64,000 nt of DNA. Origin: Clostridia bacterium. Lineage in GTDB: Bacteria; Bacillota; Clostridia; Christensenellales; CAG-138. The stretch spans positions 1 through 64,000 of the forward strand of contig JAFYOP010000010.1 in NCBI GenBank assembly GCA_017547885.1, written 5' to 3'. Made by a program: the position numbers and the translations under genes. Below, piece after piece: positions 1-64,000 of this stretch. Below the pieces are notes generated by a model. That model was not told the origin of the DNA and searched no databases. It saw only the letters and a list, made by a program, of their open reading frames with translations. Position 1 is the first letter of the stretch. The number at the start of each line of letters is the position of its first letter.

Positions 1-1
1 A

Positions 2-241
2 GAAGGCGGCCGTCATACTCCCTTCTTCAGCGGCTATCGTCCCCAGTTCTACTTCCGTACCACTGACGTAACCGGCACCATCAAGCTGCCCGAAGGCGTA
101 GAGATGGTAATGCCCGGCGACAACATCGCCATGGAAATCGACCTGATCACCCCCATCGCCATGGACGAAGGTCTCCGCTTCGCTATCCGTGAAGGCGGCC
201 GTACCGTTGCTTCCGGCGTTGTAGCCTCCATCGTTGAGTAA
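2..241 (+). CDS. tuf: Elongation factor Tu, C-terminal fragment
   Basis: Partial gene: only the last 79 codons lie in the window. The peptide is domain III of EF-Tu ([20 protein letters not shown], then MPGDN and the end [17 protein letters not shown]). EF-Tu is the GTPase that delivers aminoacyl-tRNA to the ribosome; domain III contacts tRNA and EF-Ts. The GTPase domain lies outside the window. A strong terminator follows 30 bp after the stop, so the gene closes its transcription unit here. Confidence 0.97.
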
Positions 242-270
242 TTAAATAAGTAAAATATTTACTAATAACA

Positions 271-299
271 AAAAAGAACGGCTTCGGCCGTTCTTTTTT
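271..299 (+). terminator. Intrinsic terminator of tuf
   Basis: Perfect stem AAGAACGGC / GCCGTTCTT closed by a TTCG tetraloop and followed by a T run. The A run on the 5' side makes it potentially bidirectional. Confidence 0.93.
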
Positions 300-548
300 G
301 TTACATTAAGAGTGCTGTAAATTATATTTACAGAAAGTTTAAAAATAAATACAAACATTGAACTATATTGCTAAAAATTAGGAGAAAAATCATTGTAATA
401 TCATGAAAAATGTGTTTTACTATAAAAGCACACCTATATCTGTAAGTACGGTGCCAAAGAAAAACTTGAAAACTTTAAAAAATTTAACTAAATTGGCAAA
501 TTATTAACGATACGGATTGAGGTACTTTGCTGCTTTGGAGGTAATATA
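300..548. other. AT-rich intergenic region before the VWA protein
   Basis: About 250 bases with no gene. It is much richer in A+T than its surroundings. One possible sigma-A promoter is TTGAAA at 466-471, 17 bases, TAAATT at 489-494. The ribosome site GGAGGT sits just before the ATG at 549. No convincing riboswitch fold was seen. Confidence 0.4.
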
Positions 549-3359
549 ATGAAGAAAAAACTGATGTCCGCACTGATTGCAATAATCATGCTGCTAAGCA
601 TGATTCCGTCTGTTGCTTTGGCAGAAACCGATGCCTCTGAGCAAGCGGAAACCACTGACCTGAAGCAGGTAGTGAATGAGGGCGGAACCCGATATTACAA
701 CGGCGCCGGCGCTCAGGTTGAAGCAGATCAACTGGGCGGTGATGCTGTGGTTAAGGTAAGCAAAACCATTGCACACACCGGCACCGAAAATGAGTTTATC
801 GTTACTTTGCAGGTGCAAACTACTCAGAGGATATTGGAGATACCTTCTGCTTCCCCGGATGCAGCGGTAGTGCTTGCTTTTGACGTTTCCAATTCAATGG
901 ATGACTGTCTTCACTGCGGAAAAGAAGAGTCTGATGGTCGTCATAAAGAAACAACAGTATACAATTGTGATGATCCGTATACAACGCAATACCAAAGAAA
1001 AAGTAATAGTAATTTAAAATGCAAGAATTGCGATAAATACCAGAATCAGCACCAGAAGGTAGTTCTTGCTGCAAAGTGTGACTATGAACCTCGATTAGAT
1101 GAAGCGAAGGCAGCGGCATTAAAGTTTCTCAAAGATTTTGCCCAAAATACGGGAGCACAGGAAGACGATAAGCGGTGGATGGCTATTCTTCAGTTTGGTT
1201 CCAATGCTAATCAGAAATTGAATTGGGTGGATGTGAGTACAGAAGCAGGATATTCTGAGGCAGAATCTGCGATAAATGCTATAGTAAAAGCCTCCACGCA
1301 ATATGGCGGTACTAATATCGAAGCAGCTCTTATGCTGGCAAAGAATATGCTCAATGCTGCGCGCGGAGAGAACGATCCTCTTCATGGCGTGGATTATCTG
1401 TATACGGTTTTGCTCACCGATGGAAATCCAACTTTTTATGTTAGTGATTCCAATACAAGCAGTAGTTCCGATTCCATATCAGGCACTATGGGTGGAAATA
1501 GTTCTACTACAGAAAACGACGTAAAGGATGTGGGAGATGAAGCGGAGGCGATAAGAAGGATTACCAGCCTTTCAAAGCTGTATTCCATATGCTTTGGCAC
1601 AGATTATGATGATGCTTCAGACCAATATACTGCGGTATTTAATAAAACCCCTTTTATGAATTGGAGTGACGCGAATCCCGAAACCACCGAATCTATGACA
1701 GTAGGTGAATGGCTGGCGGCATTTTCCGATGCTGCATACAACGGCTCGGCTACCGATCTGTTTGCTTCTTTCAATAGTATAGCAAACAGGATAGCGCTTG
1801 CGGCGAAGGCTTGGAAAGTTACTGACGCCATGGGCGAAAACGTTTCTTATATTGGAACTGAACCGGTATCTAACGAAGATGGTGGAACAATTGCCAATAC
1901 TGTTACGGTTGCAGCTGATAACCGCAGCTTTGTATGGGACATACTGACTTCAAGCTATGATGACAATATAACCAATATAACGTATGACAGCGATGGCAGC
2001 ACAATAGAAAGTGCGGTGTTGGGTTATACATTCAAGTATAAAGTAAAGCTGAATAACCTGACAGAGCCTTACAAAGCGGGAACAGAAGCGACCGCTGCGA
2101 ATACTGAAGCAAAACTGTTTTATATGGTTGCAAATGACGACGGCAGCTGGCCTGACTCTGAGTATGCGCTCAAGACAGGTTTTTTTCCGGTACCTTTTGT
2201 TAAGGGATTTGCTGACGACCTCACGTTTACTAAGGTCGATGCTAATAATGAACCTCTTGCGGGAGCGGCATTCAAGATTACTGCCAATGATGACCCCAAC
2301 TGGTCTAAGGATGGCACGCCTTCCGAGGATGGTACTTCTTTCACCTTTACCGGCATTCCCTCCGGTCATACCTATACTCTGACGGAAACGCAAACGCCCG
2401 AAGGATATCGGGATCTCGACGATACTTACACGGTCGAGGTAGCATATGGTGAGGCCGTACTTAAGAAAGGTGCGGACACCGTTACGGCTATCGTCAACAC
2501 GCCGAAAGAAACTCCCACCGGCAGCCTGACGATCCAAAAGGTGTTCAGCGGCATTACCCCAACCGAAAATACATTCCCCGATGGAATTACTTTTACAATC
2601 CAGAAGGTCAACGATGATGGTACCACGGCTGGCACTACGGGTGTTCCTACTACCGTAACCCTGCCTATAGATGGTGATAGTAATAATCCGTGGTCGGCTA
2701 CCGTTGACCACCTCGCCCCCGGAACCTACACCGTGACCGAGAGCGACGCAGAGGCAGAGGTGGCTGGCTATAACCTGACCGTGACCAACGACAACCAGGG
2801 TACGGTTACAGTGACGGGTGGTGGAGCATCCACAATCACCTTCACCAACACCTACACTCTCCCCTCCCCTTCACCCACAGCCACACCCGCGGCTACTCCC
2901 ACGGCTACTCCCGCGGCTACTCCCACGGCTACTCCCACGGCTACTCCCGCGGCTACTCCCACGGCTACTCCCGCGGCTACTCCCACGGCTACTCCCACGG
3001 CTACTCCCACGGCTACTCCCACAGCCACACCCACGGCTACTCCCACGGCTACTCCCACGGCTACTCCCACAGCCACACCCACGGCTACTCCCGCGGCTAC
3101 TCCCACGGCTACTCCAACGGCTACTCCAACGGCTACTCCCACAGCCACACCCACGGCTACTCCCACGGCTACTCCCACAGCCACACCCACGGCTACTCCA
3201 ACGGCTACTCCCACAGCCACACCCACGGCTACTCCCACGGCTACTCCCACACACCACCACCACAGACCTGATCCCGCGCCTCCGGTAATCGTCATTCCCC
3301 CCAAGAGCGGCGATATGACCATATGGCAGAGCATACTGCACTTCTTAGGGATAAGGTAA
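549..3359 (+). CDS. Secreted VWA and SpaA/Cna-B domain surface protein with PTAT repeat stalk
   Basis: 936 aa. Residues 1-25 form a signal peptide. A von Willebrand A domain follows, with MIDAS motif DVSNS (D112, S114, S116) and a later LLTDGNP strand. Immediately after the MIDAS motif is an insertion of about 60 residues with six cysteines (C120, C123, C140, C158, C161, C177). Two SpaA/Cna-B-like beta domains (about 555-655 and 657-770) carry typical TETQTPEGY and TVTES motifs. Residues 776-899 are 31 PTAT/PAAT units, then HHHH and a short tail containing PPKSGD. The layout is that of a tip-pilin-like adhesin on a glycosylatable stalk. PPKSGD resembles a degenerate sorting motif, but only about 14 residues follow it, with no clear membrane helix or charged tail. 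No sortase is nearby. Ligand unknown. Confidence 0.85.
2874..3245 (+). repeat. 12-bp tandem repeat, 31 units, in frame
   Basis: Exactly 31 copies of a 12-bp unit encode P-T/A-A-T. Main variants are CCCACGGCTACT, CCCGCGGCTACT, CCCACAGCCACA and CCAACGGCTACT, in a mosaic higher-order order. Copy-number change would lengthen or shorten the stalk without shifting the frame. Confidence 0.97.
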
Positions 3360-3373
3360 ATAACGCATAGAGA

Positions 3374-3403
3374 AGCCCCCGGGCAAAATGCCCGGGGGCT
3401 TTG
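3374..3403 (+). terminator. Intrinsic terminator after the VWA protein
   Basis: Perfect 11-bp stem AGCCCCCGGGC / GCCCGGGGGCT with an AAAAT loop, followed by TTG. The T run is short but the stem is very GC rich. Confidence 0.85.
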
Positions 3404-3425
3404 TAGTTATGAGGGCGTAGGCCCT

Positions 3426-3710
3426 TTACTGCTCAAACTGGAACAGGTCGCTGTTGCGCTCCATGAACAGGGCGAATACCGCGTCAAGTATCTCCTGATC
3501 ATCCACGCCCTGAAGCATGTCTTCCTCGCCGTCTTCTTCTGCGGCAAGAAGCTCCAGTATTACGGCTTCAACGGCTTCGGAATCGTCGTCCACGGGAAGA
3601 AGGACGGCGTATTCGCTGCCTTCGTAGGGTACCATATCCAGCACTTCAAAATCCACATCGCTGCCGTCGGCATCGGTGAGGGTGATAACGTTGGTGTATT
3701 CTTCCTGCAT
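3426..3710 (-). CDS. DUF1292 family protein
   Basis: 94 aa, strongly acidic. It has the DUF1292 (YrzB-like) pattern: an N-terminal ITLTDADGSDVDFEVLD strand pair, then EGSEYAVLLPVDDD and a glutamate-rich C-terminus. Family members are small cytoplasmic proteins of unknown biochemical role in Firmicutes, often beside the yrrK/yrzL group, which is not the case here. The start is set by AAGGAGA about 7 bases upstream. It is expressed alone; a possible promoter has TATAAT at 3739-3744 on this strand. Confidence 0.85.
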   Translation of the reverse strand: MQEEYTNVITLTDADGSDVDFEVLDMVPYEGSEYAVLLPVDDDSEAVEAVILELLAAEEDGEEDMLQGVDDQEILDAVFALFMERNSDLFQFEQ

Positions 3711-3743
3711 GGCTTATCTCCTTATGGTTTATATGCTAATTAT

Positions 3744-4044
3744 AAAGCGTAACGGCTCATCCGTCACGCTTTATATTTAAAGTATGGTGTTTTTAATACC
3801 GATATATCCCCCTGAGGCTTTTGATCCGCATTTGGCGGCATGTACGTCAAATGCGGAACCATCCCGCAAGGGATGGGTACCCTGCATTATCTGCCGCCCG
3901 GTGGCCGCAGCAGGGGTTGTTAAGGGGCTTGCCCCTTAAGCATAAATCCGGCTTCGGCGGCGTGTACGGCGAAACGGATGAAAAGCAGAGCTTTTCCTTC
4001 CCTGCGGGTTTTTCCGCCCGGGAGCGAAGCGAGAGGAAAAACCT
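3744..4044. repeat. Cluster of intergenic hairpins
   Basis: This gene-free stretch is packed with inverted repeats: AAAGCGT.ACGG / CCGT.ACGCTTT around 3744-3772; CCGCATTTG 3826-3834 / CAAATGCGG 3848-3856; CCATCCC 3859-3865 / GGGATGG 3870-3876; TTAAGGGGC 3920-3928 / GCCCCTTAA 3931-3939; and GGTTTTTCC / GGAAAAACC around 4008-4042, which encloses GAGCGAAGCGAG. Open frames here are artefacts of the symmetry. It may be a dispersed palindromic element or a processed RNA; nothing in it looks protein coding. Confidence 0.7.
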
Positions 4045-4080
4045 GAAAAAATCGCCCAAATGGCAAAACCATTTGGGCGA
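4045..4080 (-). terminator. Intrinsic terminator of fba
   Basis: Read on the minus strand: a perfect 12-bp stem TCGCCCAAATGG / CCATTTGGGCGA with a TTTTG loop, then six T. It sits just after the fba stop codon. Confidence 0.92.
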
Positions 4081-4095
4081 AAAGCGTTAGCGTTT

Positions 4096-5079
4096 TTATG
4101 CCTTGCCGTTGCAGCCCAGAACGTTGATCAGCTTGTGGGCGACCATGTCCTTGATGGCAACGCGGGCGGGCTTCAGATACTGACGGGGGTCAAAGTGATC
4201 GGGATGCTCTGCAAAGTACTTACGTACGCAGGCGGTCATTGCAAGACGCAGGTCAGAGTCGATGTTGATCTTGCATACGGCGCTTTCTGCGGCCTTGCGG
4301 AGCTGCTCCTCGGGGATACCTACTGCATCGGGCATCTTGCCGCCGTTCTCGTTGATGATCTTCACGAATTCCTGGGGAACGGAAGAGGAGCCGTGGAGAA
4401 CGATGGGGAAGCCGGGGAGACGCTTGGCGATATCGTCAAGTATGTCGAAGCGGAGGGGAGGAGGAACCAGCAGGCCCTTCTCATTGCGGGTGCACTGATC
4501 GGCGGTGAACTTGTATGCGCCGTGGCTGGTGCCGATGGCGATTGCAAGGGAGTCTACGCCGGTGCGGGTAACGAACTCTTCAACTTCCTCGGGACGGGTG
4601 TAGGAGGAATCCTCGGCGGATACGTTTACTTCGTCCTCTACGCCGGCCAAAGTGCCCAGCTCGCCCTCTACCACTACGCCGTGGTCATGGGCATACTCCA
4701 CAACCTGCTTGGTCAGGGCGATGTTATCCTCGAAGGACTTGGAGGAGCCGTCGATCATAACGGAGGTGAAGCCGCCGTCGATGCAGCTCTTGCACAGCTC
4801 AAAGCTGTCGCCGTGGTCAAGGTGTACGCAAACGGGAAGGTCAAAGCCTGCGGACTGCTCTGCGTCGGCGATGGCAGCCTCGATGAGCTTCATCAGGTAT
4901 ACATGCTTTGCATAGGCACGGGCGCCCTTGGAAACCTGAAGGATCAGGGGAGCGCGGTTTTCCATGGCGGCCTCGGTGATGCCCTGGATGATCTCCATGT
5001 TGTTTACATTGAAGGCGCCGATGGCGTAGCCGCCGTTATAGGCCTTTGCAAACATTTCTTTGCTGGTAACAAGTGCCAT
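4096..5079 (-). CDS. fba: Class II fructose-1,6-bisphosphate aldolase
   Basis: 327 aa, a complete zinc-dependent aldolase that cleaves fructose-1,6-bisphosphate to dihydroxyacetone phosphate and glyceraldehyde-3-phosphate in glycolysis. Diagnostic features are GAFNVNNME near residue 21, the metal-binding HLDHGD at 86-91, VMIDGS near 107, EGELGTLAG, and the phosphate-binding end HGSSSVPQ. The start has AAGGAGA 9 bases upstream. It is monocistronic, with its own promoter and terminator. Family and length are standard for Firmicutes. Confidence 0.97.
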   Translation of the reverse strand: MALVTSKEMFAKAYNGGYAIGAFNVNNMEIIQGITEAAMENRAPLILQVSKGARAYAKHVYLMKLIEAAIADAEQSAGFDLPVCVHLDHGDSFELCKSCIDGGFTSVMIDGSSKSFEDNIALTKQVVEYAHDHGVVVEGELGTLAGVEDEVNVSAEDSSYTRPEEVEEFVTRTGVDSLAIAIGTSHGAYKFTADQCTRNEKGLLVPPPLRFDILDDIAKRLPGFPIVLHGSSSVPQEFVKIINENGGKMPDAVGIPEEQLRKAAESAVCKINIDSDLRLAMTACVRKYFAEHPDHFDPRQYLKPARVAIKDMVAHKLINVLGCNGKA

Positions 5080-5129
5080 TTGTCTGTATCTCCTTATAAA
5101 TTATTATAGCAATAAAGCAAACACTATTT

Positions 5130-5157
5130 ATTATACCCGATGATAAATTCGTTTCAA
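5130..5157 (-). promoter_or_regulatory. Sigma-A promoter of fba
   Basis: On the minus strand: TTGAAA (5152-5157), 16-base spacer, perfect TATAAT (5130-5135), about 50 bases before the fba start. Confidence 0.65.
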
Positions 5158-5195
5158 TAGCAGAACACGAATTTTTGCCTAAAATTATATTAGAA

Positions 5196-5224
5196 TTGTA
5201 GATAGTGGGCCGTTGGGGTATAAT
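5196..5224 (+). promoter_or_regulatory. Sigma-A promoter of the glycosyltransferase gene
   Basis: TTGTAG (5196-5201), 17-base spacer, perfect TATAAT (5219-5224), 42 bases before the ATG. Confidence 0.65.
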
Positions 5225-5266
5225 GATTATTAGCAGCAAACTCCATATTTGACAAAAGGAGAGATT

Positions 5267-6187
5267 ATGGATAAAAAACTTAGCCTGGTAGTTCCCGTGT
5301 TTAACGAGCAGGAGGTCATGCCGGAGTCCTTCCGCAGGACCAGGGACGCCATGGAGACCATCGGATACCCCTATGAGATAATATACATAGACGATGGCAG
5401 CAGAGACGGCACATGGGACATACTGTGCCAAATAGCCGCCGAAAACCCACAGGTCACCGCCCTGCGCTTCTCCAGAAACTTCGGCCATCAGCCGGCGGTC
5501 ACCGCCGGCATGGACGCGGCAGAGGGAGACGCGGTAATAATAATGGACGCAGACCTGCAGGATCCCCCCGAAGTCATAGCCGATATGGTAAAGGCATGGG
5601 AGCAGGGGGCAGATATCGCCTATGGCAAGCGGCTGAAGCGCCACGGCGAAACCGTAATGAAGAAGCTTACCGCATGGTGCTATTACAGGCTTTTGTCTGC
5701 CATGAGCGCATATCCCATACCATTGGATACAGGGGATTTCCGCCTGCTGGACAAGGCTGTGGCAGACAGGTTCCGTGAGCTTCGCGAGCACAATCGCTTC
5801 CTGAGGGGCATGAGCGCATGGATGGGATACAACGCCGTGCCTGTGGAATATGTGCGCCATGAGCGGGCGGCGGGCAAGACCAAATACAGCCTTAAGAAAA
5901 TGCTTAAATTGGCCGCAGACGGCATTTTCGGTTTCTCAAGCAAGCCTTTGTCCATGATCACATATGTGGGCGCAGGAGTCCTTGTGGCGGCTCTGGCGGG
6001 CATTGTGATAACCACCGCATGCGCGGCCACTGTGGGTGCCGCAGGCTGGCTGTGGGGGCTTTGGATCCTTGCGGCGCTGGATGGTATGATACTGCTGTGC
6101 ATGGGAGTGCAGGGCGAGTATATGCAGCGTATATATGATGAGGTACAGGGCAGGCCCCTGTACGTTGTAAAAGAGAGAATAAACTGA
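5267..6187 (+). CDS. Family 2 glycosyltransferase, GtrB/DPM1-like, membrane anchored
   Basis: 306 aa using the ATG at 5267, which has AAAGGAGAG upstream; a TTG at 5249 is in frame but has no ribosome site. The N-terminal GT-A domain begins LSLVVPVFNEQE, with YIDDGSRDGT and the nucleotide-sugar/metal motif DADLQDPPE near residues 100-108. Two hydrophobic helices follow near residues 228-285. This is the architecture of undecaprenyl-phosphate sugar transferases (GtrB, ArnC type), which load a sugar onto the lipid carrier for wall polymer decoration. The sugar cannot be told. It is followed 19 bp later by an aminopeptidase gene, probably co-transcribed. Confidence 0.88.
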   Translation: MDKKLSLVVPVFNEQEVMPESFRRTRDAMETIGYPYEIIYIDDGSRDGTWDILCQIAAENPQVTALRFSRNFGHQPAVTAGMDAAEGDAVIIMDADLQDPPEVIADMVKAWEQGADIAYGKRLKRHGETVMKKLTAWCYYRLLSAMSAYPIPLDTGDFRLLDKAVADRFRELREHNRFLRGMSAWMGYNAVPVEYVRHERAAGKTKYSLKKMLKLAADGIFGFSSKPLSMITYVGAGVLVAALAGIVITTACAATVGAAGWLWGLWILAALDGMILLCMGVQGEYMQRIYDEVQGRPLYVVKERIN

Positions 6188-6206
6188 TAAAAGGAAGGAT
6201 ATAAAA

Positions 6207-7322
6207 ATGACTGATCCCCGTATTAAAAAGCTGGCGGAAAACCTTGTAAACTTCTCCTGCAAGGTACAGAAGGGCGAAAATGTTCTGATAGAGGGCTTTG
6301 GCGAGGTTACTGAGCTGGTTAAGGCCATAGTCCGCGAAGTATACGCAGTGGGCGGCGTGCCCTTTGTGTGGCTGAATAAAAAGGATGTGGACAGGGAGCT
6401 TGCCCTTGGGGCTACTGAGGAGCAGTATGCCCTCATGGCAAAGTACGACAGCGGCTTCATGAGCGAAATGCAGGTATACATGGGCATAAGGGGAGAGAAC
6501 AACGCTTCAGAAATGTCCGATGTGCCAAACGAAAAGCTGCTGCTTATCAGCGGCGCATACGGCAACAAGGTACACGGCCAGATAAGGGTGCCCCGTACAA
6601 AGTGGGTGGTGCTGCGCTATCCCACCCCCGGCATGGCTCAGATGGCATCCATGAGCACTGTGGGCTTTGAGGATTACTATTTTAACGTATGCAATCTGGA
6701 TTATTCCAAAATGGATAAGGCCATGGACCCTCTCAAGGCGCTTATGCAGCGCACCGACAAGGTACGCATAGTTGGCCCGGGCACAGACCTTCGCTTCTCC
6801 ATCAAGGGCATGAAGGCCATAAAGTGCGCAGGTGAAATGAACATACCCGACGGCGAAATATACACAGCCCCCGTAAAGGACAGCGTGGAGGGCGTGGTGA
6901 CATACAATACTCCTTCACCTCACGATGGCTATGTGTATGAAAACGTAAAGCTTACCTTTGAAAAGGGCAAAATAATAAAGGCTGAATCCAACGACAACAC
7001 CCGCATCAATCAGGTGTTTGACATGGATGAGGGCGCAAGGTACGTGGGCGAGTTTGCTCTGGGCGTAAATCCCTACATAACCTTCCCCATGAAGGAGATA
7101 CTCTTTGATGAGAAGATAGCAGGCTCCTTCCACTTTACCCCCGGCAGCTGCTATGAGGACTGCGACAACGGCAACCAGTCCGGCCTGCACTGGGACCTTG
7201 TATGCATACAGACCCCCGAATACGGCGGCGGTGAGATATACTTTGACGATGTGCTCATAAGAAAGGACGGGCGCTTTGTGCTGCCCGAGCTTGAGTGCCT
7301 TAACCCGGAGAACCTGAAATGA
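6207..7322 (+). CDS. M29 family metallo-aminopeptidase
   Basis: 371 aa. Matches the M29 (AmpS/aminopeptidase T) fold: N-terminal KVQKGENVLIEG, then the C-terminal metal-binding series in order: E in NIPDGEIYTAP, E in YVGEFALG, H in GSFHFTPG, H in SGLHWDLV and D in EIYFDDVLIRKDGRF. These correspond to the two-metal site that removes N-terminal residues from peptides in the cytoplasm. Ribosome site AAGGAAGG at about 6190. The stop overlaps the next gene by 4 bp (ATGA), so the two are translationally coupled. Confidence 0.92.
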   Translation: MTDPRIKKLAENLVNFSCKVQKGENVLIEGFGEVTELVKAIVREVYAVGGVPFVWLNKKDVDRELALGATEEQYALMAKYDSGFMSEMQVYMGIRGENNASEMSDVPNEKLLLISGAYGNKVHGQIRVPRTKWVVLRYPTPGMAQMASMSTVGFEDYYFNVCNLDYSKMDKAMDPLKALMQRTDKVRIVGPGTDLRFSIKGMKAIKCAGEMNIPDGEIYTAPVKDSVEGVVTYNTPSPHDGYVYENVKLTFEKGKIIKAESNDNTRINQVFDMDEGARYVGEFALGVNPYITFPMKEILFDEKIAGSFHFTPGSCYEDCDNGNQSGLHWDLVCIQTPEYGGGEIYFDDVLIRKDGRFVLPELECLNPENLK

Positions 7323-7876
7323 CCAAGGCTGCCCTGAAAGAGGAAATTCAGCGCCTGCTCAGGGAAAAGGGCTGGGTGGTGGTGGCAATAGAAGGCCCCT
7401 GCGGCGCAGGCAAAAGCACACTGGGCAATGAGCTTGGCAGGGAGTTTAATGCCCGCGTATTCCATGCGGACGATTATTTCCTGCGGCCCGAGCAGCGGAC
7501 CCCTGAGCGCCTTGCAGAGATAGGGGGCAACTTTGACAGGGAGCGGTTTTTTGAGGAAGTGGCTGAGCCCGTAAGAAACGGCAAAAATGTGGTATACAGA
7601 AAGTATTCCTGCAGTAACGGCACCCTGTCGGAGGAACAGAGGATCCCCTTTGTCCCTGTAACCATAGTCGAGGGCAGCTATTGCATGCATACCCAGCTGG
7701 GCAAGTATTTTGACATAGGGGTGTTTTTGAATATCAGCCCTGAGGAGCAAAGCACTCGCATAATGCAGCGCAATGGCCCAATGCTGCATAAGCGCTTTGT
7801 GGATGAGTGGATACCAATGGAAAACAGCTACTTTAGATCTATGAGTGTGCCGGAAAGATGTATGTTTTTGATATAA
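7319..7876 (+). CDS. Uridine-kinase-like P-loop protein
   Basis: 185 aa. Walker A GPCGAGKSTL at about residues 26-35, followed by the uridine kinase/phosphoribulokinase pattern VFHADDYFLRPEQRT and later VEGSYC. These point to an ATP-dependent kinase of a nucleoside, pantothenate or sugar-type substrate; the substrate is not determined. The ATG overlaps the aminopeptidase stop. The C-terminus ends quickly after RSMSVPERC, close to normal length for this short subfamily. Confidence is high for fold and low for substrate. Confidence 0.8.
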   Translation: MTKAALKEEIQRLLREKGWVVVAIEGPCGAGKSTLGNELGREFNARVFHADDYFLRPEQRTPERLAEIGGNFDRERFFEEVAEPVRNGKNVVYRKYSCSNGTLSEEQRIPFVPVTIVEGSYCMHTQLGKYFDIGVFLNISPEEQSTRIMQRNGPMLHKRFVDEWIPMENSYFRSMSVPERCMFLI

Positions 7877-7934
7877 GTGATATTTATCGAAAAGGCCAAT
7901 ATTAATGTAATATGTGGTTATTCAATAAAGATGC

Positions 7935-7964
7935 TTGCAAAAAAGGTAAATATCTTTTATCATT
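7935..7964 (+). promoter_or_regulatory. Candidate promoter of gap
   Basis: TTGCAA (7935-7940), 18-base spacer, TATCAT (7959-7964), 80 bases before the gap ATG. Boxes are imperfect. Confidence 0.4.
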
Positions 7965-8028
7965 GTAATGTTGGTTAATTTATTGTCAACAATGGCGTCT
8001 GCCGCCATGTAATATTCAGATAATTTAA

Positions 8029-9057
<1,029 letters not shown>

Positions 9058-9080
9058 TTTAAGCAAAACCAAGCACAAAA

Positions 9081-9105
9081 GGACGCCTTTCAGGCGTCCT
9101 TGTTA
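9081..9105 (+). terminator. Intrinsic terminator of gap
   Basis: Stem GGACGCC / GGCGTCC with a TTTCA loop, followed by TTGTTAT. Confidence 0.8.
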
Positions 9106-9141
9106 TATTACGATGCACTTTAAAAATATCTATGGCTTTGC

Positions 9142-9176
9142 TATAATATAGATAATAGCTATAGAAGCTATAGCTA
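9142..9176 (+). promoter_or_regulatory. -10 box and LysR-type operator candidate
   Basis: TATAAT (9142-9147) followed by a perfect inverted repeat TAGCTATAG (9156-9164) / CTATAGCTA (9168-9176) with a 3-base centre, 25 bp before the LysR start. Its length, symmetry and place fit an autoregulatory LysR site. Confidence 0.6.
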
Positions 9177-9200
9177 TGCTTAATAAATACTGAGGTAAAT

Positions 9201-10100
9201 ATGGATTTTAAGCAGATAGAAGCATTTTGCATGGTGGTAAAGCACGGAAGCTTTTCCAAGGCGGCAAAGACACTGGGAGTATCTCAGCCTACCATAAGCG
9301 CCCATATATCCACATTGGAAAAGGAGCTTGGCTGTGAACTGCTGATACGCACCAGCCGCAGCATATTCCCCACCGACAGGGGCGCAATACTGCTGGGCTA
9401 TGCCCAGAGTATACTTGGCCTTCGCAACAAAGCTCTGGAGGAGCTGTCCAAGCCGGAAAACCGCCATACCGGCGTGCTTACCATCGCAGCATCCTCTGTT
9501 CCCGCTCAGTACTGCCTGCCGGAGCTGCTTTCTGCCTTCAGCGAAAGGTATCCCGGAGTGTCCTACCATCTGCACAATGCAAACAGTATGCAGGCGGTGG
9601 ATCTTGTGCGCAAGGGTACTGCAGACGTGGCCCTTACCGGCGCAAAGGCAGAAAATACCAACTGCGAATTCAGGAGCTTTACAAAGGATGAGCTGGTTCT
9701 GGTAACTCCCAATGTGCAGCGGTTCAGGATGATGGAGGGCAGCATTCCTCCCGAAATACTTTACAGTGAGCCGTTCATTACCCGAGAAGGGGGCAGCGGC
9801 ACCCGTATGGAATACGAGCAGCTGCTGAGGAGCGCAGGAATAGAGCCTGAGCGCATGAATGTCATTGCCGAGATAAGCTACAGCGAGGCGGTGAAAAAGT
9901 CCGTAGCCGCCGGCCTTGGCATTGCCATAATGAGCATACACGCCATTGAGGATGAGCTGGAATCCGACAAGCTACTGTGCTTCCGCCTTGGCAGGGCGGC
10001 AATGAGGCGCGACCTGTATATCGTGATGCGCAGAAACCGCTCGGATGTATCCACCGCGGCGCTGTTTTTCGACTTTGTAACGGAATACTATAAAAGGTAG
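9201..10100 (+). CDS. LysR family transcriptional regulator
   Basis: 299 aa. N-terminal winged helix-turn-helix (residues 1-60: FCMVVKHGSFSKAAKTLGVSQPTISAHISTLE), then a two-lobed periplasmic-binding-like effector domain (about 90-295). It resembles the CysB/YeiE/selenium-associated LysR group in SQPTISAHIS, but the effector cannot be read from sequence. Ribosome site GAGGT. It begins a unit with the lipoprotein gene, whose GTG starts only 8 bp after its stop. A palindrome at 9156-9176 is the likely autoregulatory site. Confidence 0.92.
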   Translation: MDFKQIEAFCMVVKHGSFSKAAKTLGVSQPTISAHISTLEKELGCELLIRTSRSIFPTDRGAILLGYAQSILGLRNKALEELSKPENRHTGVLTIAASSVPAQYCLPELLSAFSERYPGVSYHLHNANSMQAVDLVRKGTADVALTGAKAENTNCEFRSFTKDELVLVTPNVQRFRMMEGSIPPEILYSEPFITREGGSGTRMEYEQLLRSAGIEPERMNVIAEISYSEAVKKSVAAGLGIAIMSIHAIEDELESDKLLCFRLGRAAMRRDLYIVMRRNRSDVSTAALFFDFVTEYYKR

Positions 10101-10108
10101 GAATATAA

Positions 10109-11704
10109 GTGAGGAAAAATCGAATAAAGTCGGTGACGGCCATTGCGATGACTTTGTGTCTAACCGGCCTGATGTGGGGCTGCGGCGTGCAAAACAATAC
10201 GGAGCCCTCACCGGAAGAGGCAGAGCTCCTTTTCATGGCCGATGCACGGCGGGAGACCATATTAAACAGCCCTACCGAAATACTTGCTGAGGGTACAAGT
10301 TATTTCGTAGCTGCCGACGGAGATGACGGCAATAGTGGAAGAAGCGAAGAAGCACCATGGGCAACGCTTGATAAGGTAAACAGCGCAGACTTGCAGCCCG
10401 GAGACTGTGTGTTTTTTCGTCGGGGCGACGTTTGGAGAGGAAGCCCTCTCATAGCGCAGGAGGGAGTTGTATATTCCGCCTATGGCGACGGTCCTAAGCC
10501 CGGCATATACGGCTCGCCGGAAAATGGAGCTCATCCGTCAAAATGGAGTCTAATGGAGGGCACGGATAATATCTGGGTTTTCTATAAAGACATAATGGAT
10601 TGCGGGGACATTGTGCTGGATGGCAGCATGGACTTGGCGGATAAAGCTCCCGTATGGTGGAGCGGCCGCCACTATGTAAAGCATATATCCGGCAATTCAT
10701 ATGATTCGCTTATGCAGAAGCCGGATTTTGACCCTGCAAAGGATATGCAGAACCTGCAGTATTTCAATGATATAGACTACAGCGACCTAGGCTCGCAGCA
10801 TCCGATATTTGTTTATCAGCACGCAGACCGCACAGGAAAACTGTATCTTCGCTGCGATGAGGGCAATCCGGGGGAAATATATGACTCTGTCGAATTCTGC
10901 TGCGACCCAAATGAAGGCTGTGTTGTTACGCTCAATTATGGGCATGGTTCGGTTATTGACAATCTTGCAATTCTCTATGGCGGACATGCCATAGAGGCCA
11001 GAGGCGCCAGGCTGGTGCAAAACTGCGAGGTGGGCTATATGGGAGCAATGACCCACACCTTTATTGAAGGGGAAACCATATACTCCGGAGATGGAATAAA
11101 CCATACAACAGACATGATAACCCAAAACAACTATGTGCATCATTGCTTTAATGGGGGAATTGCGGCAGGAGAATTGTCCCATGATGGAGACCCTGAAGCT
11201 GAAAGCGCAGAGGATATACAGGGAAACAGCGAAATTCGAGGAAACCTGCTGGAATATACCTGTGGCATTACCCTGCTCAACTGGGAAGAGCAGCCAAGTC
11301 TCCTTCGCATGTTCAAGAACATCACTATTGAGGATAATTATGTGATGTATTCTTCGCCTGCGGGAAATCCTGCCCAAAGGAACAAGGCCAATGATGTTAT
11401 CGGTGCGCTGGTTTTTACCGGCAGCGATAATCCCCTGCCCTGCGCCAATGAAAACCTTGTTATAAAGGATAACGTTTTATACCTGTCCCAGGGGTCTCTG
11501 ATAATCAGCGGAATGCCGGAAGAATACTATCCGGTTTATTCGGGGAATACATATGTGCAGTATGATGACGGTATATTTGCATACTGGCGATTCAAAGATG
11601 GTACTTTCGGCCAAGTCCTTGCCCGCAGGGCAGGCGATGCAGAGGCCTTCGTGCGAAATGAGCTGGGGGATGAAAGAGGAATTGTTTTACAGGCAAAGAG
11701 ATAA
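10109..11704 (+). CDS. Secreted lipoprotein with parallel beta-helix (pectate-lyase-like) fold
   Basis: 531 aa with a GTG start preceded by GTAGGAAT. Signal peptide with a lipobox-like LMWGC (C25); the tryptophan is unusual for a lipobox. Then YFVAADGDDGNSGRSEEAPWATLDKVN, the entry seen in right-handed beta-helix proteins (a 'DGxDxNxGTxxxPW' pattern), followed by many short N/V/G-rich rungs such as NLVIKDNVLYLSQG. Homologues act on or bind polysaccharides, but no catalytic residues can be assigned here. The coupling to a LysR gene suggests co-regulation. It is followed by a strong terminator. Confidence 0.75.
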   Translation: MRKNRIKSVTAIAMTLCLTGLMWGCGVQNNTEPSPEEAELLFMADARRETILNSPTEILAEGTSYFVAADGDDGNSGRSEEAPWATLDKVNSADLQPGDCVFFRRGDVWRGSPLIAQEGVVYSAYGDGPKPGIYGSPENGAHPSKWSLMEGTDNIWVFYKDIMDCGDIVLDGSMDLADKAPVWWSGRHYVKHISGNSYDSLMQKPDFDPAKDMQNLQYFNDIDYSDLGSQHPIFVYQHADRTGKLYLRCDEGNPGEIYDSVEFCCDPNEGCVVTLNYGHGSVIDNLAILYGGHAIEARGARLVQNCEVGYMGAMTHTFIEGETIYSGDGINHTTDMITQNNYVHHCFNGGIAAGELSHDGDPEAESAEDIQGNSEIRGNLLEYTCGITLLNWEEQPSLLRMFKNITIEDNYVMYSSPAGNPAQRNKANDVIGALVFTGSDNPLPCANENLVIKDNVLYLSQGSLIISGMPEEYYPVYSGNTYVQYDDGIFAYWRFKDGTFGQVLARRAGDAEAFVRNELGDERGIVLQAKR

Positions 11705-11707
11705 AAC

Positions 11708-11744
11708 GAAAAACTCCGCAGGATATTATTCCTGCGGAGTTTTG
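11708..11744. terminator. Bidirectional intrinsic terminator
   Basis: 12-bp stem AAACTCCGCAGG / CCTGCGGAGTTT with an 8-base loop and A/T runs on both sides. It serves the lipoprotein (+) and the DUF6440 gene (-). Confidence 0.92.
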
Positions 11745-11763
11745 CTCATAGAAAGAACGAGGC

Positions 11764-11970
11764 TTACTTTACCCTGCCGTAATCATCCAGCTCAGTTATT
11801 ATGGGCTTGCCGTCAGCGTCAAGCATTACCGTCATGCCCCCGGCATATCCGCTGGCCCATACGGCGTAGTTTACGCCGGTGGCCTTGTCCACCCATATTT
11901 CAAAGGCGGCACCGAAGCCCGCGCCCTGCTTTTGGATGCGGATGAATCTGTCTGTATCCTTAACTCTCAT
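11764..11970 (-). CDS. DUF6440 family small protein
   Basis: 68 aa. A small all-beta protein with the DUF6440 pattern: R-x-I, then EIWVDKATGVNYAVWASGYAGG and MLDADGKPII. Function unknown. Related proteins often look like short tail or carrier domains for xenobiotic-responsive contexts, but nothing is proven. It follows the MATE gene with a 1-bp gap (stop at 11972, ATG at 11970), so the two form one operon and this protein may be functionally linked to the exporter. Confidence 0.8.
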   Translation of the reverse strand: MRVKDTDRFIRIQKQGAGFGAAFEIWVDKATGVNYAVWASGYAGGMTVMLDADGKPIITELDDYGRVK

Positions 11971-11971
11971 A

Positions 11972-13333
11972 TTAACCCTCCAGATATCTTATCTGTGCGT
12001 TGTATACCTTTACCAGCATAATGGACGCGAATATCAGGGCGAATATCTCTGCCACGGGGAAGGCATACCATACCGCGCTGAGGCCCCATATCTTAGAGAA
12101 GATGAAGGCGGCAGGCAGCAGTATTATCAGCTGACGCAGAGCAGACATAAGCAGGGACAGCCTGCCGTTGCCGATGGCCTGAAACAGAGAGGAGAACATT
12201 ATGCCCAGCGCTGCCATGGGGAAGCAAAGGCTTATGGTCTTAAGTGCAGGTACGCCTATCTCCAGCATTGCGGGGGAGGCGTCGAACAGATTCAGCATAA
12301 AGGGAGCGCAGGACTGAAACAGCAGCAGGCCAAGCATCATTACGCAGAAGGCGTACAATGAGCCGTACTTCAGCGCATCCATAACGCGCTTTCTGTTTCT
12401 TGCGCCAAAGTTGTAGCCGATTATGGGCATGGTGCCGCTGTTGAGGCCGAATACCGGCATGAATACAAAGGACTGAAGTTTAAAGTATACGCCCATTACG
12501 CTGACTGCGGTGGGGGTAAATGCAATGAGTATCTTGTTAATGCCTACATTCATTACGGAGCCTACCATCTGCAGGAATATGCTGGGTATACCCACAACGT
12601 ATATGTCCTTGATGGTGCGGAGGCTGGGGCGGAATCTCTTGAAGTTCACCTTAACGAGGCACTTTTTGCTGAATATCAAAAACGCGCCGAATATCATGCC
12701 AACCATCTGGCCGCCAACGGTTGCTATGGCAGCGCCTGCCACGCCCAGTGCGGGGAAGCCGAGCAGACCAAATATGAGGATAGGGTCAAATATAAGGTTA
12801 AACACCGCGCCGATAAGCTGTATCAGCATGGAATGGATGGTATTGCCGGTGGCCTGCAGTATCTTTTCCTCCATTACCTGCACACAGGCAAATATGGCAG
12901 GAATACCTACCCAGGAGAGATATGTTATGGCATAGTCTGTGATCTCTGCATCCGGCTTGAATATGCCTATGAGGGCGGGAGTGAGCAGCAGGAAAAATAC
13001 AAAGAAGAACAGGCCGCTTACAACGGAAAGGAAAATACCGTTAGCAGCGGCGCGGTCTGCGCTGTCCTGATCCTGAGCGCCCAGGCGGCGGGCAATGAGG
13101 GAATTGGCGCCTGCAGCTGTGCCTACGGCCACAGCGGTTATTATCATCTGGAAGGGGAATACCAAAGAAACCGCCGTCAGCGCGTTTTCGCTGATGCGGG
13201 ATACGAATATGCTGTCCACCACATTGTAGGTGGCAAGAACCAGCATGGATACCATCATGGGCAGGGACATTTTAAGTATCAGCCCCGGTACGGGGAGATA
13301 GCCCATTTTATTTTGAGTGCGGGTGTTTTCCAT
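11972..13333 (-). CDS. MATE family multidrug/sodium antiporter
   Basis: 453 aa with about 12 hydrophobic helices in two homologous halves. Typical MATE features: KMSLPMMVSMLVLATYNVVDSIFVSR at helix 1, ANSLIARRLGAQD after helix 3, VMNVGINKILIAF in the second half and MPIIGYNFGARNRKRV. It exports cationic drugs or metabolites using a sodium or proton gradient; the substrate is not predictable. No clear ribosome site (GGAGG) is present; AATTACA lies before the ATG. The ferredoxin terminator at 13374-13406 separates it from the gene upstream. Confidence 0.92.
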   Translation of the reverse strand: MENTRTQNKMGYLPVPGLILKMSLPMMVSMLVLATYNVVDSIFVSRISENALTAVSLVFPFQMIITAVAVGTAAGANSLIARRLGAQDQDSADRAAANGIFLSVVSGLFFFVFFLLLTPALIGIFKPDAEITDYAITYLSWVGIPAIFACVQVMEEKILQATGNTIHSMLIQLIGAVFNLIFDPILIFGLLGFPALGVAGAAIATVGGQMVGMIFGAFLIFSKKCLVKVNFKRFRPSLRTIKDIYVVGIPSIFLQMVGSVMNVGINKILIAFTPTAVSVMGVYFKLQSFVFMPVFGLNSGTMPIIGYNFGARNRKRVMDALKYGSLYAFCVMMLGLLLFQSCAPFMLNLFDASPAMLEIGVPALKTISLCFPMAALGIMFSSLFQAIGNGRLSLLMSALRQLIILLPAAFIFSKIWGLSAVWYAFPVAEIFALIFASIMLVKVYNAQIRYLEG

Positions 13334-13373
13334 TGTAATTTAACTATTCCTGACTTTTGTATATTTTGTCATA

Positions 13374-13406
13374 AAAAACGGCCCATCCCAGATGGGCCGT
13401 TTTTTA
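13374..13406. terminator. Terminator after the ferredoxin gene
   Basis: Perfect 15-bp symmetry AAAAAACGGCCCATC / GATGGGCCGTTTTTT around CCA. On the minus strand it ends the ferredoxin mRNA; it would work in both directions. Confidence 0.92.
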
Positions 13407-13424
13407 TTGAATTCTTAAGTGAGA

Positions 13425-13595
13425 TTACTCCTGAACGGGAGCGCCAACGGGGCAGTTGGAAGCGCAAGCGCCGCAGTCGATGCAGGTGCCGGCGTCTACA
13501 ACGTAACGATCGTCGCCCTGAGAAATAGCGCCAACGGGGCAACCGGCTTCACAAGCGCCGCAGCTGATGCAAGTATCGTTGATTACATATGCCAT
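13425..13595 (-). CDS. 2[4Fe-4S] ferredoxin
   Basis: 56 aa, translated directly from the minus strand: begins MAYVINDTCISCGACEAGCP and ends CASNCPVGAPVQE. Two CxxCxxCxxxCP motifs give two [4Fe-4S] clusters, the classical clostridial ferredoxin used as a low-potential electron carrier (for example with pyruvate:ferredoxin oxidoreductase or hydrogenase). The full length of 56 aa is exactly typical. Ribosome site GGAGGT 9 bases before the ATG. It has its own promoter and terminator. Confidence 0.97.
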   Translation of the reverse strand: MAYVINDTCISCGACEAGCPVGAISQGDDRYVVDAGTCIDCGACASNCPVGAPVQE

Positions 13596-13629
13596 TGATA
13601 TATACCTCCACAGATATTTTTCATCTATT

Positions 13630-13657
13630 ATTGTAACACGGAAATCTTTATTGTCAA
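13630..13657 (-). promoter_or_regulatory. Sigma-A promoter of the ferredoxin gene
   Basis: On the minus strand: consensus TTGACA (13652-13657), 16-base spacer, TACAAT (13630-13635). Confidence 0.7.
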
Positions 13658-13660
13658 TAT

Positions 13661-14611
13661 TTAAAGATTATCCTTTGACATACCCCGCTCCCGCATATCC
13701 GCCTTTTCCTCTTCCAGCAGGGCGGCGAGCTCCTCGGGGGTGAGGTCCATGGTATTATCTGCCTCGGCTTCTGCTTCCTGCACCTGCTTGCCCTTGCCGC
13801 GGCTGAACTTAAGCTCGCGGAAGGGATACTCGCGGATTTCTATGGTACCGTCGGGCAGGGTGAGCTTTACCCGGGTCTTTTCGGAGATAACGTTGTTTTC
13901 CACCACAACGCCGGTAAGGCATTCGGGGGTGCCTACTTCGCGGCCCACCTTGGGCATCTGCTTGCGCATGGACTCATAGCAGTCCTGCTCGTACTTGAGG
14001 CAGCACATGAGCCTGCCGCATATGCCGGATATCTTGGTGGGGCTGAGGGAAAGGTTCTGCTCCTTTGCCATCTTGATGGACACCGGCTGGAAATCCGGCA
14101 GGAATGCCTTGCAGCATACAGGCCTGCCGCAGCTGCCAAGGCCGCCCAGCAGCTTCGCCTCATCGCGAACGCCTATCTGGCGCAGCTCTATGCGGGTCTT
14201 GAACACGGAAGCGAGGTCCTTTACAAGCTCACGGAAGTCCACACGACCGTCCGCGGTAAAGTAGAACACTATCTTTGAGCCGTTGAAGGTGTATTCCACG
14301 TCCACCAGCTTCATATCAAGATTATGTGCCTGTATTTTTTCCATGCAGGTGGCATAGGCGTCCTTTTCCTTTGCCCTGTAGCTGTCCCGCATTTCCCTGT
14401 CCCTTTCGGTGGCGATGCGGATAACCCCTTTAAGGGGCTGGACCACCTGCTCATCAGGTACTTCGTGAACGCCAACTGCAACCTCGCCAAACTCGGTGCC
14501 GCGGGCGGTTTCAACTATTACGCCGTCTCCTGCGTTTATTTCAAGCTCTGCGGGGTCAAAGAAGTAATGCTTGCTTCCTCCCCTGAATCTTACGCTGATA
14601 ACCTTAGTCAT
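13661..14611 (-). CDS. ricT: RicT/YaaT (PSP1 domain) regulatory protein
   Basis: 316 aa from the ATG at 14611. An upstream in-frame start (14683) lies inside holB and is unlikely, because MTKVISVRFRGG is the family N-terminus. Cysteine-rich PSP1 core: LGSCGRPVCCKAFL, and ICGRLMCCLKYE. In Bacillus, YaaT/RicT forms the Y-complex with RicA and RicF, binds [4Fe-4S] clusters and promotes mRNA maturation and sporulation phosphorelay activity. The ATG overlaps the holB stop by 8 bp, showing coupling. The order darA-holB-ricT is conserved in Firmicutes. The C-terminus has an acidic tail. Confidence 0.93.
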   Translation of the reverse strand: MTKVISVRFRGGSKHYFFDPAELEINAGDGVIVETARGTEFGEVAVGVHEVPDEQVVQPLKGVIRIATERDREMRDSYRAKEKDAYATCMEKIQAHNLDMKLVDVEYTFNGSKIVFYFTADGRVDFRELVKDLASVFKTRIELRQIGVRDEAKLLGGLGSCGRPVCCKAFLPDFQPVSIKMAKEQNLSLSPTKISGICGRLMCCLKYEQDCYESMRKQMPKVGREVGTPECLTGVVVENNVISEKTRVKLTLPDGTIEIREYPFRELKFSRGKGKQVQEAEAEADNTMDLTPEELAALLEEEKADMRERGMSKDNL

Positions 14612-15506
14612 TATGTATAAACTCCTCTGTAATTTCGGTAAAAAGCCGCGTAAACGTGCCTGCGGCGGAGGCGTTGGTATCAAGTCTTTCCATAGCTGAT
14701 GCCAACCATTCTATGATACCGTTTATCCGGCCCGTTGTAAAGCGGGAGGAAATGGTGCGTATGTCATCTGTGCGGTCGGGATTTTCGTTTATAATGCCCT
14801 GCTCATGGAAGGTGAGCACATCCCGCATAAATGACAGCATAAACCGTGCCCCGTCAAGGGAGGCAACCGCCTGCTGCCTGTCAAAGGGAAGCTTGCCTGA
14901 TAAAAGCTCCGTCAGCACATCCTGAGAAGCCTTTCGCAATGCCCCGTGGTCTTCGGACTGCCACAGCAGCTTTGCCTGGGACAGAGTAACGCCCTGGGCA
15001 GCGTAAAGGGCGGCCTCCCGGCTGTCCGCTCCCATATTTACAAGCTCCGCCGCCACTTCTTCAGCGGATGGCGTGCCGCACAGCACCGTGGCGCAGCGGG
15101 AGCGTATGGTGGGCAGCAGACCGGCGGGATTGCCTGTCAGCAAAAACAGGGTATTCTGAGGGGGCTCCTCAATAGACTTAAGCAGCAGATTCTGCACGTT
15201 TTCCTGTATGGTATGGGCGTTTATAAGCAGTACTGCCCGCCTGCCGCCGGAAAATGAGCTGTTGGCAAGCTCGGCTATTATTTCTGTCCTTATGGTATCC
15301 GCCTTGTAGTTGGAGGGGATTATGCAGTCCGCGGTGTGGGCAAGGCGGGAGGAATCCGCGGTGCCGGTGCAGTACAGGGCAGCGGCTTTTTTGCATAGCA
15401 CCTCCGCCATGTCATAGTCGGCGCAGGAAATAAAACAGGCGTGGGGAATATGCCCTTCGGCAATAGCCGAAAGCAGCCGCCGCTCCGCCTGTTTGATGCC
15501 GGTCAT
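14604..15506 (-). CDS. holB: DNA polymerase III delta-prime subunit
   Basis: 300 aa from the ATG at 15506 (MTGIKQAERRLLSAI); a longer frame upstream overlaps darA. A clamp-loader ATPase-like protein: HACFISCADYDMAEVLCKKAA replaces an intact Walker A, as in delta-prime, and the delta-prime signature LLKSIEEPPQNTLFLL and TIRSRC are present. It works with DnaX and HolA to load the beta clamp. It sits between darA (7-bp gap) and ricT (8-bp overlap). Confidence 0.92.
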   Translation of the reverse strand: MTGIKQAERRLLSAIAEGHIPHACFISCADYDMAEVLCKKAAALYCTGTADSSRLAHTADCIIPSNYKADTIRTEIIAELANSSFSGGRRAVLLINAHTIQENVQNLLLKSIEEPPQNTLFLLTGNPAGLLPTIRSRCATVLCGTPSAEEVAAELVNMGADSREAALYAAQGVTLSQAKLLWQSEDHGALRKASQDVLTELLSGKLPFDRQQAVASLDGARFMLSFMRDVLTFHEQGIINENPDRTDDIRTISSRFTTGRINGIIEWLASAMERLDTNASAAGTFTRLFTEITEEFIHND

Positions 15507-15513
15507 TATATGG

Positions 15514-15840
15514 TTAGTACTTGTAGAACTGCTCCACATCTACTACAAACACCGTTGCGCCGCCCATGGTAACCTGTACGGGGGCGGGGGAATTGTCGAT
15601 ATATCCGGGCACGGCAGAGGGAACCACCATGTATTCCTTGCGGGTGCTGGATTTTTCTTTGATTATTTCCAGGGTCTCATCAAGGCGGTCGGGCTCAACA
15701 CCTATCATAAGGGTGCTGTTGCCGTTGTGAAGGAAGCCGCCGGTGGAAGAGATGCGGGTGACGCTGATGCGGCGGTTGGTAAGCTCGCGGATCAGCTTTT
15801 TGGAGTCGTCATTCTGCACTATTGCGTATATAAGCTTCAT
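15514..15840 (-). CDS. darA: DarA/PstA c-di-AMP receptor (PII-like)
   Basis: 108 aa. Begins MKLIYAIVQNDDSKKL, with ISVTRISSTGGFLHNGNSTLMIGVE, the ferredoxin-like PII fold and the family's c-di-AMP binding region. It is the YaaQ/DarA/PstA protein, a trimeric receptor for the second messenger c-di-AMP, whose downstream partner is unknown. GGAGG precedes the ATG. It starts the conserved darA-holB-ricT order; yaaR, normally between darA and holB in Bacillus, is missing here. A link to potassium control (TrkAH, 45-48 kb) is plausible, since c-di-AMP commonly controls potassium uptake. Confidence 0.93.
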   Translation of the reverse strand: MKLIYAIVQNDDSKKLIRELTNRRISVTRISSTGGFLHNGNSTLMIGVEPDRLDETLEIIKEKSSTRKEYMVVPSAVPGYIDNSPAPVQVTMGGATVFVVDVEQFYKY

Positions 15841-15895
15841 GCGTTTATCCTCCGTTTCTTTACTTAATTATATATCTTATTCGCTGTCATATCAA

Positions 15896-16474
15896 CTATG
15901 CGTTGACAGCGGCTATGATCTCGCTGAGCATGCCTTCAAGCTCTTTTGATGGGCAGAAAGCCAGCGCCTTGGTTTTACCGTCTGCACGGTAAAGGAGTAT
16001 GTGTGCGTTTTCCCGCTTGCCGTTTTTAGCGTTGCCATAGAGGGGCGGCTTTTTCAGGGAAGAGTCATTTCCGCTGCCTATTATGCCTATGGCGCCTGCG
16101 GAGGGGGGGATAAGCTGAAGCATATCTCCGGGGCCGATGTTTGCCACAATGCCGCCCCGGCTGCCGCTGAGCTGTTCGATTATGAAGGTACCCAAAGGCA
16201 TGGCAAGCTTTTGCTGATTGCCGTATTCATCCAGCTCGCCCTCTTCAGGCTCCTTGCTAAAAAGGGTGTAGCGGTATGTGCAGAAACGCTTTTTGAACAC
16301 TATGAAGCACACTGCCACAAGGGCAATGAATACAACCAGCTGCAGAGCGCCCAGCCCCAGCGCCTGTATGATATTCAGCGCGATGCGGGCAATAAGCAGC
16401 ATTACGACCAGCCCTATAAACAGCAGTATGTCGGCTTTTTTGCCGGAGTTTGAGGTGTTGGATTCCTGATACAT
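15896..16474 (-). CDS. Membrane protein of unknown function
   Basis: 192 aa, not recognised. Residues 1-14 are a short cytoplasmic start; two hydrophobic helices follow at about 16-38 and 40-62. The rest is a soluble C-terminal domain with TFIIEQLSGSRGGIVANIGPGDMLQLIPP and HILLYRADGKTKALAFCPS, which reads as a beta-rich PH-like or bacterial 'YcxB-like' domain. It starts 1 bp after the CPBP protease stop, so the two are one operon and it may be that protease's partner. Downstream is darA, 55 bp away, with no terminator between. Confidence 0.7.
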   Translation of the reverse strand: MYQESNTSNSGKKADILLFIGLVVMLLIARIALNIIQALGLGALQLVVFIALVAVCFIVFKKRFCTYRYTLFSKEPEEGELDEYGNQQKLAMPLGTFIIEQLSGSRGGIVANIGPGDMLQLIPPSAGAIGIIGSGNDSSLKKPPLYGNAKNGKRENAHILLYRADGKTKALAFCPSKELEGMLSEIIAAVNA

Positions 16475-16475
16475 C

Positions 16476-17282
16476 TTAGCTTTTTTCTCCTTGGGGAGTG
16501 TTTTTGTATTTTTTCATGTGCCTTATGATGCGGGCAAAGGCGTATCCCAGCCCGGCAGCAAGAACGCCTATCACGTAAACAGGTATGCCCTCTGTCATCG
16601 GCATAATGTATAAGCCCGTAAAATTAAAGGCTATGTGCAGGATAATAGGGGCCATGAGGGTGCCGTATATATCCAACACCAGGGTAAGGCCAATACCCAT
16701 AAGGAAGGCGTAGATTATCCAGACAGGGTCCTGATGCATAAGGCCGAACAGGGCGCAGGACGCTGCGATGGCGATAAAAGGACGGGAGGTATTTTTAAAT
16801 GAGCCGTATATGGCTCCCCTGAACAGCAGCTCTTCCGCAATAGGTGCAAAGACTGCCGCGGAAAGAAGCAGTTCCAAAGGTGAGGCTGAGGTGCCTTTGG
16901 CAAAGGCGGTGCTGTATGAATCCATCAGTTCTTTAGGGATAGGCAGCAGAGACAGCAGCATGGATATCAGAAAGGCAAAGCACATGCCGGAAAACAGGCA
17001 GATTGCCGACTCTTTAAGGGAAAGAGCCTTGAAGGGCATAGCATCCTTTGCTGAGGTGCTTTTGCGTCGATACAGCAGCAGGCACAGTATTATCAGCGCA
17101 TTATGAACCAGAAGGATAAGGGAGGATTTTTCTGCAAGGTACGCTTCCATTGCTCCCTGAATATCCCCCTGAACACCCATGCCCCCTATGGCGGCGAATA
17201 CCGTCATAACAAGGGCCTGAGTGAGGAAATACAGCAGGAGTATTATAAGTATTTTGATGAGGGTATTTAAGCTTTGTTTCAT
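16476..17282 (-). CDS. CPBP family intramembrane metalloprotease
   Basis: 268 aa from the ATG at 17282 (MKQSLNTLIKILI); an upstream in-frame start is less likely because the added residues are soluble and hydrophilic. About eight membrane helices. The CPBP/Abi motifs are visible: EELLFRGAIYG (EExxxR), then FGLMHQDPVW (FxxxH) and HIAFNF (HxxxN). These are the putative zinc/catalytic residues of Rce1-like proteases that cut prenylated or bacteriocin-type substrates in the membrane. Ribosome site is weak. Substrate unknown. Confidence 0.9.
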   Translation of the reverse strand: MKQSLNTLIKILIILLLYFLTQALVMTVFAAIGGMGVQGDIQGAMEAYLAEKSSLILLVHNALIILCLLLYRRKSTSAKDAMPFKALSLKESAICLFSGMCFAFLISMLLSLLPIPKELMDSYSTAFAKGTSASPLELLLSAAVFAPIAEELLFRGAIYGSFKNTSRPFIAIAASCALFGLMHQDPVWIIYAFLMGIGLTLVLDIYGTLMAPIILHIAFNFTGLYIMPMTEGIPVYVIGVLAAGLGYAFARIIRHMKKYKNTPQGEKS

Positions 17283-17321
17283 TATAAAAAAAGAACCTGT
17301 ATTTTTATGTGATTCTATTTT

Positions 17322-17350
17322 AGCATAAAAATATTGTGATGTGTTGTTAA
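17322..17350 (-). promoter_or_regulatory. Candidate promoter of the CPBP operon
   Basis: On the minus strand: TTAACA (17345-17350), 17-base spacer, TATGCT (17322-17327), about 40 bases before the ATG at 17282. Confidence 0.45.
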
Positions 17351-17376
17351 ATTTTTTGGGATAGCGGGCAATGCAG

Positions 17377-17436
17377 AAAAAAGCCCTCCAAACGGTGGAG
17401 GGCATAAAGAATCGAAAAGCGGCAGATGCCGCTTTT
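17377..17436 (-). terminator. Double terminator after the XRE regulator
   Basis: Two hairpins follow the XRE gene on the minus strand: AAAAGCGGCA / TGCCGCTTTT (17415-17436), then GCCCTCCA / TGGAGGGC (17383-17403) followed by TTTTTTC. Confidence 0.88.
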
Positions 17437-17450
17437 TGAGGTTTGCAGGC

Positions 17451-17987
17451 TTATCTCCGGCCTTTGCCGGAAAGAGCGAGCCCTGCTATTGAGGCGGCCA
17501 GCAACAGACATACAAATATTACCATGGGCCAATTCAGCGAAGCCGAGGATATGTATATGGAGGTTGGTCCGTCTGCCCCGCCTATAACACCCACTGATGC
17601 AGCGTCAACTCTTAAAGAAATACCCGCCAGAGCAGGAACGATGGCATAAAAGAGAAGACAAACGCACAGCACGCACAGCGCTGCGGATATCCACCTTAGC
17701 GCCCTGCGGTTCCGCTCATTGCGGCGGGCAAGGGAAGCGTTTTCCCTTTCCAGCTTTTCTGCAAGGTCTGCCATGCTTTCGCTCGGGTCAGATATTTCAT
17801 CGCCAAGCAGCAGGGAGGGGGCAACACCAAGGCAGGCGGAAAGCTTTATCAGCATATCCGCATCCGGCACGGACAGGCCCTGTTCCCATTTTGACAGGGT
17901 TTGGCGCACTATATTCAGCTCATTTGCAAGTTCTTCCTGGGAAAGTCCCTTTGCATTGCGAAGATTCTTTATGTTTTCATTAAGCAT
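17451..17987 (-). CDS. XRE-type HTH regulator with membrane tail carrying a Na+-pump-like motif
   Basis: 178 aa. Residues 6-60 are a Cro/C1-type helix-turn-helix (GLSQEELANELNIVRQTLSKWE). A short charged helix at 70-95 is followed by a membrane helix at about 98-121, then a loop of about 30 residues and a second helix at about 153-173. The loop holds VIGGADGPTSIYIS (135-148), which is nearly identical to IIGAADGPTSIYVA in the sodium-pump beta subunit encoded at 33680-34795. In that family the aspartate is a sodium-binding residue (D203 in Klebsiella OadB). A membrane-bound regulator with this motif is unusual. The DNA target and ligand are unknown. GGAGG precedes the ATG. Confidence 0.85.
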   Translation of the reverse strand: MLNENIKNLRNAKGLSQEELANELNIVRQTLSKWEQGLSVPDADMLIKLSACLGVAPSLLLGDEISDPSESMADLAEKLERENASLARRNERNRRALRWISAALCVLCVCLLFYAIVPALAGISLRVDAASVGVIGGADGPTSIYISSASLNWPMVIFVCLLLAASIAGLALSGKGRR

Positions 17988-18013
17988 ATCCGCATCCTCC
18001 TTTTGACGGGATT

Positions 18014-18043
18014 ATGATACCAACAAGGGGGGGATTTGCGCAA
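18014..18043 (-). promoter_or_regulatory. Candidate promoter of the XRE regulator
   Basis: On the minus strand: TTGCGC (18038-18043), 18-base spacer, TATCAT (18014-18019). Confidence 0.45.
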
Positions 18044-18064
18044 GCAACGGTAATTAACACAGAG

Positions 18065-18095
18065 AAAAAGAGCCGTACTTTTTGTGTGCGGCTCT
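18065..18095 (-). terminator. Terminator of ileS
   Basis: On the minus strand: AGAGCCG / CGGCTCT stem with a 13-base loop, then TTTTTCTCT, just after the ileS stop. Confidence 0.85.
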
Positions 18096-18112
18096 CTTTA
18101 GCGGTGCTTGGT

Positions 18113-21100
18113 TTATTTCTTTTCCACGCTCAGGGTAACGGTCTCGCCGTTGATATCCCATTCCTTGGTGTAGCCTGCGGTGCCCTTCGCAACGGAATCC
18201 GCAAGGGTATCGGCAGCGATCTCCTCGCCGTACTTGGCGAAGATCTCCTCGATGCGTGCGCTGCCTTCGTGATACAGGGCGATGTGATCGGTCACCTCAA
18301 AGGCGGCTTCCTTACGCATGGTCTGTACCTTGGATACGATCTCGCGGACGAAGCCCTCGTCGATGAGCTCGGGGGTCAGGTTGGTGTCCAGAACTACGGA
18401 CAGGTCGTGCTCGGTTACTGCAACGAAGCCTGCGCTCTGCTCGGTGGATACCAGTACATCCTCACGGCTCAGCAGAACCTGAGTGCCTTCCAGCTCGAAC
18501 TTGTAGTTTTCGCCTGCGTTGTGGGCGGCCACCACCGCGTTGCCGATGCCTTCGCCTGCAAGGTATGCGTTGATCTTGGGCAGTATCTTGCCGTAGCGGG
18601 GTCCGAGGGTCTTGAGCTGGGGCTTTACCCTGTAGGTGATGAAGGAGGAAGCGTCGTCTACGAACTCTACCTTCTTCACGTTCAGCTCGTCGGCAATGAT
18701 GGAAACATACATATCGGGGAGCTTGCCGCCCTGTACGTACATGGTGCCGATGGGCTGGCGGTTCTTGATGTTGGCGGAGTTACGGGCGGAGCGGCCCAGC
18801 ACTACGATGTCAAGAACGGCTGCCATGTTGGCTTCCAGCTCGGGATTGATGAAGGATGCGTCGGCCTTGGGCCAGTCGCAAAGGTGTACGCTTTCGGGAG
18901 CGTTCTTATCCACGGTGCGTACCATGTTCTGATACATCTCCTCAGCCATGAAGGGGATGAAGGGAGCGGAGATGAGGGTCATGGTGTTCAGCACGGTGTA
19001 GAGGGTCATGTATGCCGCTTCCTTATCGGCGGTCATATCCTTGCCCCAGTAGCGCTCGCGGCAGCGGCGTACATACCAGTTGGAAAGGTCGTCCATGAAC
19101 AGCTGCATCTCGCGGCCGGCTTCGGTCATCTTCAGCTCGTCAAGATAGCCCTCGACCTTGCCCACCAGGGTGTTCAGGCGGGAAAGTACCCACAGATCCA
19201 TGGGGGAGAGATTTTCACGAACCAGCTTGTGCTGAGTGGGATCGAACCCATCAATGTCAGCATACAGCACATAGAAGGCGTAGGTATTCCAGAAGGTACC
19301 CATGAACTTGCGCTGGGACTCGGAAACGGCTTCTTCGGAGAAGCGGTTGGGCAGCCAGGGCATGGAGGAGGTATAGAAATACCAGCGTACAGCGTCTGCG
19401 CCCTGCTTATCCAGCAGTACCCAGGGGTCTACAACGTTGCCGATGTGCTTGCTCATCTTGCGGCCTTCCTTATCCTGAACGTGGCCAAGCACGATGCAGT
19501 TGAGGAAGGAAGGTGAATCAAAGAGGCATACGGCGATGGCGGAAAGGGTGTAGAACCAGCCGCGGGTCTGGTCGATTGCCTCGCTGATGAAGTTGGCGGG
19601 GTAACGACGTTCAAACTCTTCCTTGTTTTCAAACGGATAGTGCCACTGGGCAAAGGGCATTGCGCCGGAATCGAACCAGCAGTCAATAACAACGGGCTCA
19701 CGGCGCATGGTGCCGCCGCATTCGCATTCCCAGGTGATGGGGTCGAGGTAAGGCTTGTGCAGCTCTACATCGGTGCCGCAGCCGGACATTTCGTCCAGCT
19801 CCTTGCGGCTGCCGATAACGTGTACCTTGCCGCACTTGTCGCACATCCATACAGGAAGGGGAGTGCCCCAGTAACGCTCGCGGGAGAGACCCCAGTCGAT
19901 TACGTTTTCAAGGAAGTTGCCCATACGGCCTTCCTTTATGTTTTCGGGCAGCCAGTTGATGCGGCGATTGTAGTCGATCAGCTTATCGCGAAGCTGGGAC
20001 ATGGCGATGAACCAGGAAGCCCTTGCGTAGTAGATGAGGGGAGTGTCGCAGCGCCAGCAGAAGGGATAGCTGTGCTCGAACTTGGGAGCGGCAAACAGCA
20101 GACCTTCCTTTTCAAGGTCCATCAGTATGGGCAGGTCAGCCTGCTTTACGAAGGTGCCGTCCCAGGGGGTGCCGCCGCACATTTCGCCCTTGGTATCTAC
20201 CATCTGAACGAAGGGCAGGTTGTAGCGCTTGCATACGCGATAGTCGTCTTCACCGAAGGCGGAGGCGCAGTGTACGATACCGGTACCGTCGGTGGTGGTT
20301 ACGTAATCGTCGCACATTACGAAGAAAGCGTCCTTGCCGCCTGCGGCCTTAAAGGTGCATTCAAACAGGGGCTTATAGTGCTTGTATTCAAGCTCCTTAC
20401 CGGTAACTTCCTTTACGATCTCAACTTCGTGGCCTTCGAGAACGGCGGATACCAGATCCTTGGCGAGAATCAGGGTCTCTTTGTTGTCGACCTTGGCATA
20501 TACGTATACAACGCTGGGGTTTACGCACAGCGCCACGTTGCTGGCCAGGGTCCAGGGGGTGGTGGTCCATGCCAGGAAGTAGGTGTTTTCCTCATCGGGC
20601 ACGATGAAGCGGACGGTGGCGGAGGTTTCCTTTACGTCCTTATAGCCCTGAGCTACCTCGTGGGAGGAGAGGGCGGTACCGCAGCGGGGGCAGTAGGGAA
20701 CTATCTTGTGGCCCTTGTAGAGCAGGCCCTTTTCGTGGATAGTCTTCAGTGCCCACCATTCGGATTCGATATAGTCATCCTTGTAGGTGATGTAGGGGTC
20801 ATCCATGTCAGCCCAGAAGCCCATGCGGTCGGACATTACTTCCCACTCGCTCTTGTACTTCCAAACGGACTCCTTGCACTTATCGATGAAGGGGATAACG
20901 CCGTATTCTTCGATCTGTTCCTTGCCGTCAAGGCCCAGCTGCTTTTCAACTTCCAGCTCTACGGGCAGGCCGTGGGTATCCCAGCCGGCCTTGCGCAGTA
21001 CGTCATAGCCCTGCATGGTCTTGTAGCGGGGTATGATGTCCTTCATGGCGCGGGTCAGCACGTGGCCGATATGAGGCTTGCCGTTTGCGGTTGGGGGGCC

Positions 21101-21235
21101 GTCGTAGAAGGTATAGGCGGGGGCGCCTTTACGCAGCTCTACGCTCTTTTCAAAGATGCGGTTCTGTTTCCAGAATTCCAGCGTCTCTTTTTCACGGGAT
21201 ACGAAATCCAGTGAAGTGGGAACCTTTTTGTACAT
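18113..21235 (-). CDS. ileS: Isoleucyl-tRNA synthetase (type 2 family)
   Basis: 1040 aa. Class I synthetase: HIGH motif as GKPHIGHVL near residue 54, and KMSKH (in GRKMSKHIGN). The editing domain carries TTTPWTLASNVAL. Length and the KMSKH variant fit the type-2 IleRS family (often mupirocin tolerant), not the shorter type 1 with a C-terminal zinc site. It charges tRNA-Ile. The start has AAGGAGAATC upstream. Expression is under a T-box leader at 21299-21560 that senses uncharged tRNA-Ile. Mupirocin tolerance is a family inference only. Confidence 0.97.
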   Translation of the reverse strand: MYKKVPTSLDFVSREKETLEFWKQNRIFEKSVELRKGAPAYTFYDGPPTANGKPHIGHVLTRAMKDIIPRYKTMQGYDVLRKAGWDTHGLPVELEVEKQLGLDGKEQIEEYGVIPFIDKCKESVWKYKSEWEVMSDRMGFWADMDDPYITYKDDYIESEWWALKTIHEKGLLYKGHKIVPYCPRCGTALSSHEVAQGYKDVKETSATVRFIVPDEENTYFLAWTTTPWTLASNVALCVNPSVVYVYAKVDNKETLILAKDLVSAVLEGHEVEIVKEVTGKELEYKHYKPLFECTFKAAGGKDAFFVMCDDYVTTTDGTGIVHCASAFGEDDYRVCKRYNLPFVQMVDTKGEMCGGTPWDGTFVKQADLPILMDLEKEGLLFAAPKFEHSYPFCWRCDTPLIYYARASWFIAMSQLRDKLIDYNRRINWLPENIKEGRMGNFLENVIDWGLSRERYWGTPLPVWMCDKCGKVHVIGSRKELDEMSGCGTDVELHKPYLDPITWECECGGTMRREPVVIDCWFDSGAMPFAQWHYPFENKEEFERRYPANFISEAIDQTRGWFYTLSAIAVCLFDSPSFLNCIVLGHVQDKEGRKMSKHIGNVVDPWVLLDKQGADAVRWYFYTSSMPWLPNRFSEEAVSESQRKFMGTFWNTYAFYVLYADIDGFDPTQHKLVRENLSPMDLWVLSRLNTLVGKVEGYLDELKMTEAGREMQLFMDDLSNWYVRRCRERYWGKDMTADKEAAYMTLYTVLNTMTLISAPFIPFMAEEMYQNMVRTVDKNAPESVHLCDWPKADASFINPELEANMAAVLDIVVLGRSARNSANIKNRQPIGTMYVQGGKLPDMYVSIIADELNVKKVEFVDDASSFITYRVKPQLKTLGPRYGKILPKINAYLAGEGIGNAVVAAHNAGENYKFELEGTQVLLSREDVLVSTEQSAGFVAVTEHDLSVVLDTNLTPELIDEGFVREIVSKVQTMRKEAAFEVTDHIALYHEGSARIEEIFAKYGEEIAADTLADSVAKGTAGYTKEWDINGETVTLSVEKK

Positions 21236-21759
21236 TCCTGATTCTCCTTGTGATGTTATGAATATTTTAAAGGTTTTTTCCGTCGCAAATAATTAAAAAT
21301 GCGCCCCGAAAATATCGGGACGCATGGAATGCGCGGTACCACCCGAGTTGGCGCAGAAAAGCCGCGCCCTCTCAATATGCCCCTGTAACGGTGGGCCTCC
21401 GGCCTTGGCTATGATTGCTTTCACCAAAGCGCTCCCGGGGGATGCGTATGGGCGGACATTGCCGCGGCTCTCTCACCGAAAACGAGCCGCTCTCTTGGGC
21501 ATCCAAACCACCGTGTGTCCCGGTCGTAGGTTTAATTATTGGAGTTTTTCAAGCGAAAAACCAATCAACCAATATTATATTATTGCTAAAGCCGTTTGTA
21601 AACCCTATTTTGTCCTTATTTCATCTTTAAAGTCACGGTTTTTTCACTTAATTTTGATTATTTAAGGTATGAATGGATAAGTTTTTGTGTTAATATGATG
21701 GGGATAGTTTTAACTCGCAAGTGGTATGCTTAGTTTAGGCATACCGGGGAGGTAATGAA
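21236..21759. other. Divergent control region between ileS and ftsH
   Basis: Beyond the T-box (21299-21560) this contains the AT-rich ileS promoter area at about 21560-21640 and the ftsH leader. Just before the ftsH ribosome site is a stem GGTATGC (21723-21729) / GCATACC (21739-21745). No gene lies in it. Confidence 0.6.
21299..21560 (-). promoter_or_regulatory. T-box leader of ileS
   Basis: On the minus strand, the invariant T-box element GGGTGGTACCGCG appears (its complement includes CGGTACCA at 21334-21341), followed by a terminator stem ATGCGTCCCGA / TCGGGGCGCAT (21299-21325) with a T-rich end. Upstream lies stem I with the AAGAGAGCGG distal region. A plausible AUC specifier lies at 21441-21443 beside a CCGGG-closing helix. 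T-boxes read through when the cognate tRNA is uncharged; this matches ileS directly downstream. Confidence 0.92.
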
Positions 21760-23817
21760 TTGAAGAGAAAAAGACTTTCCACACCTTTGGTGTATCTGAT
21801 ACTGATGGGCATAATTATAATGCTGGTATCCGGCTTTGACCTTAGCGGTGAACAGGCGGAAGGCATTGCCTATTCAGAGTTTATTGCGGCGGTACGCGAA
21901 GGCAAGGTAGCCGCAGCCGAGGTCACTGAGTTGGATCTGGTGGGCATATATACCGACAGCGAAACCGACCCTGCCCTCTTTCCTGAGGAGGCGGACTTCT
22001 ATACAAATATCCCATCCCTTGAGATATTCACAAACGACATGCGTACGGTTACCGCAGAGCTTATCGGCAAGGACGCGGAGCAGGTTACCCAGGCAGACTA
22101 TACCTACAGTCTGGTGATCAATCAGCCCCCCAAGCCGGGTATCTTTGCCACCATACTGCCCTATCTGCTGCTGTTCGGCGGCATGGCCCTGTTCTACATC
22201 TTTATGATGCGCGCCCAGGGCGGCGGCAATAACGTAATGAACTTTGGCAAGAGCCGTGCCCGTACCAACATGGACGGCCAGACCAAGGTGACCTTTGCGG
22301 ACGTTGCAGGCGCAGATGAGGAAAAGGAAGAACTGCGCGAAGTAGTAGAGTTTATGCGCTCTCCCAAGCGCTTTACACAGATGGGCGCCCGCATACCCAA
22401 GGGCTGCCTGCTGGTGGGCCCTCCGGGCACAGGTAAGACACTCCTTGCAAAGGCTGTTGCCGGCGAAGCGGGCGTACCCTTCTTCTCCATTTCCGGTTCA
22501 GACTTTGTTGAGATGTTTGTAGGCGTGGGCGCAAGCCGTGTACGTGACCTGTTCACCAACGCAAAGAAGTTTGCCCCCGCAGTTATATTTATCGACGAGA
22601 TCGACGCCGTGGGCCGCCAGAGAGGCGCAGGTCTCGGCGGCGGACACGATGAGCGCGAGCAGACCCTTAACCAGCTGCTGGTGGAGATGGACGGCTTTGC
22701 GGTAAACGAGGGCATAATAGTCCTTGCCGCCACCAACCGCCCCGACATACTTGACCCCGCTCTGCTGCGTCCCGGACGCTTTGACAGGCAGATAACCGTT
22801 GGCTATCCCGACGTTAAGGGCCGCGAGGCTATCCTTAAGGTCCACGCCAAGGGCAAGCCCCTTGCGGAGGATGTTGACCTTGAGGTGCTTGCAAAGCGCA
22901 CCAGCGGCATGACCGGCGCAGACCTTGAAAACGTGCTGAACGAGGCCGCAATACTTGCCGCCCGCTTCAAGAAAAAGCAAATCACCATGGTGGAGCTTGA
23001 GGAAGCCATTACCCGCACTGTGGTAGGCCCCGAAAAGCGCAGCCGCGTTGTAACCGAGGAAGATAAAAAGATCACCGCTTACCACGAGGCGGGTCATGCC
23101 ATAGTGGCCTATCGCATGGAGCACTGTGACCCCGTTCATGAGGTATCCATAATACCCAGAGGTCAGGCGGCGGGCTATACCATGACAATGCCCGATAATG
23201 ACGATTCCCACATCTCCAGAGGAAAGCTGCTGGATCAGATCGCCATGAGCATGGGCGGCCGCGTGGCCGAGAGCATTGCATTGGATGATATCTGCACAGG
23301 CGCAATTGGCGACCTGAAGCACGCAAGCGACCTTGCAAGGCGCATGGTAATAGAGTTCGGTATGAGCGACGAGATAGGCCCCGTATTCCTGGGAGGCGAC
23401 GCAGAGGTATTCATCGCCAAGGACTGGGGACATCAGCGCAACTATTCCGAAGAGGTTGCCGCCAAGGTGGATAAGGAGATACGCCGCATACTGGAAGAGC
23501 AGTTCCAGAGGGCTAAGGAAGTGCTGATAGAAGAGCGTGAGGCTCTGGACCGTGTGGTCAAGTACCTTATCGAATACGAGCGCATCACCGGCGAAGAATT
23601 CGAAAAGATATTCCTCAACCAGCCCGTTGAGCTTAAGACCTACAAGGAAAAGAAGGCAGAGCTGGAAAAGCCTGATCAGGAAGTACTGGATGCTGAGCAG
23701 GCAGAGGCGGAGATGGAAATCGATGCTGACGATAAAAACGACGGCTTCTATCATCCCGGCAGTGTATTGCCCGATATCCCACAGGCAGAGCCTGACCCCG
23801 AGGAAGAGGAAAACTAA
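21760..23817 (+). CDS. ftsH: ATP-dependent zinc metalloprotease FtsH
   Basis: 685 aa with a TTG start (GGGGAGG 8 bases upstream; the nearby ATG runs into a stop). Helix 1 at about 11-27, a periplasm-facing domain, helix 2 at about 125-147. AAA+ core: Walker A GPPGTGKT (about 225), Walker [15 protein letters not shown] region [19 protein letters not shown]. Zinc protease motif HEAGH (about 448), with the third ligand in [12 protein letters not shown] region. It degrades membrane and regulatory proteins. Acidic C-terminal tail. Confidence 0.97.
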
Positions 23818-23873
23818 ACAAACACGCCATGGGCGGGGCAAAATGCCCCGCCTGTTTAAATTAGGAGAAAGCT

Positions 23874-24689
23874 ATGAAACCCTTTGACCTGCACATACAT
23901 TCTCATATGTCGGACGGGACCTTTGCTCCCAATGAGCTGCCTTCCATGGCGATGGAAAAGGGCGTAGAGCTTATGGCCCTTACGGATCATGACACAGCCG
24001 CAGGCTGCAAGGAAGCTGTGGATGCCGGTGCCGGGACAGGGGTGAAGGTGATATGCGGAATGGAGATAGATGCAGAGTTTCCATCGGAACTTCATATACT
24101 TGCCCTTGGAATAGACCCGGAACACCCGGATATACTGCGCTATGAGCAGTGGAGAAAGGGAGAACGGGAGGACAGGAACGGCAGGATACTTGCAAAGCTG
24201 AAGTCCATGGGTATAGATGCCGAGCCGTTTATGGAGCACAGCAAGGGAAACGATACAAGACTGCATATAGCAAAGGCGCTGGTGACAGGGGGATGGGCGG
24301 TATCTCTGAAGGATGCCTTTGATCGCTATATAGGCAGCGGGGCCCCCGCATACCAGCCCAGCAAGCGCATCTCAAAGAGGGATGCTGTGGAACTTGCAAG
24401 ATCCGCAGGCGGAGTTGCTGTGCTGGCTCATCCCTGCAAGCTCAAAGCTGACCCCTATAGCCTTGTGCGTGAGCTTGCAGACTATGGCCTGTGGGGAATA
24501 GAGGCATTCTATCCCATATCCACCGAGGGACAGCGTAAAATGTTTCTGTCCATTGCGGGACAGTATGGCCTTATACCCACCTGCGGCAGCGATTTTCACG
24601 GCAAAAACAGGGAGGTTTTCATAGGCGATGCTTATTATGGTGCAGAGGAACTCAGACCGGCGTATGAGTACTTTTTGGCCTGTCCTTAA
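23874..24689 (+). CDS. PHP-domain phosphoesterase (YciV/RNase AM-like)
   Basis: 271 aa. PHP metal-site motifs in order: DLHIHSHMSDG (residues 5-15), ALTDHDT (35-41), CGMEIDAE (about 60), HILALG, VLAHPCKL and GSDFHG (about 238). The layout with an inserted helical region matches TrpH/YciV-type enzymes that remove nucleotides from short RNA or hydrolyse 3',5'-bisphosphonucleosides. The exact substrate is not determined. Ribosome site AGGAGAAAG. It lies 57 bp after ftsH, with GGCGGGGC / GCCCCGCC in between acting as a possible terminator, so it may have its own transcript. Confidence 0.88.
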   Translation: MKPFDLHIHSHMSDGTFAPNELPSMAMEKGVELMALTDHDTAAGCKEAVDAGAGTGVKVICGMEIDAEFPSELHILALGIDPEHPDILRYEQWRKGEREDRNGRILAKLKSMGIDAEPFMEHSKGNDTRLHIAKALVTGGWAVSLKDAFDRYIGSGAPAYQPSKRISKRDAVELARSAGGVAVLAHPCKLKADPYSLVRELADYGLWGIEAFYPISTEGQRKMFLSIAGQYGLIPTCGSDFHGKNREVFIGDAYYGAEELRPAYEYFLACP

Positions 24690-24858
24690 CGGCTATAACT
24701 TTTTGATATGAAGGATTTGCTGCAAAATATGTAAACTTGTGTTGTGCCTATGAGGCACACACAATACACCCCCCTTTTACAGCTATGGCAGAGGCTTTTA
24801 AAATAAGGACAACTTATGACATGTGAAGGAGTTCCTTCGTATATCTTTTGTCCTTTCG

Positions 24859-24887
24859 TTGATTATGGTGGGGTAATTTGTTATAAT
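24859..24887 (+). promoter_or_regulatory. Sigma-A promoter of prs
   Basis: TTGATT (24859-24864), exactly 17 bases, perfect TATAAT (24882-24887), with the ATG 34 bases later. The region 24690-24858 contains only a TGTGCC/GGCACA hairpin and a GAAGGA/TCCTTC repeat. Confidence 0.8.
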
Positions 24888-24920
24888 ACAATCGACAAAT
24901 ATAAGGGGGATTTTGTACTT

Positions 24921-25949
24921 ATGTCCGAAGGAATAATCAAGATTTTTGCAGGCAGCGCCAGCAAGGAATTTGCCAGCCAGATGTGTGAATATCTGGGCAG
25001 CCCCATGGGCGATTGCACCACTTTGGTATTTTCCGAAGGAAACACATTCGTACGTATCAACGAGAGTATCCGCGACAAGGACGTATATTTCGTTCAGACT
25101 CTGGGTCTGGATCCTAACAATGAATTTGCAGAGCTGCTGTTCTTCCTGGATGCCTTCAAGCGCGCCAGTGCCAACAGCGTTACCGCTATAATACCTTACT
25201 TCAGCTACGCCAAGGGCGATAAGAAGGACGAGCCCCGCGTATCCATCCGCGGCCGCGTATGCGCAGAGTGCATAGAGCTTGCAGGCGCAGACCGCGTAGT
25301 TACCATGGACCTTCACGCTGCTCAGGTACAGGGCTTCTTCAAGAAGCCTGTTGACCATCTCTATGCTCAGGAGCTGCTTTGCGCCTATGCAAGGTATCTT
25401 GGTATAGTAAACGATGATCTGGTAGTTGTATCCCCCGACGCCGGCAGCGCCAAGCGTGCCCGTTCCATGGCCAACGAACTGGGCTGCGCTGTAGCCATCG
25501 GCGACAAGATGCGCTCCGGTCACGATGAGAACGCCAAGGTCCTTGAGATAATCGGCGATGTAAAGGGCAAGAACTGCATCGTGGTGGATGACTTTACCAT
25601 CTCCGGCGGTACCCTGGTAGACGTTGCTCACGGCCTTAAGGATAAGGGCGCAAACGACATTTACGCTTTCCTTTCCCACGTTGTTCTCCAGGAAAAGGGC
25701 GTAAAGAAGATCGAAGAAAGCCCCATTAAGCTGCTGGTATCAACCGATACCGTAAACTGCCCCGCTGTAAAGGACAGCAGCAAGATAAAGATACTTTCCG
25801 CCGCTCCCATGTTTGCAGAGGCTGTGCGTCATATCCACGACCGCACCCCCATGAGCAATCTGTTTGATAATCCCAGCCAGCGTATGCTTACCATGAGCTT
25901 TGCCAGCCAGATGTCTCTGGATGACATGATGAAGATGAACAAAAAATAA
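24921..25949 (+). CDS. prs: Ribose-phosphate pyrophosphokinase (divergent)
   Basis: 342 aa from the ATG at 24921 (AAGGGGGA upstream; the -10 box at 24882 rules out the more upstream in-frame ATG). It makes PRPP from ribose-5-phosphate and ATP for nucleotide, His and Trp synthesis. Seen: DLHAAQVQGFF, PVDHLYAQ, VSPDAGSAKRA, and the PRPP loop CIVVDDFTISGGTL. Two arginines of the usual ATP loop YARQDRK are lysine/changed here (YAKGDKK), and the usual IDTAG part of the PRPP loop is TISGG. The protein therefore belongs to a divergent branch. Upstream PHP phosphoesterase has no obvious link. Confidence 0.92.
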   Translation: MSEGIIKIFAGSASKEFASQMCEYLGSPMGDCTTLVFSEGNTFVRINESIRDKDVYFVQTLGLDPNNEFAELLFFLDAFKRASANSVTAIIPYFSYAKGDKKDEPRVSIRGRVCAECIELAGADRVVTMDLHAAQVQGFFKKPVDHLYAQELLCAYARYLGIVNDDLVVVSPDAGSAKRARSMANELGCAVAIGDKMRSGHDENAKVLEIIGDVKGKNCIVVDDFTISGGTLVDVAHGLKDKGANDIYAFLSHVVLQEKGVKKIEESPIKLLVSTDTVNCPAVKDSSKIKILSAAPMFAEAVRHIHDRTPMSNLFDNPSQRMLTMSFASQMSLDDMMKMNKK

Positions 25950-25966
25950 TCAAAGCAATATTTACC

Positions 25967-25997
25967 GCGCCGCACATAGCTGCGGCGCGATTTTTAT
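25967..25997 (+). terminator. Terminator of prs
   Basis: 9-bp stem CGCGCCGCA / TGCGGCGCG with a 6-base loop, then ATTTTTAT. Confidence 0.93.
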
Positions 25998-26021
25998 ACC
26001 ATGCATAAAGAGGAAAAAACT

Positions 26022-26684
26022 ATGACCTTTTCAGAGGCTCTGGATATCCGGCCGGGAATAACCGCATTGATAGGCGGAGGAGGGAAGACAACCCTTATGA
26101 TGACCCTTGCCGGGGAGCTTAAGGAACGCGGCAGCGTTATAATATGTACTACCACCCGCATATACCCTCCCAAGGATATGGAGGTTCTATTGAATGCGGA
26201 TAAAGATGGTATAGCCGAGGCGCTGAGGCTGTACGGTGCAGTATGCGTGGGTGAGATGTGCGGCGAAAAGCTGGGTCCCCCGAATATGGGCGTATTGGAG
26301 CTTGCCTGCCTTGCGGACTATGTGATAGCTGAGGCGGACGGGGCAAAGGGATTGCCGCTGAAGGCACACGCCGGCCATGAGCCTGTGATACCTGACAGGG
26401 CAAGGGTAATATACACAATAGGCGCGGATGGCATAGGCAAGACCATAGCGGAGGCCGCCCACAGGCCGGAATTATATGCCGGCAGGCTGAATACGGATAC
26501 CGGCCATATCATTACCACAGAGGATGCGGCAAAGATGGTGGACTATGGAGATACGGTGCTGTTCAATAAGGCAGAGAGCAAAGGGGATATTCAAAACGGC
26601 AAAAGATTTGCGGAATATTTTGGAGGTACCACCGTAATAGCATCCCTGAAAGATTTGCAGATAAAAGAAATAATACGTAAATAA
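26022..26684 (+). CDS. yqeC: YqeC, selenium-dependent molybdenum hydroxylase accessory protein
   Basis: 220 aa from the ATG at 26022 (AGAGGA upstream); an ATG at 26001 is possible but has no ribosome site. P-loop ALIGGGGKTTLMMTLA, then CTTTRIYPPKD, VIAEADGAKGLPLKAHAGHEPVIP and VLFNKAES. This matches YqeC, a GTPase-like protein that occurs with selenium-dependent molybdenum hydroxylases and is thought to help insert or mature the selenium/molybdenum centre. The expected client, Xdh, is encoded at 42514-45087 in this same window. Own terminator downstream. Confidence 0.88.
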   Translation: MTFSEALDIRPGITALIGGGGKTTLMMTLAGELKERGSVIICTTTRIYPPKDMEVLLNADKDGIAEALRLYGAVCVGEMCGEKLGPPNMGVLELACLADYVIAEADGAKGLPLKAHAGHEPVIPDRARVIYTIGADGIGKTIAEAAHRPELYAGRLNTDTGHIITTEDAAKMVDYGDTVLFNKAESKGDIQNGKRFAEYFGGTTVIASLKDLQIKEIIRK

Positions 26685-26687
26685 CCA

Positions 26688-26716
26688 AAGGCACGGCCAG
26701 CAAAGGCCGTGCTTTT
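26688..26716. terminator. Convergent terminator between yqeC and the PHP gene
   Basis: Stem GCACGGCC (26691-26698) / GGCCGTGC (26705-26712) with flanking A and T runs, between two converging genes. Confidence 0.88.
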
Positions 26717-26730
26717 GGAATAGTGATGTT

Positions 26731-27510
26731 CTATATTTTATGCATAATAGGTTTCAGGTTTTTGAAGGTGGCAATATAACGTATCCCTGCTGCCTTAGCA
26801 AGGTCAGTGGCTTCTTTTACTCTGCCGCCCACCCGCTGAGGCTGATGGGCATCTGAGCCTATGGTTACGTATTCGCCGCCCAACTCTCTGTATCTGAAGA
26901 TTATGCTCAGCCCCCATGCAGGGTCATCCCGCCATGCGGAGGTATTTATCTCGATGCCGCGGCCGGTTTCTATGATGTAATGGAAGATATCATCAAACAG
27001 CTCAGGGAACATTTCGTATTCCATGGCACGAGAGGGGTATGGGCTGTACTTGGTACAGAAATCATAGTGACCCATAACGTTGAACTGGGATATTCTGATA
27101 GCCCTTGAAAGCTTTTCGAGATATGCGATGCAGGCCTGCTCCTTGCTGCGGCCATTATAGTATTCCGGATAAAATACGTTGGTGTTTTCCACCATGTGTA
27201 CCGAGCCGATGATAAAGTCCAGATGGACATTTTCCGCGTGCTGGTGCGAGAGCCTGTTTGACTCGGGGGTGCTCATTCCAAGTTCCATTCCCAAGGAAAT
27301 ATCCAGGGTCGGATATCGTGAGGCGATGGCAAGGAGTTCCTCATTGCGGGCGGCGAGGTCTGCGGGGATAAGGTCTACTCCGTCATAGTCCACATGGTCG
27401 GTAAAGCATATATGGGTAAGCCCTGCGGCCACGGCGGCATCCAGCTGAGCTTTTATGGGGGCCTGTGAGTCGCCGGAATAGCAGGTATGAAGGTGATAAT
27501 CGGTAAGCAT
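26731..27510 (-). CDS. PHP-domain phosphatase, histidinol-phosphatase-like
   Basis: 259 aa from the ATG at 27510 (AAAGG upstream); a longer frame starting at 27576 overlaps the leuS promoter and lacks a ribosome site. PHP metal motifs: DYHLHTCYSGD (4-14), CFTDHVDYDG (about 38), LGMELG, IGSVHM, NVMGHYDF, IEINTS and TIGSDAHQP. This is the HisJ/K-type histidinol-phosphatase family, the last phosphatase step of histidine synthesis; related PHP proteins act on other phosphoesters. No other his gene is nearby, so the pathway assignment is moderate. Confidence 0.85.
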   Translation of the reverse strand: MLTDYHLHTCYSGDSQAPIKAQLDAAVAAGLTHICFTDHVDYDGVDLIPADLAARNEELLAIASRYPTLDISLGMELGMSTPESNRLSHQHAENVHLDFIIGSVHMVENTNVFYPEYYNGRSKEQACIAYLEKLSRAIRISQFNVMGHYDFCTKYSPYPSRAMEYEMFPELFDDIFHYIIETGRGIEINTSAWRDDPAWGLSIIFRYRELGGEYVTIGSDAHQPQRVGGRVKEATDLAKAAGIRYIATFKNLKPIMHKI

Positions 27511-27575
27511 TGTATAAAACCTTTCTTTGGGTTGGTTGCCGATACCCATTATACACCATTGCGTTGGTAAAGTCA

Positions 27576-27604
27576 TTGACTTTTAGCTTTGCATGAAATA
27601 TAAT
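27576..27604 (+). promoter_or_regulatory. Sigma-A promoter of leuS
   Basis: TTGACT (27576-27581), exactly 17 bases, perfect TATAAT (27599-27604), just before the T-box. Confidence 0.85.
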
Positions 27605-27610
27605 ATACAG

Positions 27611-27860
27611 GTATATTGGCAATGATGCGAAACAGTAGGAAAAAGCCGGGTTAAGAGAGCCGCCGTAATGGTGAAAGGGCGGTACAGGGGCGCTTCCGAA
27701 GCTCGTCGCATGGCCACCGCACGTGAACATTTATTCAGTAGCGAGCGGCGCATGCCCGGCGTTAAAGGGGTGTCGAGTGGGCGGACTTCCGCCAACGAGA
27801 GTGGTACCACGGAGGCTGATCAGGCTTTCGTCTCTTGATGAGGCGAAAGTCTTTATTTAT
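27611..27860 (+). promoter_or_regulatory. T-box leader of leuS
   Basis: Stem I closes with ATGCGA (27625-27630) / TCGCAT (27706-27711). The AGTAG bulge motif is at 27634-27638, opposite a CTC leucine specifier at 27702-27704. The T-box GTGGTACCACGG is at 27801-27812, and the terminator stem CTTTCGTCTC / GAGGCGAAAG at 27825-27849 is followed by TCTTTATTT. Geometry and specifier agree with control by uncharged tRNA-Leu. Confidence 0.95.
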
Positions 27861-27895
27861 GTAAATAAGCAAATTTTGCACACGGAGGAAATACA

Positions 27896-30310
27896 ATGGC
27901 AGAACGCTACGATCACGACAAAGTGGAACTGAAATGGCAAAAGATATGGGAGGACGCTCATTGCTTTGAGGCAAAGAACGACTACACCATGCCTAAGTTC
28001 TTCCCCCTTATTGAGTTCCCTTACCCTTCCGCACAGGGACTCCACGTTGGACATCCCCGTTCCAACACCGCTATGGACATACTTGCCCGTAAGCGCCGCA
28101 TGGAAGGCTACAACGTACTGTACCCCATCGGCTGGGATGCTTTCGGCCTGCCCACCGAAAACTATGCCATAAAGACCGGCGCCCATCCTGCCAAGGTCAC
28201 CTTTGAAAACGCAAACCGTTTCCGTCAGCAGCTCAAGCGCCTGGGCTTCAGCTTTGACTGGAGCCGCGAGATAAACACCACTGATCCCAGCTACTATAAG
28301 TGGACCCAGTGGATATTCCTTAAGCTCTATGAAAAGGGCCTTGCATACAAGGCTGAGATACCCATCAACTTCTGCACCTCCTGCAAGGTTGGCCTTGCAA
28401 ACGAAGAGGTGGTTGACGGCGTATGCGAGCGCTGCGGCGGCACCGTAATTCAAAAGGTTCGCAGCCAGTGGATGCTCAAAATAACCGAATACGCCCAGCG
28501 GCTTATCGACGATCTGGACGATCTGGACTTTATCGAGCGGGTCAAGATCCAGCAGAAGAACTGGATAGGCCGCAGCGAGGGCGCTGAGATAACCTTCCCC
28601 ATCGAGGGCTATCCCGAGGGCCTCAAGGTTTATACCACCCGCTGTGATACGCTCTTTGGTGCAACCTACATGGTAGTATCCCCCGAGCACCCAATAGTGG
28701 AAGCTATGAAGGATACCATTGAAAACATGGACGAAGTCCGCGCATATCAGCAGGCTGCTGCCCGCAAGAGCGATCTTGAGCGCTCCGAGCTGAACAAGGA
28801 CAAGACCGGCGTCCTGCTCAAGGGCCTTAAGGCTACCAATCCCGTAAACGATCAGCCCATCCCCGTATGGATCTCCGACTACGTACTCATGGGCTACGGC
28901 ACCGGCGCCATCATGGCAGTTCCCGCACACGATGAGCGCGACTGGGACTTTGCAAAGAAGTTTAATATGCCCATCATCGAGGTAGTAGCAGGCGGCCGCG
29001 ATGTTCAGGAAGAGGTTTATACCGATGTTGAAAGCGGTATACTTGTAAATTCCGGCTTCCTCAACGGCATGCATGTTAAGGATGCCATCGCCGCCATGAT
29101 AGACTGGCTGGAGGAAAAGGGACTTGGCACCCGCAAGGTAAACTACAAGCTCCGTGACTGGGTATTTACCCGTCAGCGCTACTGGGGCGAGCCTATCCCT
29201 CTGGTAAACTGCGAAAAGTGCGGCTGGGTACCCCTTCCCTATGAAGAACTGCCTCTGGTGCTGCCCGAAATAGAAGACTATCAGCCCACCGATGACGGTT
29301 CTTCCGCTCTGGCCCGCGCCACCGAATGGCTCAAGACCACCTGCCCCTGCTGCGGCGCTCCCGCTGTACGCGAGGCTGACACCATGCCCAACTGGGCTGG
29401 TTCCAGCTGGTACTTCCTGCGCTATTGCGATCCTCACAACGATAAGGAGCTGGCCAGCAAGGAAGCCCTGGAATACTGGATGCCCGTAGACTGGTACAAC
29501 GGCGGTATGGAGCACACCACACTGCATCTGCTGTACTCCCGCTTCTGGCATAAGTTCCTCTACGATATCGGCGCAGTGCCCACCAAGGAGCCCTATCAGA
29601 AGCGCACCAGCCACGGCATGATACTGGGCGAAAACGGCGAAAAGATGTCCAAGTCCAGGGGCAACGTTGTAAATCCCGATGATGTTGTAAACGAAATGGG
29701 CGCCGACACCTTCCGTATGTACGAGATGTTCATGGGCGCATTCGATCAGCCTATTCCCTGGAGCACCACCGGTGCCCGCGGCTGCCGCAGGTTTATCGAC
29801 CGTGTGTGGCGCATGCAGGATATGGTAAGCGACGTTGAGGGCATCCGTCCCGAGATGATGGCAACGGTACACGGCACCATCAAGAAGGTAACCGAGGACT
29901 ATGAGGCAATGAAGTACAACACTGCCATCGCCGCCATGATGACCTGGGTAAACGAAATATACAACGCAGGCTCTGTTACAAAGGAAGAGTTCCACACCCT
30001 GCTGACCCTGCTCAACCCCGTTGCTCCCCACATTACCGAGGAGCTGAACGAGATACTGGGCTACACTCAGCCCCTGTATGCCACCGCATGGCCCACCTGG
30101 GATGAGAATGCTCTGGTAAAGAACAGCATTGAGTACGGCGTACAGGTAAACGGCAAGATCCGTGCCCGCATAGAGCTTCCCGCCGACATGGCAAAGGAAG
30201 AGGTAGAGGCTGCTGCCAAGGCTCATGCCGATGTTGTTCCCTTCCTGGAGGGCAAGACTGTCCGCAAGGTAATAGTTGTAAAGAACATCGTAAACATCGT
30301 AGTAGGCTAA
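27896..30310 (+). CDS. leuS: Leucyl-tRNA synthetase
   Basis: 804 aa. Class I synthetase: HVGH in [10 protein letters not shown] (about residue 46), KMSKS in [11 protein letters not shown] (about 580). Editing domain region [21 protein letters not shown]. Zinc-binding-type cysteines [22 protein letters not shown] near 160-185. The C-terminal domain ends with NIVNIVVG. It charges tRNA-Leu; length is normal for Firmicutes. GGAGG precedes the ATG. Controlled by its T-box; its own terminator lies at 30324-30358. Confidence 0.98.
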
Positions 30311-30323
30311 GCAAAACAAACAT

Positions 30324-30358
30324 AAATGCCGCTCTGTTTCAAACGGGGCGGCATTTTG
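30324..30358 (+). terminator. Terminator of leuS
   Basis: Stem AAATGCCGC / GCGGCATTT with internal GTTT/AAAC pairs, ending in TTTT. The TATAAT for tadA (30360-30365) follows directly. Confidence 0.85.
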
Positions 30359-30359
30359 G

Positions 30360-30365
30360 TATAAT
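30360..30365 (+). promoter_or_regulatory. -10 box for tadA abutting the leuS terminator
   Basis: TATAAT preceded by TGG, 27 bases before the ATG; the best -35 (TTTCAA at 30337-30342, 17-base spacing) lies within the terminator stem. Confidence 0.45.
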
Positions 30366-30391
30366 AAAGGAAATCAGTGCCGGAGGGATAT

Positions 30392-30832
30392 ATGCACTCT
30401 GAATACATGAAGGCCGCAATAGCTCAGGCAAAGCTTGCCCTCGAGGCGGGGGAAGTGCCTGTGGGCGCGGTGGTGGTAAAGGATGGAGAGATAATCGCCT
30501 CCGCCCATAATTTAGTGGAAAGCAGCAGGGACGCATCCGCTCACGCGGAGATGCTTGCCCTTGCCATGGCTGCAAAGGCGGTGGGGGACTGGCGGCTTTG
30601 CGGCTGCAGCCTGTATGTTACCCTGGAGCCCTGTCCCATGTGTACAGGCGCAATACTCAACAGCAGGATAGATGAAGTGGTATTCGGCGCCTTTGATGCC
30701 GAAATGGGCTGCTGCGGCTCCTGTACGGACCTTACAGACGGCATGCTGAGCCGCAGGGTAAGGTGCGTTGGGGGTATAATGGAGGAGGAATGTGCATGCC
30801 TTTTGTCCGAGGCCTTCAGGCGCAGCAGGTAA
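30392..30832 (+). CDS. tadA: tRNA-specific adenosine deaminase
   Basis: 146 aa from the ATG at 30392, which has GGAGGG 6 bases upstream (a GTG at 30377 lies before that ribosome site). It deaminates wobble A34 to inosine in tRNA-Arg. Zinc site: HAE (H51, E53) and PCPMC (about 81-85), with GEVPVGAVVVKDG and SRDASAHAEM. The C-terminal end is typical. It sits downstream of leuS with its own -10 box. Confidence 0.96.
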   Translation: MHSEYMKAAIAQAKLALEAGEVPVGAVVVKDGEIIASAHNLVESSRDASAHAEMLALAMAAKAVGDWRLCGCSLYVTLEPCPMCTGAILNSRIDEVVFGAFDAEMGCCGSCTDLTDGMLSRRVRCVGGIMEEECACLLSEAFRRSR

Positions 30833-30868
30833 ATTGCAAAGAAAATTCAAACAATGTATTAACAGTGG

Positions 30869-30908
30869 CCCGGATGAATGCAAATTTAATCCGGGTTTAA
30901 TTTTTTCT
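30869..30908 (+). terminator. Terminator of tadA
   Basis: CCCGGAT (30869-30875) / ATCCGGG (30889-30895), then TTTAATTTTTTC. Confidence 0.85.
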
Positions 30909-30949
30909 TGGTATGCTAAAGATATCAAATGAAAGGAGAGTGCTTTATC

Positions 30950-31249
30950 ATGCTTGAGCTGAATAAAAGGATAAGGGAGCGCATGGAGACCGTGGAGGCT
31001 CTGGATGCTATGAATGAACTGATGGGCGGTAATACAAACCCCGGCAAGGGCATGAGGGAGTGCCTGAAGCTGCTGATGAGCCACGCAGGGGTAAATCATA
31101 AATCCGCCAGGGTGTACAAGGCAAGGGAAGGTCGCATAGGCAAAAGGATGTGCTATGTGTTCGCCTTCGTGTGCGATGGAAGAAAATACGAAGGCTTTGT
31201 GGATAAGCTGACGGGGGAAATATTGAAATACCGCTTTCAGCTTGCGTAG
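30950..31249 (+). CDS. Small PepSY-like protein of unknown function
   Basis: 99 aa from the ATG at 30950 (AAAGGAGAG 12 bases upstream). No signal peptide or membrane segment, so probably cytoplasmic. N-terminal half is helical and charged (ELNKRIRERMETVEALDAMNELMGG). The C-terminal part YVFAFVCDGRKYEGFVDKLT reads like one PepSY/YpeB-type unit (aromatic strand, then vD..TG.i). It lies 72 bp before a response regulator gene. Function not known; possibly an inhibitor or regulator linked to the two-component system, an inference from position only. Confidence 0.65.
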   Translation: MLELNKRIRERMETVEALDAMNELMGGNTNPGKGMRECLKLLMSHAGVNHKSARVYKAREGRIGKRMCYVFAFVCDGRKYEGFVDKLTGEILKYRFQLA

Positions 31250-31277
31250 AAAGAATACAGGATATATGGTATAATGC

Positions 31278-31307
31278 CCGGAGAGACACCGGGTATTATG
31301 TTTTTTT
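31278..31307 (+). terminator. Possible terminator between the PepSY-like gene and the response regulator
   Basis: Short stem CCCGG (31277-31281) / CCGGG (31289-31293), then TATTATGTTTTTTT. It follows an extended -10 element TGGTATAAT (31267-31275), so promoter and terminator overlap. Confidence 0.4.
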
Positions 31308-31321
31308 GAAAGGAGCAGGCC

Positions 31322-31990
31322 ATGCGTATACTTGTGGCGGAAGACGAAAGGGATCTTAATAACGTTATATGCAATAAGCTCAGGGCTTCGGGATACAGTG
31401 TTGATGCCTGCTTTAACGGCGCAGACGCGCTGGAGTATATACTGGCAAGCCGTTATGACGGTGTGCTGATGGATATAATGATGCCGGGTATGGACGGCTA
31501 TGAGGTGGTTCAGCGGCTGAGGGAGAAAAATGACCTGACGCCGGTGCTTTTCCTTACCGCCCGGGACAGCACCGAGGATATAGTAAAGGGCCTTGATATG
31601 GGCGCCAATGACTACCTTATAAAGCCCTTTTCCTTTGACGAGCTGCTTGCCCGCATAAGGGTCATGACCCGCAGCCTGCCTGCCCATACCAGCGTCTATA
31701 CCGTGGCGGACCTTACTGTGGACTGTGCTTCCCGCACGGTAAAGCGGGGAAATGACATCATTGACCTTTCTCCAAAGGAATTTGCTCTGCTTGAGTATAT
31801 GATAATAAACAAGGGCGTGGTGCTCAGCCGGGAGGCCATTGAGGACCACATATACGACGTGGATTATGAGGGGGGCTCAAACGTGGTAAACGTGTATATA
31901 CGCTTCCTGCGCCGTAAAATAGACGAACCCTATGATACCAAGCTTATTCATACTGTCCGGGGTGCGGGCTATGTGCTCAGGGAGGAATAA
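31322..31990 (+). CDS. OmpR-family response regulator
   Basis: 222 aa. Receiver domain with acidic pocket VAEDERD, phosphorylation D51 in VLMDIMMPGMDG, conserved T (LTAR) and K (LIKPF). The C-terminal winged helix contains LSPKEFALLEYM and RRKIDEP. It is a DNA-binding transcription regulator. Its TAA overlaps the ATG of the kinase gene by 1 bp (TAATG), so they are translationally coupled. Target genes unknown. Start has GGAG about 10 bases upstream. Confidence 0.94.
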   Translation: MRILVAEDERDLNNVICNKLRASGYSVDACFNGADALEYILASRYDGVLMDIMMPGMDGYEVVQRLREKNDLTPVLFLTARDSTEDIVKGLDMGANDYLIKPFSFDELLARIRVMTRSLPAHTSVYTVADLTVDCASRTVKRGNDIIDLSPKEFALLEYMIINKGVVLSREAIEDHIYDVDYEGGSNVVNVYIRFLRRKIDEPYDTKLIHTVRGAGYVLREE

Positions 31991-33336
31991 TGAATAAAAT
32001 ATCCGTAAAGTTCATAATAACCTTCTGGTTTACCATGCTGATGGTGGCCATTTCCGCGCTGGTAATGGTATTTATGCTGACCGCCAGCCGCCTTACCATG
32101 GAGCAGGACATGCAGCGCCGCATAGTGGACGGCGTAAAGGATAATCGTAATGACGTTAAATACAACGATGACACAATACAGGCGGGCGGCGGTTTCAGAT
32201 ACTATGTAAACGGCGTATACTGCGTAATATACGACGGCAATTACAACAAAATAGCAGGGGAGTTTCCCGAAGGATTTGAAACCAACGCGGAGTTTCAGGA
32301 CGGTATACTGCGCACCACACAATATAACGGAAAAAGTTACTACATATACGACCGCTATATAACCTTTAAAAACGGAAAACATGCATGGATAAGGGGGGTA
32401 TCCCTTACAACCACCACAGTTACCGTGGCCAGCACCGTTGCAAAGGTCGCGTCCTATGTTCTGCCCGGGGTGGTTATAGCATCTGCAATCGGCGGATATA
32501 TCATAACAAACCGCGCGTTGAAGCCCATTGAAAAGGTTGCAAGGGTATCCGATGAAATATCTGAGGGAAGAGACCTTTCCCGCAGATTGAATATGCAGAA
32601 CGAAAATATGGAAGCTTATATGCTGGCTCAGAGCTACGACAAGATGCTGGAGCGACTGGAACGGTCATTTGATATGGAAAAGCAATTCACGTCAAATGCG
32701 TCCCACGAGCTGCGCACCCCTACGGCGGTGATAATATCCCAGTGCGAGTACGCTCTGGAGCATGATAAAACCCCCGAGGACTATCGGGAGACAATTGGAA
32801 TAATAAAGCGGCAGGCCCGCCGCATGAACGCAGTGGTATCCCAGCTGCTGAATTTTGCAAGGATGGAGCAGGGCACTCAGAAGGTTCGCCTTGAGCATGC
32901 AAACCTCAGCGATATTGTGGAGGCGGTGTGCGAGGAGCAGGAGGAGCTGAATGAAGCGGTTACCTTTGAAAAGGACATAGAGCCTGATATTGAAGCCACC
33001 GTGGACGTTACCATGATAACCCGCATGATGGAAAACCTGATAACCAACGCCTGCAAGTTTGGGGGCAGGCACATAAAGGTTGGCCTCTATCGGGAGAACG
33101 GCGAGATATGCATATTCGTCAGGGATGACGGAATAGGTATAGCTAAGGAAGACCAGCCCAAGGTATGGGAGCGATTCTGGCAGGCAGACAGCTCCCGCAC
33201 TGATAACAAGGGGGGCAGCAACGGTCTTGGCCTTGCAATGGTAAAGCAGATAGCAGAGCTGCACGGCGGCGGGATGAGCCTTGAAAGCGCTCCCCGTCAG
33301 GGCAGTACCTTTACCTTCCGCATGAGGGAGATATAA
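31990..33336 (+). CDS. Membrane histidine kinase
   Basis: 448 aa. Helix 1 at about 8-31, an extracytoplasmic sensor of about 115 residues rich in aromatic residues (no recognisable ligand fold), helix 2 at about 150-172 and a HAMP region to about 225. HisKA with H239 in SNASHELRTPTA; HATPase with NLITNACKFG, DDGIGIAKEDQPKVWERFW and GSNGLGLAMVKQIAELHGG. It phosphorylates the regulator encoded just before. The stimulus is unknown. Terminator follows. Confidence 0.94.
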   Translation: MNKISVKFIITFWFTMLMVAISALVMVFMLTASRLTMEQDMQRRIVDGVKDNRNDVKYNDDTIQAGGGFRYYVNGVYCVIYDGNYNKIAGEFPEGFETNAEFQDGILRTTQYNGKSYYIYDRYITFKNGKHAWIRGVSLTTTTVTVASTVAKVASYVLPGVVIASAIGGYIITNRALKPIEKVARVSDEISEGRDLSRRLNMQNENMEAYMLAQSYDKMLERLERSFDMEKQFTSNASHELRTPTAVIISQCEYALEHDKTPEDYRETIGIIKRQARRMNAVVSQLLNFARMEQGTQKVRLEHANLSDIVEAVCEEQEELNEAVTFEKDIEPDIEATVDVTMITRMMENLITNACKFGGRHIKVGLYRENGEICIFVRDDGIGIAKEDQPKVWERFWQADSSRTDNKGGSNGLGLAMVKQIAELHGGGMSLESAPRQGSTFTFRMREI

Positions 33337-33351
33337 TTAATATTGATAAGC

Positions 33352-33377
33352 AAAAAAGCCGCATATGCGGCTTTTTT
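33352..33377. terminator. Bidirectional terminator after the kinase
   Basis: Stem AAAAAAGCCGC / GCGGCTTTTTT with an ATAT loop. Confidence 0.93.
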
Positions 33378-33449
33378 GGCGAATATGCTGCGTAATTCTG
33401 TAAATTTCCCGGGAAATCGTATATTTTGCGGTATTTTCCAAATTAGGTG

Positions 33450-33478
33450 TTTACAAACAGGGATATAATGAATATAAT
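33450..33478 (+). promoter_or_regulatory. Promoter of the sodium-pump beta subunit operon
   Basis: TTTACA (33450-33455), exactly 17 bases, perfect TATAAT (33473-33478), about 200 bases before the coding start. Confidence 0.65.
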
Positions 33479-33484
33479 TACTAA

Positions 33485-33660
33485 GCAGTTCGGCGATAGG
33501 TACAAGTTATGGTTGACTTACCTCAAAAAACGCCGAAAAGCATAGATGAAACCTTGATAAAATCGCTTATGTTGGTTTTGAAGAATACACATATGGCTGA
33601 TCAATGCATAAATTCGGCTTATGGCAAATGAGCCGTTGACTTTGCATCTATAATACACAA
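33485..33660 (+). ncRNA. Structured leader candidate before the sodium-pump beta subunit
   Basis: The leader carries nested stems: TTCGGCG (33489-33495) / CGCCGAA (33531-33537) enclosing AGGTA (33498-33502) / TACCT (33519-33523); a looser AAACC/GGTTT stem near 33550-33577; and ATGCA (33604-33608) / TGCAT (33643-33647) enclosing CGGCT (33615-33619) / AGCCG (33631-33635). I do not recognise it as a known riboswitch. It could be one, or it may simply be fortuitous pairing. Confidence 0.4.
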
Positions 33661-33679
33661 TGATACGGAGGTAAAAACC

Positions 33680-34795
33680 TTGGAACTGTTCCTGGAGCTT
33701 TTCGGCAACGTACTGAACTTTACCTGGCAGCAGGGCCTGATGATCGTCATCGGCGGTGTGCTTATCTGGTGTGCCATCAAGAAGGAGATGGAGCCTACTC
33801 TGCTTCTGCCCATGGGCTTTGGCGCAATACTGGTAAACCTGCCCTTTGTAAATACCGAGGCAATCGAGACCCTCTTTGAAGCAGGTATAGCCACCGAGCT
33901 GTTCCCGCTGCTGCTGTTCATCGGCATTGGTGCCATGATAGACTTTGGCCCCCTCCTTTCCAATCCCAAGATGATGCTGTTCGGCGCTGCCGCTCAGTTT
34001 GGTATTTTCTTTACTCTGGGCATGGCCGTGCTGCTGGGCTTCCAGCTGCAGGATGCCGCAAGTATCGCCATAATCGGCGCTGCGGACGGCCCCACCAGCA
34101 TTTACGTTGCAAACTACTTTAATTCCAAGTATCAGGGAGCTATTATGGTAGCCGCATACAGCTACATGGCACTGGTTCCCATTGTGCAGCCTCCCGTTAT
34201 CAAGGCCTGCACCACCAAGAAGGAACGTATGATCCGCATGCCCTACAATCCTGCTGCGGTATCTCATACCACTCGTATACTTTTCCCCATATTCGTTACC
34301 GTTATCGCAGGTACCATCGCCCCCAAGAGCGCTGAGCTTATCGGCTTCCTGATGTTCGGCAACCTTATCCGCGAGTGCGGCGTGCTGGGCAGCCTGTCCG
34401 AGACCGCCCAGAAGGATCTTGCAAACCTCATCACTCTGGTGGTGGGCATTTCCGTATCCTTCCGCATGAAGGCCGAGATGTTCGTAACCATCGAGACCAT
34501 CGTTATCCTGCTGCTGGGCCTTGTGGCCTTCATATTTGACACTGTGGGCGGCGTAATGTTTGCAAAGCTCCTCAATCTGTTCAGCAAGAACAAGATCAAC
34601 CCCATGGTTGGAGCTGCAGGCATTTCCGCATTCCCCATGAGCAGCCGCGTTGTGCATAAGATGGGCCGTGACGAAGACCCCGGCAACTTCCTGCTGATGC
34701 ATGCCGCAGGTGCGAATGTCAGCGGTCAGATCGCCTCCGTAATCGCAGGCGGCCTGGTGATCACTCTTATCGAGAACGCCATTGCGGCCCTGTAA
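33680..34795 (+). CDS. Sodium ion-translocating decarboxylase beta subunit
   Basis: 371 aa with a TTG start (CGGAGG 9 bases upstream; no ATG fits). About nine or more hydrophobic segments. Signature IIGAADGPTSIYVA (131-144), whose aspartate is a sodium-binding residue in this family, and VPIVQPPVIK near 180. It is the membrane pump subunit (OadB/GcdB/MmdB) that couples decarboxylation to sodium export. Its usual alpha and biotin-carrier partners are not in the window; only a small OadG-like gene follows. The acyl substrate cannot be told. Confidence 0.93.
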   Translation: MELFLELFGNVLNFTWQQGLMIVIGGVLIWCAIKKEMEPTLLLPMGFGAILVNLPFVNTEAIETLFEAGIATELFPLLLFIGIGAMIDFGPLLSNPKMMLFGAAAQFGIFFTLGMAVLLGFQLQDAASIAIIGAADGPTSIYVANYFNSKYQGAIMVAAYSYMALVPIVQPPVIKACTTKKERMIRMPYNPAAVSHTTRILFPIFVTVIAGTIAPKSAELIGFLMFGNLIRECGVLGSLSETAQKDLANLITLVVGISVSFRMKAEMFVTIETIVILLLGLVAFIFDTVGGVMFAKLLNLFSKNKINPMVGAAGISAFPMSSRVVHKMGRDEDPGNFLLMHAAGANVSGQIASVIAGGLVITLIENAIAAL

Positions 34796-34808
34796 AGGAG
34801 GAAATACC

Positions 34809-34955
34809 ATGTTAAAAGATTTTGCACTTCAGTTCAGTCCCGATGCATTCGTCGATGTTCTGCCCCTTCTGGGCAAGGGTATGCTGGGCGTATTCGTGGT
34901 TATCTGTGCCATTTGGGGCCTGGTTGCCCTGCTGAACAAGTCCAACAAGCAGTAA
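34809..34955 (+). CDS. Small OadG-like membrane subunit
   Basis: 48 aa, read from the ATG at 34809: begins MLKDFALQFSPDAFVDVLPL, has one hydrophobic helix (about 18-43) and ends NKSNKQ. GGAGG sits 7 bases before the ATG. Short single-helix subunits (OadG, MmdD) stabilise sodium-pump decarboxylases, and it is directly coupled to the beta subunit (13-bp gap), so it is probably the gamma/delta-type subunit. Very short compared with OadG (about 80-130 aa). A terminator follows. Confidence 0.75.
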   Translation: MLKDFALQFSPDAFVDVLPLLGKGMLGVFVVICAIWGLVALLNKSNKQ

Positions 34956-34968
34956 AAACACATACATC

Positions 34969-34997
34969 AAAAAACGCCGCTTTATACGGCGTTTTTT
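34969..34997 (+). terminator. Terminator of the beta-subunit operon
   Basis: AAAAAACGCCG / CGGCGTTTTTT with a 7-base loop. Confidence 0.93.
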
Positions 34998-35047
34998 GCA
35001 TTGGCAAAATGAGAAAGGACTTGCCAAAATGAACCATGGTTCTATCT

Positions 35048-35076
35048 GAATACCACTGCCAATCCTGCGGATACTA
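35048..35076 (+). promoter_or_regulatory. Sigma-G type promoter of spoVT
   Basis: GAATA (35048-35052), 17 bases, GATACTA (35070-35076). This fits the forespore sigma-G consensus (gHATR, 17-18 bases, cATWHTA). It lies 35 bp before the spoVT ATG. In Bacillus subtilis spoVT is a sigma-G gene. Confidence 0.75.
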
Positions 35077-35110
35077 TGAAGACAAAGCAATGTTTACCAC
35101 AGGAGGAACC

Positions 35111-35662
35111 ATGAAAGCCACAGGAATTGTAAGACGAATTGACGAGCTGGGGAGGGTCGTTATCCCTAAGGAAATAAGAAGGACCCTGAGAATAAGGGAG
35201 GGGGACCCCCTTGAAATATTCACAGACAGAGAAGGCGAGGTAATACTTAAGAAGTACTCTCCTATCGGAGAGCTGGGGGATTTTGCCAAGGAATATGCGG
35301 AGTCACTATTCCATGCCCTTAATCGTGTTGCCCTTATATGCGATAAGGATACCGTAATAGCTGTATCCGGAGGCAGCAAAAAGGAATACATGGAGCGGCC
35401 CGTCCACGAGGACGTGGAGCGCTGCATGCAGGACAGGGAAAAGATGGTAATATCCGCAGGGCAGGGAGAAATGCAGGGCATCATAGACGGAGATGATCCC
35501 TCAAGGTATACTGCTCAGGTGATAGTGCCTATCCTTTCCGCGGGAGACGCAATCGGCGCGGTGGTGATGGTGAGCCGGGAGCCGGGGGACATGGTGGGGG
35601 ATACCGAGCTTAAGGTGTGTGAGACAGCGGCTCACTTTATGGGTAAGCAGATGGAAAACTGA
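35111..35662 (+). CDS. spoVT: Stage V sporulation protein T (AbrB-family regulator)
   Basis: 183 aa from the ATG at 35111 (AGGAGG upstream; an in-frame ATG at 35036 would translate the promoter). N-terminal AbrB swapped-hairpin domain IVRRIDELGRVVIPKEIRR, then a GAF-like domain (about 60-178). SpoVT tunes late forespore gene expression in sporulating Firmicutes. It is present with a sigma-G type promoter, indicating an active sporulation programme. Confidence 0.94.
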   Translation: MKATGIVRRIDELGRVVIPKEIRRTLRIREGDPLEIFTDREGEVILKKYSPIGELGDFAKEYAESLFHALNRVALICDKDTVIAVSGGSKKEYMERPVHEDVERCMQDREKMVISAGQGEMQGIIDGDDPSRYTAQVIVPILSAGDAIGAVVMVSREPGDMVGDTELKVCETAAHFMGKQMEN

Positions 35663-35672
35663 AGGGGCAAAT

Positions 35673-35703
35673 AAAAAGCGGAAGCAAGTGCTTCCGCTTT
35701 TTT
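35673..35703. terminator. Convergent terminator between spoVT and the NCS2 permease
   Basis: 14-bp stem AAAAAGCGGAAGCA / TGCTTCCGCTTTTT with a 2-base centre. Confidence 0.93.
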
Positions 35704-35716
35704 ATGGCTGTGATGA

Positions 35717-37039
35717 TTATACAGCGAAGGTCAGTACGTACTGGGCGATGAACAGCAGGGAGATCACGTACAGGAATACGGGAACTTCCTTTGCCTTGCC
35801 GCGGGCCAGCTTGATGAGGGTGTAGGAGATGAAGCCGAAGCCGATACCATCGGAGATAGCATAGGCGAAGGGCATGATGGCGATGGTGAGGAAGCAGGGT
35901 ACCGCAACCTCAATATCCTTCCAGTCGATGTCGGCGGCGTTGCCCAGCATCAGCACGCCCACGATGATAAGGGCGGGAGCGGTGGCGGCGCTGGGGATAA
36001 TGCCGGCGATGGGGCCAAAGAAGAATGCTGCCAGAACAAACAGGATACCTACGGTGAAGCTGGTGAGGCCGGTACGGCCGCCTTCGCTGATACCGGTGGA
36101 GCTTTCTACGAAGGTGGTAACGGTGGAGGTGCCCAGAACTGCGCCGGCCATGGTGGCTACTGCATCGGCGATGAGGGCCTTGTCGCCGGTGGGCAGGTTG
36201 CCGTCTTCGTCCAGCATCTTGGCAGCCTTTGCAGTACCGATGAGGGTACCTACGGTGTCAAAGCAGTCGCAGATGGCGAAGGTGATGATGGCGGTCAGCA
36301 GAGCCAGTACGCCGTGGCCCAGCAGGCCGTTGAAGCCCTCGGTAAATACCTTGCCGAATACGGGAGCCAGGGTGGAGAAGCCGCTGAAGGTTATGCTCTC
36401 GGGGAAGGTAGTTACGCCGAAGGGGATACCTACGATGGTGGTGATGATGATGCCGAGGAACAGGGCGCCCTTTACCTTATAGGCCATAAGAACCGCGGTG
36501 ATAACCAAGCCGATGAGGGCTACCAGAGCGGGACCGCCGGTGATGGCGCCCAGATCCAGCAGGTTGTTATTGGCGGTTACGATGCCTACGTTCAGCATGC
36601 CGATGAGGGCGATGAACAGGCCGATACCGGCGCTGATGGCGCTCTTGAGGGAAGCGGGAATAGCTTCGATTATCTTGGAGCGCAGGGGGGAGATGGAGAC
36701 AAAGAAGAAAATCATACCGGACAGAAGAACTATGGCCAGTGCGTTCTGCCAGGTATAGCCCATGCCGAAGCATACGGAATAGGTGAAGAATGCATTCAGA
36801 CCCATGCCGGGAGCCTGCGCAAAGGGAACGTTTGCAAGGAACGCGGTGAGGAGTGTGCCCAGGGCCGCAGCAAGGCAGGTGGCCATCATTACGGCGTTAA
36901 AGTCCATGCCTGCTTCGCTGAGGAAGCCGGGGTTGACGAAGATAATGTACGCCATGGCGAAGAAAGTGGTAACGCCGGCTACTATCTCAGTCTTTACCGT
37001 AGTGTTGTGTGCTTTGAGTTTGAACAGTTTTTCCAACAT
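35717..37039 (-). CDS. NCS2 family purine permease (PbuG/GhxP-like)
   Basis: 440 aa with about 12-14 helices. NCS2 AzgA-branch motifs: TTFFAMAYIIFVNPGFLSEAG, FAQAPGMGLNAFF, AICDCFDTVGTLIGTA and TVTTFVESSTGISEGGRTG. The branch transports adenine, guanine or hypoxanthine with protons. It precedes, on the opposite strand, the purine-degradation genes ssnA-ygfK-xdh, so it probably feeds that pathway. GGAGG lies before the ATG. The promoter region upstream (37040-37127) is short. Confidence 0.92.
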   Translation of the reverse strand: MLEKLFKLKAHNTTVKTEIVAGVTTFFAMAYIIFVNPGFLSEAGMDFNAVMMATCLAAALGTLLTAFLANVPFAQAPGMGLNAFFTYSVCFGMGYTWQNALAIVLLSGMIFFFVSISPLRSKIIEAIPASLKSAISAGIGLFIALIGMLNVGIVTANNNLLDLGAITGGPALVALIGLVITAVLMAYKVKGALFLGIIITTIVGIPFGVTTFPESITFSGFSTLAPVFGKVFTEGFNGLLGHGVLALLTAIITFAICDCFDTVGTLIGTAKAAKMLDEDGNLPTGDKALIADAVATMAGAVLGTSTVTTFVESSTGISEGGRTGLTSFTVGILFVLAAFFFGPIAGIIPSAATAPALIIVGVLMLGNAADIDWKDIEVAVPCFLTIAIMPFAYAISDGIGFGFISYTLIKLARGKAKEVPVFLYVISLLFIAQYVLTFAV

Positions 37040-37127
37040 TTTGAAAGATCCTCCTTTGAAAGATTGTTATGAAATGAATGTTATGATAATACCGCCCGCG
37101 AAATGGGGCAATTGGGAGCGTGGTTTA

Positions 37128-37766
37128 TTACTGCTGCTGGGCGGATGTGTCCAGATAGGAGTAAAGTGTGTATTTGCTTATGCCGAAATGCTTTGCGATT
37201 TTGTCGCCGGACTTTGTGATGAGCATTGCGCCTGCGTCGTTGAGGAAGTGTATTGCCTTTACCTTGTCTTCCTTGTTCATCATGGCAACGGGCTTGCCTA
37301 TGAGCTTTACGGACTGCTCAAGCAGATCGTCCAGCAATTCGTTTACGTTGGTGGGGATGCGCTCGGGCTCATCCGCTGCTGTGGGCTGAACCATGGCGTT
37401 TACTATGGACTGGGCCATCATAAGGTCAGTCATGTCATAGTTTATGGCAAATATGCCGGTGGGCTTGCCGGTCTCATCTTTAACATATATGGTACTGGAA
37501 CGAAGTATGCGGCCGTCATGTGTTTTGGTAAGGTAATTGTAATGGTCGGGGATATCTTTTTTGCCTTCCTTCATTGCCTCCAGTACAACATGGCTGGGGC
37601 CGGCCTTTATGTTTCGCTTGGATACATGGCCGTTTTCCAGGGTAACTATCATATCCTCAGGGTCTTCCCGGGTAAGATCGTATACCACCACCTCGCAGTT
37701 GCTGCCAAACTGTGCGGAGATGGCCAGCGCAATGCGGCTCAGGATGTCTATCGTGCTGTTATGCAT
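37128..37766 (-). CDS. YheO-like PAS-HTH regulator
   Basis: 212 aa from the ATG at 37766 (GGGAGG upstream; longer frames reach into the AT-rich divergent promoter). N-terminal PAS-like region with CEVVVYDLTREDPEDM, ILRSSTIYVKDETGKPTGIFAINYDMT, typical of YheO/DUF2083-type sensors, and C-terminal helix-turn-helix (GDKIAKHFGISKYTLYSYLD). It is transcribed divergently from ssnA, whose promoter region contains two ACATAAAACA repeats. It probably controls the purine cluster in response to a purine or redox signal (inference). Confidence 0.85.
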   Translation of the reverse strand: MHNSTIDILSRIALAISAQFGSNCEVVVYDLTREDPEDMIVTLENGHVSKRNIKAGPSHVVLEAMKEGKKDIPDHYNYLTKTHDGRILRSSTIYVKDETGKPTGIFAINYDMTDLMMAQSIVNAMVQPTAADEPERIPTNVNELLDDLLEQSVKLIGKPVAMMNKEDKVKAIHFLNDAGAMLITKSGDKIAKHFGISKYTLYSYLDTSAQQQ

Positions 37767-37918
37767 TTGGTAAACCTCCCTATGCGAATATAAAAGATAC
37801 AAAAATAATAATGAATAGAATTGATAGAGATTGAAATACAATACTACTATAACACACAATCCTGCTGTGTACATCAAAAATTTTATTTTTCTCAAAAAAA
37901 TTTTGGATTAAAAACCTA

Positions 37919-37947
37919 TTGCCTCACATAAAACACTGTGATAAAAT
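37919..37947 (+). promoter_or_regulatory. Promoter of ssnA-ygfK-xdh with flanking direct repeats
   Basis: TTGCCT (37919-37924), exactly 17 bases, TAAAAT (37942-37947). The decamer ACATAAAACA occurs at 37926-37935 in the spacer and again at 37956-37965 around the expected start, 30 bp apart, suggesting regulator binding sites on one face of the helix. Confidence 0.55.
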
Positions 37948-37997
37948 AATGCCAGACATAAAACATATCATAAAAACGGCTGTAAGGGAGTGCTTCG

Positions 37998-38036
37998 CGC
38001 GCGGGCTTAAACATAATGTTTAACTGCGCGTTTTTG
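37998..38036 (+). terminator. Leader terminator (attenuator candidate) upstream of ssnA
   Basis: Strand-specific hairpin: CGCGC (37998-38002) / GCGCG (38026-38030) with inner TTAAAC / GTTTAA, followed by TTTTTGTTT. It lies about 50 bases after the expected start and 94 bases before the ssnA ATG. On the minus strand it lacks a T run. Confidence 0.7.
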
Positions 38037-38129
38037 TTTATCGTCAGCTTCAATTCTTCCCTTTGGCCCATAGCTTACCTTATTTTATTAAATTAAAAAA
38101 TCACATCATCAATAATAAGGAGGACGTAT

Positions 38130-39461
38130 ATGTATCTTATTGCTAACGGAAAAGTTATCACCAGAGACCCTGCAATGCCCTACATCGAAAACGGCGGCGT
38201 GGCTGTAAAGGGTACCGAAATAATAGAGCTGGGCGAAACCGCCGCCCTTAAGGCGAAGTATCCCGATGCAGAGTTTGTAGATGCCAAGGGCATGGTAATA
38301 ATGCCTGCCTTCATCAATATCCATTCTCATATATATTCCGCTCTTGCAAGGGGCCTGTCCATAAAGGGCCACAACCCCACCAATTTCTATGAAATACTGG
38401 ACGGCATGTGGTGGGCCATTGACCGCCGCCTTACCCTTGAGGGCACCAAGTACAGCGCATATACCACCTTTATCGACAGCATAAAGACCGGCTGTACAAC
38501 CCTCTTTGACCACCACGCAAGCTATGCGGAAATTCCCGGCAGCCTCTTTGAAATAGAAAAGGTAGCCAAGGAGCTGGGCGTTCGCGCCTGCCTGTGCTAC
38601 GAGGTCAGCGACCGCGACGGCGAGGAAAAGTGCAACCAGGCCATAAAGGAAAACGGCGACTTTATCCGTCACTGTGCCAAGGAAAATGACCCCATGATAA
38701 AGGCCATGTTCGGCGGCCATGCCCTCTTTACCATATCCGACAAGACCTTTGAGAAGATGGTAAAGGAAAACAACGGCATGACCGGCTTCCATATCCATGT
38801 ATCCGAAGGCCTCAACGACGTATACGACTCTGCCCTCAACTATGGCACCCGCAGCGTAAACCGCCTGCTGAACCACGGCATACTGGGTCCCAAGACCATG
38901 CTGGGCCACTGCATACACCTTAACGCCGCCGAAATGGACATCATCAAGGAAACCGGCACCATGGTATGCAACAACCCCGAATCCAACATGGGCAACGCCG
39001 TAGGCTGTGCTCCCGTCCTTCAGATGATACAGAAGGGCATCACCGTGGGCCTTGGCACCGACAGCTACACCTTCGATATGCTGGAGAGCCTGAAGGTAGC
39101 CCTTATCATACAGCGGCACAATGCCTGCATGCCCAACGTGGCCTGGTGTGAAGTAACCGATATGCTCTTCAAGAACAATCCCAAGATCTGTGCCCAGTAC
39201 TTTGACCAGCCTCTTGGCGTGCTGAAGCCCGGCGCGGCGGCGGATGTTATCGTAATGGATTACAAGACCTTCACTCCCTTCGGCGCAGACAATATTGACG
39301 GCCACATGATCTTCGGCATGACCGGACGCCAGTGCGAAACCACCATGTGCAACGGCAAGCTGCTCATGAAGGACAGAAAGCTCCTCTGCTGCGATGAGGA
39401 GGAGATCAACGCCAAGACCATGGAGGCCGCCAAGGACCTTTGGGGCCGCATAAACGCATAA
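38130..39461 (+). CDS. ssnA: SsnA, putative aminohydrolase of selenium/purine metabolism
   Basis: 443 aa. Amidohydrolase fold: metal motif NIHSHIYSALARG (about 64-76), GFHIHVSEG, MLGHCIHL, and VGLGTDSYTFDM (final metal aspartate). This group (SsnA) is related to guanine deaminase/chlorohydrolases and always occurs with ygfK and xdh. It probably deaminates a purine or pyrimidine-like ring. It starts the operon (22-bp gap to ygfK). AAGGAGGACG precedes the ATG. Confidence 0.93.
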   Translation: MYLIANGKVITRDPAMPYIENGGVAVKGTEIIELGETAALKAKYPDAEFVDAKGMVIMPAFINIHSHIYSALARGLSIKGHNPTNFYEILDGMWWAIDRRLTLEGTKYSAYTTFIDSIKTGCTTLFDHHASYAEIPGSLFEIEKVAKELGVRACLCYEVSDRDGEEKCNQAIKENGDFIRHCAKENDPMIKAMFGGHALFTISDKTFEKMVKENNGMTGFHIHVSEGLNDVYDSALNYGTRSVNRLLNHGILGPKTMLGHCIHLNAAEMDIIKETGTMVCNNPESNMGNAVGCAPVLQMIQKGITVGLGTDSYTFDMLESLKVALIIQRHNACMPNVAWCEVTDMLFKNNPKICAQYFDQPLGVLKPGAAADVIVMDYKTFTPFGADNIDGHMIFGMTGRQCETTMCNGKLLMKDRKLLCCDEEEINAKTMEAAKDLWGRINA

Positions 39462-39483
39462 CCAAACAGGGAGGAAAAGCAAA

Positions 39484-42441
39484 ATGAGCGAAAGAATGAC
39501 ACCCATCCCCTTTAAACAGCTTATGACCTGGATACGGGACGAGTACGATAAGCGCGGTACCGTGTTCGGCGTAAATGCCCCCTATGTAAAGAAAAACGAT
39601 AAGGTGCTCCCCCTCTTCAAAGAAAAGCTGGAGACTCCCTTCGGCCCCGCCGCAGGCCCCAATACCCAGCTGGCCCAGAATATCGTAGCCGCCTACTATG
39701 CGGGCGCCCGCTTCTTCGAGCTTAAGACTGTGCAGAAGATGGACGGCGACGACCTTGCCGCCTGCATAAACCGCCCCTGCATCTGGACCAAGGATGAAGG
39801 CTACAACTGTGAATGGTCCACCGAGCTGTACGTTCCTCAGGCCTTTGACGAATACGTAAAGGCATGGTTTGCTATTCGTATCATCAGCCGCGTATACGGC
39901 CTCGGCGCTCCCGATGGATTTATGTTCAACATGAGCGTAGGCTATGACCTTGAGGGCGTAAAGACCCCCAAGATGAACGCTTTTATCGACGGTATGCGTG
40001 ATGCATCCAATACTCCCATATTCAAGGAGTGCATGGAGGTGGGCAAGGAGCTTTATCCTGAGCTTGCGGATTACATTGCCGCAACCCCCGCCCGCGTATG
40101 CGACGGCGTTACCGTATCCACCCTCCACGGCTGCCCTCCGGGAGAGATAGAGGCCATCGCCAGCTACCTCATCACCGAAAAGAACCTGAATACCTTTGTA
40201 AAGTGCAATCCCACCATACTGGGCTATGAGTTCGCAAGGGCCCGCCTTGATTCCATGGGATATGACTATATCGCCTTTGACGACAGGCACTTCCGGGAGG
40301 ACCTGCAGTACTGCGACGCGGTGCCCATGTTCCATCGCCTGAAGGCGCTGGCGGAAAGCAAGGGGCTGGAATTTGGCCTTAAGCTTTCCAATACCTTCCC
40401 CGTAGACGTAAAGGCAAACGAGCTGCCCAGCGAGGAAATGTACATGAGCGGACGCTCACTGTATCCCCTCACCATCGAAATGGCAAACCGCTTTGCCAAT
40501 GAGTTCAAGGGTCAGCTCCGCCTGTCCTACAGCGGCGGCGCAGATTTCTTCAACATCAAGGCTCTCTTTGAGGCGGGCATATGGCCCATCACCATGGCCA
40601 CCACCATACTCAAGCCCGGCGGATACGGCCGCATGGTACAGCTTGGCAAGCTCCTTGATGAGTGCGAATTCAAGGCCTTTGACGGCGTGGACTACAAGGC
40701 CGTTGCAAAGCTTTCCGAGGAGGCTGTTTCCAACAAGTATCACGTAAAGCCCGTAAAGGAAGCCCCCGAGCGCACCATGGGCAAGGATAAGGTACTGCCC
40801 CTTACCGACTGCTTCAAGGCGCCCTGCAAGAGCGGCTGTCCCTTCGGTCAGGATATTCCCGAGTACATTGAGCTTTGCGGCAAGGGCCTGTTCCTTGAGG
40901 CGCTCAAGGTTATTACCGATAAGAACCCCCTGCCCTTCATCACCGGCACGATATGCGCACATCACTGCATGGATAAGTGCATGCGCAATCACTATGAATC
41001 CCCCGTGGATGTTCGCGGCACCAAGCTTGCGGCGGCAGAGGCAGCATATGATGAGCTGATGGCCCTTACCGAGCCTGTGGAGCCCATCCTGGGCAAGCTG
41101 GCGGTTATCGGAGGCGGCCCCGCAGGCCTTGCGGCTGCATACTTCGCAGCAAAGGCCGGCTATGCGGTGACCGTATTTGAAAAGCGCGAAACCCTTGGCG
41201 GTATCGTACGCAATGTGATCCCCGAATTCCGCATTGGCGCAGATGCCATTGCAAAGGACGTTGAGTTCATAAAGAAGAACGGCGTAGAGTTCGTAATGGG
41301 CAAGGAAGCCCCCGATGCAGCCGCTCTTAAGGCCGATGGCTATGACAAGATCATACTGGCCTGCGGCGCAGAGAAGAAGGGCGTCCTTGCTATTGAGGGC
41401 AACGTTATCAACGTTATCGACTTCCTGTATGCCTTCCGCAATGACGGAGAGCTGAACCTTGGCAGGAATGTTGCCGTGGTTGGCGGCGGCAATACCGCAA
41501 TGGATGCTGCCCGCGCCGCAAAGCGTGTTCCCGGCGTTGAGAAGGTAACTCTGGTTTATCGCCGCAATCGCAAGTATATGCCCGCTGACCTTGAGGAGCT
41601 GGAGCTGGCGATTGAGGACGGCGTAGAGTTCATGGAGCTGGCCGCCCCTGTAAAGCAGGCGGATGGCAAGCTTATCTGCAATAAGATGAAGCTGGGCGAT
41701 ATGGATGCTTCCGGCCGCCGCAGCCCCGTTGAGACCGGCGAGACCGTTGAGGTGGATGCGGACAGCGTAATCGCAGCCGTCGGCGAAAAGGTAGATCCGG
41801 AGCTCATGGCAAAGTACGGCATTGCAGAACATAAGAGGGGCGAGCGCGGGTATGGCGATGTATACGTGATCGGCGACGCAAGCCGCGGCCCCGCTACTGT
41901 GGCCGAGGCAATAGCAGACGCAAAGTTCGCAGTTGAAAACATTACCGACAAGGCTATACTGGCTGAGATTCCTGCTGAGGCATATGCTGACAAGGGCGCA
42001 GCGCTGCTCCGCAAGATGAACCTGATGGAGAAGAACAAGTGCGAGGCAGACCGCTGCATCAGCTGCAGCAGGGTATGCGAATGCTGCGTATCCGTATGCC
42101 CCAACAGGGCCAATGTTTCCATTGCGGTACCCGGCTATGAAATGAGCCAGATACTCCACGTTGACTATATGTGCAATGAGTGCGGCAACTGCGCACACTT
42201 CTGCCCCTATACCAACGGCAGGCCTTACAAGGATAAGTTCACCCTCTTTGCCAACGAGGCTGACTTTGAGGACAGCGAAAACAGCGGCTTTATGGTAGTA
42301 TGCCCTGCCTGCCCCAAGGTAAAGGTAAGGCTCAACGGCCAGGTTAAGGAATATACCCTTGACGGTACCAGCGACCTTGACCGCAGCCTTGAGGACCTGA
42401 TGCTGACCGTTATCAGGGATTACTCCTATCTCATTGGCTGA
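39484..42441 (+). CDS. ygfK: YgfK, putative flavin/iron-sulfur oxidoreductase (selenate reductase-like)
   Basis: 985 aa, three parts. N-terminal dihydroorotate-dehydrogenase-like barrel (LETPFGPAAGPNTQLAQNI, VTVSTLHGCPPGEIEA). Middle GltD-like region: cysteine cluster CKSGCPFGQDIPEYIELCGK, FAD motif VIGGGPAGLAAAYFA, NAD(P) motif VVGGGNTAMDAARAA. C-terminal two [4Fe-4S] sites: CISCSRVCECCVSVCP and CNECGNCAHFCP. It is the electron-transfer partner found with Xdh in selenium-dependent purine breakdown. A stem-loop at 42460-42491 separates it from xdh. Confidence 0.94.
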   Translation: MSERMTPIPFKQLMTWIRDEYDKRGTVFGVNAPYVKKNDKVLPLFKEKLETPFGPAAGPNTQLAQNIVAAYYAGARFFELKTVQKMDGDDLAACINRPCIWTKDEGYNCEWSTELYVPQAFDEYVKAWFAIRIISRVYGLGAPDGFMFNMSVGYDLEGVKTPKMNAFIDGMRDASNTPIFKECMEVGKELYPELADYIAATPARVCDGVTVSTLHGCPPGEIEAIASYLITEKNLNTFVKCNPTILGYEFARARLDSMGYDYIAFDDRHFREDLQYCDAVPMFHRLKALAESKGLEFGLKLSNTFPVDVKANELPSEEMYMSGRSLYPLTIEMANRFANEFKGQLRLSYSGGADFFNIKALFEAGIWPITMATTILKPGGYGRMVQLGKLLDECEFKAFDGVDYKAVAKLSEEAVSNKYHVKPVKEAPERTMGKDKVLPLTDCFKAPCKSGCPFGQDIPEYIELCGKGLFLEALKVITDKNPLPFITGTICAHHCMDKCMRNHYESPVDVRGTKLAAAEAAYDELMALTEPVEPILGKLAVIGGGPAGLAAAYFAAKAGYAVTVFEKRETLGGIVRNVIPEFRIGADAIAKDVEFIKKNGVEFVMGKEAPDAAALKADGYDKIILACGAEKKGVLAIEGNVINVIDFLYAFRNDGELNLGRNVAVVGGGNTAMDAARAAKRVPGVEKVTLVYRRNRKYMPADLEELELAIEDGVEFMELAAPVKQADGKLICNKMKLGDMDASGRRSPVETGETVEVDADSVIAAVGEKVDPELMAKYGIAEHKRGERGYGDVYVIGDASRGPATVAEAIADAKFAVENITDKAILAEIPAEAYADKGAALLRKMNLMEKNKCEADRCISCSRVCECCVSVCPNRANVSIAVPGYEMSQILHVDYMCNECGNCAHFCPYTNGRPYKDKFTLFANEADFEDSENSGFMVVCPACPKVKVRLNGQVKEYTLDGTSDLDRSLEDLMLTVIRDYSYLIG

Positions 42442-42459
42442 TTAATTTTAAATAATCCA

Positions 42460-42491
42460 CTTTGGGGGTCGTTTTAGGGCGATCCCCAAAG
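42460..42491 (+). promoter_or_regulatory. Intercistronic stem-loop between ygfK and xdh
   Basis: 12-bp stem CTTTGGGGGTCG (42460-42471) / CGATCCCCAAAG (42480-42491), one G-T pair, 8-base loop, no T run after it. A likely mRNA processing or stabilising structure rather than a terminator. Confidence 0.6.
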
Positions 42492-42513
42492 GTGTATCTG
42501 AAAGGATAGAAAT

Positions 42514-45087
42514 ATGGCAACCTTTACAGTAAACGGAAAACAGGTTACCGTCGATAAAAACCAAAAGCTTATGCGCTATCTCAGGGATGAGCTTCGCCTG
42601 CTGTCGATAAAGGATGGCTGCAGCGAGGGCGCATGCGGCACCTGTACCATAATCATAGACGGCAAGGCGGTAAAGTGCTGCGTTCAGCAGACAGACCGCA
42701 TGGAAGGCAAAAATATCATCACGGTGGAAGGCCTGTCGGATTTTGAAAAGCAGGTTTATACCTATGCCTTTGGCGAGGCGGGCGCAGTACAGTGCGGCTT
42801 CTGCATCCCCGGCATGGTTATGTGTGCCAAGGCTCTTCTGGATGTTAATCCTAACCCCACCGAGGAAGAGATACGCTATGCCATACGCAACAATATCTGC
42901 CGCTGCACAGGCTATGTTAAGATAGTCAAGGCAATTGAGCTTGCGGCTGAGTGCATCCGCAACGGCAGCGTGCCTGAGCATTATGATGACTTTGCTCTGG
43001 GCTCCCGTGCCCACAGGGTGGATGTTGAGGAAAAGGTGCTGGGCTATGGCGAATACTGCGATGATATTTACATGGAGGGCATGATCTACGCAAGCGCCGT
43101 AAGGTCAAAGTACCCCAGAGCCCGCGTGCTGTCCATTGATACCGCCGCTGCAAAGGCGCTGCCCGGCGTGGTTGGCGTGTTTACCGCCGCGGATATCCCC
43201 GGAGATATTAAGGTTGGCCATCTTAAAAAGGACTGGGATGCGCTGATCGCCGTGGGCAGCATTACCCACTATCTTGGTGATTCCATCTGTATAGTTGCGG
43301 CGGAAACTCCGGAAATACTGGAGCAGGCCAAGAAACTGGTAAACGTGGAATACGAGGTGCTTACCCCTGTGCGCTCTCCCTATGAGGCTATGGCAGAGGG
43401 TGCGCCCGTTGTGCACGAAAACGAGAATCTGCTCAAGGAGGGAAATCTCCTTGCTTATAAGCACGTATCCCGCGGCAATGCAAAGGAAGCTATTGCCCGC
43501 TCCAAGTATGTGCTGACCGAAAAATACTCCACCCCCTATACCGAGCATGCATTCCTTGAGCCGGAATGTGCCGTGGCGTTCCCGGATGGAGACGGCGTAA
43601 AGATTTATTCCTCCGACCAGAGCGTATACGATACCCAGCACGAGATAGTGCCCATGCTGGGCCTGATGCTGGAGCAGGTATGCGTTGAGAATAAGCTGGT
43701 GGGTGGCGGCTTTGGCGGCAAGGAAGACGTTACCGTGCAGCATCACGCGGCGCTGGTTGCCTACCTTACAAAGCGCCCCGTAAAGGTAAAGCTTACCCGG
43801 GCGGAGAGCCTGCTGATACACCCAAAGCGCCATCCCATGGATATGGAATTTACCCTTGGCTGTGATGAAAACGGTATAATTCAGGGCGTTTATGCCGAGG
43901 TAATAGCGGACACCGGCGCATATGCCTCCCTTGGCGGCCCTGTATTGGAGCGCGCATGTACCCATGCGGCAGGCCCCTATAATTATCAAAACTTTGAGAT
44001 CCACGGCCGGGCATACTATACCAACAATCCTCCCGCAGGCGCTTTCCGCGGCTTTGGCGTAACCCAGACCTGCTTTGGCATGGAGAGCCTGCTTACCAAG
44101 ATGGCAGATACCATAGGCATCAGCCCCTGGGAGATTCGCTATCGCAATGCCATTCGCCCCGGCCTGGAGCTGCCCAACGGCCAGATAGTTGACAATTCCA
44201 CCGGCCTTGCGGAGACACTTGAGGCGGTAAAGGATGTATACGAAAACTCCAAATACGCTGGTATTGCCTGCGCAATGAAGAACGCAGGCGTAGGTGTAGG
44301 CGTTATAGACGTTGGCCGCGTAAAGCTGCTGGTGGAGGGCGGTAAGCTCCACGTATTGGCAGGCGCGACCTGTATAGGTCAGGGCCTTGCTACGGTGCTT
44401 GTGCAGATAGTTCACGAAACCACAGGGCTTCCCCGTGAAAAGATAGTGATCGAAGCCCCCAACAGCTACCGCACTCCCGATTCCGGTACCACCTCCGGCT
44501 CCCGCCAGACCCTGCTTACAGGCGAAGCCGCAAGGCGTGTATGCGTGCTGTTCAATGAGGCGGCAGAGGGCAAGACCCTTGAAGAGATGGAAGGCAGAGA
44601 CTTCTTTGCGGATTACTATCCTCCCACAGACCTGCTGGGCTCTGATAAGCCCCATCCCGTCAGTCACGTTGCCTATGGCTATGCCACTCAGGTTGCGGTG
44701 CTGAAGGAGGACGGCACGCTGGATAAGATAGTTGCAGCCCATGCTGTGGGCAAGGCGGTAAATCCTATGTCCGTAGAGGGTCAGATAGAGGGCGGCGTAA
44801 TAATGTCCACAGGCTTTGCCCTTACCGAAGAATATCCCGTTGTGGATTGTGCGCCCACTGCCAAGTATGGCACTCTTGGCCTGTTCAAGGCAGATAAGGC
44901 GCCCAAGGTAGAGGCCATAATCGTAGAAAAGCCCGGCGTAGAGGGTGCATACGGCGCAATAGGTATAGGCGAGATAACATCCATACCCACCGCTCCCGCC
45001 ATTTCCGAGGCATATCTCAGGTATGATGGTATCCGACGCACATCTCTGCCCCTGGACAACACACCATACAGCAGGAAAAAGAAATAA
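42514..45087 (+). CDS. xdh: Selenium-dependent xanthine dehydrogenase, Fe-S and Mo subunits fused
   Basis: 857 aa. N-terminal [2Fe-2S] domain: CSEGACGTCTIIIDGKAVKCC (about 35-55), then the second cluster CGFCIPGM and ICRCTGY (about 95-130). The large molybdopterin domain follows from about 155: GFGGKEDVTVQHHAALVAYL, PPAGAFRGFGV, GSTSGS-like TTSGSRQTLLTG, and the catalytic glutamate region AIGIGEITSIP. There is no FAD domain, as in bacterial selenium-dependent hydroxylases where electrons leave via YgfK-type partners. Selenium is a labile cofactor, not selenocysteine; no in-frame TGA is seen. It probably oxidises xanthine or hypoxanthine. Confidence 0.94.
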   Translation: MATFTVNGKQVTVDKNQKLMRYLRDELRLLSIKDGCSEGACGTCTIIIDGKAVKCCVQQTDRMEGKNIITVEGLSDFEKQVYTYAFGEAGAVQCGFCIPGMVMCAKALLDVNPNPTEEEIRYAIRNNICRCTGYVKIVKAIELAAECIRNGSVPEHYDDFALGSRAHRVDVEEKVLGYGEYCDDIYMEGMIYASAVRSKYPRARVLSIDTAAAKALPGVVGVFTAADIPGDIKVGHLKKDWDALIAVGSITHYLGDSICIVAAETPEILEQAKKLVNVEYEVLTPVRSPYEAMAEGAPVVHENENLLKEGNLLAYKHVSRGNAKEAIARSKYVLTEKYSTPYTEHAFLEPECAVAFPDGDGVKIYSSDQSVYDTQHEIVPMLGLMLEQVCVENKLVGGGFGGKEDVTVQHHAALVAYLTKRPVKVKLTRAESLLIHPKRHPMDMEFTLGCDENGIIQGVYAEVIADTGAYASLGGPVLERACTHAAGPYNYQNFEIHGRAYYTNNPPAGAFRGFGVTQTCFGMESLLTKMADTIGISPWEIRYRNAIRPGLELPNGQIVDNSTGLAETLEAVKDVYENSKYAGIACAMKNAGVGVGVIDVGRVKLLVEGGKLHVLAGATCIGQGLATVLVQIVHETTGLPREKIVIEAPNSYRTPDSGTTSGSRQTLLTGEAARRVCVLFNEAAEGKTLEEMEGRDFFADYYPPTDLLGSDKPHPVSHVAYGYATQVAVLKEDGTLDKIVAAHAVGKAVNPMSVEGQIEGGVIMSTGFALTEEYPVVDCAPTAKYGTLGLFKADKAPKVEAIIVEKPGVEGAYGAIGIGEITSIPTAPAISEAYLRYDGIRRTSLPLDNTPYSRKKK

Positions 45088-45125
45088 CTCAAAAAGACAA
45101 AATTTAGCAGTATATTTACCGAATG

Positions 45126-45152
45126 AGCCGGGAGAAAACCTCCCGGCTTGTT
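45126..45152 (+). terminator. Terminator of the ssnA-ygfK-xdh operon
   Basis: 9-bp stem AGCCGGGAG / CTCCCGGCT, AAAAC loop, then TGTTG. The trkA promoter begins at once. Confidence 0.82.
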
Positions 45153-45180
45153 GATGCACATAAATATAAAATGCTATAAT
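45151..45180 (+). promoter_or_regulatory. Sigma-A promoter of trkA
   Basis: TTGATG (45151-45156), 18 bases, perfect TATAAT (45175-45180), 39 bases before the ATG. Confidence 0.7.
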
Positions 45181-45219
45181 ATAACCTGAAGGATTATTGA
45201 TATTGAAAGGAACAGCTTT

Positions 45220-46581
45220 ATGAATATCGTAATAGTGGGAGACGGCAAGGTAGGCTATACCATCACTGAGCGGCTTTCACGGGAAAATCATGATATCACT
45301 GTTATAGATAAGCGGCCTGCGGCGCTGAATAATACCATGAACCTTCAGGATGTAAGTTGCATCGAAGGAAATGGTGTAAGCCATATCGTGCAGACAGAGG
45401 CAGGAGTGCCCAAGGCAGACCTGCTTATCGCCGCAACCAGCGCAGATGAAATGAATATGCTGTGCTGCATGGTGGCAAAAAAACTGGGAGCAAAGCATAC
45501 CATAGCCCGTGTCCGTGACCCTCAGTATCAGCAGCAGATGTTCTTCCTTAAGGATGAGCTGGGTCTTTCCATGACGGTTAACCCGGAGCAGGCTGCTGCG
45601 GCGGAAATATCAAGGCTGCTGCGGTTTGCCTCCGCAATGAAGGTAGAACCCTTTGCAAAGGGACGCATAGAGCTGGTGGAGTTTAAGGTGAGGGAGGGCA
45701 GTCCCCTTCATGGCATGAGGCTGGCGGACTTTTACGGCCATTTCAGGCTGAAGGTGCTGGTATGCGCTGCCTGCCGCGAGGATGAGGTATTTATCCCCAA
45801 GGGTAACTTTGTAATGCAGACGGGGGATAAGCTTTCCATACTTGCCGCTCCCAAGGATGTAAGCGCATTCTTCAGGGCCGCAGGCACATTCAAACGCAGG
45901 GCGAAGGACGTAATGATAGTTGGCGGCGGCAAGATAGCCTATTATCTTACCCGCCAGCTGATAGAGAGCGGCATACATGTAAAAATAATCGAAAGGGACG
46001 AGGATACCTGCGAAAAGCTTTGCGAGCTGCTGCCCAAGGCGCAGATCCTCCATGGCGATGGCACGGATCACGAGCTGCTCCACGAGGAGGGCATTGACAA
46101 TACCGATGCACTTATCGCCCTTACCGGCATAGATGAAGAAAACATAATCCTTTCCATGTACGCAAATTCCCTAAACGTGGATAAGGTAATTACCAAAGTA
46201 AACAATTCCCGCCTTGCGGATATGGTGTCCAGTGTTGGGGTGGAGAGCCTTATCTCTCCCAAGGATATCGCCGCAAACAGCATAATAAGCTATGTCCGCG
46301 CCATGACCAACGCAACCGGCAGCAATGTTGAAACCTTGCACCGCATAGCGGACGGAAACGCAGAGGCGCTGGAATTCAGGGTGAGGGAGGGCAGCCGCTG
46401 TGTGGGCATACCTCTTAAAGATCTGCCCATAAAGGACAATGTGCTCATAGGCGCTATAATCCGCGGCGGCACCTGCATCATTCCCGGTGGTAATGACTGC
46501 ATACAGGCAGGGGATTCCGTAATAGTGGTTACCACCATAAGCGGCCTTGAGGAGCTGAATAAGATATTAAAGGAAGCATAA
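45220..46581 (+). CDS. trkA: Trk potassium transporter regulatory subunit TrkA
   Basis: 453 aa, a duplicated RCK protein. First Rossmann/NAD domain VIVGDGKVGYTITERL (residues 3-18), a TrkA-C domain near 140-220, then a second Rossmann MIVGGGKIAYYLTRQL and second TrkA-C. It sits on the cytoplasmic face and gates TrkH in response to nucleotides (and in many Firmicutes c-di-AMP via TrkA-C). It is directly upstream of trkH (4-bp gap). A c-di-AMP link fits the darA gene in this window. Confidence 0.95.
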   Translation: MNIVIVGDGKVGYTITERLSRENHDITVIDKRPAALNNTMNLQDVSCIEGNGVSHIVQTEAGVPKADLLIAATSADEMNMLCCMVAKKLGAKHTIARVRDPQYQQQMFFLKDELGLSMTVNPEQAAAAEISRLLRFASAMKVEPFAKGRIELVEFKVREGSPLHGMRLADFYGHFRLKVLVCAACREDEVFIPKGNFVMQTGDKLSILAAPKDVSAFFRAAGTFKRRAKDVMIVGGGKIAYYLTRQLIESGIHVKIIERDEDTCEKLCELLPKAQILHGDGTDHELLHEEGIDNTDALIALTGIDEENIILSMYANSLNVDKVITKVNNSRLADMVSSVGVESLISPKDIAANSIISYVRAMTNATGSNVETLHRIADGNAEALEFRVREGSRCVGIPLKDLPIKDNVLIGAIIRGGTCIIPGGNDCIQAGDSVIVVTTISGLEELNKILKEA

Positions 46582-46585
46582 GCGT

Positions 46586-48028
46586 ATGAACTATCGTATG
46601 ATAGCAAGGATATTGGGCTACGCCATGCTGACGGAAGCAGTATTGATGCTTCCTTCGGTTGTTATTGCCCTGCTCCATGGCGAGTCCATATTGGGCTTTT
46701 GTGCGGCTATAGGATGCCTGATCGCATTGGGATTTACCACCATCAGCCGCAAGCCGGAGCATAATGACATCTATGCCCGCGAAGGCTTTGTTACGGTGTC
46801 CCTTTGCTGGATAGTTCTGTCCGTATTCGGAGCGCTGCCATTCTATGTGGAGGAAATAACCACAACATTTATAGACGCGCTTTTTGAGACTGTGTCCGGC
46901 TTTACCACCACCGGCGCATCCATACTGTCTTCTGTGGAGAGCGTGCCCTATGGCATACTGTTCTGGCGCAGCTTTACCCACTGGATAGGGGGCATGGGCG
47001 TGCTGGTGTTTATGATGGCAGTGCTGCCTATGGCGGATAACCGCAATATGCACATAATGCGGGCAGAAGTACCCGGCCCCGTGGTTGGCAAACTGGTGCC
47101 CAGGGCAAAGGACAGCGCCCTGATACTGTATGGAATATATGTTGCGCTTACCTTAATAGAGGTCGTGTTCCTGTTATTTGGTGGCATGCCGCTGTTTGAT
47201 GCCTTTGTTCACGCAATGGGTACGGCGGGCACCGGTGGCTTTGGCATAAAGAACAACAGCGTGGCCTATTATAACAGCGCCTATATAGATATTGTTATCA
47301 GCGTATTCCTTATATTGTTCTCAATAAACTTTAACCTGTATTTCTTTATACTGCTGGGCAATCTTCGCCCCGTATTCAAAAACGAGGAACTCAGGTGCTT
47401 CCTGTGCATAGTCGGCGCATCGGTACTGGCAATTGCGCTGAACATAAACCACCTGTATGGAAGCTTTGGCGAGTCTTTGAGATATTCGCTGTTTCAGGTC
47501 AGCTCCATAGTTTCCACGGCGGGCTTTTCCACGGCGGACTTTAACCAATGGCCGGAGCTTTCTCGGGCGCTGCTGGTAGGGCTTATGTTTATAGGCGCCT
47601 GTGCAGGCAGCACCGGCGGCGGCATCAAATTATCCCGCGTTATGATACTGGCAAAATCCTCCTCCTGTGAGATACGCCGAATGATGCATCCCCGCTCTGT
47701 AAACCTTGTAAAGCTTGAGGGAAAAACCGTATCCGACGAGGTGGTGCATAATGCGCAGGTATTCTTCCTGCTGTATATGTTTATCCTGGCGGCTTCCACG
47801 GTGCTGATAGCCTGTTTTGACGAGTGTGACTTTACCACTAACCTTACCGCCGTAATAGCCTGTATCGGCAATATAGGCCCCGGACTTGAGGCGGTAGGCC
47901 CAATGGGCAATTTCGCTTTCTTCTCTCCCGTATCCAAGCTTGTGCTGATAGTGAACATGCTGGTAGGAAGGCTGGAGATATTCCCCATGATAATGCTGTT
48001 CCACCCCAATACCTGGAAGAGGGTATAA
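46586..48028 (+). CDS. trkH: Trk potassium uptake protein, channel subunit TrkH
   Basis: 480 aa with about ten helices. Four selectivity-filter-like pore loops of the TrkH/KtrB family: TTGASIL (first), GTGGFGIKN (second), TAGFST (third) and GNIGPGLEAVG (fourth). It imports potassium together with TrkA. AGGAAGCATAAGCG precedes the ATG. A terminator-like hairpin follows at 48043-48075. Confidence 0.95.
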   Translation: MNYRMIARILGYAMLTEAVLMLPSVVIALLHGESILGFCAAIGCLIALGFTTISRKPEHNDIYAREGFVTVSLCWIVLSVFGALPFYVEEITTTFIDALFETVSGFTTTGASILSSVESVPYGILFWRSFTHWIGGMGVLVFMMAVLPMADNRNMHIMRAEVPGPVVGKLVPRAKDSALILYGIYVALTLIEVVFLLFGGMPLFDAFVHAMGTAGTGGFGIKNNSVAYYNSAYIDIVISVFLILFSINFNLYFFILLGNLRPVFKNEELRCFLCIVGASVLAIALNINHLYGSFGESLRYSLFQVSSIVSTAGFSTADFNQWPELSRALLVGLMFIGACAGSTGGGIKLSRVMILAKSSSCEIRRMMHPRSVNLVKLEGKTVSDEVVHNAQVFFLLYMFILAASTVLIACFDECDFTTNLTAVIACIGNIGPGLEAVGPMGNFAFFSPVSKLVLIVNMLVGRLEIFPMIMLFHPNTWKRV

Positions 48029-48042
48029 TAAAGCACATAAGT

Positions 48043-48075
48043 ACCTCCCTGATGTGAGTCGGGGAGGTTTTGTGT
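48043..48075 (+). terminator. Weak terminator after trkH
   Basis: ACCTCCC (48043-48049) / GGGAGGT (48062-48068) with a 12-base loop, then TTTGTGTT. Confidence 0.6.
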
Positions 48076-48091
48076 TGCTTATTTTGCCTCG

Positions 48092-48146
48092 GTTTAGTAA
48101 ACTCTACCTTCCTTCGGTTTACTCATAGGGGATAAGCAGCTATACT
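48092..48146 (+). promoter_or_regulatory. Promoter and operator of the XRE regulator
   Basis: TTTACT (48118-48123), 17 bases, TATACT (48141-48146). A perfect palindrome GTTTAGTAAAC (48092-48102) lies upstream, and a half-site GGTTTACT (48117-48124) overlaps the -35 box. This fits auto-repression by the XRE protein. Confidence 0.6.
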
Positions 48147-48178
48147 TAATACAACAAAAAACGCAGGAGATAAATCAA

Positions 48179-48574
48179 ATGGCAAATAAATCCATGGGAG
48201 AAATAATAAGCGCGCTCCGCAGGGAAAAGGGTATGACTCAAAGGGAACTTGCGGATATGCTGAATATTACGGATAAGGCGGTATCCAAGTGGGAGCGGGG
48301 GCAGGCCTGCCCGGATACCCAGCTGATACCCAAGCTCACAGAAATATTGGGCGTATCGGTGGAGGAACTGATGAACGCAAAAGCGGTGCCCGCCAATGGC
48401 CACAAGGGTGCTGAGTATCTCATTGACATTATACTGAAGGCCGTACCCATGGCCATGGGAATAGCGGTGGTGGTCATTTCTCTGCTGGGAGAGATGGATA
48501 TTAAGTCCGGCTTTGCAATGCTGGGCATAGGCCTTGCCTGTGTTGGAGCATATCTGCTGAAGCAGAAGAATTAA
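48179..48574 (+). CDS. XRE-type HTH regulator with two C-terminal membrane helices
   Basis: 131 aa. Residues 7-60: Cro/C1 helix-turn-helix (MTQRELADMLNITDKAVSKWE), a short linker, then two hydrophobic stretches at about 85-103 and 108-126. It resembles small membrane-tethered XRE repressors common in Clostridia. It follows the trkAH operon but has its own promoter, so a link with potassium uptake is not certain. Ligand unknown. Confidence 0.85.
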   Translation: MANKSMGEIISALRREKGMTQRELADMLNITDKAVSKWERGQACPDTQLIPKLTEILGVSVEELMNAKAVPANGHKGAEYLIDIILKAVPMAMGIAVVVISLLGEMDIKSGFAMLGIGLACVGAYLLKQKN

Positions 48575-48592
48575 TGAAATACAAACAAAATA

Positions 48593-48624
48593 AAACCCGG
48601 GCTGATAATACAGCCCGGGTTTTC
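48593..48624. terminator. Convergent terminator between the XRE regulator and potD
   Basis: 13-bp stem AAAACCCGGGCTG / CAGCCCGGGTTTT with an ATAATA loop. Confidence 0.94.
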
Positions 48625-48637
48625 GCTATGCGTGTGC

Positions 48638-49690
48638 TTATTCGGCGTAGGAGATCACTCTCATCCAGGAATCGTTGTATACGTTGATAAAGTCGCCAAG
48701 GTCATGGAAGATCTCGCACTTATCCAGCAGCTCCTGGGGAGGATTGTAGGTCTCGTTTTCGATATAGTCTGCACCCATCATCTCAAGGGCAGCGGCATTG
48801 GGGGTGGAGTAGCCGATGTATTCGGCATTCTGTGCAGCTACTTCGGGATCGCAGAGGAAGTTGATGAAAGCTTCTGCCTCAGCGGTCTTGGTGCTGGACT
48901 TGGGGATGATGATATTGTCAAACCAAAGGTTGGAGCCGGATTCGGGTACTGCGTAAGCAAGGTCGGGGTTGCCCTCGATCTCGTCCATGCACCACATTGC
49001 GTCGCCGCTGTAAACGATGGCCAGAGCGCCGCCGCCGCCGATCATACGGTCCTTGATGTCATCGCCAAGGTAAGCCTGAACGATGGGCTTCTGGGCAATG
49101 AGGGCTTCCTCAGCGGCCAGGATGTGAGCCTCGTCGCGGGTGTTGAGGGAGTGTCCCAGCTTCATCAGGGCAACGCCCATGGAGTCGCGGATGCTGTTGT
49201 ACATGAGGATCTGGCCGGCGTACTTTTCGTTCCAGAGGATATCCCAGCTGTCAACGGGATCATCCACCATGGTGGTGTTGTAGAGGATGCCCACGGTACC
49301 CCACATATAGGGGATGCTGTACTTGTTGCCGGGGTCAAAGCTCAGGTCAAGGAAGCGGTCGTCGATGTACTGCAGGTTGGGGATGTTGTCCTTGTTGATC
49401 TCATAGAGCAGATCCATGGAGATAAGGCGCTCGATAATGTAGTCAGAGGGGAAGCACAGGTCGTAAATGCAGTCCTCCTGCTGAAGCTTTACCAGCATTT
49501 CTTCGTTGTTGGCAAGGGTGGTGTAGTTGATGCGGATACCGGTTTCTTCGGTGAACTGGCTGAGAAGCTCTTCGTCGATATAGTCGCCCCAGTTAAGCAC
49601 GTTGAGGGTAACTGCGTCAGAGCTGGCGCCGCAGCCTGCGAAGCAGCAGATAAGCATGGAAAGAACCAGTACTATTGCGATTTTTTTCAT
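48638..49690 (-). CDS. potD: Spermidine/putrescine-binding lipoprotein PotD
   Basis: 350 aa. Signal peptide with lipobox CFAGC (C20). PotD-type fold: LNVLNWGDYIDEELL, YDLCFPSDYIIERLI, IPYMWGTVGILYNTT, WDILWNEKYAGQI and SGDAMW, with polyamine-binding aromatic and acidic residues. It captures extracellular polyamines for the PotABC importer. Last gene of the operon; 58 bp separate it from potC, with AAGGAGACAC upstream. Substrate is inferred from the operon and fold. Confidence 0.93.
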   Translation of the reverse strand: MKKIAIVLVLSMLICCFAGCGASSDAVTLNVLNWGDYIDEELLSQFTEETGIRINYTTLANNEEMLVKLQQEDCIYDLCFPSDYIIERLISMDLLYEINKDNIPNLQYIDDRFLDLSFDPGNKYSIPYMWGTVGILYNTTMVDDPVDSWDILWNEKYAGQILMYNSIRDSMGVALMKLGHSLNTRDEAHILAAEEALIAQKPIVQAYLGDDIKDRMIGGGGALAIVYSGDAMWCMDEIEGNPDLAYAVPESGSNLWFDNIIIPKSSTKTAEAEAFINFLCDPEVAAQNAEYIGYSTPNAAALEMMGADYIENETYNPPQELLDKCEIFHDLGDFINVYNDSWMRVISYAE

Positions 49691-49748
49691 GTTTGTGTCT
49701 CCTTTGCAAGTTGGGTTTTATATTATTATACGGGAAAAATTCCGCGCG

Positions 49749-50567
49749 TTATTTGGTGCGGCGGGCGAGGCGCTTCTGAGCCTGCTCCTGCTCGCGCTCC
49801 TCCTTGATGCTGCGGACGTTTACAAAGGTAAGCAGAGTAACTACCGCAATGAACATCAGCGTGCAGAGGGCGTTTATCTTGGGGCTTATGCCGCGGCGGG
49901 CAATGCCGTAGATGTAGATGGAAAGATTCTGTATGCCGTCGGTGGCAAACCAGCTGACCACGAAGTCATCAAGGCTGAGGGTGAAGGCCAGCACAAAGCC
50001 GGAGATGATGCCGGGCATTATGTCGGGGATAACTACCTTGCGCAGTGCCATCATGGGAGGGCAGCCAAGGTCCATTGCGGCCTCATACAGCAGGTTGGAG
50101 CTTTGACGGAGCTTGGGCATTACCGAGAATATCACGTAGGGGATATTGAAGGTAATGTGGGCAATGAGCATGCGGGTGTAGCCGCCCTTTATGCCAAGCA
50201 TTGCAAACAGCATCATGAAGCTGATACCGGTTACAAGGTCGGGGTTTACCATGGGCAGGCGGGAGATATTCTCCACTACACCGCGGGGCCCCTTTTTCAT
50301 GGAGTGGATGCCGATGGCGGCAAATGTACCGATAACGGTTGCCACAAGGGCGGAAATCAGCGCAACGGACAGGGTTACCATCAGTGCGTCCATTATGGTG
50401 GTGTCACGGAAGAGGGCTTCATACCAGCGAAAGGAGAAGCCGGTCCAGCGGCCCATGGACTTGCTGCCGTTAAAGGAGAAGACCATCAGCACCAGTATGG
50501 GAGCATAGAGGAATATCAGCATCAGGCCCAGATAGGTGCCGCGGAAAAAAGAACGAAGCTTCTTCAC
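49749..50567 (-). CDS. potC: Spermidine/putrescine ABC transporter permease PotC
   Basis: 272 aa with six helices. The EAA-type loop is EAAMDLGCPPMMALRKVVIPDIMP (coupling to PotA), with SLDDFVVSWF in helix 5. It forms the membrane channel with PotB. Its ATG overlaps the potB stop by 4 bp. Confidence 0.93.
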   Translation of the reverse strand: MKKLRSFFRGTYLGLMLIFLYAPILVLMVFSFNGSKSMGRWTGFSFRWYEALFRDTTIMDALMVTLSVALISALVATVIGTFAAIGIHSMKKGPRGVVENISRLPMVNPDLVTGISFMMLFAMLGIKGGYTRMLIAHITFNIPYVIFSVMPKLRQSSNLLYEAAMDLGCPPMMALRKVVIPDIMPGIISGFVLAFTLSLDDFVVSWFATDGIQNLSIYIYGIARRGISPKINALCTLMFIAVVTLLTFVNVRSIKEEREQEQAQKRLARRTK

Positions 50568-51400
50568 CAGAGCATACCTCCTTGCTCGCCTGCGTCATGT
50601 TCGGCGCGGCGCATAATGGCCATGGATATAAGTACCAGCACCAGCAGTATAAAGCTGAGGGCGCTGCCCACGGGCCAGGCGCTCTGCCCCAGGGTGATGA
50701 ACTGGTTTTCGATAAGGTCGCCGTACAGCAGGAACTTGCCGCCGCCCAGCAGCCTGGATATTGCGAAGGTGGTTATTGCGGGGATGAATACCATGGTTAT
50801 GCCGGAGATTATGCCGGGCACGGACTGGGGCAGGACCACCTTAATAAAGCAAAGCACGGGATTTGCGCCAAGGTCTGCTGCCGCCTCAACAAGAGAGCGG
50901 TCCAGCTTTACCAGTACGGAGTAAATAGGCAGCACCATGAAGGGCAGGAAGTTGTATACGGTGCCCAGCATTACTGCGCCTTCTGTGTAGAGGAACTGCT
51001 GTGCGGGCAGCCCCAGCAGGGAAAGTATGCTGTTGAAGATGCCGTTGGAATCCAGCAGCACCTGCCAGGCATAGGTGCGAAGCAGGAAGTTCATCCACAT
51101 GGGCACTATGAAAAGCACGTACAGTATGGCTGCGGTGCGCTTTTTCATGGTGGAAAGGATATAGGCTATGGGGTAGCCCAGCAGCAGGCAGATAACTGTG
51201 GCCTTAAGGGCGATCCACACAGAGCGGGCCAGCACCTTCATGTATATCTCGTTGGTAAGGGCAGTGATTATGCTGTCCAGAGAAAGGCCGCCCTCCGCAG
51301 AGCTGAAGGCAAAGTATACTATCAGCACCATGGGCGCCAGTATGAATATCAGCATCCATACTATATAGGGGTAGGAAAATGCCTGACGCTTCAGCTTCAT
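50564..51400 (-). CDS. potB: Spermidine/putrescine ABC transporter permease PotB
   Basis: 278 aa with six helices. EAA loop [21 protein letters not shown]-terminal [20 protein letters not shown] is typical of PotB. It pairs with PotC. Its ATG overlaps the potA stop by 4 bp. Confidence 0.93.
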
Positions 51401-52509
51401 TCCTCTTCCTCCGCGGCCACGGCAGCGTCGGCTATCTCATCCTCGGTAAGCAGCTCCTGCTGGTCGGGCTTGGTGCTCTTGTGCATGATGTGGATGGCAT
51501 CGGGGAGGATCTCGAGGCTGATCTCGGTATCCTGTGCCACGTAGTCGGTGGAGTGTACGGTCCAGGTATAGTCGCCGGTGTCCACACGGAATTCGTAGTG
51601 AACGCCCATGAACAGCACGCTCCTGATAACGCCGGTGAGGGGAGTCTTGCCCAGGGGAACGATGTCGATATCCTCGGGGCGAACCACAACGTCCACGGGG
51701 GCGTTCTTGCCAAAGCCTGCGTCCACGCAGTCAAAGTCGATATCGTGGAAGCGAACCTTATAGTCCTCCAGCATGGTGGCGGGGATGATGTTGCTCTCGC
51801 CGATGAACTTTGCAACGAAAATGTTCTTGGGCTCGTTGTAGATATCGGTGGGGGTGCCTATCTGCTGGATAACGCCTTCGTTCATTACCACGATGGTGTC
51901 GCTCATGGTGAGGGCTTCTTCCTGGTCGTGGGTAACGTAGATAAAGGTGATGCCAAGGTGCTGCTGCATGCGCTTGAGCTCTATCTGCATCTCCTTGCGC
52001 AGCTTAAGATCCAGTGCGCCCAGAGGCTCGTCGAGGAGCAGCACATGGGGCCTGTTTACAAGGGCGCGGGCGATGGCAACACGCTGCTGCTGGCCGCCGG
52101 AAAGCTGATCGATATAGCGCTTGCCATAGCCGGAGAGGTTTACCAGAGCCATCATCTCGTTTACGCGGGGCTCTATCTCTTCCTTGGGCAGCTTTTGTAT
52201 CTTCAGACCAAAGGCGATGTTGTCGAATACGTTAAGGTGGGGAAACAGAGCGTATTTCTGGAATACGGTGTTTACCTGACGGCGGTAGGGGGGCACGTTG
52301 CTTACGTCCTGACCGTCGATAAGTACCTGACCCTGATTGGGCATGGTAAAGCCGGCAATAAGGCGCAGCATGGTGGTCTTGCCGCAGCCGGAGGGGCCAA
52401 GGAGGGTAAGGAATTCGCCGTCGCGGATGTAGAGGTTAACGCTCTTGAGAACGTCGGTATCGTCGTAGGTCTTGGTGATGTTTACAAGGTCAATCAGGTG
52501 CTTGCTCAT
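51397..52509 (-). CDS. potA: Spermidine/putrescine ABC transporter ATPase PotA
   Basis: 370 aa from the ATG at 52509 (GGGAG upstream); an ATG at 52524 has no ribosome site. ABC motifs: Walker [11 protein letters not shown] (about 37), Q-loop, signature [15 protein letters not shown], Walker [13 protein letters not shown]-loop [11 protein letters not shown]-terminal TOBE-type domain (about 245-360). It powers polyamine import. First transporter gene after the potR regulator (25-bp gap). Confidence 0.95.
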
Positions 52510-52534
52510 AAGTAAATCTCCCATTAAAGGCTTT

Positions 52535-53077
52535 TTAGAAGGAGGGGGGTGTTGCGACCCAGATGAGCCGCGCCTCGGTCTTGCCCGTGTTTTTGATGTA
52601 GTGAACGCTGGAGGGCTTGAAGCAGAAGCTGTCGCCGCGGCGTACCTTGTGTTTCTTATCCCCTATATATAGGCTGATGCTGCCCTGCAGCACGTAGCCG
52701 AATTCCTCGCCCTCGTGGGGGTTGTCCTCATAGGTGGCTCCGCCGGGGCCGAGGGTGACCAGTATGGGCTCAAGGCTGTTTTTCTGTGCGTTGGGAACCA
52801 GCCAGCGCACGGTATGGCCCGCTTCGGTCTCTTCTTTTTCAAACATATCGTCCGGGGTGAATACCGCCTTTTCCGGCTGAGTTTCCGTAAAGAACTCGGA
52901 AAGGTCGGTGCCCAGAGCTTCCAGTATGTCTGTCAGCGTAGCTATGGAGGGAGAGGTAAGGTCTCTCTCCAGTTGGGATATAAATCCCTTTGAAAGCTCG
53001 GTGCGGGCGGCCAGCTCTTCCTGAGTAAGGCCCAGCCGCAGCCGGTAGCGTTTTATTTTGTCGCCTATGTTTATCAT
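52535..53077 (-). CDS. potR: XRE-cupin transcriptional regulator of polyamine transport
   Basis: 180 aa. N-terminal HTH (8-60: [21 protein letters not shown]), then a cupin (about 105-178): [33 protein letters not shown] and HYIKN, with metal-type histidines HEGEE. This PuuR-like family senses polyamines or related small ligands and often heads potABCD operons in Firmicutes. The gene symbol follows that usage. GGAGG precedes the ATG. An inverted repeat in its promoter (53122-53138) is its likely operator. Confidence 0.9.
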
Positions 53078-53121
53078 GCTTTGCGCCTCCTTGCGCGGGT
53101 AGCCGCAGAAATAAACCCAAA

Positions 53122-53178
53122 GTTTAGAAATCCTAAACAGCCGAATATAATTAAAACATCTTTCGACACAAAAGTCAA
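53122..53178 (-). promoter_or_regulatory. Promoter and operator of potR-potABCD
   Basis: On the minus strand: TTGACT (53173-53178), 17 bases, TTTAAT (53150-53155). GTTTAG (53122-53127) / CTAAAC (53133-53138) lies just after the start site, a good repressor position. A further repeat ACAAAAG (53168-53174) / CTTTTGT (53182-53188) overlaps the -35 box. Confidence 0.6.
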
Positions 53179-53274
53179 TGGCTTTTGTTCAGTATTACAA
53201 AACTTTTGGTTTAAAATTTGTTTGCCGGATAAAAATCCCATGTCCCGTAGCCTTTTTGATAAGCCCGCAAAAAG

Positions 53275-53296
53275 AAAAACCCGCGAAAACGCGGAT
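53275..53296 (-). terminator. Terminator of the DUF368 gene
   Basis: On the minus strand: CCGCG / CGCGG with TTTT loop, then GTTTTTCTTTTT. Confidence 0.75.
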
Positions 53297-53318
53297 TTGA
53301 AGGCTGTGTGATTATAGA

Positions 53319-54131
53319 TCAGGGCTGCTCTCCCAGCCGCTGGAAAAGCAGCGTGCAGAAAAAGCCTGCAATGGCAAGAAGTATATGCAATACCGTGCGC
53401 ATCCCTCCCGCAAAGCCGGGGAATATCATTATCACTGTGCCCAGCAGAAAGCCGAGTATACAGTAGCTTGCCCCTGCCGGGTGAGTGCGGAACATTCTTC
53501 TGATAAAGGAGATGAGCAGCGCAGTTACCATTACGGCTCCCGCCGCGGCACAGAGCAGATAGCTTATCCGCAGCCTGTTGAAGGCGGAGAGCAGCGGCTC
53601 ATACCAGCCTATGTACATAAGTATAAATGAAGTGCTGACACCGGGAATAACTATACCGACGGTTATCAGCGCGCCCGAGAGAAAAGCTGCAAGGTGGGTA
53701 AATTCACGATATCCTGCGGATACGGCGCTGTTGTCAAGCAGTGCAAGGGCTGCGGTAATGGAGCCGCCCAGTATTACACAGGCAATATACTTGGGGGTGG
53801 GCTTTTTGTTTGCGGAGCGCATCAGCGAGGGAACGCCCCCCAGCACCATGCCTATCAGCAGGTACATCAGCGGCGTTCGCCATTGAGCCAGCAGCCATTC
53901 CAGCAAACGAGCGGTTATCAGTATGCCTATGCAGCCGCCTATGCCGTAAGGCAGCAGAAAAAGAAAGTTTTGCCTGAAGTTCTTCAAAAGGCCCGCTATG
54001 GCATCGATAGCCTTGCGATATACGCCAAAGGCAACCGCAAGCACGCCGCCGCTGGCGCCGGGTATCATTCCCGCGGCACCTATCAGCGCCCCTTCAAGGG
54101 CACAGCGTACAGCGCTTTTGTCGACCTTCAT
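53319..54131 (-). CDS. DUF368 polyprenyl-phosphate transporter
   Basis: 270 aa with about eight helices in two inverted halves. Both halves carry the family motif: GAAGMIPGASGGVLAVAFG (about 18-36) and TVGIVIPGVSTSFILMYIG (about 155-173). DUF368 proteins (PopT) recycle undecaprenyl phosphate from the outer to the inner leaflet, supplying cell wall and surface-polymer synthesis. AGGATTTTT precedes the ATG. Single-gene unit. Confidence 0.92.
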   Translation of the reverse strand: MKVDKSAVRCALEGALIGAAGMIPGASGGVLAVAFGVYRKAIDAIAGLLKNFRQNFLFLLPYGIGGCIGILITARLLEWLLAQWRTPLMYLLIGMVLGGVPSLMRSANKKPTPKYIACVILGGSITAALALLDNSAVSAGYREFTHLAAFLSGALITVGIVIPGVSTSFILMYIGWYEPLLSAFNRLRISYLLCAAAGAVMVTALLISFIRRMFRTHPAGASYCILGFLLGTVIMIFPGFAGGMRTVLHILLAIAGFFCTLLFQRLGEQP

Positions 54132-54246
54132 AAAAATCCTATCGCCTTTCGTTAAAATACCATATCCGGCAATGTCAGCATATTATCACAGACTTCAGGC
54201 CATTACAGCATTGTGGACAATATCTTAATAAAATATTCAAAAAAGC

Positions 54247-55119
54247 TTAAGTCTGCTCCTTGCTGTTGGCAAGGGTGGTGTATACTGTGACCGCTATTAC
54301 AATGCAGCCGCCGATGATCTCGCGGGCTGTGGGGGGCTCGCCCAGCAGCAGGAAGGCCAGTATTATGCCGTAAACGGATTCCATGCCGCCTGAGATAATG
54401 CCGGCAGTCTGTACCCTGACCTTTTTGAGGGAGGATACGAACAGGCTGTGGGCAAGTGCAGTGCAGAATACGCCCAGCAGTATCAGCAGCAGTATATCCT
54501 TGCGGGTCAATGCAGGAGGCGCAGCCAGTATAAAGGGCAGCAGCACCACCGTGGCGATAAACTGCTCATAGAAGCATACCACGCTGCCTGCGTAGCGGGT
54601 GGAAAAGCGCCTGTTGAGCAAAGACAGCACGGCGTAGGTAAGAGCAGACAACATGCCTGCCACTATTCCGTTTACCGTTGCACCGGCCCTGTCGGGGGGC
54701 ACCAGTATAAATACGCCCAGCAGCATCATCACCGCGCAGATAACGCTCTTTATGCGAAGCTTTTCTTTAAAAAGAACAGGTTCGATAAATGTGACGAAAA
54801 GAGGGAAGGTGGAGAAGGTGATGGTGCCCACCGCAACGCTTGCCACCTGAACCGACTGTATGAAGAAGGTCCAATGGAGGGCCATTACTATACCCGCCAC
54901 AATGTATGCCAACAGGTCCCCGCGGCTCAAAAGCTTCATGGGGGTCTTTGTGAGCTTTATTACTATAAATAAAGTAATGGAGGAAAAGAACACCCTGCCA
55001 AAGGTAACGGCAAAGGATGGAATGGAAAGGCCGCGGCCTATAACTCCCGCCATGCCAAAGAACAGCACGGCAAAGTGCAGCATGAGCAGGGAGCGGGTTT
55101 CTGTGGCGTTTTTATTCAT
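54247..55119 (-). CDS. EamA/DMT family transporter
   Basis: 290 aa with ten helices in two EamA repeats (about 10-138 and 150-285). Typical RGLSIPSFAVTFGRVFF at the first helix pair and SGGMESVYGIILAFLLLGEPP near helix 9. Substrates in this family range from amino acids to nucleotides; the ligand is unpredictable. GGAG precedes the ATG. No operon partner. Confidence 0.9.
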   Translation of the reverse strand: MNKNATETRSLLMLHFAVLFFGMAGVIGRGLSIPSFAVTFGRVFFSSITLFIVIKLTKTPMKLLSRGDLLAYIVAGIVMALHWTFFIQSVQVASVAVGTITFSTFPLFVTFIEPVLFKEKLRIKSVICAVMMLLGVFILVPPDRAGATVNGIVAGMLSALTYAVLSLLNRRFSTRYAGSVVCFYEQFIATVVLLPFILAAPPALTRKDILLLILLGVFCTALAHSLFVSSLKKVRVQTAGIISGGMESVYGIILAFLLLGEPPTAREIIGGCIVIAVTVYTTLANSKEQT

Positions 55120-55256
55120 TATGCTTCTCCGTTTGGTGCTGTGTCTGTAATAAGTGAATTATAGTACAAACGGGAGTTTTAATCCATATTTTTAAGGGAA
55201 ACAGAGGGATCATTCAAAGGTATAAATAAAAAATCAAAAAATTTTGAAAAAACCTC

Positions 55257-55285
55257 TTTACTTTAGCGTGATAAAGTGATATAGT
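55257..55285 (+). promoter_or_regulatory. Promoter of the amino-acid ABC operon
   Basis: TTTACT (55257-55262), 17 bases, TATAGT (55280-55285). ACTTTA (55260-55265) / TAAAGT (55272-55277) is an inverted repeat inside the promoter and could bind a repressor. Confidence 0.65.
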
Positions 55286-55362
55286 ACTGAAGCAAGGAAG
55301 GAAACCTTCAAAACGAAACCAAATTTAAATTAAAATATCAAATTTTTAAGGAGAACAAAACA

Positions 55363-56220
55363 ATGAAAAAGATCGCTGCACTGCTTATGGCAACCCTGAT
55401 GCTGGCACTGGCCTTTACCGGCTGCGCAAAGCCCGCCGAGGCTGATACCCCCGTCGCTGAAGACGTCACCCCCGAACTGGACGCCGCTCCCGCTGTTGAG
55501 GACAGCGATCTTGCATACATCACCGGCAATGGCAAGATGGTAATCGGCATCACCGAGTACGCCCCCATGAACTACTACGACGATGCAGGCAAGCTCATCG
55601 GCTTTGATACCGAGTATGCCGAAGCCGTTTGCGCAAAGCTGGGCGTAACCCCCGAGTTTGTAGTAATCAACTGGGACACCAAGGAGATGGAGCTTGATGC
55701 CAAGAACATCGACTGCATCTGGAACGGCTTCACCATCACCGAAGAGCGCAAGGAAGCCCTTGAGTTCACCGATCCCTACGTAAAGAACATGCAGGTAGTA
55801 GTAATCAAGGCCGACAACGCCGCCACCTATGTTGACACCGCAAGCCTCTCCGGCGCAAACCTTGTTGCCGAAATGGGTTCCACCGGTGAAAGCAGCATCG
55901 CAGATGACGAGAACCTGAGCCAGGCAAACTACGTTGGCGTATCCAAGCAGACAGACGCTCTGCTGGAAGTTAAGGCCGGCACCGCAGACGCAGCAGTTAT
56001 CGACTACGTAATGGCCAAGGCTATGGTTGGCGAAGGCACCGACTATGCTGACCTGATGATCGTGGATGGCGCAGAGTTGGCATACGAAGAGTACGGCGTA
56101 GGCTTCCGCAAGGGTTCCGATGCAGCAGCCGCTGTAAACGAAGCTACCGCAGCCCTCATCGCAGAAGGCACCCTCCCCGAGATCGCTGCCAAGTACGGTC
56201 TGGCACTGATGGCCGAATAA
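55363..56220 (+). CDS. Amino-acid ABC transporter substrate-binding lipoprotein
   Basis: 285 aa. Signal peptide with lipobox FTGC (C21), an acidic linker (to about 48), then a type-3 solute-binding fold: MVIGITEYAPMNYYDDAGKLIGFDTEYAEAV, NIDCIWNGFTITEERKEALEFTDPY and EYGVGFRKGSD. This family binds polar or cystine/glutamine-type amino acids; exact ligand unknown. AAGGAG precedes the ATG. The hairpin at 56248-56277 separates it from the permease gene, typical of systems where the binding protein is made in excess. Confidence 0.93.
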   Translation: MKKIAALLMATLMLALAFTGCAKPAEADTPVAEDVTPELDAAPAVEDSDLAYITGNGKMVIGITEYAPMNYYDDAGKLIGFDTEYAEAVCAKLGVTPEFVVINWDTKEMELDAKNIDCIWNGFTITEERKEALEFTDPYVKNMQVVVIKADNAATYVDTASLSGANLVAEMGSTGESSIADDENLSQANYVGVSKQTDALLEVKAGTADAAVIDYVMAKAMVGEGTDYADLMIVDGAELAYEEYGVGFRKGSDAAAAVNEATAALIAEGTLPEIAAKYGLALMAE

Positions 56221-56247
56221 TAGTATAATACCAAAGCTGAATAGACA

Positions 56248-56277
56248 AAGGCAGGAGGATATTACTCCCCCTGCCTT
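56248..56277 (+). promoter_or_regulatory. Intercistronic hairpin after the binding-protein gene
   Basis: AAGGCAGG / CCTGCCTT stem with an internal bulge, no following T run. Probably protects or partly terminates the binding-protein mRNA, allowing more of it than of the permease. Confidence 0.55.
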
Positions 56278-56323
56278 ACTGCGTAAACAATCACTATTCT
56301 AAGTTAAAAAGGAAAGCTGTCCA

Positions 56324-56968
56324 ATGTTTCTTACCGTTACACAAAAACTGCTGGAGGGTTTCGGCGTATCCTGCGTGATATTCATAGTGACCCTGCTTGC
56401 GGCGCTTCCTCTGGGCCTTGTGATAGCATTCGGCTCCATGAGCAAATTCAAGCCCCTAAAGTGGCTCACAAAAACCTTTGTATGGATAATCCGCGGCACC
56501 CCTCTTATGCTGCAGATACTTATCGTCTTTTACGGTCCCGGCATGGTATGGGATATAAAGGCAATGCCCCGCATGACGGCGGTGCTTATCACCTTCATCA
56601 TCAACTATGCGGCCTATTTCTCCGAGATCTACCGCGGCGGCATAGAGAGCATACCCAAGGGACAGTATGAAGCGGGTCAGGTATTGGGCATGACCAAGCG
56701 GCAGGTGTTTTTCAACGTTGTGCTGCTGCAGGTCATCAAGCGCATCGTTCCTCCCCTTGGCAATGAGTTTATAACTCTGGTAAAGGATACCTCCCTTGCA
56801 AGGGTCATCGCCATAAAGGAGATAATCATGTGCGCTCAGGAGTTTATCTCCCTCAAGGCGCTGCTGTGGCCCATGTTCTACTCCGGCGCATTCTATCTTA
56901 TCTTCAACGGCCTCTTGACCCTGCTGCTGGGCTATGCCGAAAAGAAACTGGATTATTTTAGGGTTTAA
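56324..56968 (+). CDS. Amino-acid ABC transporter permease
   Basis: 214 aa with about five helices. N-terminal [32 protein letters not shown], and the EAA loop [22 protein letters not shown]. HisM/GlnP family; it forms the channel with the ATPase encoded next. The ribosome site is weak (AAAGGAAAG). Confidence 0.93.
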
Positions 56969-56973
56969 TAATT

Positions 56974-57750
56974 ATGGCAGTACTTGAAGTTAAAAACATA
57001 AAGAAAAACTTTGGCCCCGTGGAGGTGCTCAAAGGGCTGGACTTTTCCATGGAAAAGGGCGAGGTGCTGGCAATAATCGGCTCATCCGGCTCCGGCAAGA
57101 CTACCCTTCTGCGCTGTCTCAATTTCCTTGAGACTCCCGACGAAGGCCAGATAATCGTAAACGACGAGGTGCTGTTTGATTCTGCTACTCACAGCACCCT
57201 CACCGAGAATGAGGTGCGCAGGAACAGGCTGCACTTTGGCCTTGTTTTCCAGTCCTTCAATCTCTTCCCCCAGTATACCGCCCTGGAAAACGTAAAGCTT
57301 GCCCGGGAGATACTGGCGGCGGAAAACCGCGCAAACAACATGAAGGAGATAAAGGTGCAGATAGACCTGCAGGCAAGGGGACTTTTGGAGCGCGTAGGCC
57401 TTGCGGATAAAATGGATAACTATCCCCATCAGCTTTCCGGCGGCCAGCAGCAGCGGGTGGCAATAGCCCGCGCCCTTGCAATGAATCCGGATGTACTGTG
57501 CTTTGACGAGCCCACCAGCGCCCTTGACCCCGCCCTTACCGGCGAGGTGCTCAGGGTTATCCGCAGCCTGAAATCCGCAGACAGCACCATGATAGTGGTA
57601 ACCCACGAGATGGAGTTTGCAAGGAACGTTGCGGATAAGGTGCTGTTCATGGCAGACGGCGTGATAGAGGAGATGGGCACTGCCGAGCAGGTGTTCGAGC
57701 ATCCCCAGAGCGAGCGCACCAAGGCTTTCTTCTCCAGCTTTACCCGCTGA
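56974..57750 (+). CDS. Amino-acid ABC transporter ATPase (GlnQ/HisP-like)
   Basis: 258 aa. Walker [11 protein letters not shown] (about 34), signature [15 protein letters not shown], Walker [14 protein letters not shown]-loop VVTHEMEFA. Insertion [12 protein letters not shown] between Q-loop and signature. Powers the importer whose binding protein and permease lie upstream (5-bp gap). The Smr gene starts 1 base after its stop. Confidence 0.94.
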
Positions 57751-57751
57751 T

Positions 57752-57994
57752 ATGACAGCGGCAGTAGTACAGCTGGATATTCACGGCATGAACCGTTATC
57801 AGGCAAAGGTGGCCATAGACGTCGCACTTCGCCGCTCCAAGGGCGTGTACCGCATAAGGATAATACACGGCGGCAATCACAATACCGTCCTTCGGGATAT
57901 GATAGCGGAGGAATATGCCTCCCACCCATCGGTGCTTCGCATTGAGGGGGGAGCTAATGCCGGACAGAGTGACCTTGTGCTGAGAGAACTGTAA
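57752..57994 (+). CDS. Small Smr-domain protein
   Basis: 80 aa, a stand-alone Smr (small MutS-related) domain: LDIHGMNRYQAKVAIDVALRR (residues 8-28) and IRIIHGGNHNTVLRDMI, ending in a G-rich loop. Smr domains bind and often nick structured nucleic acids. It follows the ABC ATPase with a 1-base gap and no clear ribosome site of its own, so it is likely translated by coupling. No functional tie to the transporter is known. Confidence 0.85.
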   Translation: MTAAVVQLDIHGMNRYQAKVAIDVALRRSKGVYRIRIIHGGNHNTVLRDMIAEEYASHPSVLRIEGGANAGQSDLVLREL

Positions 57995-58000
57995 AACACG

Positions 58001-58025
58001 GGCCCCGTTATCGGGGCCTTTTTTC
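58001..58025 (+). terminator. Terminator of the amino-acid ABC/smr operon
   Basis: 7-bp stem GGCCCCG / CGGGGCC with a TTAT loop and six T. Confidence 0.93.
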
Positions 58026-58141
58026 TATGCTTTTATTGACAATATTCGCCATATTTGTAAATAAATTGTGCTGATATACACAAAACCTACAAGATGTGGT
58101 ATATTTAACATAGGCAATTATAACTTTTGCGAGGTATTACC

Positions 58142-61100
58142 ATGAAAAGACTTCAGGCATTGCTGATGGCGGCCCTAATGCTGCTGTGCCTGCTGCCCGC
58201 CGCTCCTGCGGCCGCGGCAACGGATTACAGCTGGATAAAGGTCAAGCTGTCCACCAACAACGCCACCTCCCTTACCATGTATGCTTCCGGCTCCTATTTT
58301 ATAAAGGAGAACGGTGCGGAGTTTACGGGAGGCACTGTAACTGTACGAAGCAACGGCGACGGTACCATGACCCTGTCCCATTCCAGCGGCGGGGATCTGT
58401 ATACCGCTTCTTCCATGTCCATAATGCGCTATAACGTATCCCGTGACGCGGGCTACCTTAAAATGGGCGGCAGATGCTATCTTGGCCACTTTAACCTTAA
58501 GGCCATGTCCTCCGGCTATATCCGCGTGGTAAACGAAGTGCCCCTTGCCCATTATCTCTATGGCGTTGTGGGCTATGAAATGAGCAATACCTTCCCCATA
58601 GAAGCACTTAAGTCTCAGGCCATTGCAGCCAAGTGTTACGTTTTGTCCAATATTACCATGTCCGGAGATTATTATATCGGCGATACCTCTTCGGATCAGG
58701 TATACAAGGGCTACGATTCTTCCTACACAAACGTTATAAATGCCGTAGACAGCACTCTGGATCAGGTGCTGGCGGTAAACGGCACGCTGCTTTGTACCTA
58801 TTACGCAGCCAGCAACGGCGGCGAAACACTGCTTCCCAGCCAGGCCTGGCCCTCAAAGAAGGTAAACGACAGGGGTTATGGCATAAGCCTTGACCCATAC
58901 GACCTTTCCAACGCATACAGCAAAAAGGAAACCATCAGCATACCCATAAATATGCCCGGCAGCATTACTCCCGCCCTTATGACCATGCTGCTGTCCAAGG
59001 CATCAAGTGCCCTGGGATACTCCGTAAACCAGATAGACTCAATAACCGGCGTATCCCTCCACAGTCCCAAATACAGCAACACCACCCGCTGCCTGTCAAA
59101 GTGTACCATCAGCCTTATTGTAAGCCAGAGCGGCTCCGGCCCGGCTGAGGTGTCCCTCACTTTCAGCACCAGCGAATTCGAAAGCTATGGCGTAGTAAAG
59201 GACAGCACACTGCGCTCCTACTGGGGCGAGATGGGCTCAAACGGATACTATAATATTTACCATGTTCGTTATGGTCATGGCGTAGGCATGAGCCAGCGGG
59301 GCGCGCAGGCCATGGCAAGCGCAGGCAAAACATATAAAGAAATACTGGGATTCTACTATCCCGGAGCTTCCTTTGCCACCATAAATGTATCCGACCCCTC
59401 CAACCCCACCAACAGCGCCGTAAATAAGGCTCCCGAGGGCAATTACGTTCAGGCGGTTACCACAGGAAACGTAAGGATGCGCTCCGGCCCCGGTACCGGC
59501 TACGGCAGCCTTGGCACTGTACCCAATGGCGCGGATATATATGTATTCGAAAGCGCGGACGGATGGGCAAAGGCATCATATAACGGCACAACAGGCTATA
59601 TTTCAGAAAAATACGTGGAATATCCCAACGGCAAGCCTGAGGCACAGCCCACGCCCACACCCGGCACAGAACAGCAGCTGCCCCAAAAGGAGGGCGTGAT
59701 CGCCTACGGCACCGTAAACGGACAGGGAGTGAACTTCCGTACCGGCCCCGGCACATCTTACGGCAGCATAGCAAGGCTGGATAAAAATACCGTTCTCTAT
59801 ATAACGGGATCTGCCAACGGCTGGTATGCCTGCGAAACAGAGTCGGGACAGAAGGGCTATATGATAGCCACCTATGTCAGCATTACGGGATATCCTTCCA
59901 ACGATGCTGAAAATGAGCAGGAGGTGGAGACTCCCTCTCAGGAAACTCCCGATGAACCTGAGGAAGAGAAGATTACTCAGCCCACTGTTGTGGCCTATGG
60001 CAGAGTAACGGGCCAGGGAGTAAACTTCCGTACCGGCCCTGCCACCACCTATGAGAGCATGGGCAAGCTGGACAAAAACACCACCCTCGATATATACGGC
60101 ACGGCCGGCAGCTGGTATTACGGCAAGGCAGGCAGCGCTATAGGCTATATCAGCGGCGGCTATGTAGAAATAACAGGCGTGCCTGAAGAGGCCTATCCCA
60201 AAACAGAGCCGGATACCCAGGCTACGCCTGCCACGGAAGCATCTCCCACGCCGGACAGCGGTCAGGAGGAAGATACTCAGGCGGAGCCTACTCCCACACC
60301 AGAGCCCAAGGAAACCGTAACCGTAGGCCGCATCACGTCATCCGGCGTAAATATGCGCATAGGCCCCGGGACCTCATATACCTCCCTCAAAAAGCTAAGC
60401 AAGGATACCGGTCTGTACATAATGGGCAAATCCGGCAGCTGGTACAGCGTTATTGTGGGCAGCATAGGCGGATATGTGCATGATGACTATGTTGAAGTGA
60501 CCGGCAGCGTAGTAAAAGATGAGGTGGAAACCTCAGGCGCAATAGGCAAGGGCGTTACCACCGGCAGCGTACGTATACGCAAAGGCCCCGGCACCAGCAA
60601 TGAGTCCATTGGCAGCCTTAGCAAGGGAACCGAGCTGACACTGTATGGCATAACCTCCGGCTGGTATTCCGTAAAGCTTTCGGACGGAACGGCAGGATAT
60701 GTAAGCTCCAAGTATGTTAAAGTGACACAGGCCTATTCCTCTGCGGAGACAGGTGGAGCGGAAGAAAACCAGCAGTCCACCGGCAAAGGCGTACTTACCA
60801 CCAATGTAAACTTCCGCCAGAGCCCCTCCACCTCTGCAAAGAAGCTTACCACCCTTAAGAAGGGGACAGAGGTAACTCTTTACTCACTGAAGGATGGATG
60901 GTATGAGGCCGAATACAACGGCACAAGGGGATATCTCTTTGCCAAGTACGTAAGCGCCACATCAAGCGCCGGCAACAATGTGGGCGGCAGCAATAATGTG
61001 GGCGGCGTAACCAGCAGCGGCGGCACAGTCACATCCACAGGAGGAAAGGTGACCCTTACCAAGGGAACGTCCACCGGAAATGTAAACTTCCGCTCAGGCC

Positions 61101-61471
61101 CCTCCACCAGCGGCACCACAGTATACGGCAAAATACCCACCGGAAGCACCGTGGATATAATAGGCCAGACCGGCACCTGGTATTATGTGGTATATGAAGG
61201 CCGCGCAGGCTTTGTCAGCGGGGATTATATTACCATATCCGCCACCGGTACCGTTGGCATTCAGCCCGTTAACAGTACCATCACCCCTCAGGCCTGCGTT
61301 ACGAATTCCGAGGTGAACCTGAGGACAGGCCCCTCCACCGGCCACGACAAGGTAAAGCTGCTGAGCAAGGGCACATCTGTTACTGTTTACTATGTATCCG
61401 ATGGCTGGTGCTTTGTAAGGTGTTCTGAAGGATACGGATTCCTCTTTGACGAATATGTAAGCCTTGCATAA
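58142..61471 (+). CDS. Secreted SpoIID-domain protein with eight SH3 domains
   Basis: 1109 aa from the ATG at 58142 (GAGGT upstream; a TTG at 58127 precedes the ribosome site). Signal peptide 1-25. SpoIID/LytB-type domain at about 130-410, with VPLAHYLYGVVGYEMSNTFP (acidic catalytic-type residue in YEMS), ALKSQAIAAK and YGHGVGMSQRGAQ. In SpoIID these degrade peptidoglycan glycan strands stripped of peptides. Then eight bacterial SH3 repeats (about 60 aa each; each has the N/V-R-x-GP and GW/GY-x-x-YV pattern), which bind wall glycan or peptides. Linkers are P/T/E rich. Substrate and role in vegetative or spore wall are not certain. Confidence 0.88.
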   Translation: MKRLQALLMAALMLLCLLPAAPAAAATDYSWIKVKLSTNNATSLTMYASGSYFIKENGAEFTGGTVTVRSNGDGTMTLSHSSGGDLYTASSMSIMRYNVSRDAGYLKMGGRCYLGHFNLKAMSSGYIRVVNEVPLAHYLYGVVGYEMSNTFPIEALKSQAIAAKCYVLSNITMSGDYYIGDTSSDQVYKGYDSSYTNVINAVDSTLDQVLAVNGTLLCTYYAASNGGETLLPSQAWPSKKVNDRGYGISLDPYDLSNAYSKKETISIPINMPGSITPALMTMLLSKASSALGYSVNQIDSITGVSLHSPKYSNTTRCLSKCTISLIVSQSGSGPAEVSLTFSTSEFESYGVVKDSTLRSYWGEMGSNGYYNIYHVRYGHGVGMSQRGAQAMASAGKTYKEILGFYYPGASFATINVSDPSNPTNSAVNKAPEGNYVQAVTTGNVRMRSGPGTGYGSLGTVPNGADIYVFESADGWAKASYNGTTGYISEKYVEYPNGKPEAQPTPTPGTEQQLPQKEGVIAYGTVNGQGVNFRTGPGTSYGSIARLDKNTVLYITGSANGWYACETESGQKGYMIATYVSITGYPSNDAENEQEVETPSQETPDEPEEEKITQPTVVAYGRVTGQGVNFRTGPATTYESMGKLDKNTTLDIYGTAGSWYYGKAGSAIGYISGGYVEITGVPEEAYPKTEPDTQATPATEASPTPDSGQEEDTQAEPTPTPEPKETVTVGRITSSGVNMRIGPGTSYTSLKKLSKDTGLYIMGKSGSWYSVIVGSIGGYVHDDYVEVTGSVVKDEVETSGAIGKGVTTGSVRIRKGPGTSNESIGSLSKGTELTLYGITSGWYSVKLSDGTAGYVSSKYVKVTQAYSSAETGGAEENQQSTGKGVLTTNVNFRQSPSTSAKKLTTLKKGTEVTLYSLKDGWYEAEYNGTRGYLFAKYVSATSSAGNNVGGSNNVGGVTSSGGTVTSTGGKVTLTKGTSTGNVNFRSGPSTSGTTVYGKIPTGSTVDIIGQTGTWYYVVYEGRAGFVSGDYITISATGTVGIQPVNSTITPQACVTNSEVNLRTGPSTGHDKVKLLSKGTSVTVYYVSDGWCFVRCSEGYGFLFDEYVSLA

Positions 61472-61482
61472 GAATAAATAAA

Positions 61483-61517
61483 AAAAGAAAAGTCTCTTAC
61501 AGGGACTTTTCTTTTTG
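61483..61517 (+). terminator. Terminator of the SpoIID-SH3 gene
   Basis: AAAAAGAAAAGTCTC / GGGACTTTTCTTTTT with a TTACA loop. Confidence 0.88.
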
Positions 61518-61546
61518 TTGTGCCGATTTATGTTTTTAAGTATAAT
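61518..61546 (+). promoter_or_regulatory. Promoter of the Ig-like/NlpC gene
   Basis: TTGTGC (61518-61523), 17 bases, perfect TATAAT (61541-61546), 43 bases before the ATG. Confidence 0.6.
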
Positions 61547-61589
61547 ATTACGTAAAAATATGTATTATCCCGAAAGGTGATATCTGCAA

Positions 61590-63005
61590 ATGAAGAAAAC
61601 AATGCTAAAGTTCATAACCTTGCTGCTGGCGGCAATAATGCTGCTGAGTGCCGCTCCTGCTTTTGCGGTGGAGGATGGGGATGTTCGCATAATAGTAGTA
61701 GCTCCCAAGAAGCTTTCACTTAAGGAAGGTGAAAGGTATAAGCTCAACGTGACCGCCAGAGATGGGGGCTATCTCAGCGGCCTTACCTGGGAGAGCAGCG
61801 ACAGCAGCGTTGTGTCGGTGGACAGTTCCGGTAATCTTACCGCCCACAAAGAGGGCAGCGCAAAGGTAAAGGTGTATACCAAGGACGGCAGCACGGATTC
61901 ATCCACCTGCCGCGTTACCGTAACTTCCTCAAAAAGTTCTGAGGATAAGGAAATACGTATAATAGTAGTGGACCCCAAGAAGCTTACGCTGAGCGAAGGG
62001 GACAGGTATAAGCTCAACGTGTCTGCCAGGGATGGAGGCTATCTCAGCGGCCTTACCTGGGAGAGCAGCGACAGCAGCGTTGTGTCGGTGGACAGTTCCG
62101 GTAATCTTACCGCCCACAAAGAGGGCAGTGCAAAGGTAAAGGTATACTCAAAGGATGGCAGTACCGACTCATCCACCTGCCGTGTGACAGTTGAGGAAAA
62201 GAAAGGGCAGAGCAGCTCCGCATCTGAAGATAAGCCGGTCAGGGTGATAGTTGTATCCCCCAAAAAGCTCAGCCTTATGGAGGAGGATACCTATAAGCTT
62301 TCTGTCAGCGCCAAGGATGGCAGCTATCTGTCCGGGTTGGTATGGGAAAGCGATAACCCGGAAGTGGTAAAGGTGGACAGCAACGGAAACCTTACCGCGC
62401 TTAAAAAGGGCAGTGCCAAGATAACGGTGCATGCTGCTGATGGCAGTACGGATTCCTCTGCCTGCCGCGTAACGGTGGAGCGCATAAAGAAGACTCCCAT
62501 CAAGGCCAAGATAGAGGGCTATATTTACGACGCAAACTATAACAGAGTAAGCTCCTCCACCGAGGCCGCCGTAAGAGAATACTGCGAGCGGCTGGGAGAT
62601 TCCAGAATAGACAAGATGCTCCGCAGGGCTGTGGAAAAGGTGGGCACACCCTACAGCACCATGGACTGCAGCCAGATGAGCAAGTACGCATACAGTAGCC
62701 TTGGCATTAATCTGCCCCGGGTAAGCGATGATCAGGCAGAGGCCATGATAAAGTACAAGAGGGACAGTGGCAAGCCTGAGAAGGGTGATATCTGCTTTAT
62801 GAAGTTCCCAAGCGTAGTAAAGTGCTCCTGTGGTGATAAGTGCCGAAGGTACATGCAGGTGCATCACGCGGCGGTCTATCTGGGCAAGATAGACGGACGA
62901 ACTTACGTTGTGGACTCCAGCAGCACCATAGGCAGCGTAATTATACGTGAGTTTTACAGCAATACCATTGCAGGTATGCCCGTAGTGTTCTACGCAGGAA
63001 AGTAA
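61590..63005 (+). CDS. Secreted Ig-like (BIG2) and NlpC/P60 peptidase
   Basis: 471 aa. Signal peptide 1-25. Three bacterial Ig-like group 2 domains (about 30-110, 118-200, 208-300), each with PKKLSL-like start and a VTWES-type SSVVSVDS-like strand. The first two are nearly identical in DNA and amino acids. A C-terminal NlpC/P60 endopeptidase domain (about 335-470) has catalytic C360 in MDCSQM and histidines H425/H426 in QVHHAAVYLG. It probably cleaves peptidoglycan stem peptides. A cysteine-rich insertion (KCSCGDKC) precedes the histidine. It lies after the SpoIID-SH3 gene, and both are cell-wall proteins. Confidence 0.86.
   Translation: MKKTMLKFITLLLAAIMLLSAAPAFAVEDGDVRIIVVAPKKLSLKEGERYKLNVTARDGGYLSGLTWESSDSSVVSVDSSGNLTAHKEGSAKVKVYTKDGSTDSSTCRVTVTSSKSSEDKEIRIIVVDPKKLTLSEGDRYKLNVSARDGGYLSGLTWESSDSSVVSVDSSGNLTAHKEGSAKVKVYSKDGSTDSSTCRVTVEEKKGQSSSASEDKPVRVIVVSPKKLSLMEEDTYKLSVSAKDGSYLSGLVWESDNPEVVKVDSNGNLTALKKGSAKITVHAADGSTDSSACRVTVERIKKTPIKAKIEGYIYDANYNRVSSSTEAAVREYCERLGDSRIDKMLRRAVEKVGTPYSTMDCSQMSKYAYSSLGINLPRVSDDQAEAMIKYKRDSGKPEKGDICFMKFPSVVKCSCGDKCRRYMQVHHAAVYLGKIDGRTYVVDSSSTIGSVIIREFYSNTIAGMPVVFYAGK
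61767..62128 (+). repeat. Near-identical direct repeat within the Ig-like gene
   Basis: 61767-61858 is identical over 92 bp to 62037-62128, offset 270 bp (90 codons). The flanks remain very similar over about 190 bp. This looks like recent duplication or gene conversion of one Ig-like unit. Confidence 0.95.
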
Positions 63006-63047
63006 ACCGCAATATCATAATTCGACATACTTTATTGAAAAACACAG

Positions 63048-63075
63048 AAAAACCGCGGAGTTTTCCGCGGTTTTT
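63048..63075. terminator. Convergent terminator between the Ig-like gene and dcd-type deaminase
   Basis: 12-bp stem AAAAACCGCGGA / TCCGCGGTTTTT with a GTTT loop. Confidence 0.94.
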
Positions 63076-63092
63076 GCGTTTGGGTTTTTATA

Positions 63093-63551
63093 TTACTCTT
63101 GGTACTTTACAAGCTCCACTCCGGCCTCCTCAAATATGGCCAGAGAGAACTCATCGGGGTATCCTTCGGCGTAAACAACACGGGATATGCCGCTGTTTAC
63201 TATCATCTTGGCACAAATGACGCAGGGCTGATGGGTACAGTACATGGTGGCGCCGTCTATTGATATGCCCAGCTTTGCCGCCTGTATTATGGCGTTCTGC
63301 TCTGCGTGTATGGCATAGCACAGCTCATGCCGTGTACCGGAGGGGATGTTGAGCTTGCGGCGCATGCATTCGCCCTTTTCGGTGCAGCTTTTTATGCCGG
63401 CAGGTGCGCCGTTGTAGCCGGTGGTGAGTATGCGCTTGTTTTTTACTATTACCGCGCCGATGTGGCGGTTTTCCTGATAGCAGCTGGACCAGGTGCCAAT
63501 AGTCCATGCAAGGTCTATAAAGCGCTTGTCCCACTTTGTCCATTCTGACAT
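63093..63551 (-). CDS. Deoxycytidylate (dCMP) deaminase
   Basis: 152 aa. Zinc deaminase: HAEQNAI (about residues 80-86) and QPCVICAK (about 108-115), with GYNGAPAGIKSC typical of dCMP deaminase/ComEB. It makes dUMP from dCMP for thymidylate synthesis. The ribosome site is GGGGGG. Single-gene unit with its own terminator. Confidence 0.94.
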   Translation of the reverse strand: MSEWTKWDKRFIDLAWTIGTWSSCYQENRHIGAVIVKNKRILTTGYNGAPAGIKSCTEKGECMRRKLNIPSGTRHELCYAIHAEQNAIIQAAKLGISIDGATMYCTHQPCVICAKMIVNSGISRVVYAEGYPDEFSLAIFEEAGVELVKYQE

Positions 63552-63706
63552 TATTATATATCCCCCCTGTTGATGGCAGTATTTTGAATAAGTATATCAT
63601 CCCGGGAAAGAATAGTACAGAAAACCTTTGATAAATATGGATATATAAGAAGGAAAAGACACCGAGGAGAGAATGGGGAATAAATGTGAAAATCTGCCAT
63701 AGGCTA

Positions 63707-63735
63707 TTGAAAAGGGCAAAGGGGTGTATTAAACT
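63707..63735 (+). promoter_or_regulatory. Sigma-A promoter of groES
   Basis: TTGAAA (63707-63712), 17 bases, TAAACT (63730-63735), directly before CIRCE. Confidence 0.65.
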
Positions 63736-63747
63736 ATCATCAATGGC

Positions 63748-63774
63748 TTAGCACTCAACAGACGTGAGTGCTAA
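63748..63774 (+). promoter_or_regulatory. CIRCE operator (HrcA binding site)
   Basis: Perfect CIRCE: TTAGCACTC, 9 bases, GAGTGCTAA, just after the promoter and 49 bases before groES. The heat-shock repressor HrcA binds it and shuts off groESL at normal temperature. Confidence 0.97.
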
Positions 63775-63823
63775 CAACTCACCAAAGCAATATTTTATTA
63801 TCCACACAGGAGGCAAGTATAAA

Positions 63824-64000
63824 ATGAAACTCAAACCCTTACTGGACAGAGTTGTACTCAAGAGCACCGAAGCTGAGGAAACCACCAAGAGCGGCATCAT
63901 CCTTACCGGCAGCGCCAAGGAAAAGCCCGTGGTATCCGAAGTAGTGGCTGTTGGCCCCGGCGGCATGGTGGATGGCAAGGAAGTTACCATGTACGTTGAG
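63824..64000 (+). CDS. groES: GroES co-chaperonin, N-terminal fragment
   Basis: 59 codons in the window, cut at its right edge. Starts [13 protein letters not shown], then [13 protein letters not shown] and VVAVGPGG, the standard Cpn10 features. It caps GroEL during protein folding. GGAGGC precedes the ATG. groEL presumably follows outside. Controlled by CIRCE. Confidence 0.97.

Follow-up and report, generated by a model that had tools for sequence, protein, structure and literature searches.

Relatives of the regulator and of its loop segment

CadC and ToxR carry a winged-helix domain, one transmembrane (TM) helix, and a folded sensor domain. Regulators with an HTH_3 domain and two C-terminal TM helices are common in Clostridia, and in those compared here (L035 to L043) the loop between the two helices holds the short consensus AVAGTILHGxE. 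OadB, GcdB, and MmdB are the beta subunits of decarboxylase sodium pumps (Pfam PF03977, TIGR01109); in OadB, the tip of helical hairpin H1 holds Asp203, and Ser382 of H2 and Asn412 are required as well for sodium to bind (PMC7274780).

The regulator described here is encoded in a 64,000-nucleotide stretch of DNA from a Clostridia bacterium (the window). Like CadC and ToxR, it has a cytoplasmic DNA-binding domain tethered through the membrane to an extracytoplasmic part, but it differs from them in its Xre HTH, its two TM helices, and its short loop in place of a sensor domain. With L035 to L043 it shares the HTH, coiled coil, TM1, TM2, and basic end (∼41 to 44% identity), while in place of their loop consensus it carries a segment shared with OadB, GcdB, and MmdB (S-I-G-I-I-G-G-A-D-G-P-T-[SA]-I-[FY]-[VL]-[AST]), the sodium-site Asp included. 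Unlike OadB, it has no ten TM helices, second hairpin, Ser382/Asn412, trimer scaffold, or cytoplasmic cavity. Also unlike in OadB, the motif here occupies a polar loop on the exported side, and the proteins other than OadB that carry it (carriers) allow E, K, or R at position +7 and Y for the tip alanine. An identical motif lies just outside the last TM helix of BlaR1/MecR1-type M56 proteins (L148, L150, L151, L296, and L297), which are zinc-protease sensors with no other relationship to the HTH protein. The regulator is a new variant among membrane-tethered Xre regulators, and the whole module may represent a new kind; the 17-residue motif looks less like a simple sodium sensor than like an unrecognized stand-alone module. 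We found no paper on the GADGPT motif in the open-licence literature, where the matches listed for the string GGADG dealt with immune-receptor sequences, nucleotide haplotypes, and a food peptide instead of the OadB-type motif.

A membrane-tethered Xre-type protein with an OadB-type loop

The original prediction of a gene at 17451 to 17987 was correct except for its strand: the gene is real but runs on the minus strand (17987→17451), and the plus-strand reading is interrupted by stops. It lies 125 bp downstream of ileS, and its features are collected in Table 1. The HTH_3 domain scores well above the family cut-off of 23 bits (PF01381), and an N-terminal DNA-binding domain followed by TM helices gives the layout of a membrane-tethered one-component regulator, whose extracytoplasmic part consists only of a 33-residue loop with the motif. 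In the AF2 model the linker helix runs unbroken into TM1 (residues 72 to 121), a second helix covers residues 153 to 177, and the protein ends after TM2 in the basic sequence SGKGRR. The structure prediction proposed earlier for this tail thus yields two helices but does not resolve the motif, because pLDDT over it is only 41 to 45. The probable coiled coil suggests that the protein may dimerize, and the loop would face the exported side since the HTH is cytoplasmic and one TM helix lies between them. The combined evidence supports a membrane-tethered Xre/Cro-type protein with an OadB-type motif in an exported loop.

Table 1. Positions of the regulator, its parts, and related features in the window
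Feature	Position	Strand	Basis
Two terminator-like hairpins just after the regulator gene	17383..17436	(-)	Scan, 6 found vs 1.9 expected in region
Rce1/CPBP-like gene	16476-17405		Pfam Rce1-like
Regulator gene (HTH_3 and two TM helices)	17451..17987	(-)	ORF, 178 aa, ATG start; Pfam HTH_3 E=2.3e-15
HTH_3 DNA-binding domain, residues 6-59	17811..17972	(-)	Pfam 56.8 bits; AF2 five-helix fold, pLDDT 71-83
Linker helix/probable coiled coil, residues 72-100	17688..17774	(-)	AF2 helix 72-121; conserved, 5 homologs
TM1, residues 103-121	17625..17681	(-)	Hydropathy 2.67
OadB-type motif SVGVIGGADGPTSIYIS, residues 131-147, exported loop	17547..17597	(-)	Pfam OAD_beta 113-149, E=5.4e-7
Asp139 of the motif	17571-17573	(-)	
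TM2, residues 155-173	17469..17525	(-)	Hydropathy 2.57
Genuine OadB-type pump beta subunit (comparison)	33680..34795	(+)	Pfam OAD_beta E=2e-148
Motif of the OadB at 33680	34061-34111	(+)	

The motif had been placed at residues 135 to 148, with about 11 of 14 positions matching the OadB encoded at 33680. Both the motif and the match are real, but VIGGADGPTSIYIS spans residues 134 to 147 and is identical to IIGAADGPTSIYVA (OadB residues 131 to 144) at 10 of 14 positions, and likewise at 10 of 14 to the second OadB of the genome. Its location between two membrane helices agrees with the predicted TM1 and TM2. The Pfam OAD_beta score of 29.4 bits falls under the family cut-off of 31.6, as expected for a mere fragment of the family, and the alignment stops at profile position 132 of 349; TIGR01109 matches residues 122 to 149 (E=1.9e-6), and the closest relative of the motif in the PDB is an oxaloacetate decarboxylase beta chain (6iva, E=0.002). 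A DNA pattern for G[AG]DGPT has four matches in the 1.94-Mb genome versus none with a reversed control. The resemblance to OadB is thereby confirmed as more than chance. Of the hallmarks of OadB, the regulator has the H1-tip GADGPT with the sodium-site Asp (IGGADGPTSIY at residues 135 to 145), but the full-length fold of ten TM helices is replaced by two in 178 aa, and there is no H2 segment or counterpart of Ser382 (at the H2 tip) or Asn412.

The regulator gene probably stands outside an operon with the Rce1/CPBP-like gene, because the two terminator-like hairpins intervene; this neighborhood is also not shared by two HTH relatives with the motif (L156 and L157, below). A cyclic-di-AMP receptor gene of the window (15514 to 15840, minus strand; CdAMP_rec E=3e-35) lies downstream of the HTH gene, a few genes away.

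Recurrence of the motif in otherwise unrelated proteins

Four more HTH-2TM proteins carry the motif, so the regulator is not alone in its class. They comprise a paralog in the same genome (L156, at C60:105240; 46% over residues 1 to 170) and a relative from another genus (L157), both with the motif in the same loop, along with two proteins from another family (L353 and L354) that have the variant IGGYDGPT and were found in a tail-profile search of 391 genomes of the class. All four are ∼40 to 43% identical to the regulator, and the tails of the five proteins have no longer invariant run than IGG-[AY]-DGPT-x-I, while close HTH-2TM homologs elsewhere (L035 to L043, L356, L360, and L363) carry another loop.

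Beyond this class, we searched for carriers with a 22-position motif profile and a lipoprotein-context profile and then translated the loci. At least 72 non-OadB carriers were recovered from Clostridia-type bacteria, and with the motif masked (E<1e-4) they fall into 25 otherwise unrelated clusters. Their Pfam domains include Rhodanese (7), Big_14 (7), Peptidase_M56 (5), HTH_3 (3), HAAS (3), and Cyclophil_like2 (2), with single carriers of DUF1287, SBP_bac_3 plus SLH, DUF6034, PG_binding_1, and DUF5050. HAAS-TM proteins are among the carriers. Most carriers are not regulators: they include lipoproteins with the motif right behind the lipobox Cys, small proteins with one or two TM helices (among them three clusters of 2-TM proteins and a set of 48- to 61-aa 1-TM proteins), a protein with four to five TM helices (L155, L200), and a soluble family of ∼510 to 520 aa. 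This last family (L149, L152, and L164 to L166) is unnamed, ∼40 to 57% identical overall, and has no signal peptide; IG[IV]IGGADGP stands near its C terminus, L149 has no Pfam match beyond the motif, and some members lie on IMG/VR contigs. The breadth of these 25 clusters and their independent codon spellings rule out the gene-fusion artifact that had been raised as a possible refutation; an assembly artifact is likewise countered by carriers in the genomes of Butyrivibrio sp. INlla14 (four) and Ruminococcus turbiniformis (one). Because 54 of 60 scanned carriers match OAD_beta at E≤1e-3, public annotation may misname some of them as sodium-pump subunits, a naming against which we would warn.

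The breadth of carriers also bears on the original prediction that the protein may sense sodium or another cation, with Na+ bound through Asp139 changing DNA binding. The aspartate is unchanged in all 67 scored motif copies, and the carriers include several sensors and regulators (HTH, HAAS, M56). That this residue binds sodium in OadB is correct, as Asp203 sits at the H1 tip and D203A abolishes Na+ binding (PMC7274780). However, the OadB site requires Ser382 and Asn412 as well, which are missing from the regulator and the carriers, and one exported loop cannot rebuild it, so sensing by the loop alone is unlikely. The motif context is moreover exposed and polar, position +7 is variable, the tip alanine is Y in two HTH orthologs, many carriers are rhodanese or Ig-like lipoproteins or anchor-less proteins, and an invariant D-G is just what a tight turn would produce. 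We therefore consider cation sensing very improbable, and the claim is not supported.

Position of the motif next to membrane anchors

The motif core mostly lies ∼10 to 20 residues from a predicted TM edge or just past a lipobox Cys; in the M56/BlaR1 carriers it lies just beyond the last TM helix, on the outer side. In lipoproteins the lipobox places the motif on the outer side, and the same side follows for HTH, HAAS, and M56 carriers from a cytoplasmic domain or from known family topology, which for HAAS and M56 we take to put the motif outside. Homologous pairs that have swapped anchors keep the motif adjoining (L204 lipoprotein versus L307 TM; L290 lipoprotein versus L298 TM). Export and anchoring are not universal, because neither a TM helix nor a signal peptide is predicted in the ∼510- to 520-aa family or in L301 to L303.

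Strict peptide conservation at a juxtamembrane position on the exported side, just behind lipid anchors or just ahead of C-terminal TM-plus-basic tails (L209, L357, L146, and L147), could also mark a processing site, where the carrier would be shed, trimmed, or anchored by a membrane-associated protease or transpeptidase; for the HTH protein, a cut between the TM helices would begin release of the DNA-binding part. The arrangement is not that of an LPXTG- or PEP-CTERM-type sorting signal, in which the motif is always followed by a TM helix and a basic C terminus: this order holds for the HTH and small TM carriers, but in lipoproteins and M56 proteins the anchor precedes the motif. Processing is unlikely, given that the motif can precede or follow the anchor, lie between TM helices, occur in tandem, and appear in two anchor-less families, that its long two-sided hydrophobic conservation exceeds what cleavage sites usually need, and that no linked protease was found, the neighboring Rce1-like gene lying behind terminators and being absent beside L156 and L157.

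Selection on the peptide and its relation to OadB

The amino acid match among carriers was imposed by the search, but codon divergence was not, and the 56 GGADGPT copies have 56 different DNA spellings with a third-position identity of 0.349. The motif also persists inside the diverged HTH, rhodanese, and ∼510- to 520-aa families, and codon divergence combined with this persistence indicates selection on the peptide. A mobile or repeat element acting at the DNA level, like the Rickettsia palindromic elements, is rejected by the same spellings and by the lack of nucleotide similarity. The module consensus is S-I-G-[IV]-I-G-G-A-D-G-P-T-x-I-[FYI]-[VLI]-[AST]. By column comparison, the segment shared with OadB spans positions −5 to +11 around the first G, and beyond it the carriers are polar, unlike OadB; position +7 is restricted to S/A in OadB but takes S/A/E/N/T/V, K/R/D, and others in carriers.

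Carrier motifs are closest to the OadB of their own genome (0 of 2,000 genome permutations; p=0.02 and 0.013 within two groups), and in one Lachnospiraceae group OadB reads AISIIGGADGPTSIFLAGK while carriers read SISVIGGADGPTSIFLAGR/K. This likeness fits an origin from OadB or a shared reader, and the tracking is in itself no evidence of docking. Recent copying from the genome's own OadB was not seen for the regulator (4 identical codons versus 4.2 expected); the overall codon excess is weak (ratio 1.19 to own OadB versus 1.10 to the OadB of other genomes), and at most some carriers, L107 and L203, are recent copies. Likeness to own-lineage OadB, the codon identity slightly over expectation in L107 and L203, and the position beside anchors would all suit a structural loan, in which a stretch taken over from OadB forms an inert hairpin or turn, capping a TM helix or holding a domain away from the membrane, and has no ligand or partner. 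Yet inert spacers are not kept near-identical over 10 to 12 residues in 25 unrelated families whose remainder is ∼40% identical, motif-less homologs do without the segment, and the polar flanks speak against an inserted hairpin. For a re-entrant loop like that of OadB, the fallback of the original prediction, the hydrophobic arms (∼4 + 4 residues) are too short. A structural loan is accordingly a weak candidate, about as unlikely as processing.

Carriers are restricted to the sampled Bacillota groups, occurring in 15 of 148 genomes of the class sample versus 0 of 299 from Bacteroidota and Pseudomonadota; among genomes with motif-search matches the figures are 15 of 112 versus 0 of 76 (Fisher p=5e-4). 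None was found in 99 Bacteroidota genomes (29 with OadB-type matches) or in 200 Pseudomonadota genomes (47 with such matches), where two short frames considered as carriers were truncated OadB. OadB is present in each of the 11 high-quality genomes with carriers in the class sample (Fisher p=0.03, uncorrected for phylogeny). Strict dependence on OadB is rejected by one carrier genome (G625, with L302) that shows no OAD_beta match.

A candidate recognition element at the membrane surface

Starting from the observed anatomy, recurrence, position, and peptide-level conservation of the module, we tentatively read it as a membrane-proximal recognition (docking) element to whose partner the regulator responds, a proposal that we regard as plausible but short of probable. 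The loop between TM1 and TM2 would display the 17-residue module, whose sequence is homologous to the tip of hairpin H1 in OadB-type sodium pumps, on the outer face, where a putative common partner at the outer membrane surface would bind it; binding could then be relayed via TM1/TM2 and the coiled coil to alter the HTH dimer and its DNA binding. For this reading we infer the topology in individual cases, the partner, the direction of the signal and its transfer to DNA, and the DNA targets. Genomes with a single carrier hold no obvious second component. A wider version, possible but doubtful, is that Clostridia have repeatedly recruited the segment as a membrane-surface module not described before, derived from or coevolving with OadB. 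Through it, diverse regulators, BlaR1-like sensors, and lipoproteins would all be tied to a single partner or state, which might be the decarboxylase pump or its sodium economy, and the HTH protein would form the transcriptional branch. A near-identical peptide in ∼25 unrelated kinds of protein must be read by something, and identifying that reader could assign functions to dozens of uncharacterized gut-bacterial lipoproteins, sensors, and regulators at once.

Tandem copies and genomes with several carriers

Some carriers hold the motif in tandem: L107 has six copies and L148 has two, and L300 is a further tandem carrier. Several carriers per genome occur in G000 and G250. Together with a strand-turn-strand pattern and a G-rich DG turn, these could point to homotypic assembly, in which motif copies, perhaps including that of OadB in an exposed state, bind one another in a beta-arch or zipper and cluster the carriers at the membrane in the manner of amyloid signaling motifs. 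We consider this quite improbable: many genomes have one carrier besides OadB, whose own motif is buried in the membrane core, and AF2 gives no confident beta prediction for the HTH protein or the ∼510- to 520-aa family, the model of which has low confidence at the motif.

A search of IMG/VR returned four real carriers, and a search of plasmids returned none. Phage-borne carriers were also considered, but the four matches read from GenBank "phages" (MT835763, MT838470, MT836692, and OR846603; L382 to L385) are full-length bacterial OadB genes and hence host DNA, so that these records look like host contamination.

The tandem protein L107 (L107:2082-6110, Candidatus Fimadaptatus) is an exported-looking protein of 1,343 aa whose six motif copies are partly degenerate and spaced ∼31 residues apart; in the last copy, 13 of the 15 comparable codons agree with its own OadB. 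The BlaR1-type M56 carriers lie at L148:61-1977, L150:3774-6164, L151:4155-5807, L296:2976-5156, and L297:2214-3866, and in L148 and L151, which are from the same genus, the M56 gene stands behind a BlaI-like gene with an OadB gene within ∼4 kb. In Butyrivibrio sp. INlla14, three motif lipoproteins are encoded within ∼9.5 kb of one contig (L046:2072-3881 and L290:3495-4268), near genes for a PadR-like regulator and a HAAS-like multi-TM protein; the latter has the sequence DASISVIGS in its first exported stretch.

Follow-up and report, generated by a model that had tools for sequence, protein, structure and literature searches.

An ssnA RNA that shares bases with its terminator and probably switches on an ssnA-ygfK-xdh operon in a Clostridia bacterium

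The leader of the ssnA-ygfK-xdh operon in a stretch of Clostridia bacterium DNA (contig JAFYOP010000010.1, positions 1 to 64,000; all 64,000 nucleotides are here called the window) almost certainly belongs to the ssnA RNA family, RF03031, and the explanation that best accounts for the whole leader, which we consider moderately probable, is that this RNA is an ON switch of transcription whose signal is an oxopurine of the pathway. The computed basis for this reading is family membership, gene linkage, base-pair covariation, and the physical overlap of two folds. The ssnA RNA (RF03031) was reportedly described by Weinberg et al. in 2017, and the family is already catalogued; added here are the window member, the ON logic, and the tandem copies. 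A first-pass annotation of the same DNA had entertained a "small new riboswitch": the RNA is a candidate of the small-riboswitch kind, and it is not new. The features that bear on the argument, in window coordinates, are as follows.

35717-37039, minus strand: xanthine/uracil-type permease family protein (PF00860, 133.1 bits; cut-off 27)
37128-37766, minus strand: YheO-like PAS_6/HTH_22 regulator, divergent (domain matches; probable start ATG 37766)
37919-37947, plus strand: predicted sigma-70-type promoter, TTGCCT-17-TAAAAT, with TG before the -10 (9/12 matches; position conserved in relatives)
37970-38017, plus strand: ssnA RNA motif (RF03031), candidate aptamer (Rfam covariance-model match)
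37978-37981, plus strand: P1 5' strand, partner 38004-38007 (Rfam structure; the outermost pair covaries, an inner pair covaries in tandem copies)
37982-37989, plus strand: conserved 8-nt bulge GUAAGGGA (Rfam structure and conservation)
37990-37993, plus strand: P2 5' strand, partner 37999-38002, loop 37994-37998 (Rfam structure; C-G to U-A in 1/64)
37997-38031, plus strand: intrinsic terminator hairpin, -16.2 kcal/mol (folding; motif-overlap test)
37999-38007, plus strand: P2 3' strand, G38003, and P1 3' strand, common to motif and terminator (Rfam structure, hairpin overlap)
38031-38035, plus strand: terminator U-run, TTTTT (sequence)
38130-39461, plus strand: ssnA, the putatively controlled gene (NF005540, 652.6 bits, cut-off 444; TIGR03314, 580.3 bits, cut-off 455.5)
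39484-42441, plus strand: ygfK (TIGR03315, 1309 bits; cut-off 835.3)
42514-45087, plus strand: selenium-dependent xanthine dehydrogenase family protein, XDH (TIGR03311, 1304.7 bits; cut-off 830.45)

On the plus strand, 37970-38017 scores 48.2 bits with the RF03031 covariance model, whose gathering score is 37.3 (E = 3.9e-10 in a search over the whole window). The leader resembles the family in sequence, fold, cis position, and linkage to ssnA, with nothing arguing against membership; the match is the only one in the window's own genome, and the leader holds a single copy of the motif. RF03031, whose Rfam type is Cis-reg only, is alone over its gathering score in the leader: purine, THF, and molybdenum-cofactor riboswitch models are unmatched, the NMT1 model gives no match at gathering nor at E up to 10, and relaxing the limit to E 10 adds a single listing, Entero_CRE (16 bits vs 55), on the opposite strand. 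The literature that we searched yielded no ligand for RF03031.

Across genomes, RF03031 was matched in 28 of 103 from the taxonomic family (27 over the cut-off), in 6 of 391 from the class (1 over the cut-off, the window's own), in 4 of 398 from the phylum (2 over the cut-off, the window's own and one other), and in none of 14 control genomes, E. coli among them. Seven sub-threshold matches from distant genomes (L029-L033, L035, and L036) were rejected as chance-like, all seven being without a match to the nine window reference proteins in the fetched stretch. Scanning named genomes with a pattern brought in 68 loci, titled Oscillospiraceae, other Clostridia, or Bacillota, and the combined sample comprises 97 motif loci (some genomes appear twice) with 81 distinct leaders; conservation at the fixed pattern positions is partly imposed, because the 68 pattern loci cannot vary there. 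By tblastn, ssnA lies downstream of the motif on the same strand in all 97 loci including the window, its start 74-249 nt from the motif core. Calls based on open reading frames had given ssnA as the first gene in 78 loci and ygfK in 10, with no gene called in the other 9; the cause was the choice of start codon, and tblastn resolved every locus. As ssnA is over its cut-off in 63 of the 103 family genomes, the RNA occurs in fewer genomes than the gene, and among the best-scoring 30 ssnA loci 2 have the RNA and 28 do not. Degenerate motif copies were sought in these 28 RNA-less leaders with our own model R1 and none was found, the single 11-bit match (L117, E 1.2) being attributable to chance.

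Within 150 nt upstream of ssnA, 77 of the 81 RNA-bearing leaders have a terminator-like hairpin, vs 1 of the 28 RNA-less ones. Control by premature termination, as the first-pass annotation proposed, is likely; the comparison of related leaders that it recommended finds the hairpin conserved. Such a hairpin might also sense nothing and serve only to attenuate constitutively, or to end antisense or upstream transcription. This would suit the window hairpin, which alone barely beats shuffles, and the divergence of the upstream gene, which leaves no plus-strand gene upstream that is seen to need a terminator; it is nonetheless very unlikely, given that a 28-nt core is nearly fixed over 81 distinct leaders, with covarying stems and always before ssnA, and that RNA and terminator are jointly absent from 27 of the 28 RNA-less leaders.

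The promoter that the first-pass annotation read from the sequence is present. It is not significant alone, its 3 kb holding 8 promoter-like sites vs 3.9 +/- 2.1 in shuffles; a promoter at this place is supported because relatives carry promoter-like sites before the motif. A site with at least 8/12 matches lies in the 75 nt before the motif in 72 of 80 distinct leaders (10 of 80 for a control stretch further upstream), and the -10 is placed 23-26 nt before the motif core in 43 of these 72. For the window, the scan of relatives chose an overlapping, equal-scoring site, CTCACA-16-AATAAT, 28 nt before the motif. The claimed hairpin and T-run also stand, 94 nt before the first gene (G38036 to the ssnA ATG at 38130), and family-model scores bear out the ssnA-ygfK-xdh genes behind this promoter-proximal terminator. 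The window hairpin is unimpressive alone, and its reality rests on the cross-genome comparison: a simple terminator scan of the window did not list 37997-38031, the 93-nt leader folds with z -0.76 relative to shuffles (47 of 200 as good), an equally stable hairpin appears in 1 of 20 shuffles of the downstream part, and single-sequence folding is not significant as proof of structure.

The window terminator is constructed with the 3' halves of motif helices P2 and P1, and therefore the motif and terminator folds exclude each other, with seven terminator pairs seizing motif-helix bases. The first-pass annotation had looked for a sensor upstream of the hairpin, an idea that finds no support: the candidate sensor overlaps the hairpin, which uses the sensor's 3' half. 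Nor does the rival structure that it proposed, AAGGGA paired with TCCCTT, hold up, since the exact partner is found in 1 of 81 leaders (the window's own) where 2.5 are expected from shuffles; the AAGGGA letters are present in the window, inside the conserved bulge of the ssnA motif. The 81 leaders fall into three groups: 24 are of the window type, whose terminator uses the 3' half of the motif itself (class A), 39 carry CTATCAC downstream of the motif (class B), and 18 belong to neither. Seizure, defined as the capture of at least three motif-helix pairs by a hairpin of -14 kcal/mol or better, was found in 38 of the 42 leaders outside class B vs 15.6% of shuffles, so that a mutually exclusive expression platform is seen in these 38, the window's leader among them. 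The four exceptions have a short U-run (L025), a distant hairpin (L026), or branched terminators (L047 and L078) that are beyond scoring by a hairpin search. In the window type it is the 3' strands that are seized, whereas the Gemmiger/Fournierella type loses the 5' strand and, with it, the conserved bulge.

The class B leaders do not have this overlap directly. A terminator of -14 kcal/mol or better is present in 37 of the 39, and among hairpins of -12 kcal/mol or better none overlaps the motif core in any of them. Two further pairings lie between: UGRUAG/CUAUCA has bases in common with P1 and overlaps CACUC/GAGUG, which in turn overlaps the terminator. The UGRUAG/CUAUCA pairing is preserved in 98.3% of cells and the CACUC/GAGUG pairing in 96.9%, with little covariation because these stretches hardly vary. 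One could guess at a relay by which they link motif to terminator; when the motif was forced in two class B leaders (L039 and L042), the terminator still formed. The link between motif and terminator in the 39 class B leaders is indirect, and weaker than in the 42 direct-overlap leaders.

Because the motif fold and the terminator cannot coexist, whichever half is used, the predicted direction of control is ON. In the absence of the signal, bases on the 3' side of P2 and P1 would pair with downstream sequence to form the intrinsic terminator, and the operon would be mostly off; were the motif held folded, with P1, P2, and the conserved bulge in place, these bases would be occupied, the terminator would be blocked, and polymerase would read into ssnA-ygfK-xdh. 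We regard ON control by such competition as very probable on the model of the two folds, and stabilization of the motif by a small molecule as likely. The energetics are demanding. With the motif imposed, the window's leader lies 8.7 kcal/mol above its minimum free energy (-9.8 vs -18.5 kcal/mol), and median costs are 10.3 kcal/mol for the 24 class A leaders, 5.1 for the 39 of class B, and 17.5 for 17 of the others. Costs this high mean that switching would need strong binding or co-transcriptional trapping; 8.7 kcal/mol is within reach of tight ligands or of such trapping. The forcing cost is a real burden, heavier for the mixed class with its median of 17.5.

The fold itself, a P1-bulge-P2 arrangement, is maintained by covariation in relatives. 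Of the 81 leaders, 64 were aligned, 17 being omitted because they duplicated another leader in the aligned region or were truncated by a contig end. The P1 pair 12-41 is AU in 37 sequences, GU in 20, GC in 3, UA in 3, and UG in 1, with no breaks, and the covariation score of 0.198 (0.142 in shuffles) was reached by none of 500 shuffles. Slid controls match the true structure on some double-change counts (28 cells at an offset of +3 vs 27), the P2 pair 27-33 changes on both sides in a single sequence of the 64 (C-G to U-A), four of the ten motif pairs are invariant in the 64 aligned leaders, and outer P1 pairs are broken in 18 and 35 of the 64. The support thus rests on few pairs, because the core pairs are mostly fixed and 68 loci come from a pattern that fixes them. 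The best single support for P1 comes from tandem copies. Five Gemmiger/Fournierella-like ssnA leaders (L041, L047, L071, L078, and L094) carry two ssnA motifs 116-169 nt apart, each then followed by its own terminator-like structure, and the P1 pair G13-C40, which is G-C in 64/64 aligned sequences, made up of single and downstream copies, is A-U in 5/5 upstream copies. Tandem riboswitches are a known general class, which these five loci resemble; the window differs in its single copy. In another leader, L034, a degenerate partial copy, GCTGCAAGGAAGTGCTATGCGC, without the 3' half, lies about 50 nt upstream of the motif and is missed by model R1.

The covarying stems also bear on leader-peptide attenuation, for which the window offers a six-codon frame from GUG 37990, GTGCTTCGCGCGCGGGCTTAA (V-L-R-A-R-A-stop), preceded by a purine-rich stretch. 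We think this extremely improbable: in the 81 leaders the same-frame stop comes at anywhere from 6 to 72 codons, with none within 80 codons in 11 of them, and it is the stems that covary instead. A leader-peptide attenuator was accordingly rejected, no conserved short frame with its stop near the terminator being found in the 81 leaders.

The loop and bulge of the motif are strongly conserved, and the bulge at 37982-37989 is probably part of the recognition site. Such conservation would also be expected of a protein site, and a regulator gene adjoins the operon in the window, so the motif might be bound by an antiterminator protein rather than by a small molecule. We judge this unlikely: the 10 proteins scanned around the operon contain no RNA-binding antiterminator domain, and the PAS_6 and HTH_22 domains of the neighboring regulator suggest DNA binding. 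A YheO-like regulator divergent from ssnA and within 300 nt was seen in 22 of the 97 motif loci, and hence is not tied to the RNA; it was matched in 0 of the 28 RNA-less ssnA loci. The window's regulator could act at the same promoter region.

If a small molecule does hold the motif folded, the operon offers a guide to its identity. A reductive urate pathway was published in 2025 (PMC12507026), in which the E. coli and C. difficile enzymes act in sequence: XdhD converts urate to yanthine by reduction, YgfK or UacX together with SsnA then opens yanthine, and HyuA and others finish (PMC12507026). The ssnA-ygfK-XDH operon resembles this pathway as there described, and the XDH homologue at 42514-45087 may have an XdhD-like role. 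The E. coli uricolytic cluster, ygfK-ssnA-ygfM-xdhD, has homologous pathway genes (PMC12507026) in another order, and E. coli was among the control genomes without an RF03031 match. In the window's own genome, matches to hydantoinase and YgeY pass their cut-offs on contigs other than this one, and no diaminopropionate ammonia-lyase is over its cut-off in this assembly, which is 86% complete. Gene order elsewhere is ssnA, ygfK, hydantoinase, XDH in L071 (Fournierella massiliensis) and ssnA, ygfK, XDH in L144; L146 has a 472-aa frame between ygfK and XDH, and L145 has no XDH downstream within the stretch examined. Several other features were noted in the window: trkA and trkH (45220-48028, plus strand) closely after xdh; a two-component response regulator and histidine kinase pair (31322-33336, plus strand); and two T-box leaders, one at 27613-27838 (plus strand; 99.4 bits, gathering 93) just before leuS at 27896, the other at 21313-21536 (minus strand; 94.8 bits, gathering 93) preceding a 1040-aa frame at 18113-21235 (minus strand).

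By analogy with the reductive urate pathway, urate or yanthine would be our guess for the ligand. A substrate-induced ON switch fits a breakdown operon, and urate and yanthine are then the obvious candidates; as a tentative order we would place urate first, followed by yanthine (2,8-dioxopurine) or xanthine. That the ligand is a pathway oxopurine at all seems to us just on the probable side. The same RNA and terminator could instead respond to a non-oxopurine ligand, either a selenium or molybdenum-cofactor compound needed for the selenium-dependent XDH or a ring-opened intermediate (UMH or 5UDU). This is rather improbable, though the operon does encode a selenium-dependent molybdenum hydroxylase family member, and SsnA, whose gene always heads the operon, acts once yanthine has been reduced (PMC12507026); the divergent xanthine/uracil-type permease points to purine supply, and no other Rfam family is over its gathering score in the leader, which consequently has no known molybdenum-cofactor riboswitch. 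The closest functional relative of the ssnA RNA is the NMT1 motif, a xanthine riboswitch that binds xanthine at about 3.7 uM and uric acid at about 25 uM (PMC7373994). The two are alike in having a small hairpin, a conserved internal bulge, and linkage to purine oxidation genes (PMC7373994). They differ in sequence model and in the sign of control: NMT1 is reported there as an OFF switch that probably acts on translation (PMC7373994), whereas the ssnA RNA is an apparent ON switch of transcription.

With the pathway enzymes described in 2025, the ligand of RF03031 can now be guessed from chemistry. A wider reading, which we offer as possible rather than probable, is that ssnA RNAs are a riboswitch class activated by urate or yanthine that induces anaerobic urate breakdown in gut Oscillospiraceae and their relatives; one small aptamer would then have been joined to three or more unrelated terminator layouts as these evolved, and double copies would sharpen the response. 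If a urate-activated RNA of this kind does exist in gut bacteria, it would offer a genetic means of acting on the removal of urate by microbes, a matter of interest in gout, and would be a ready-made urate sensor.
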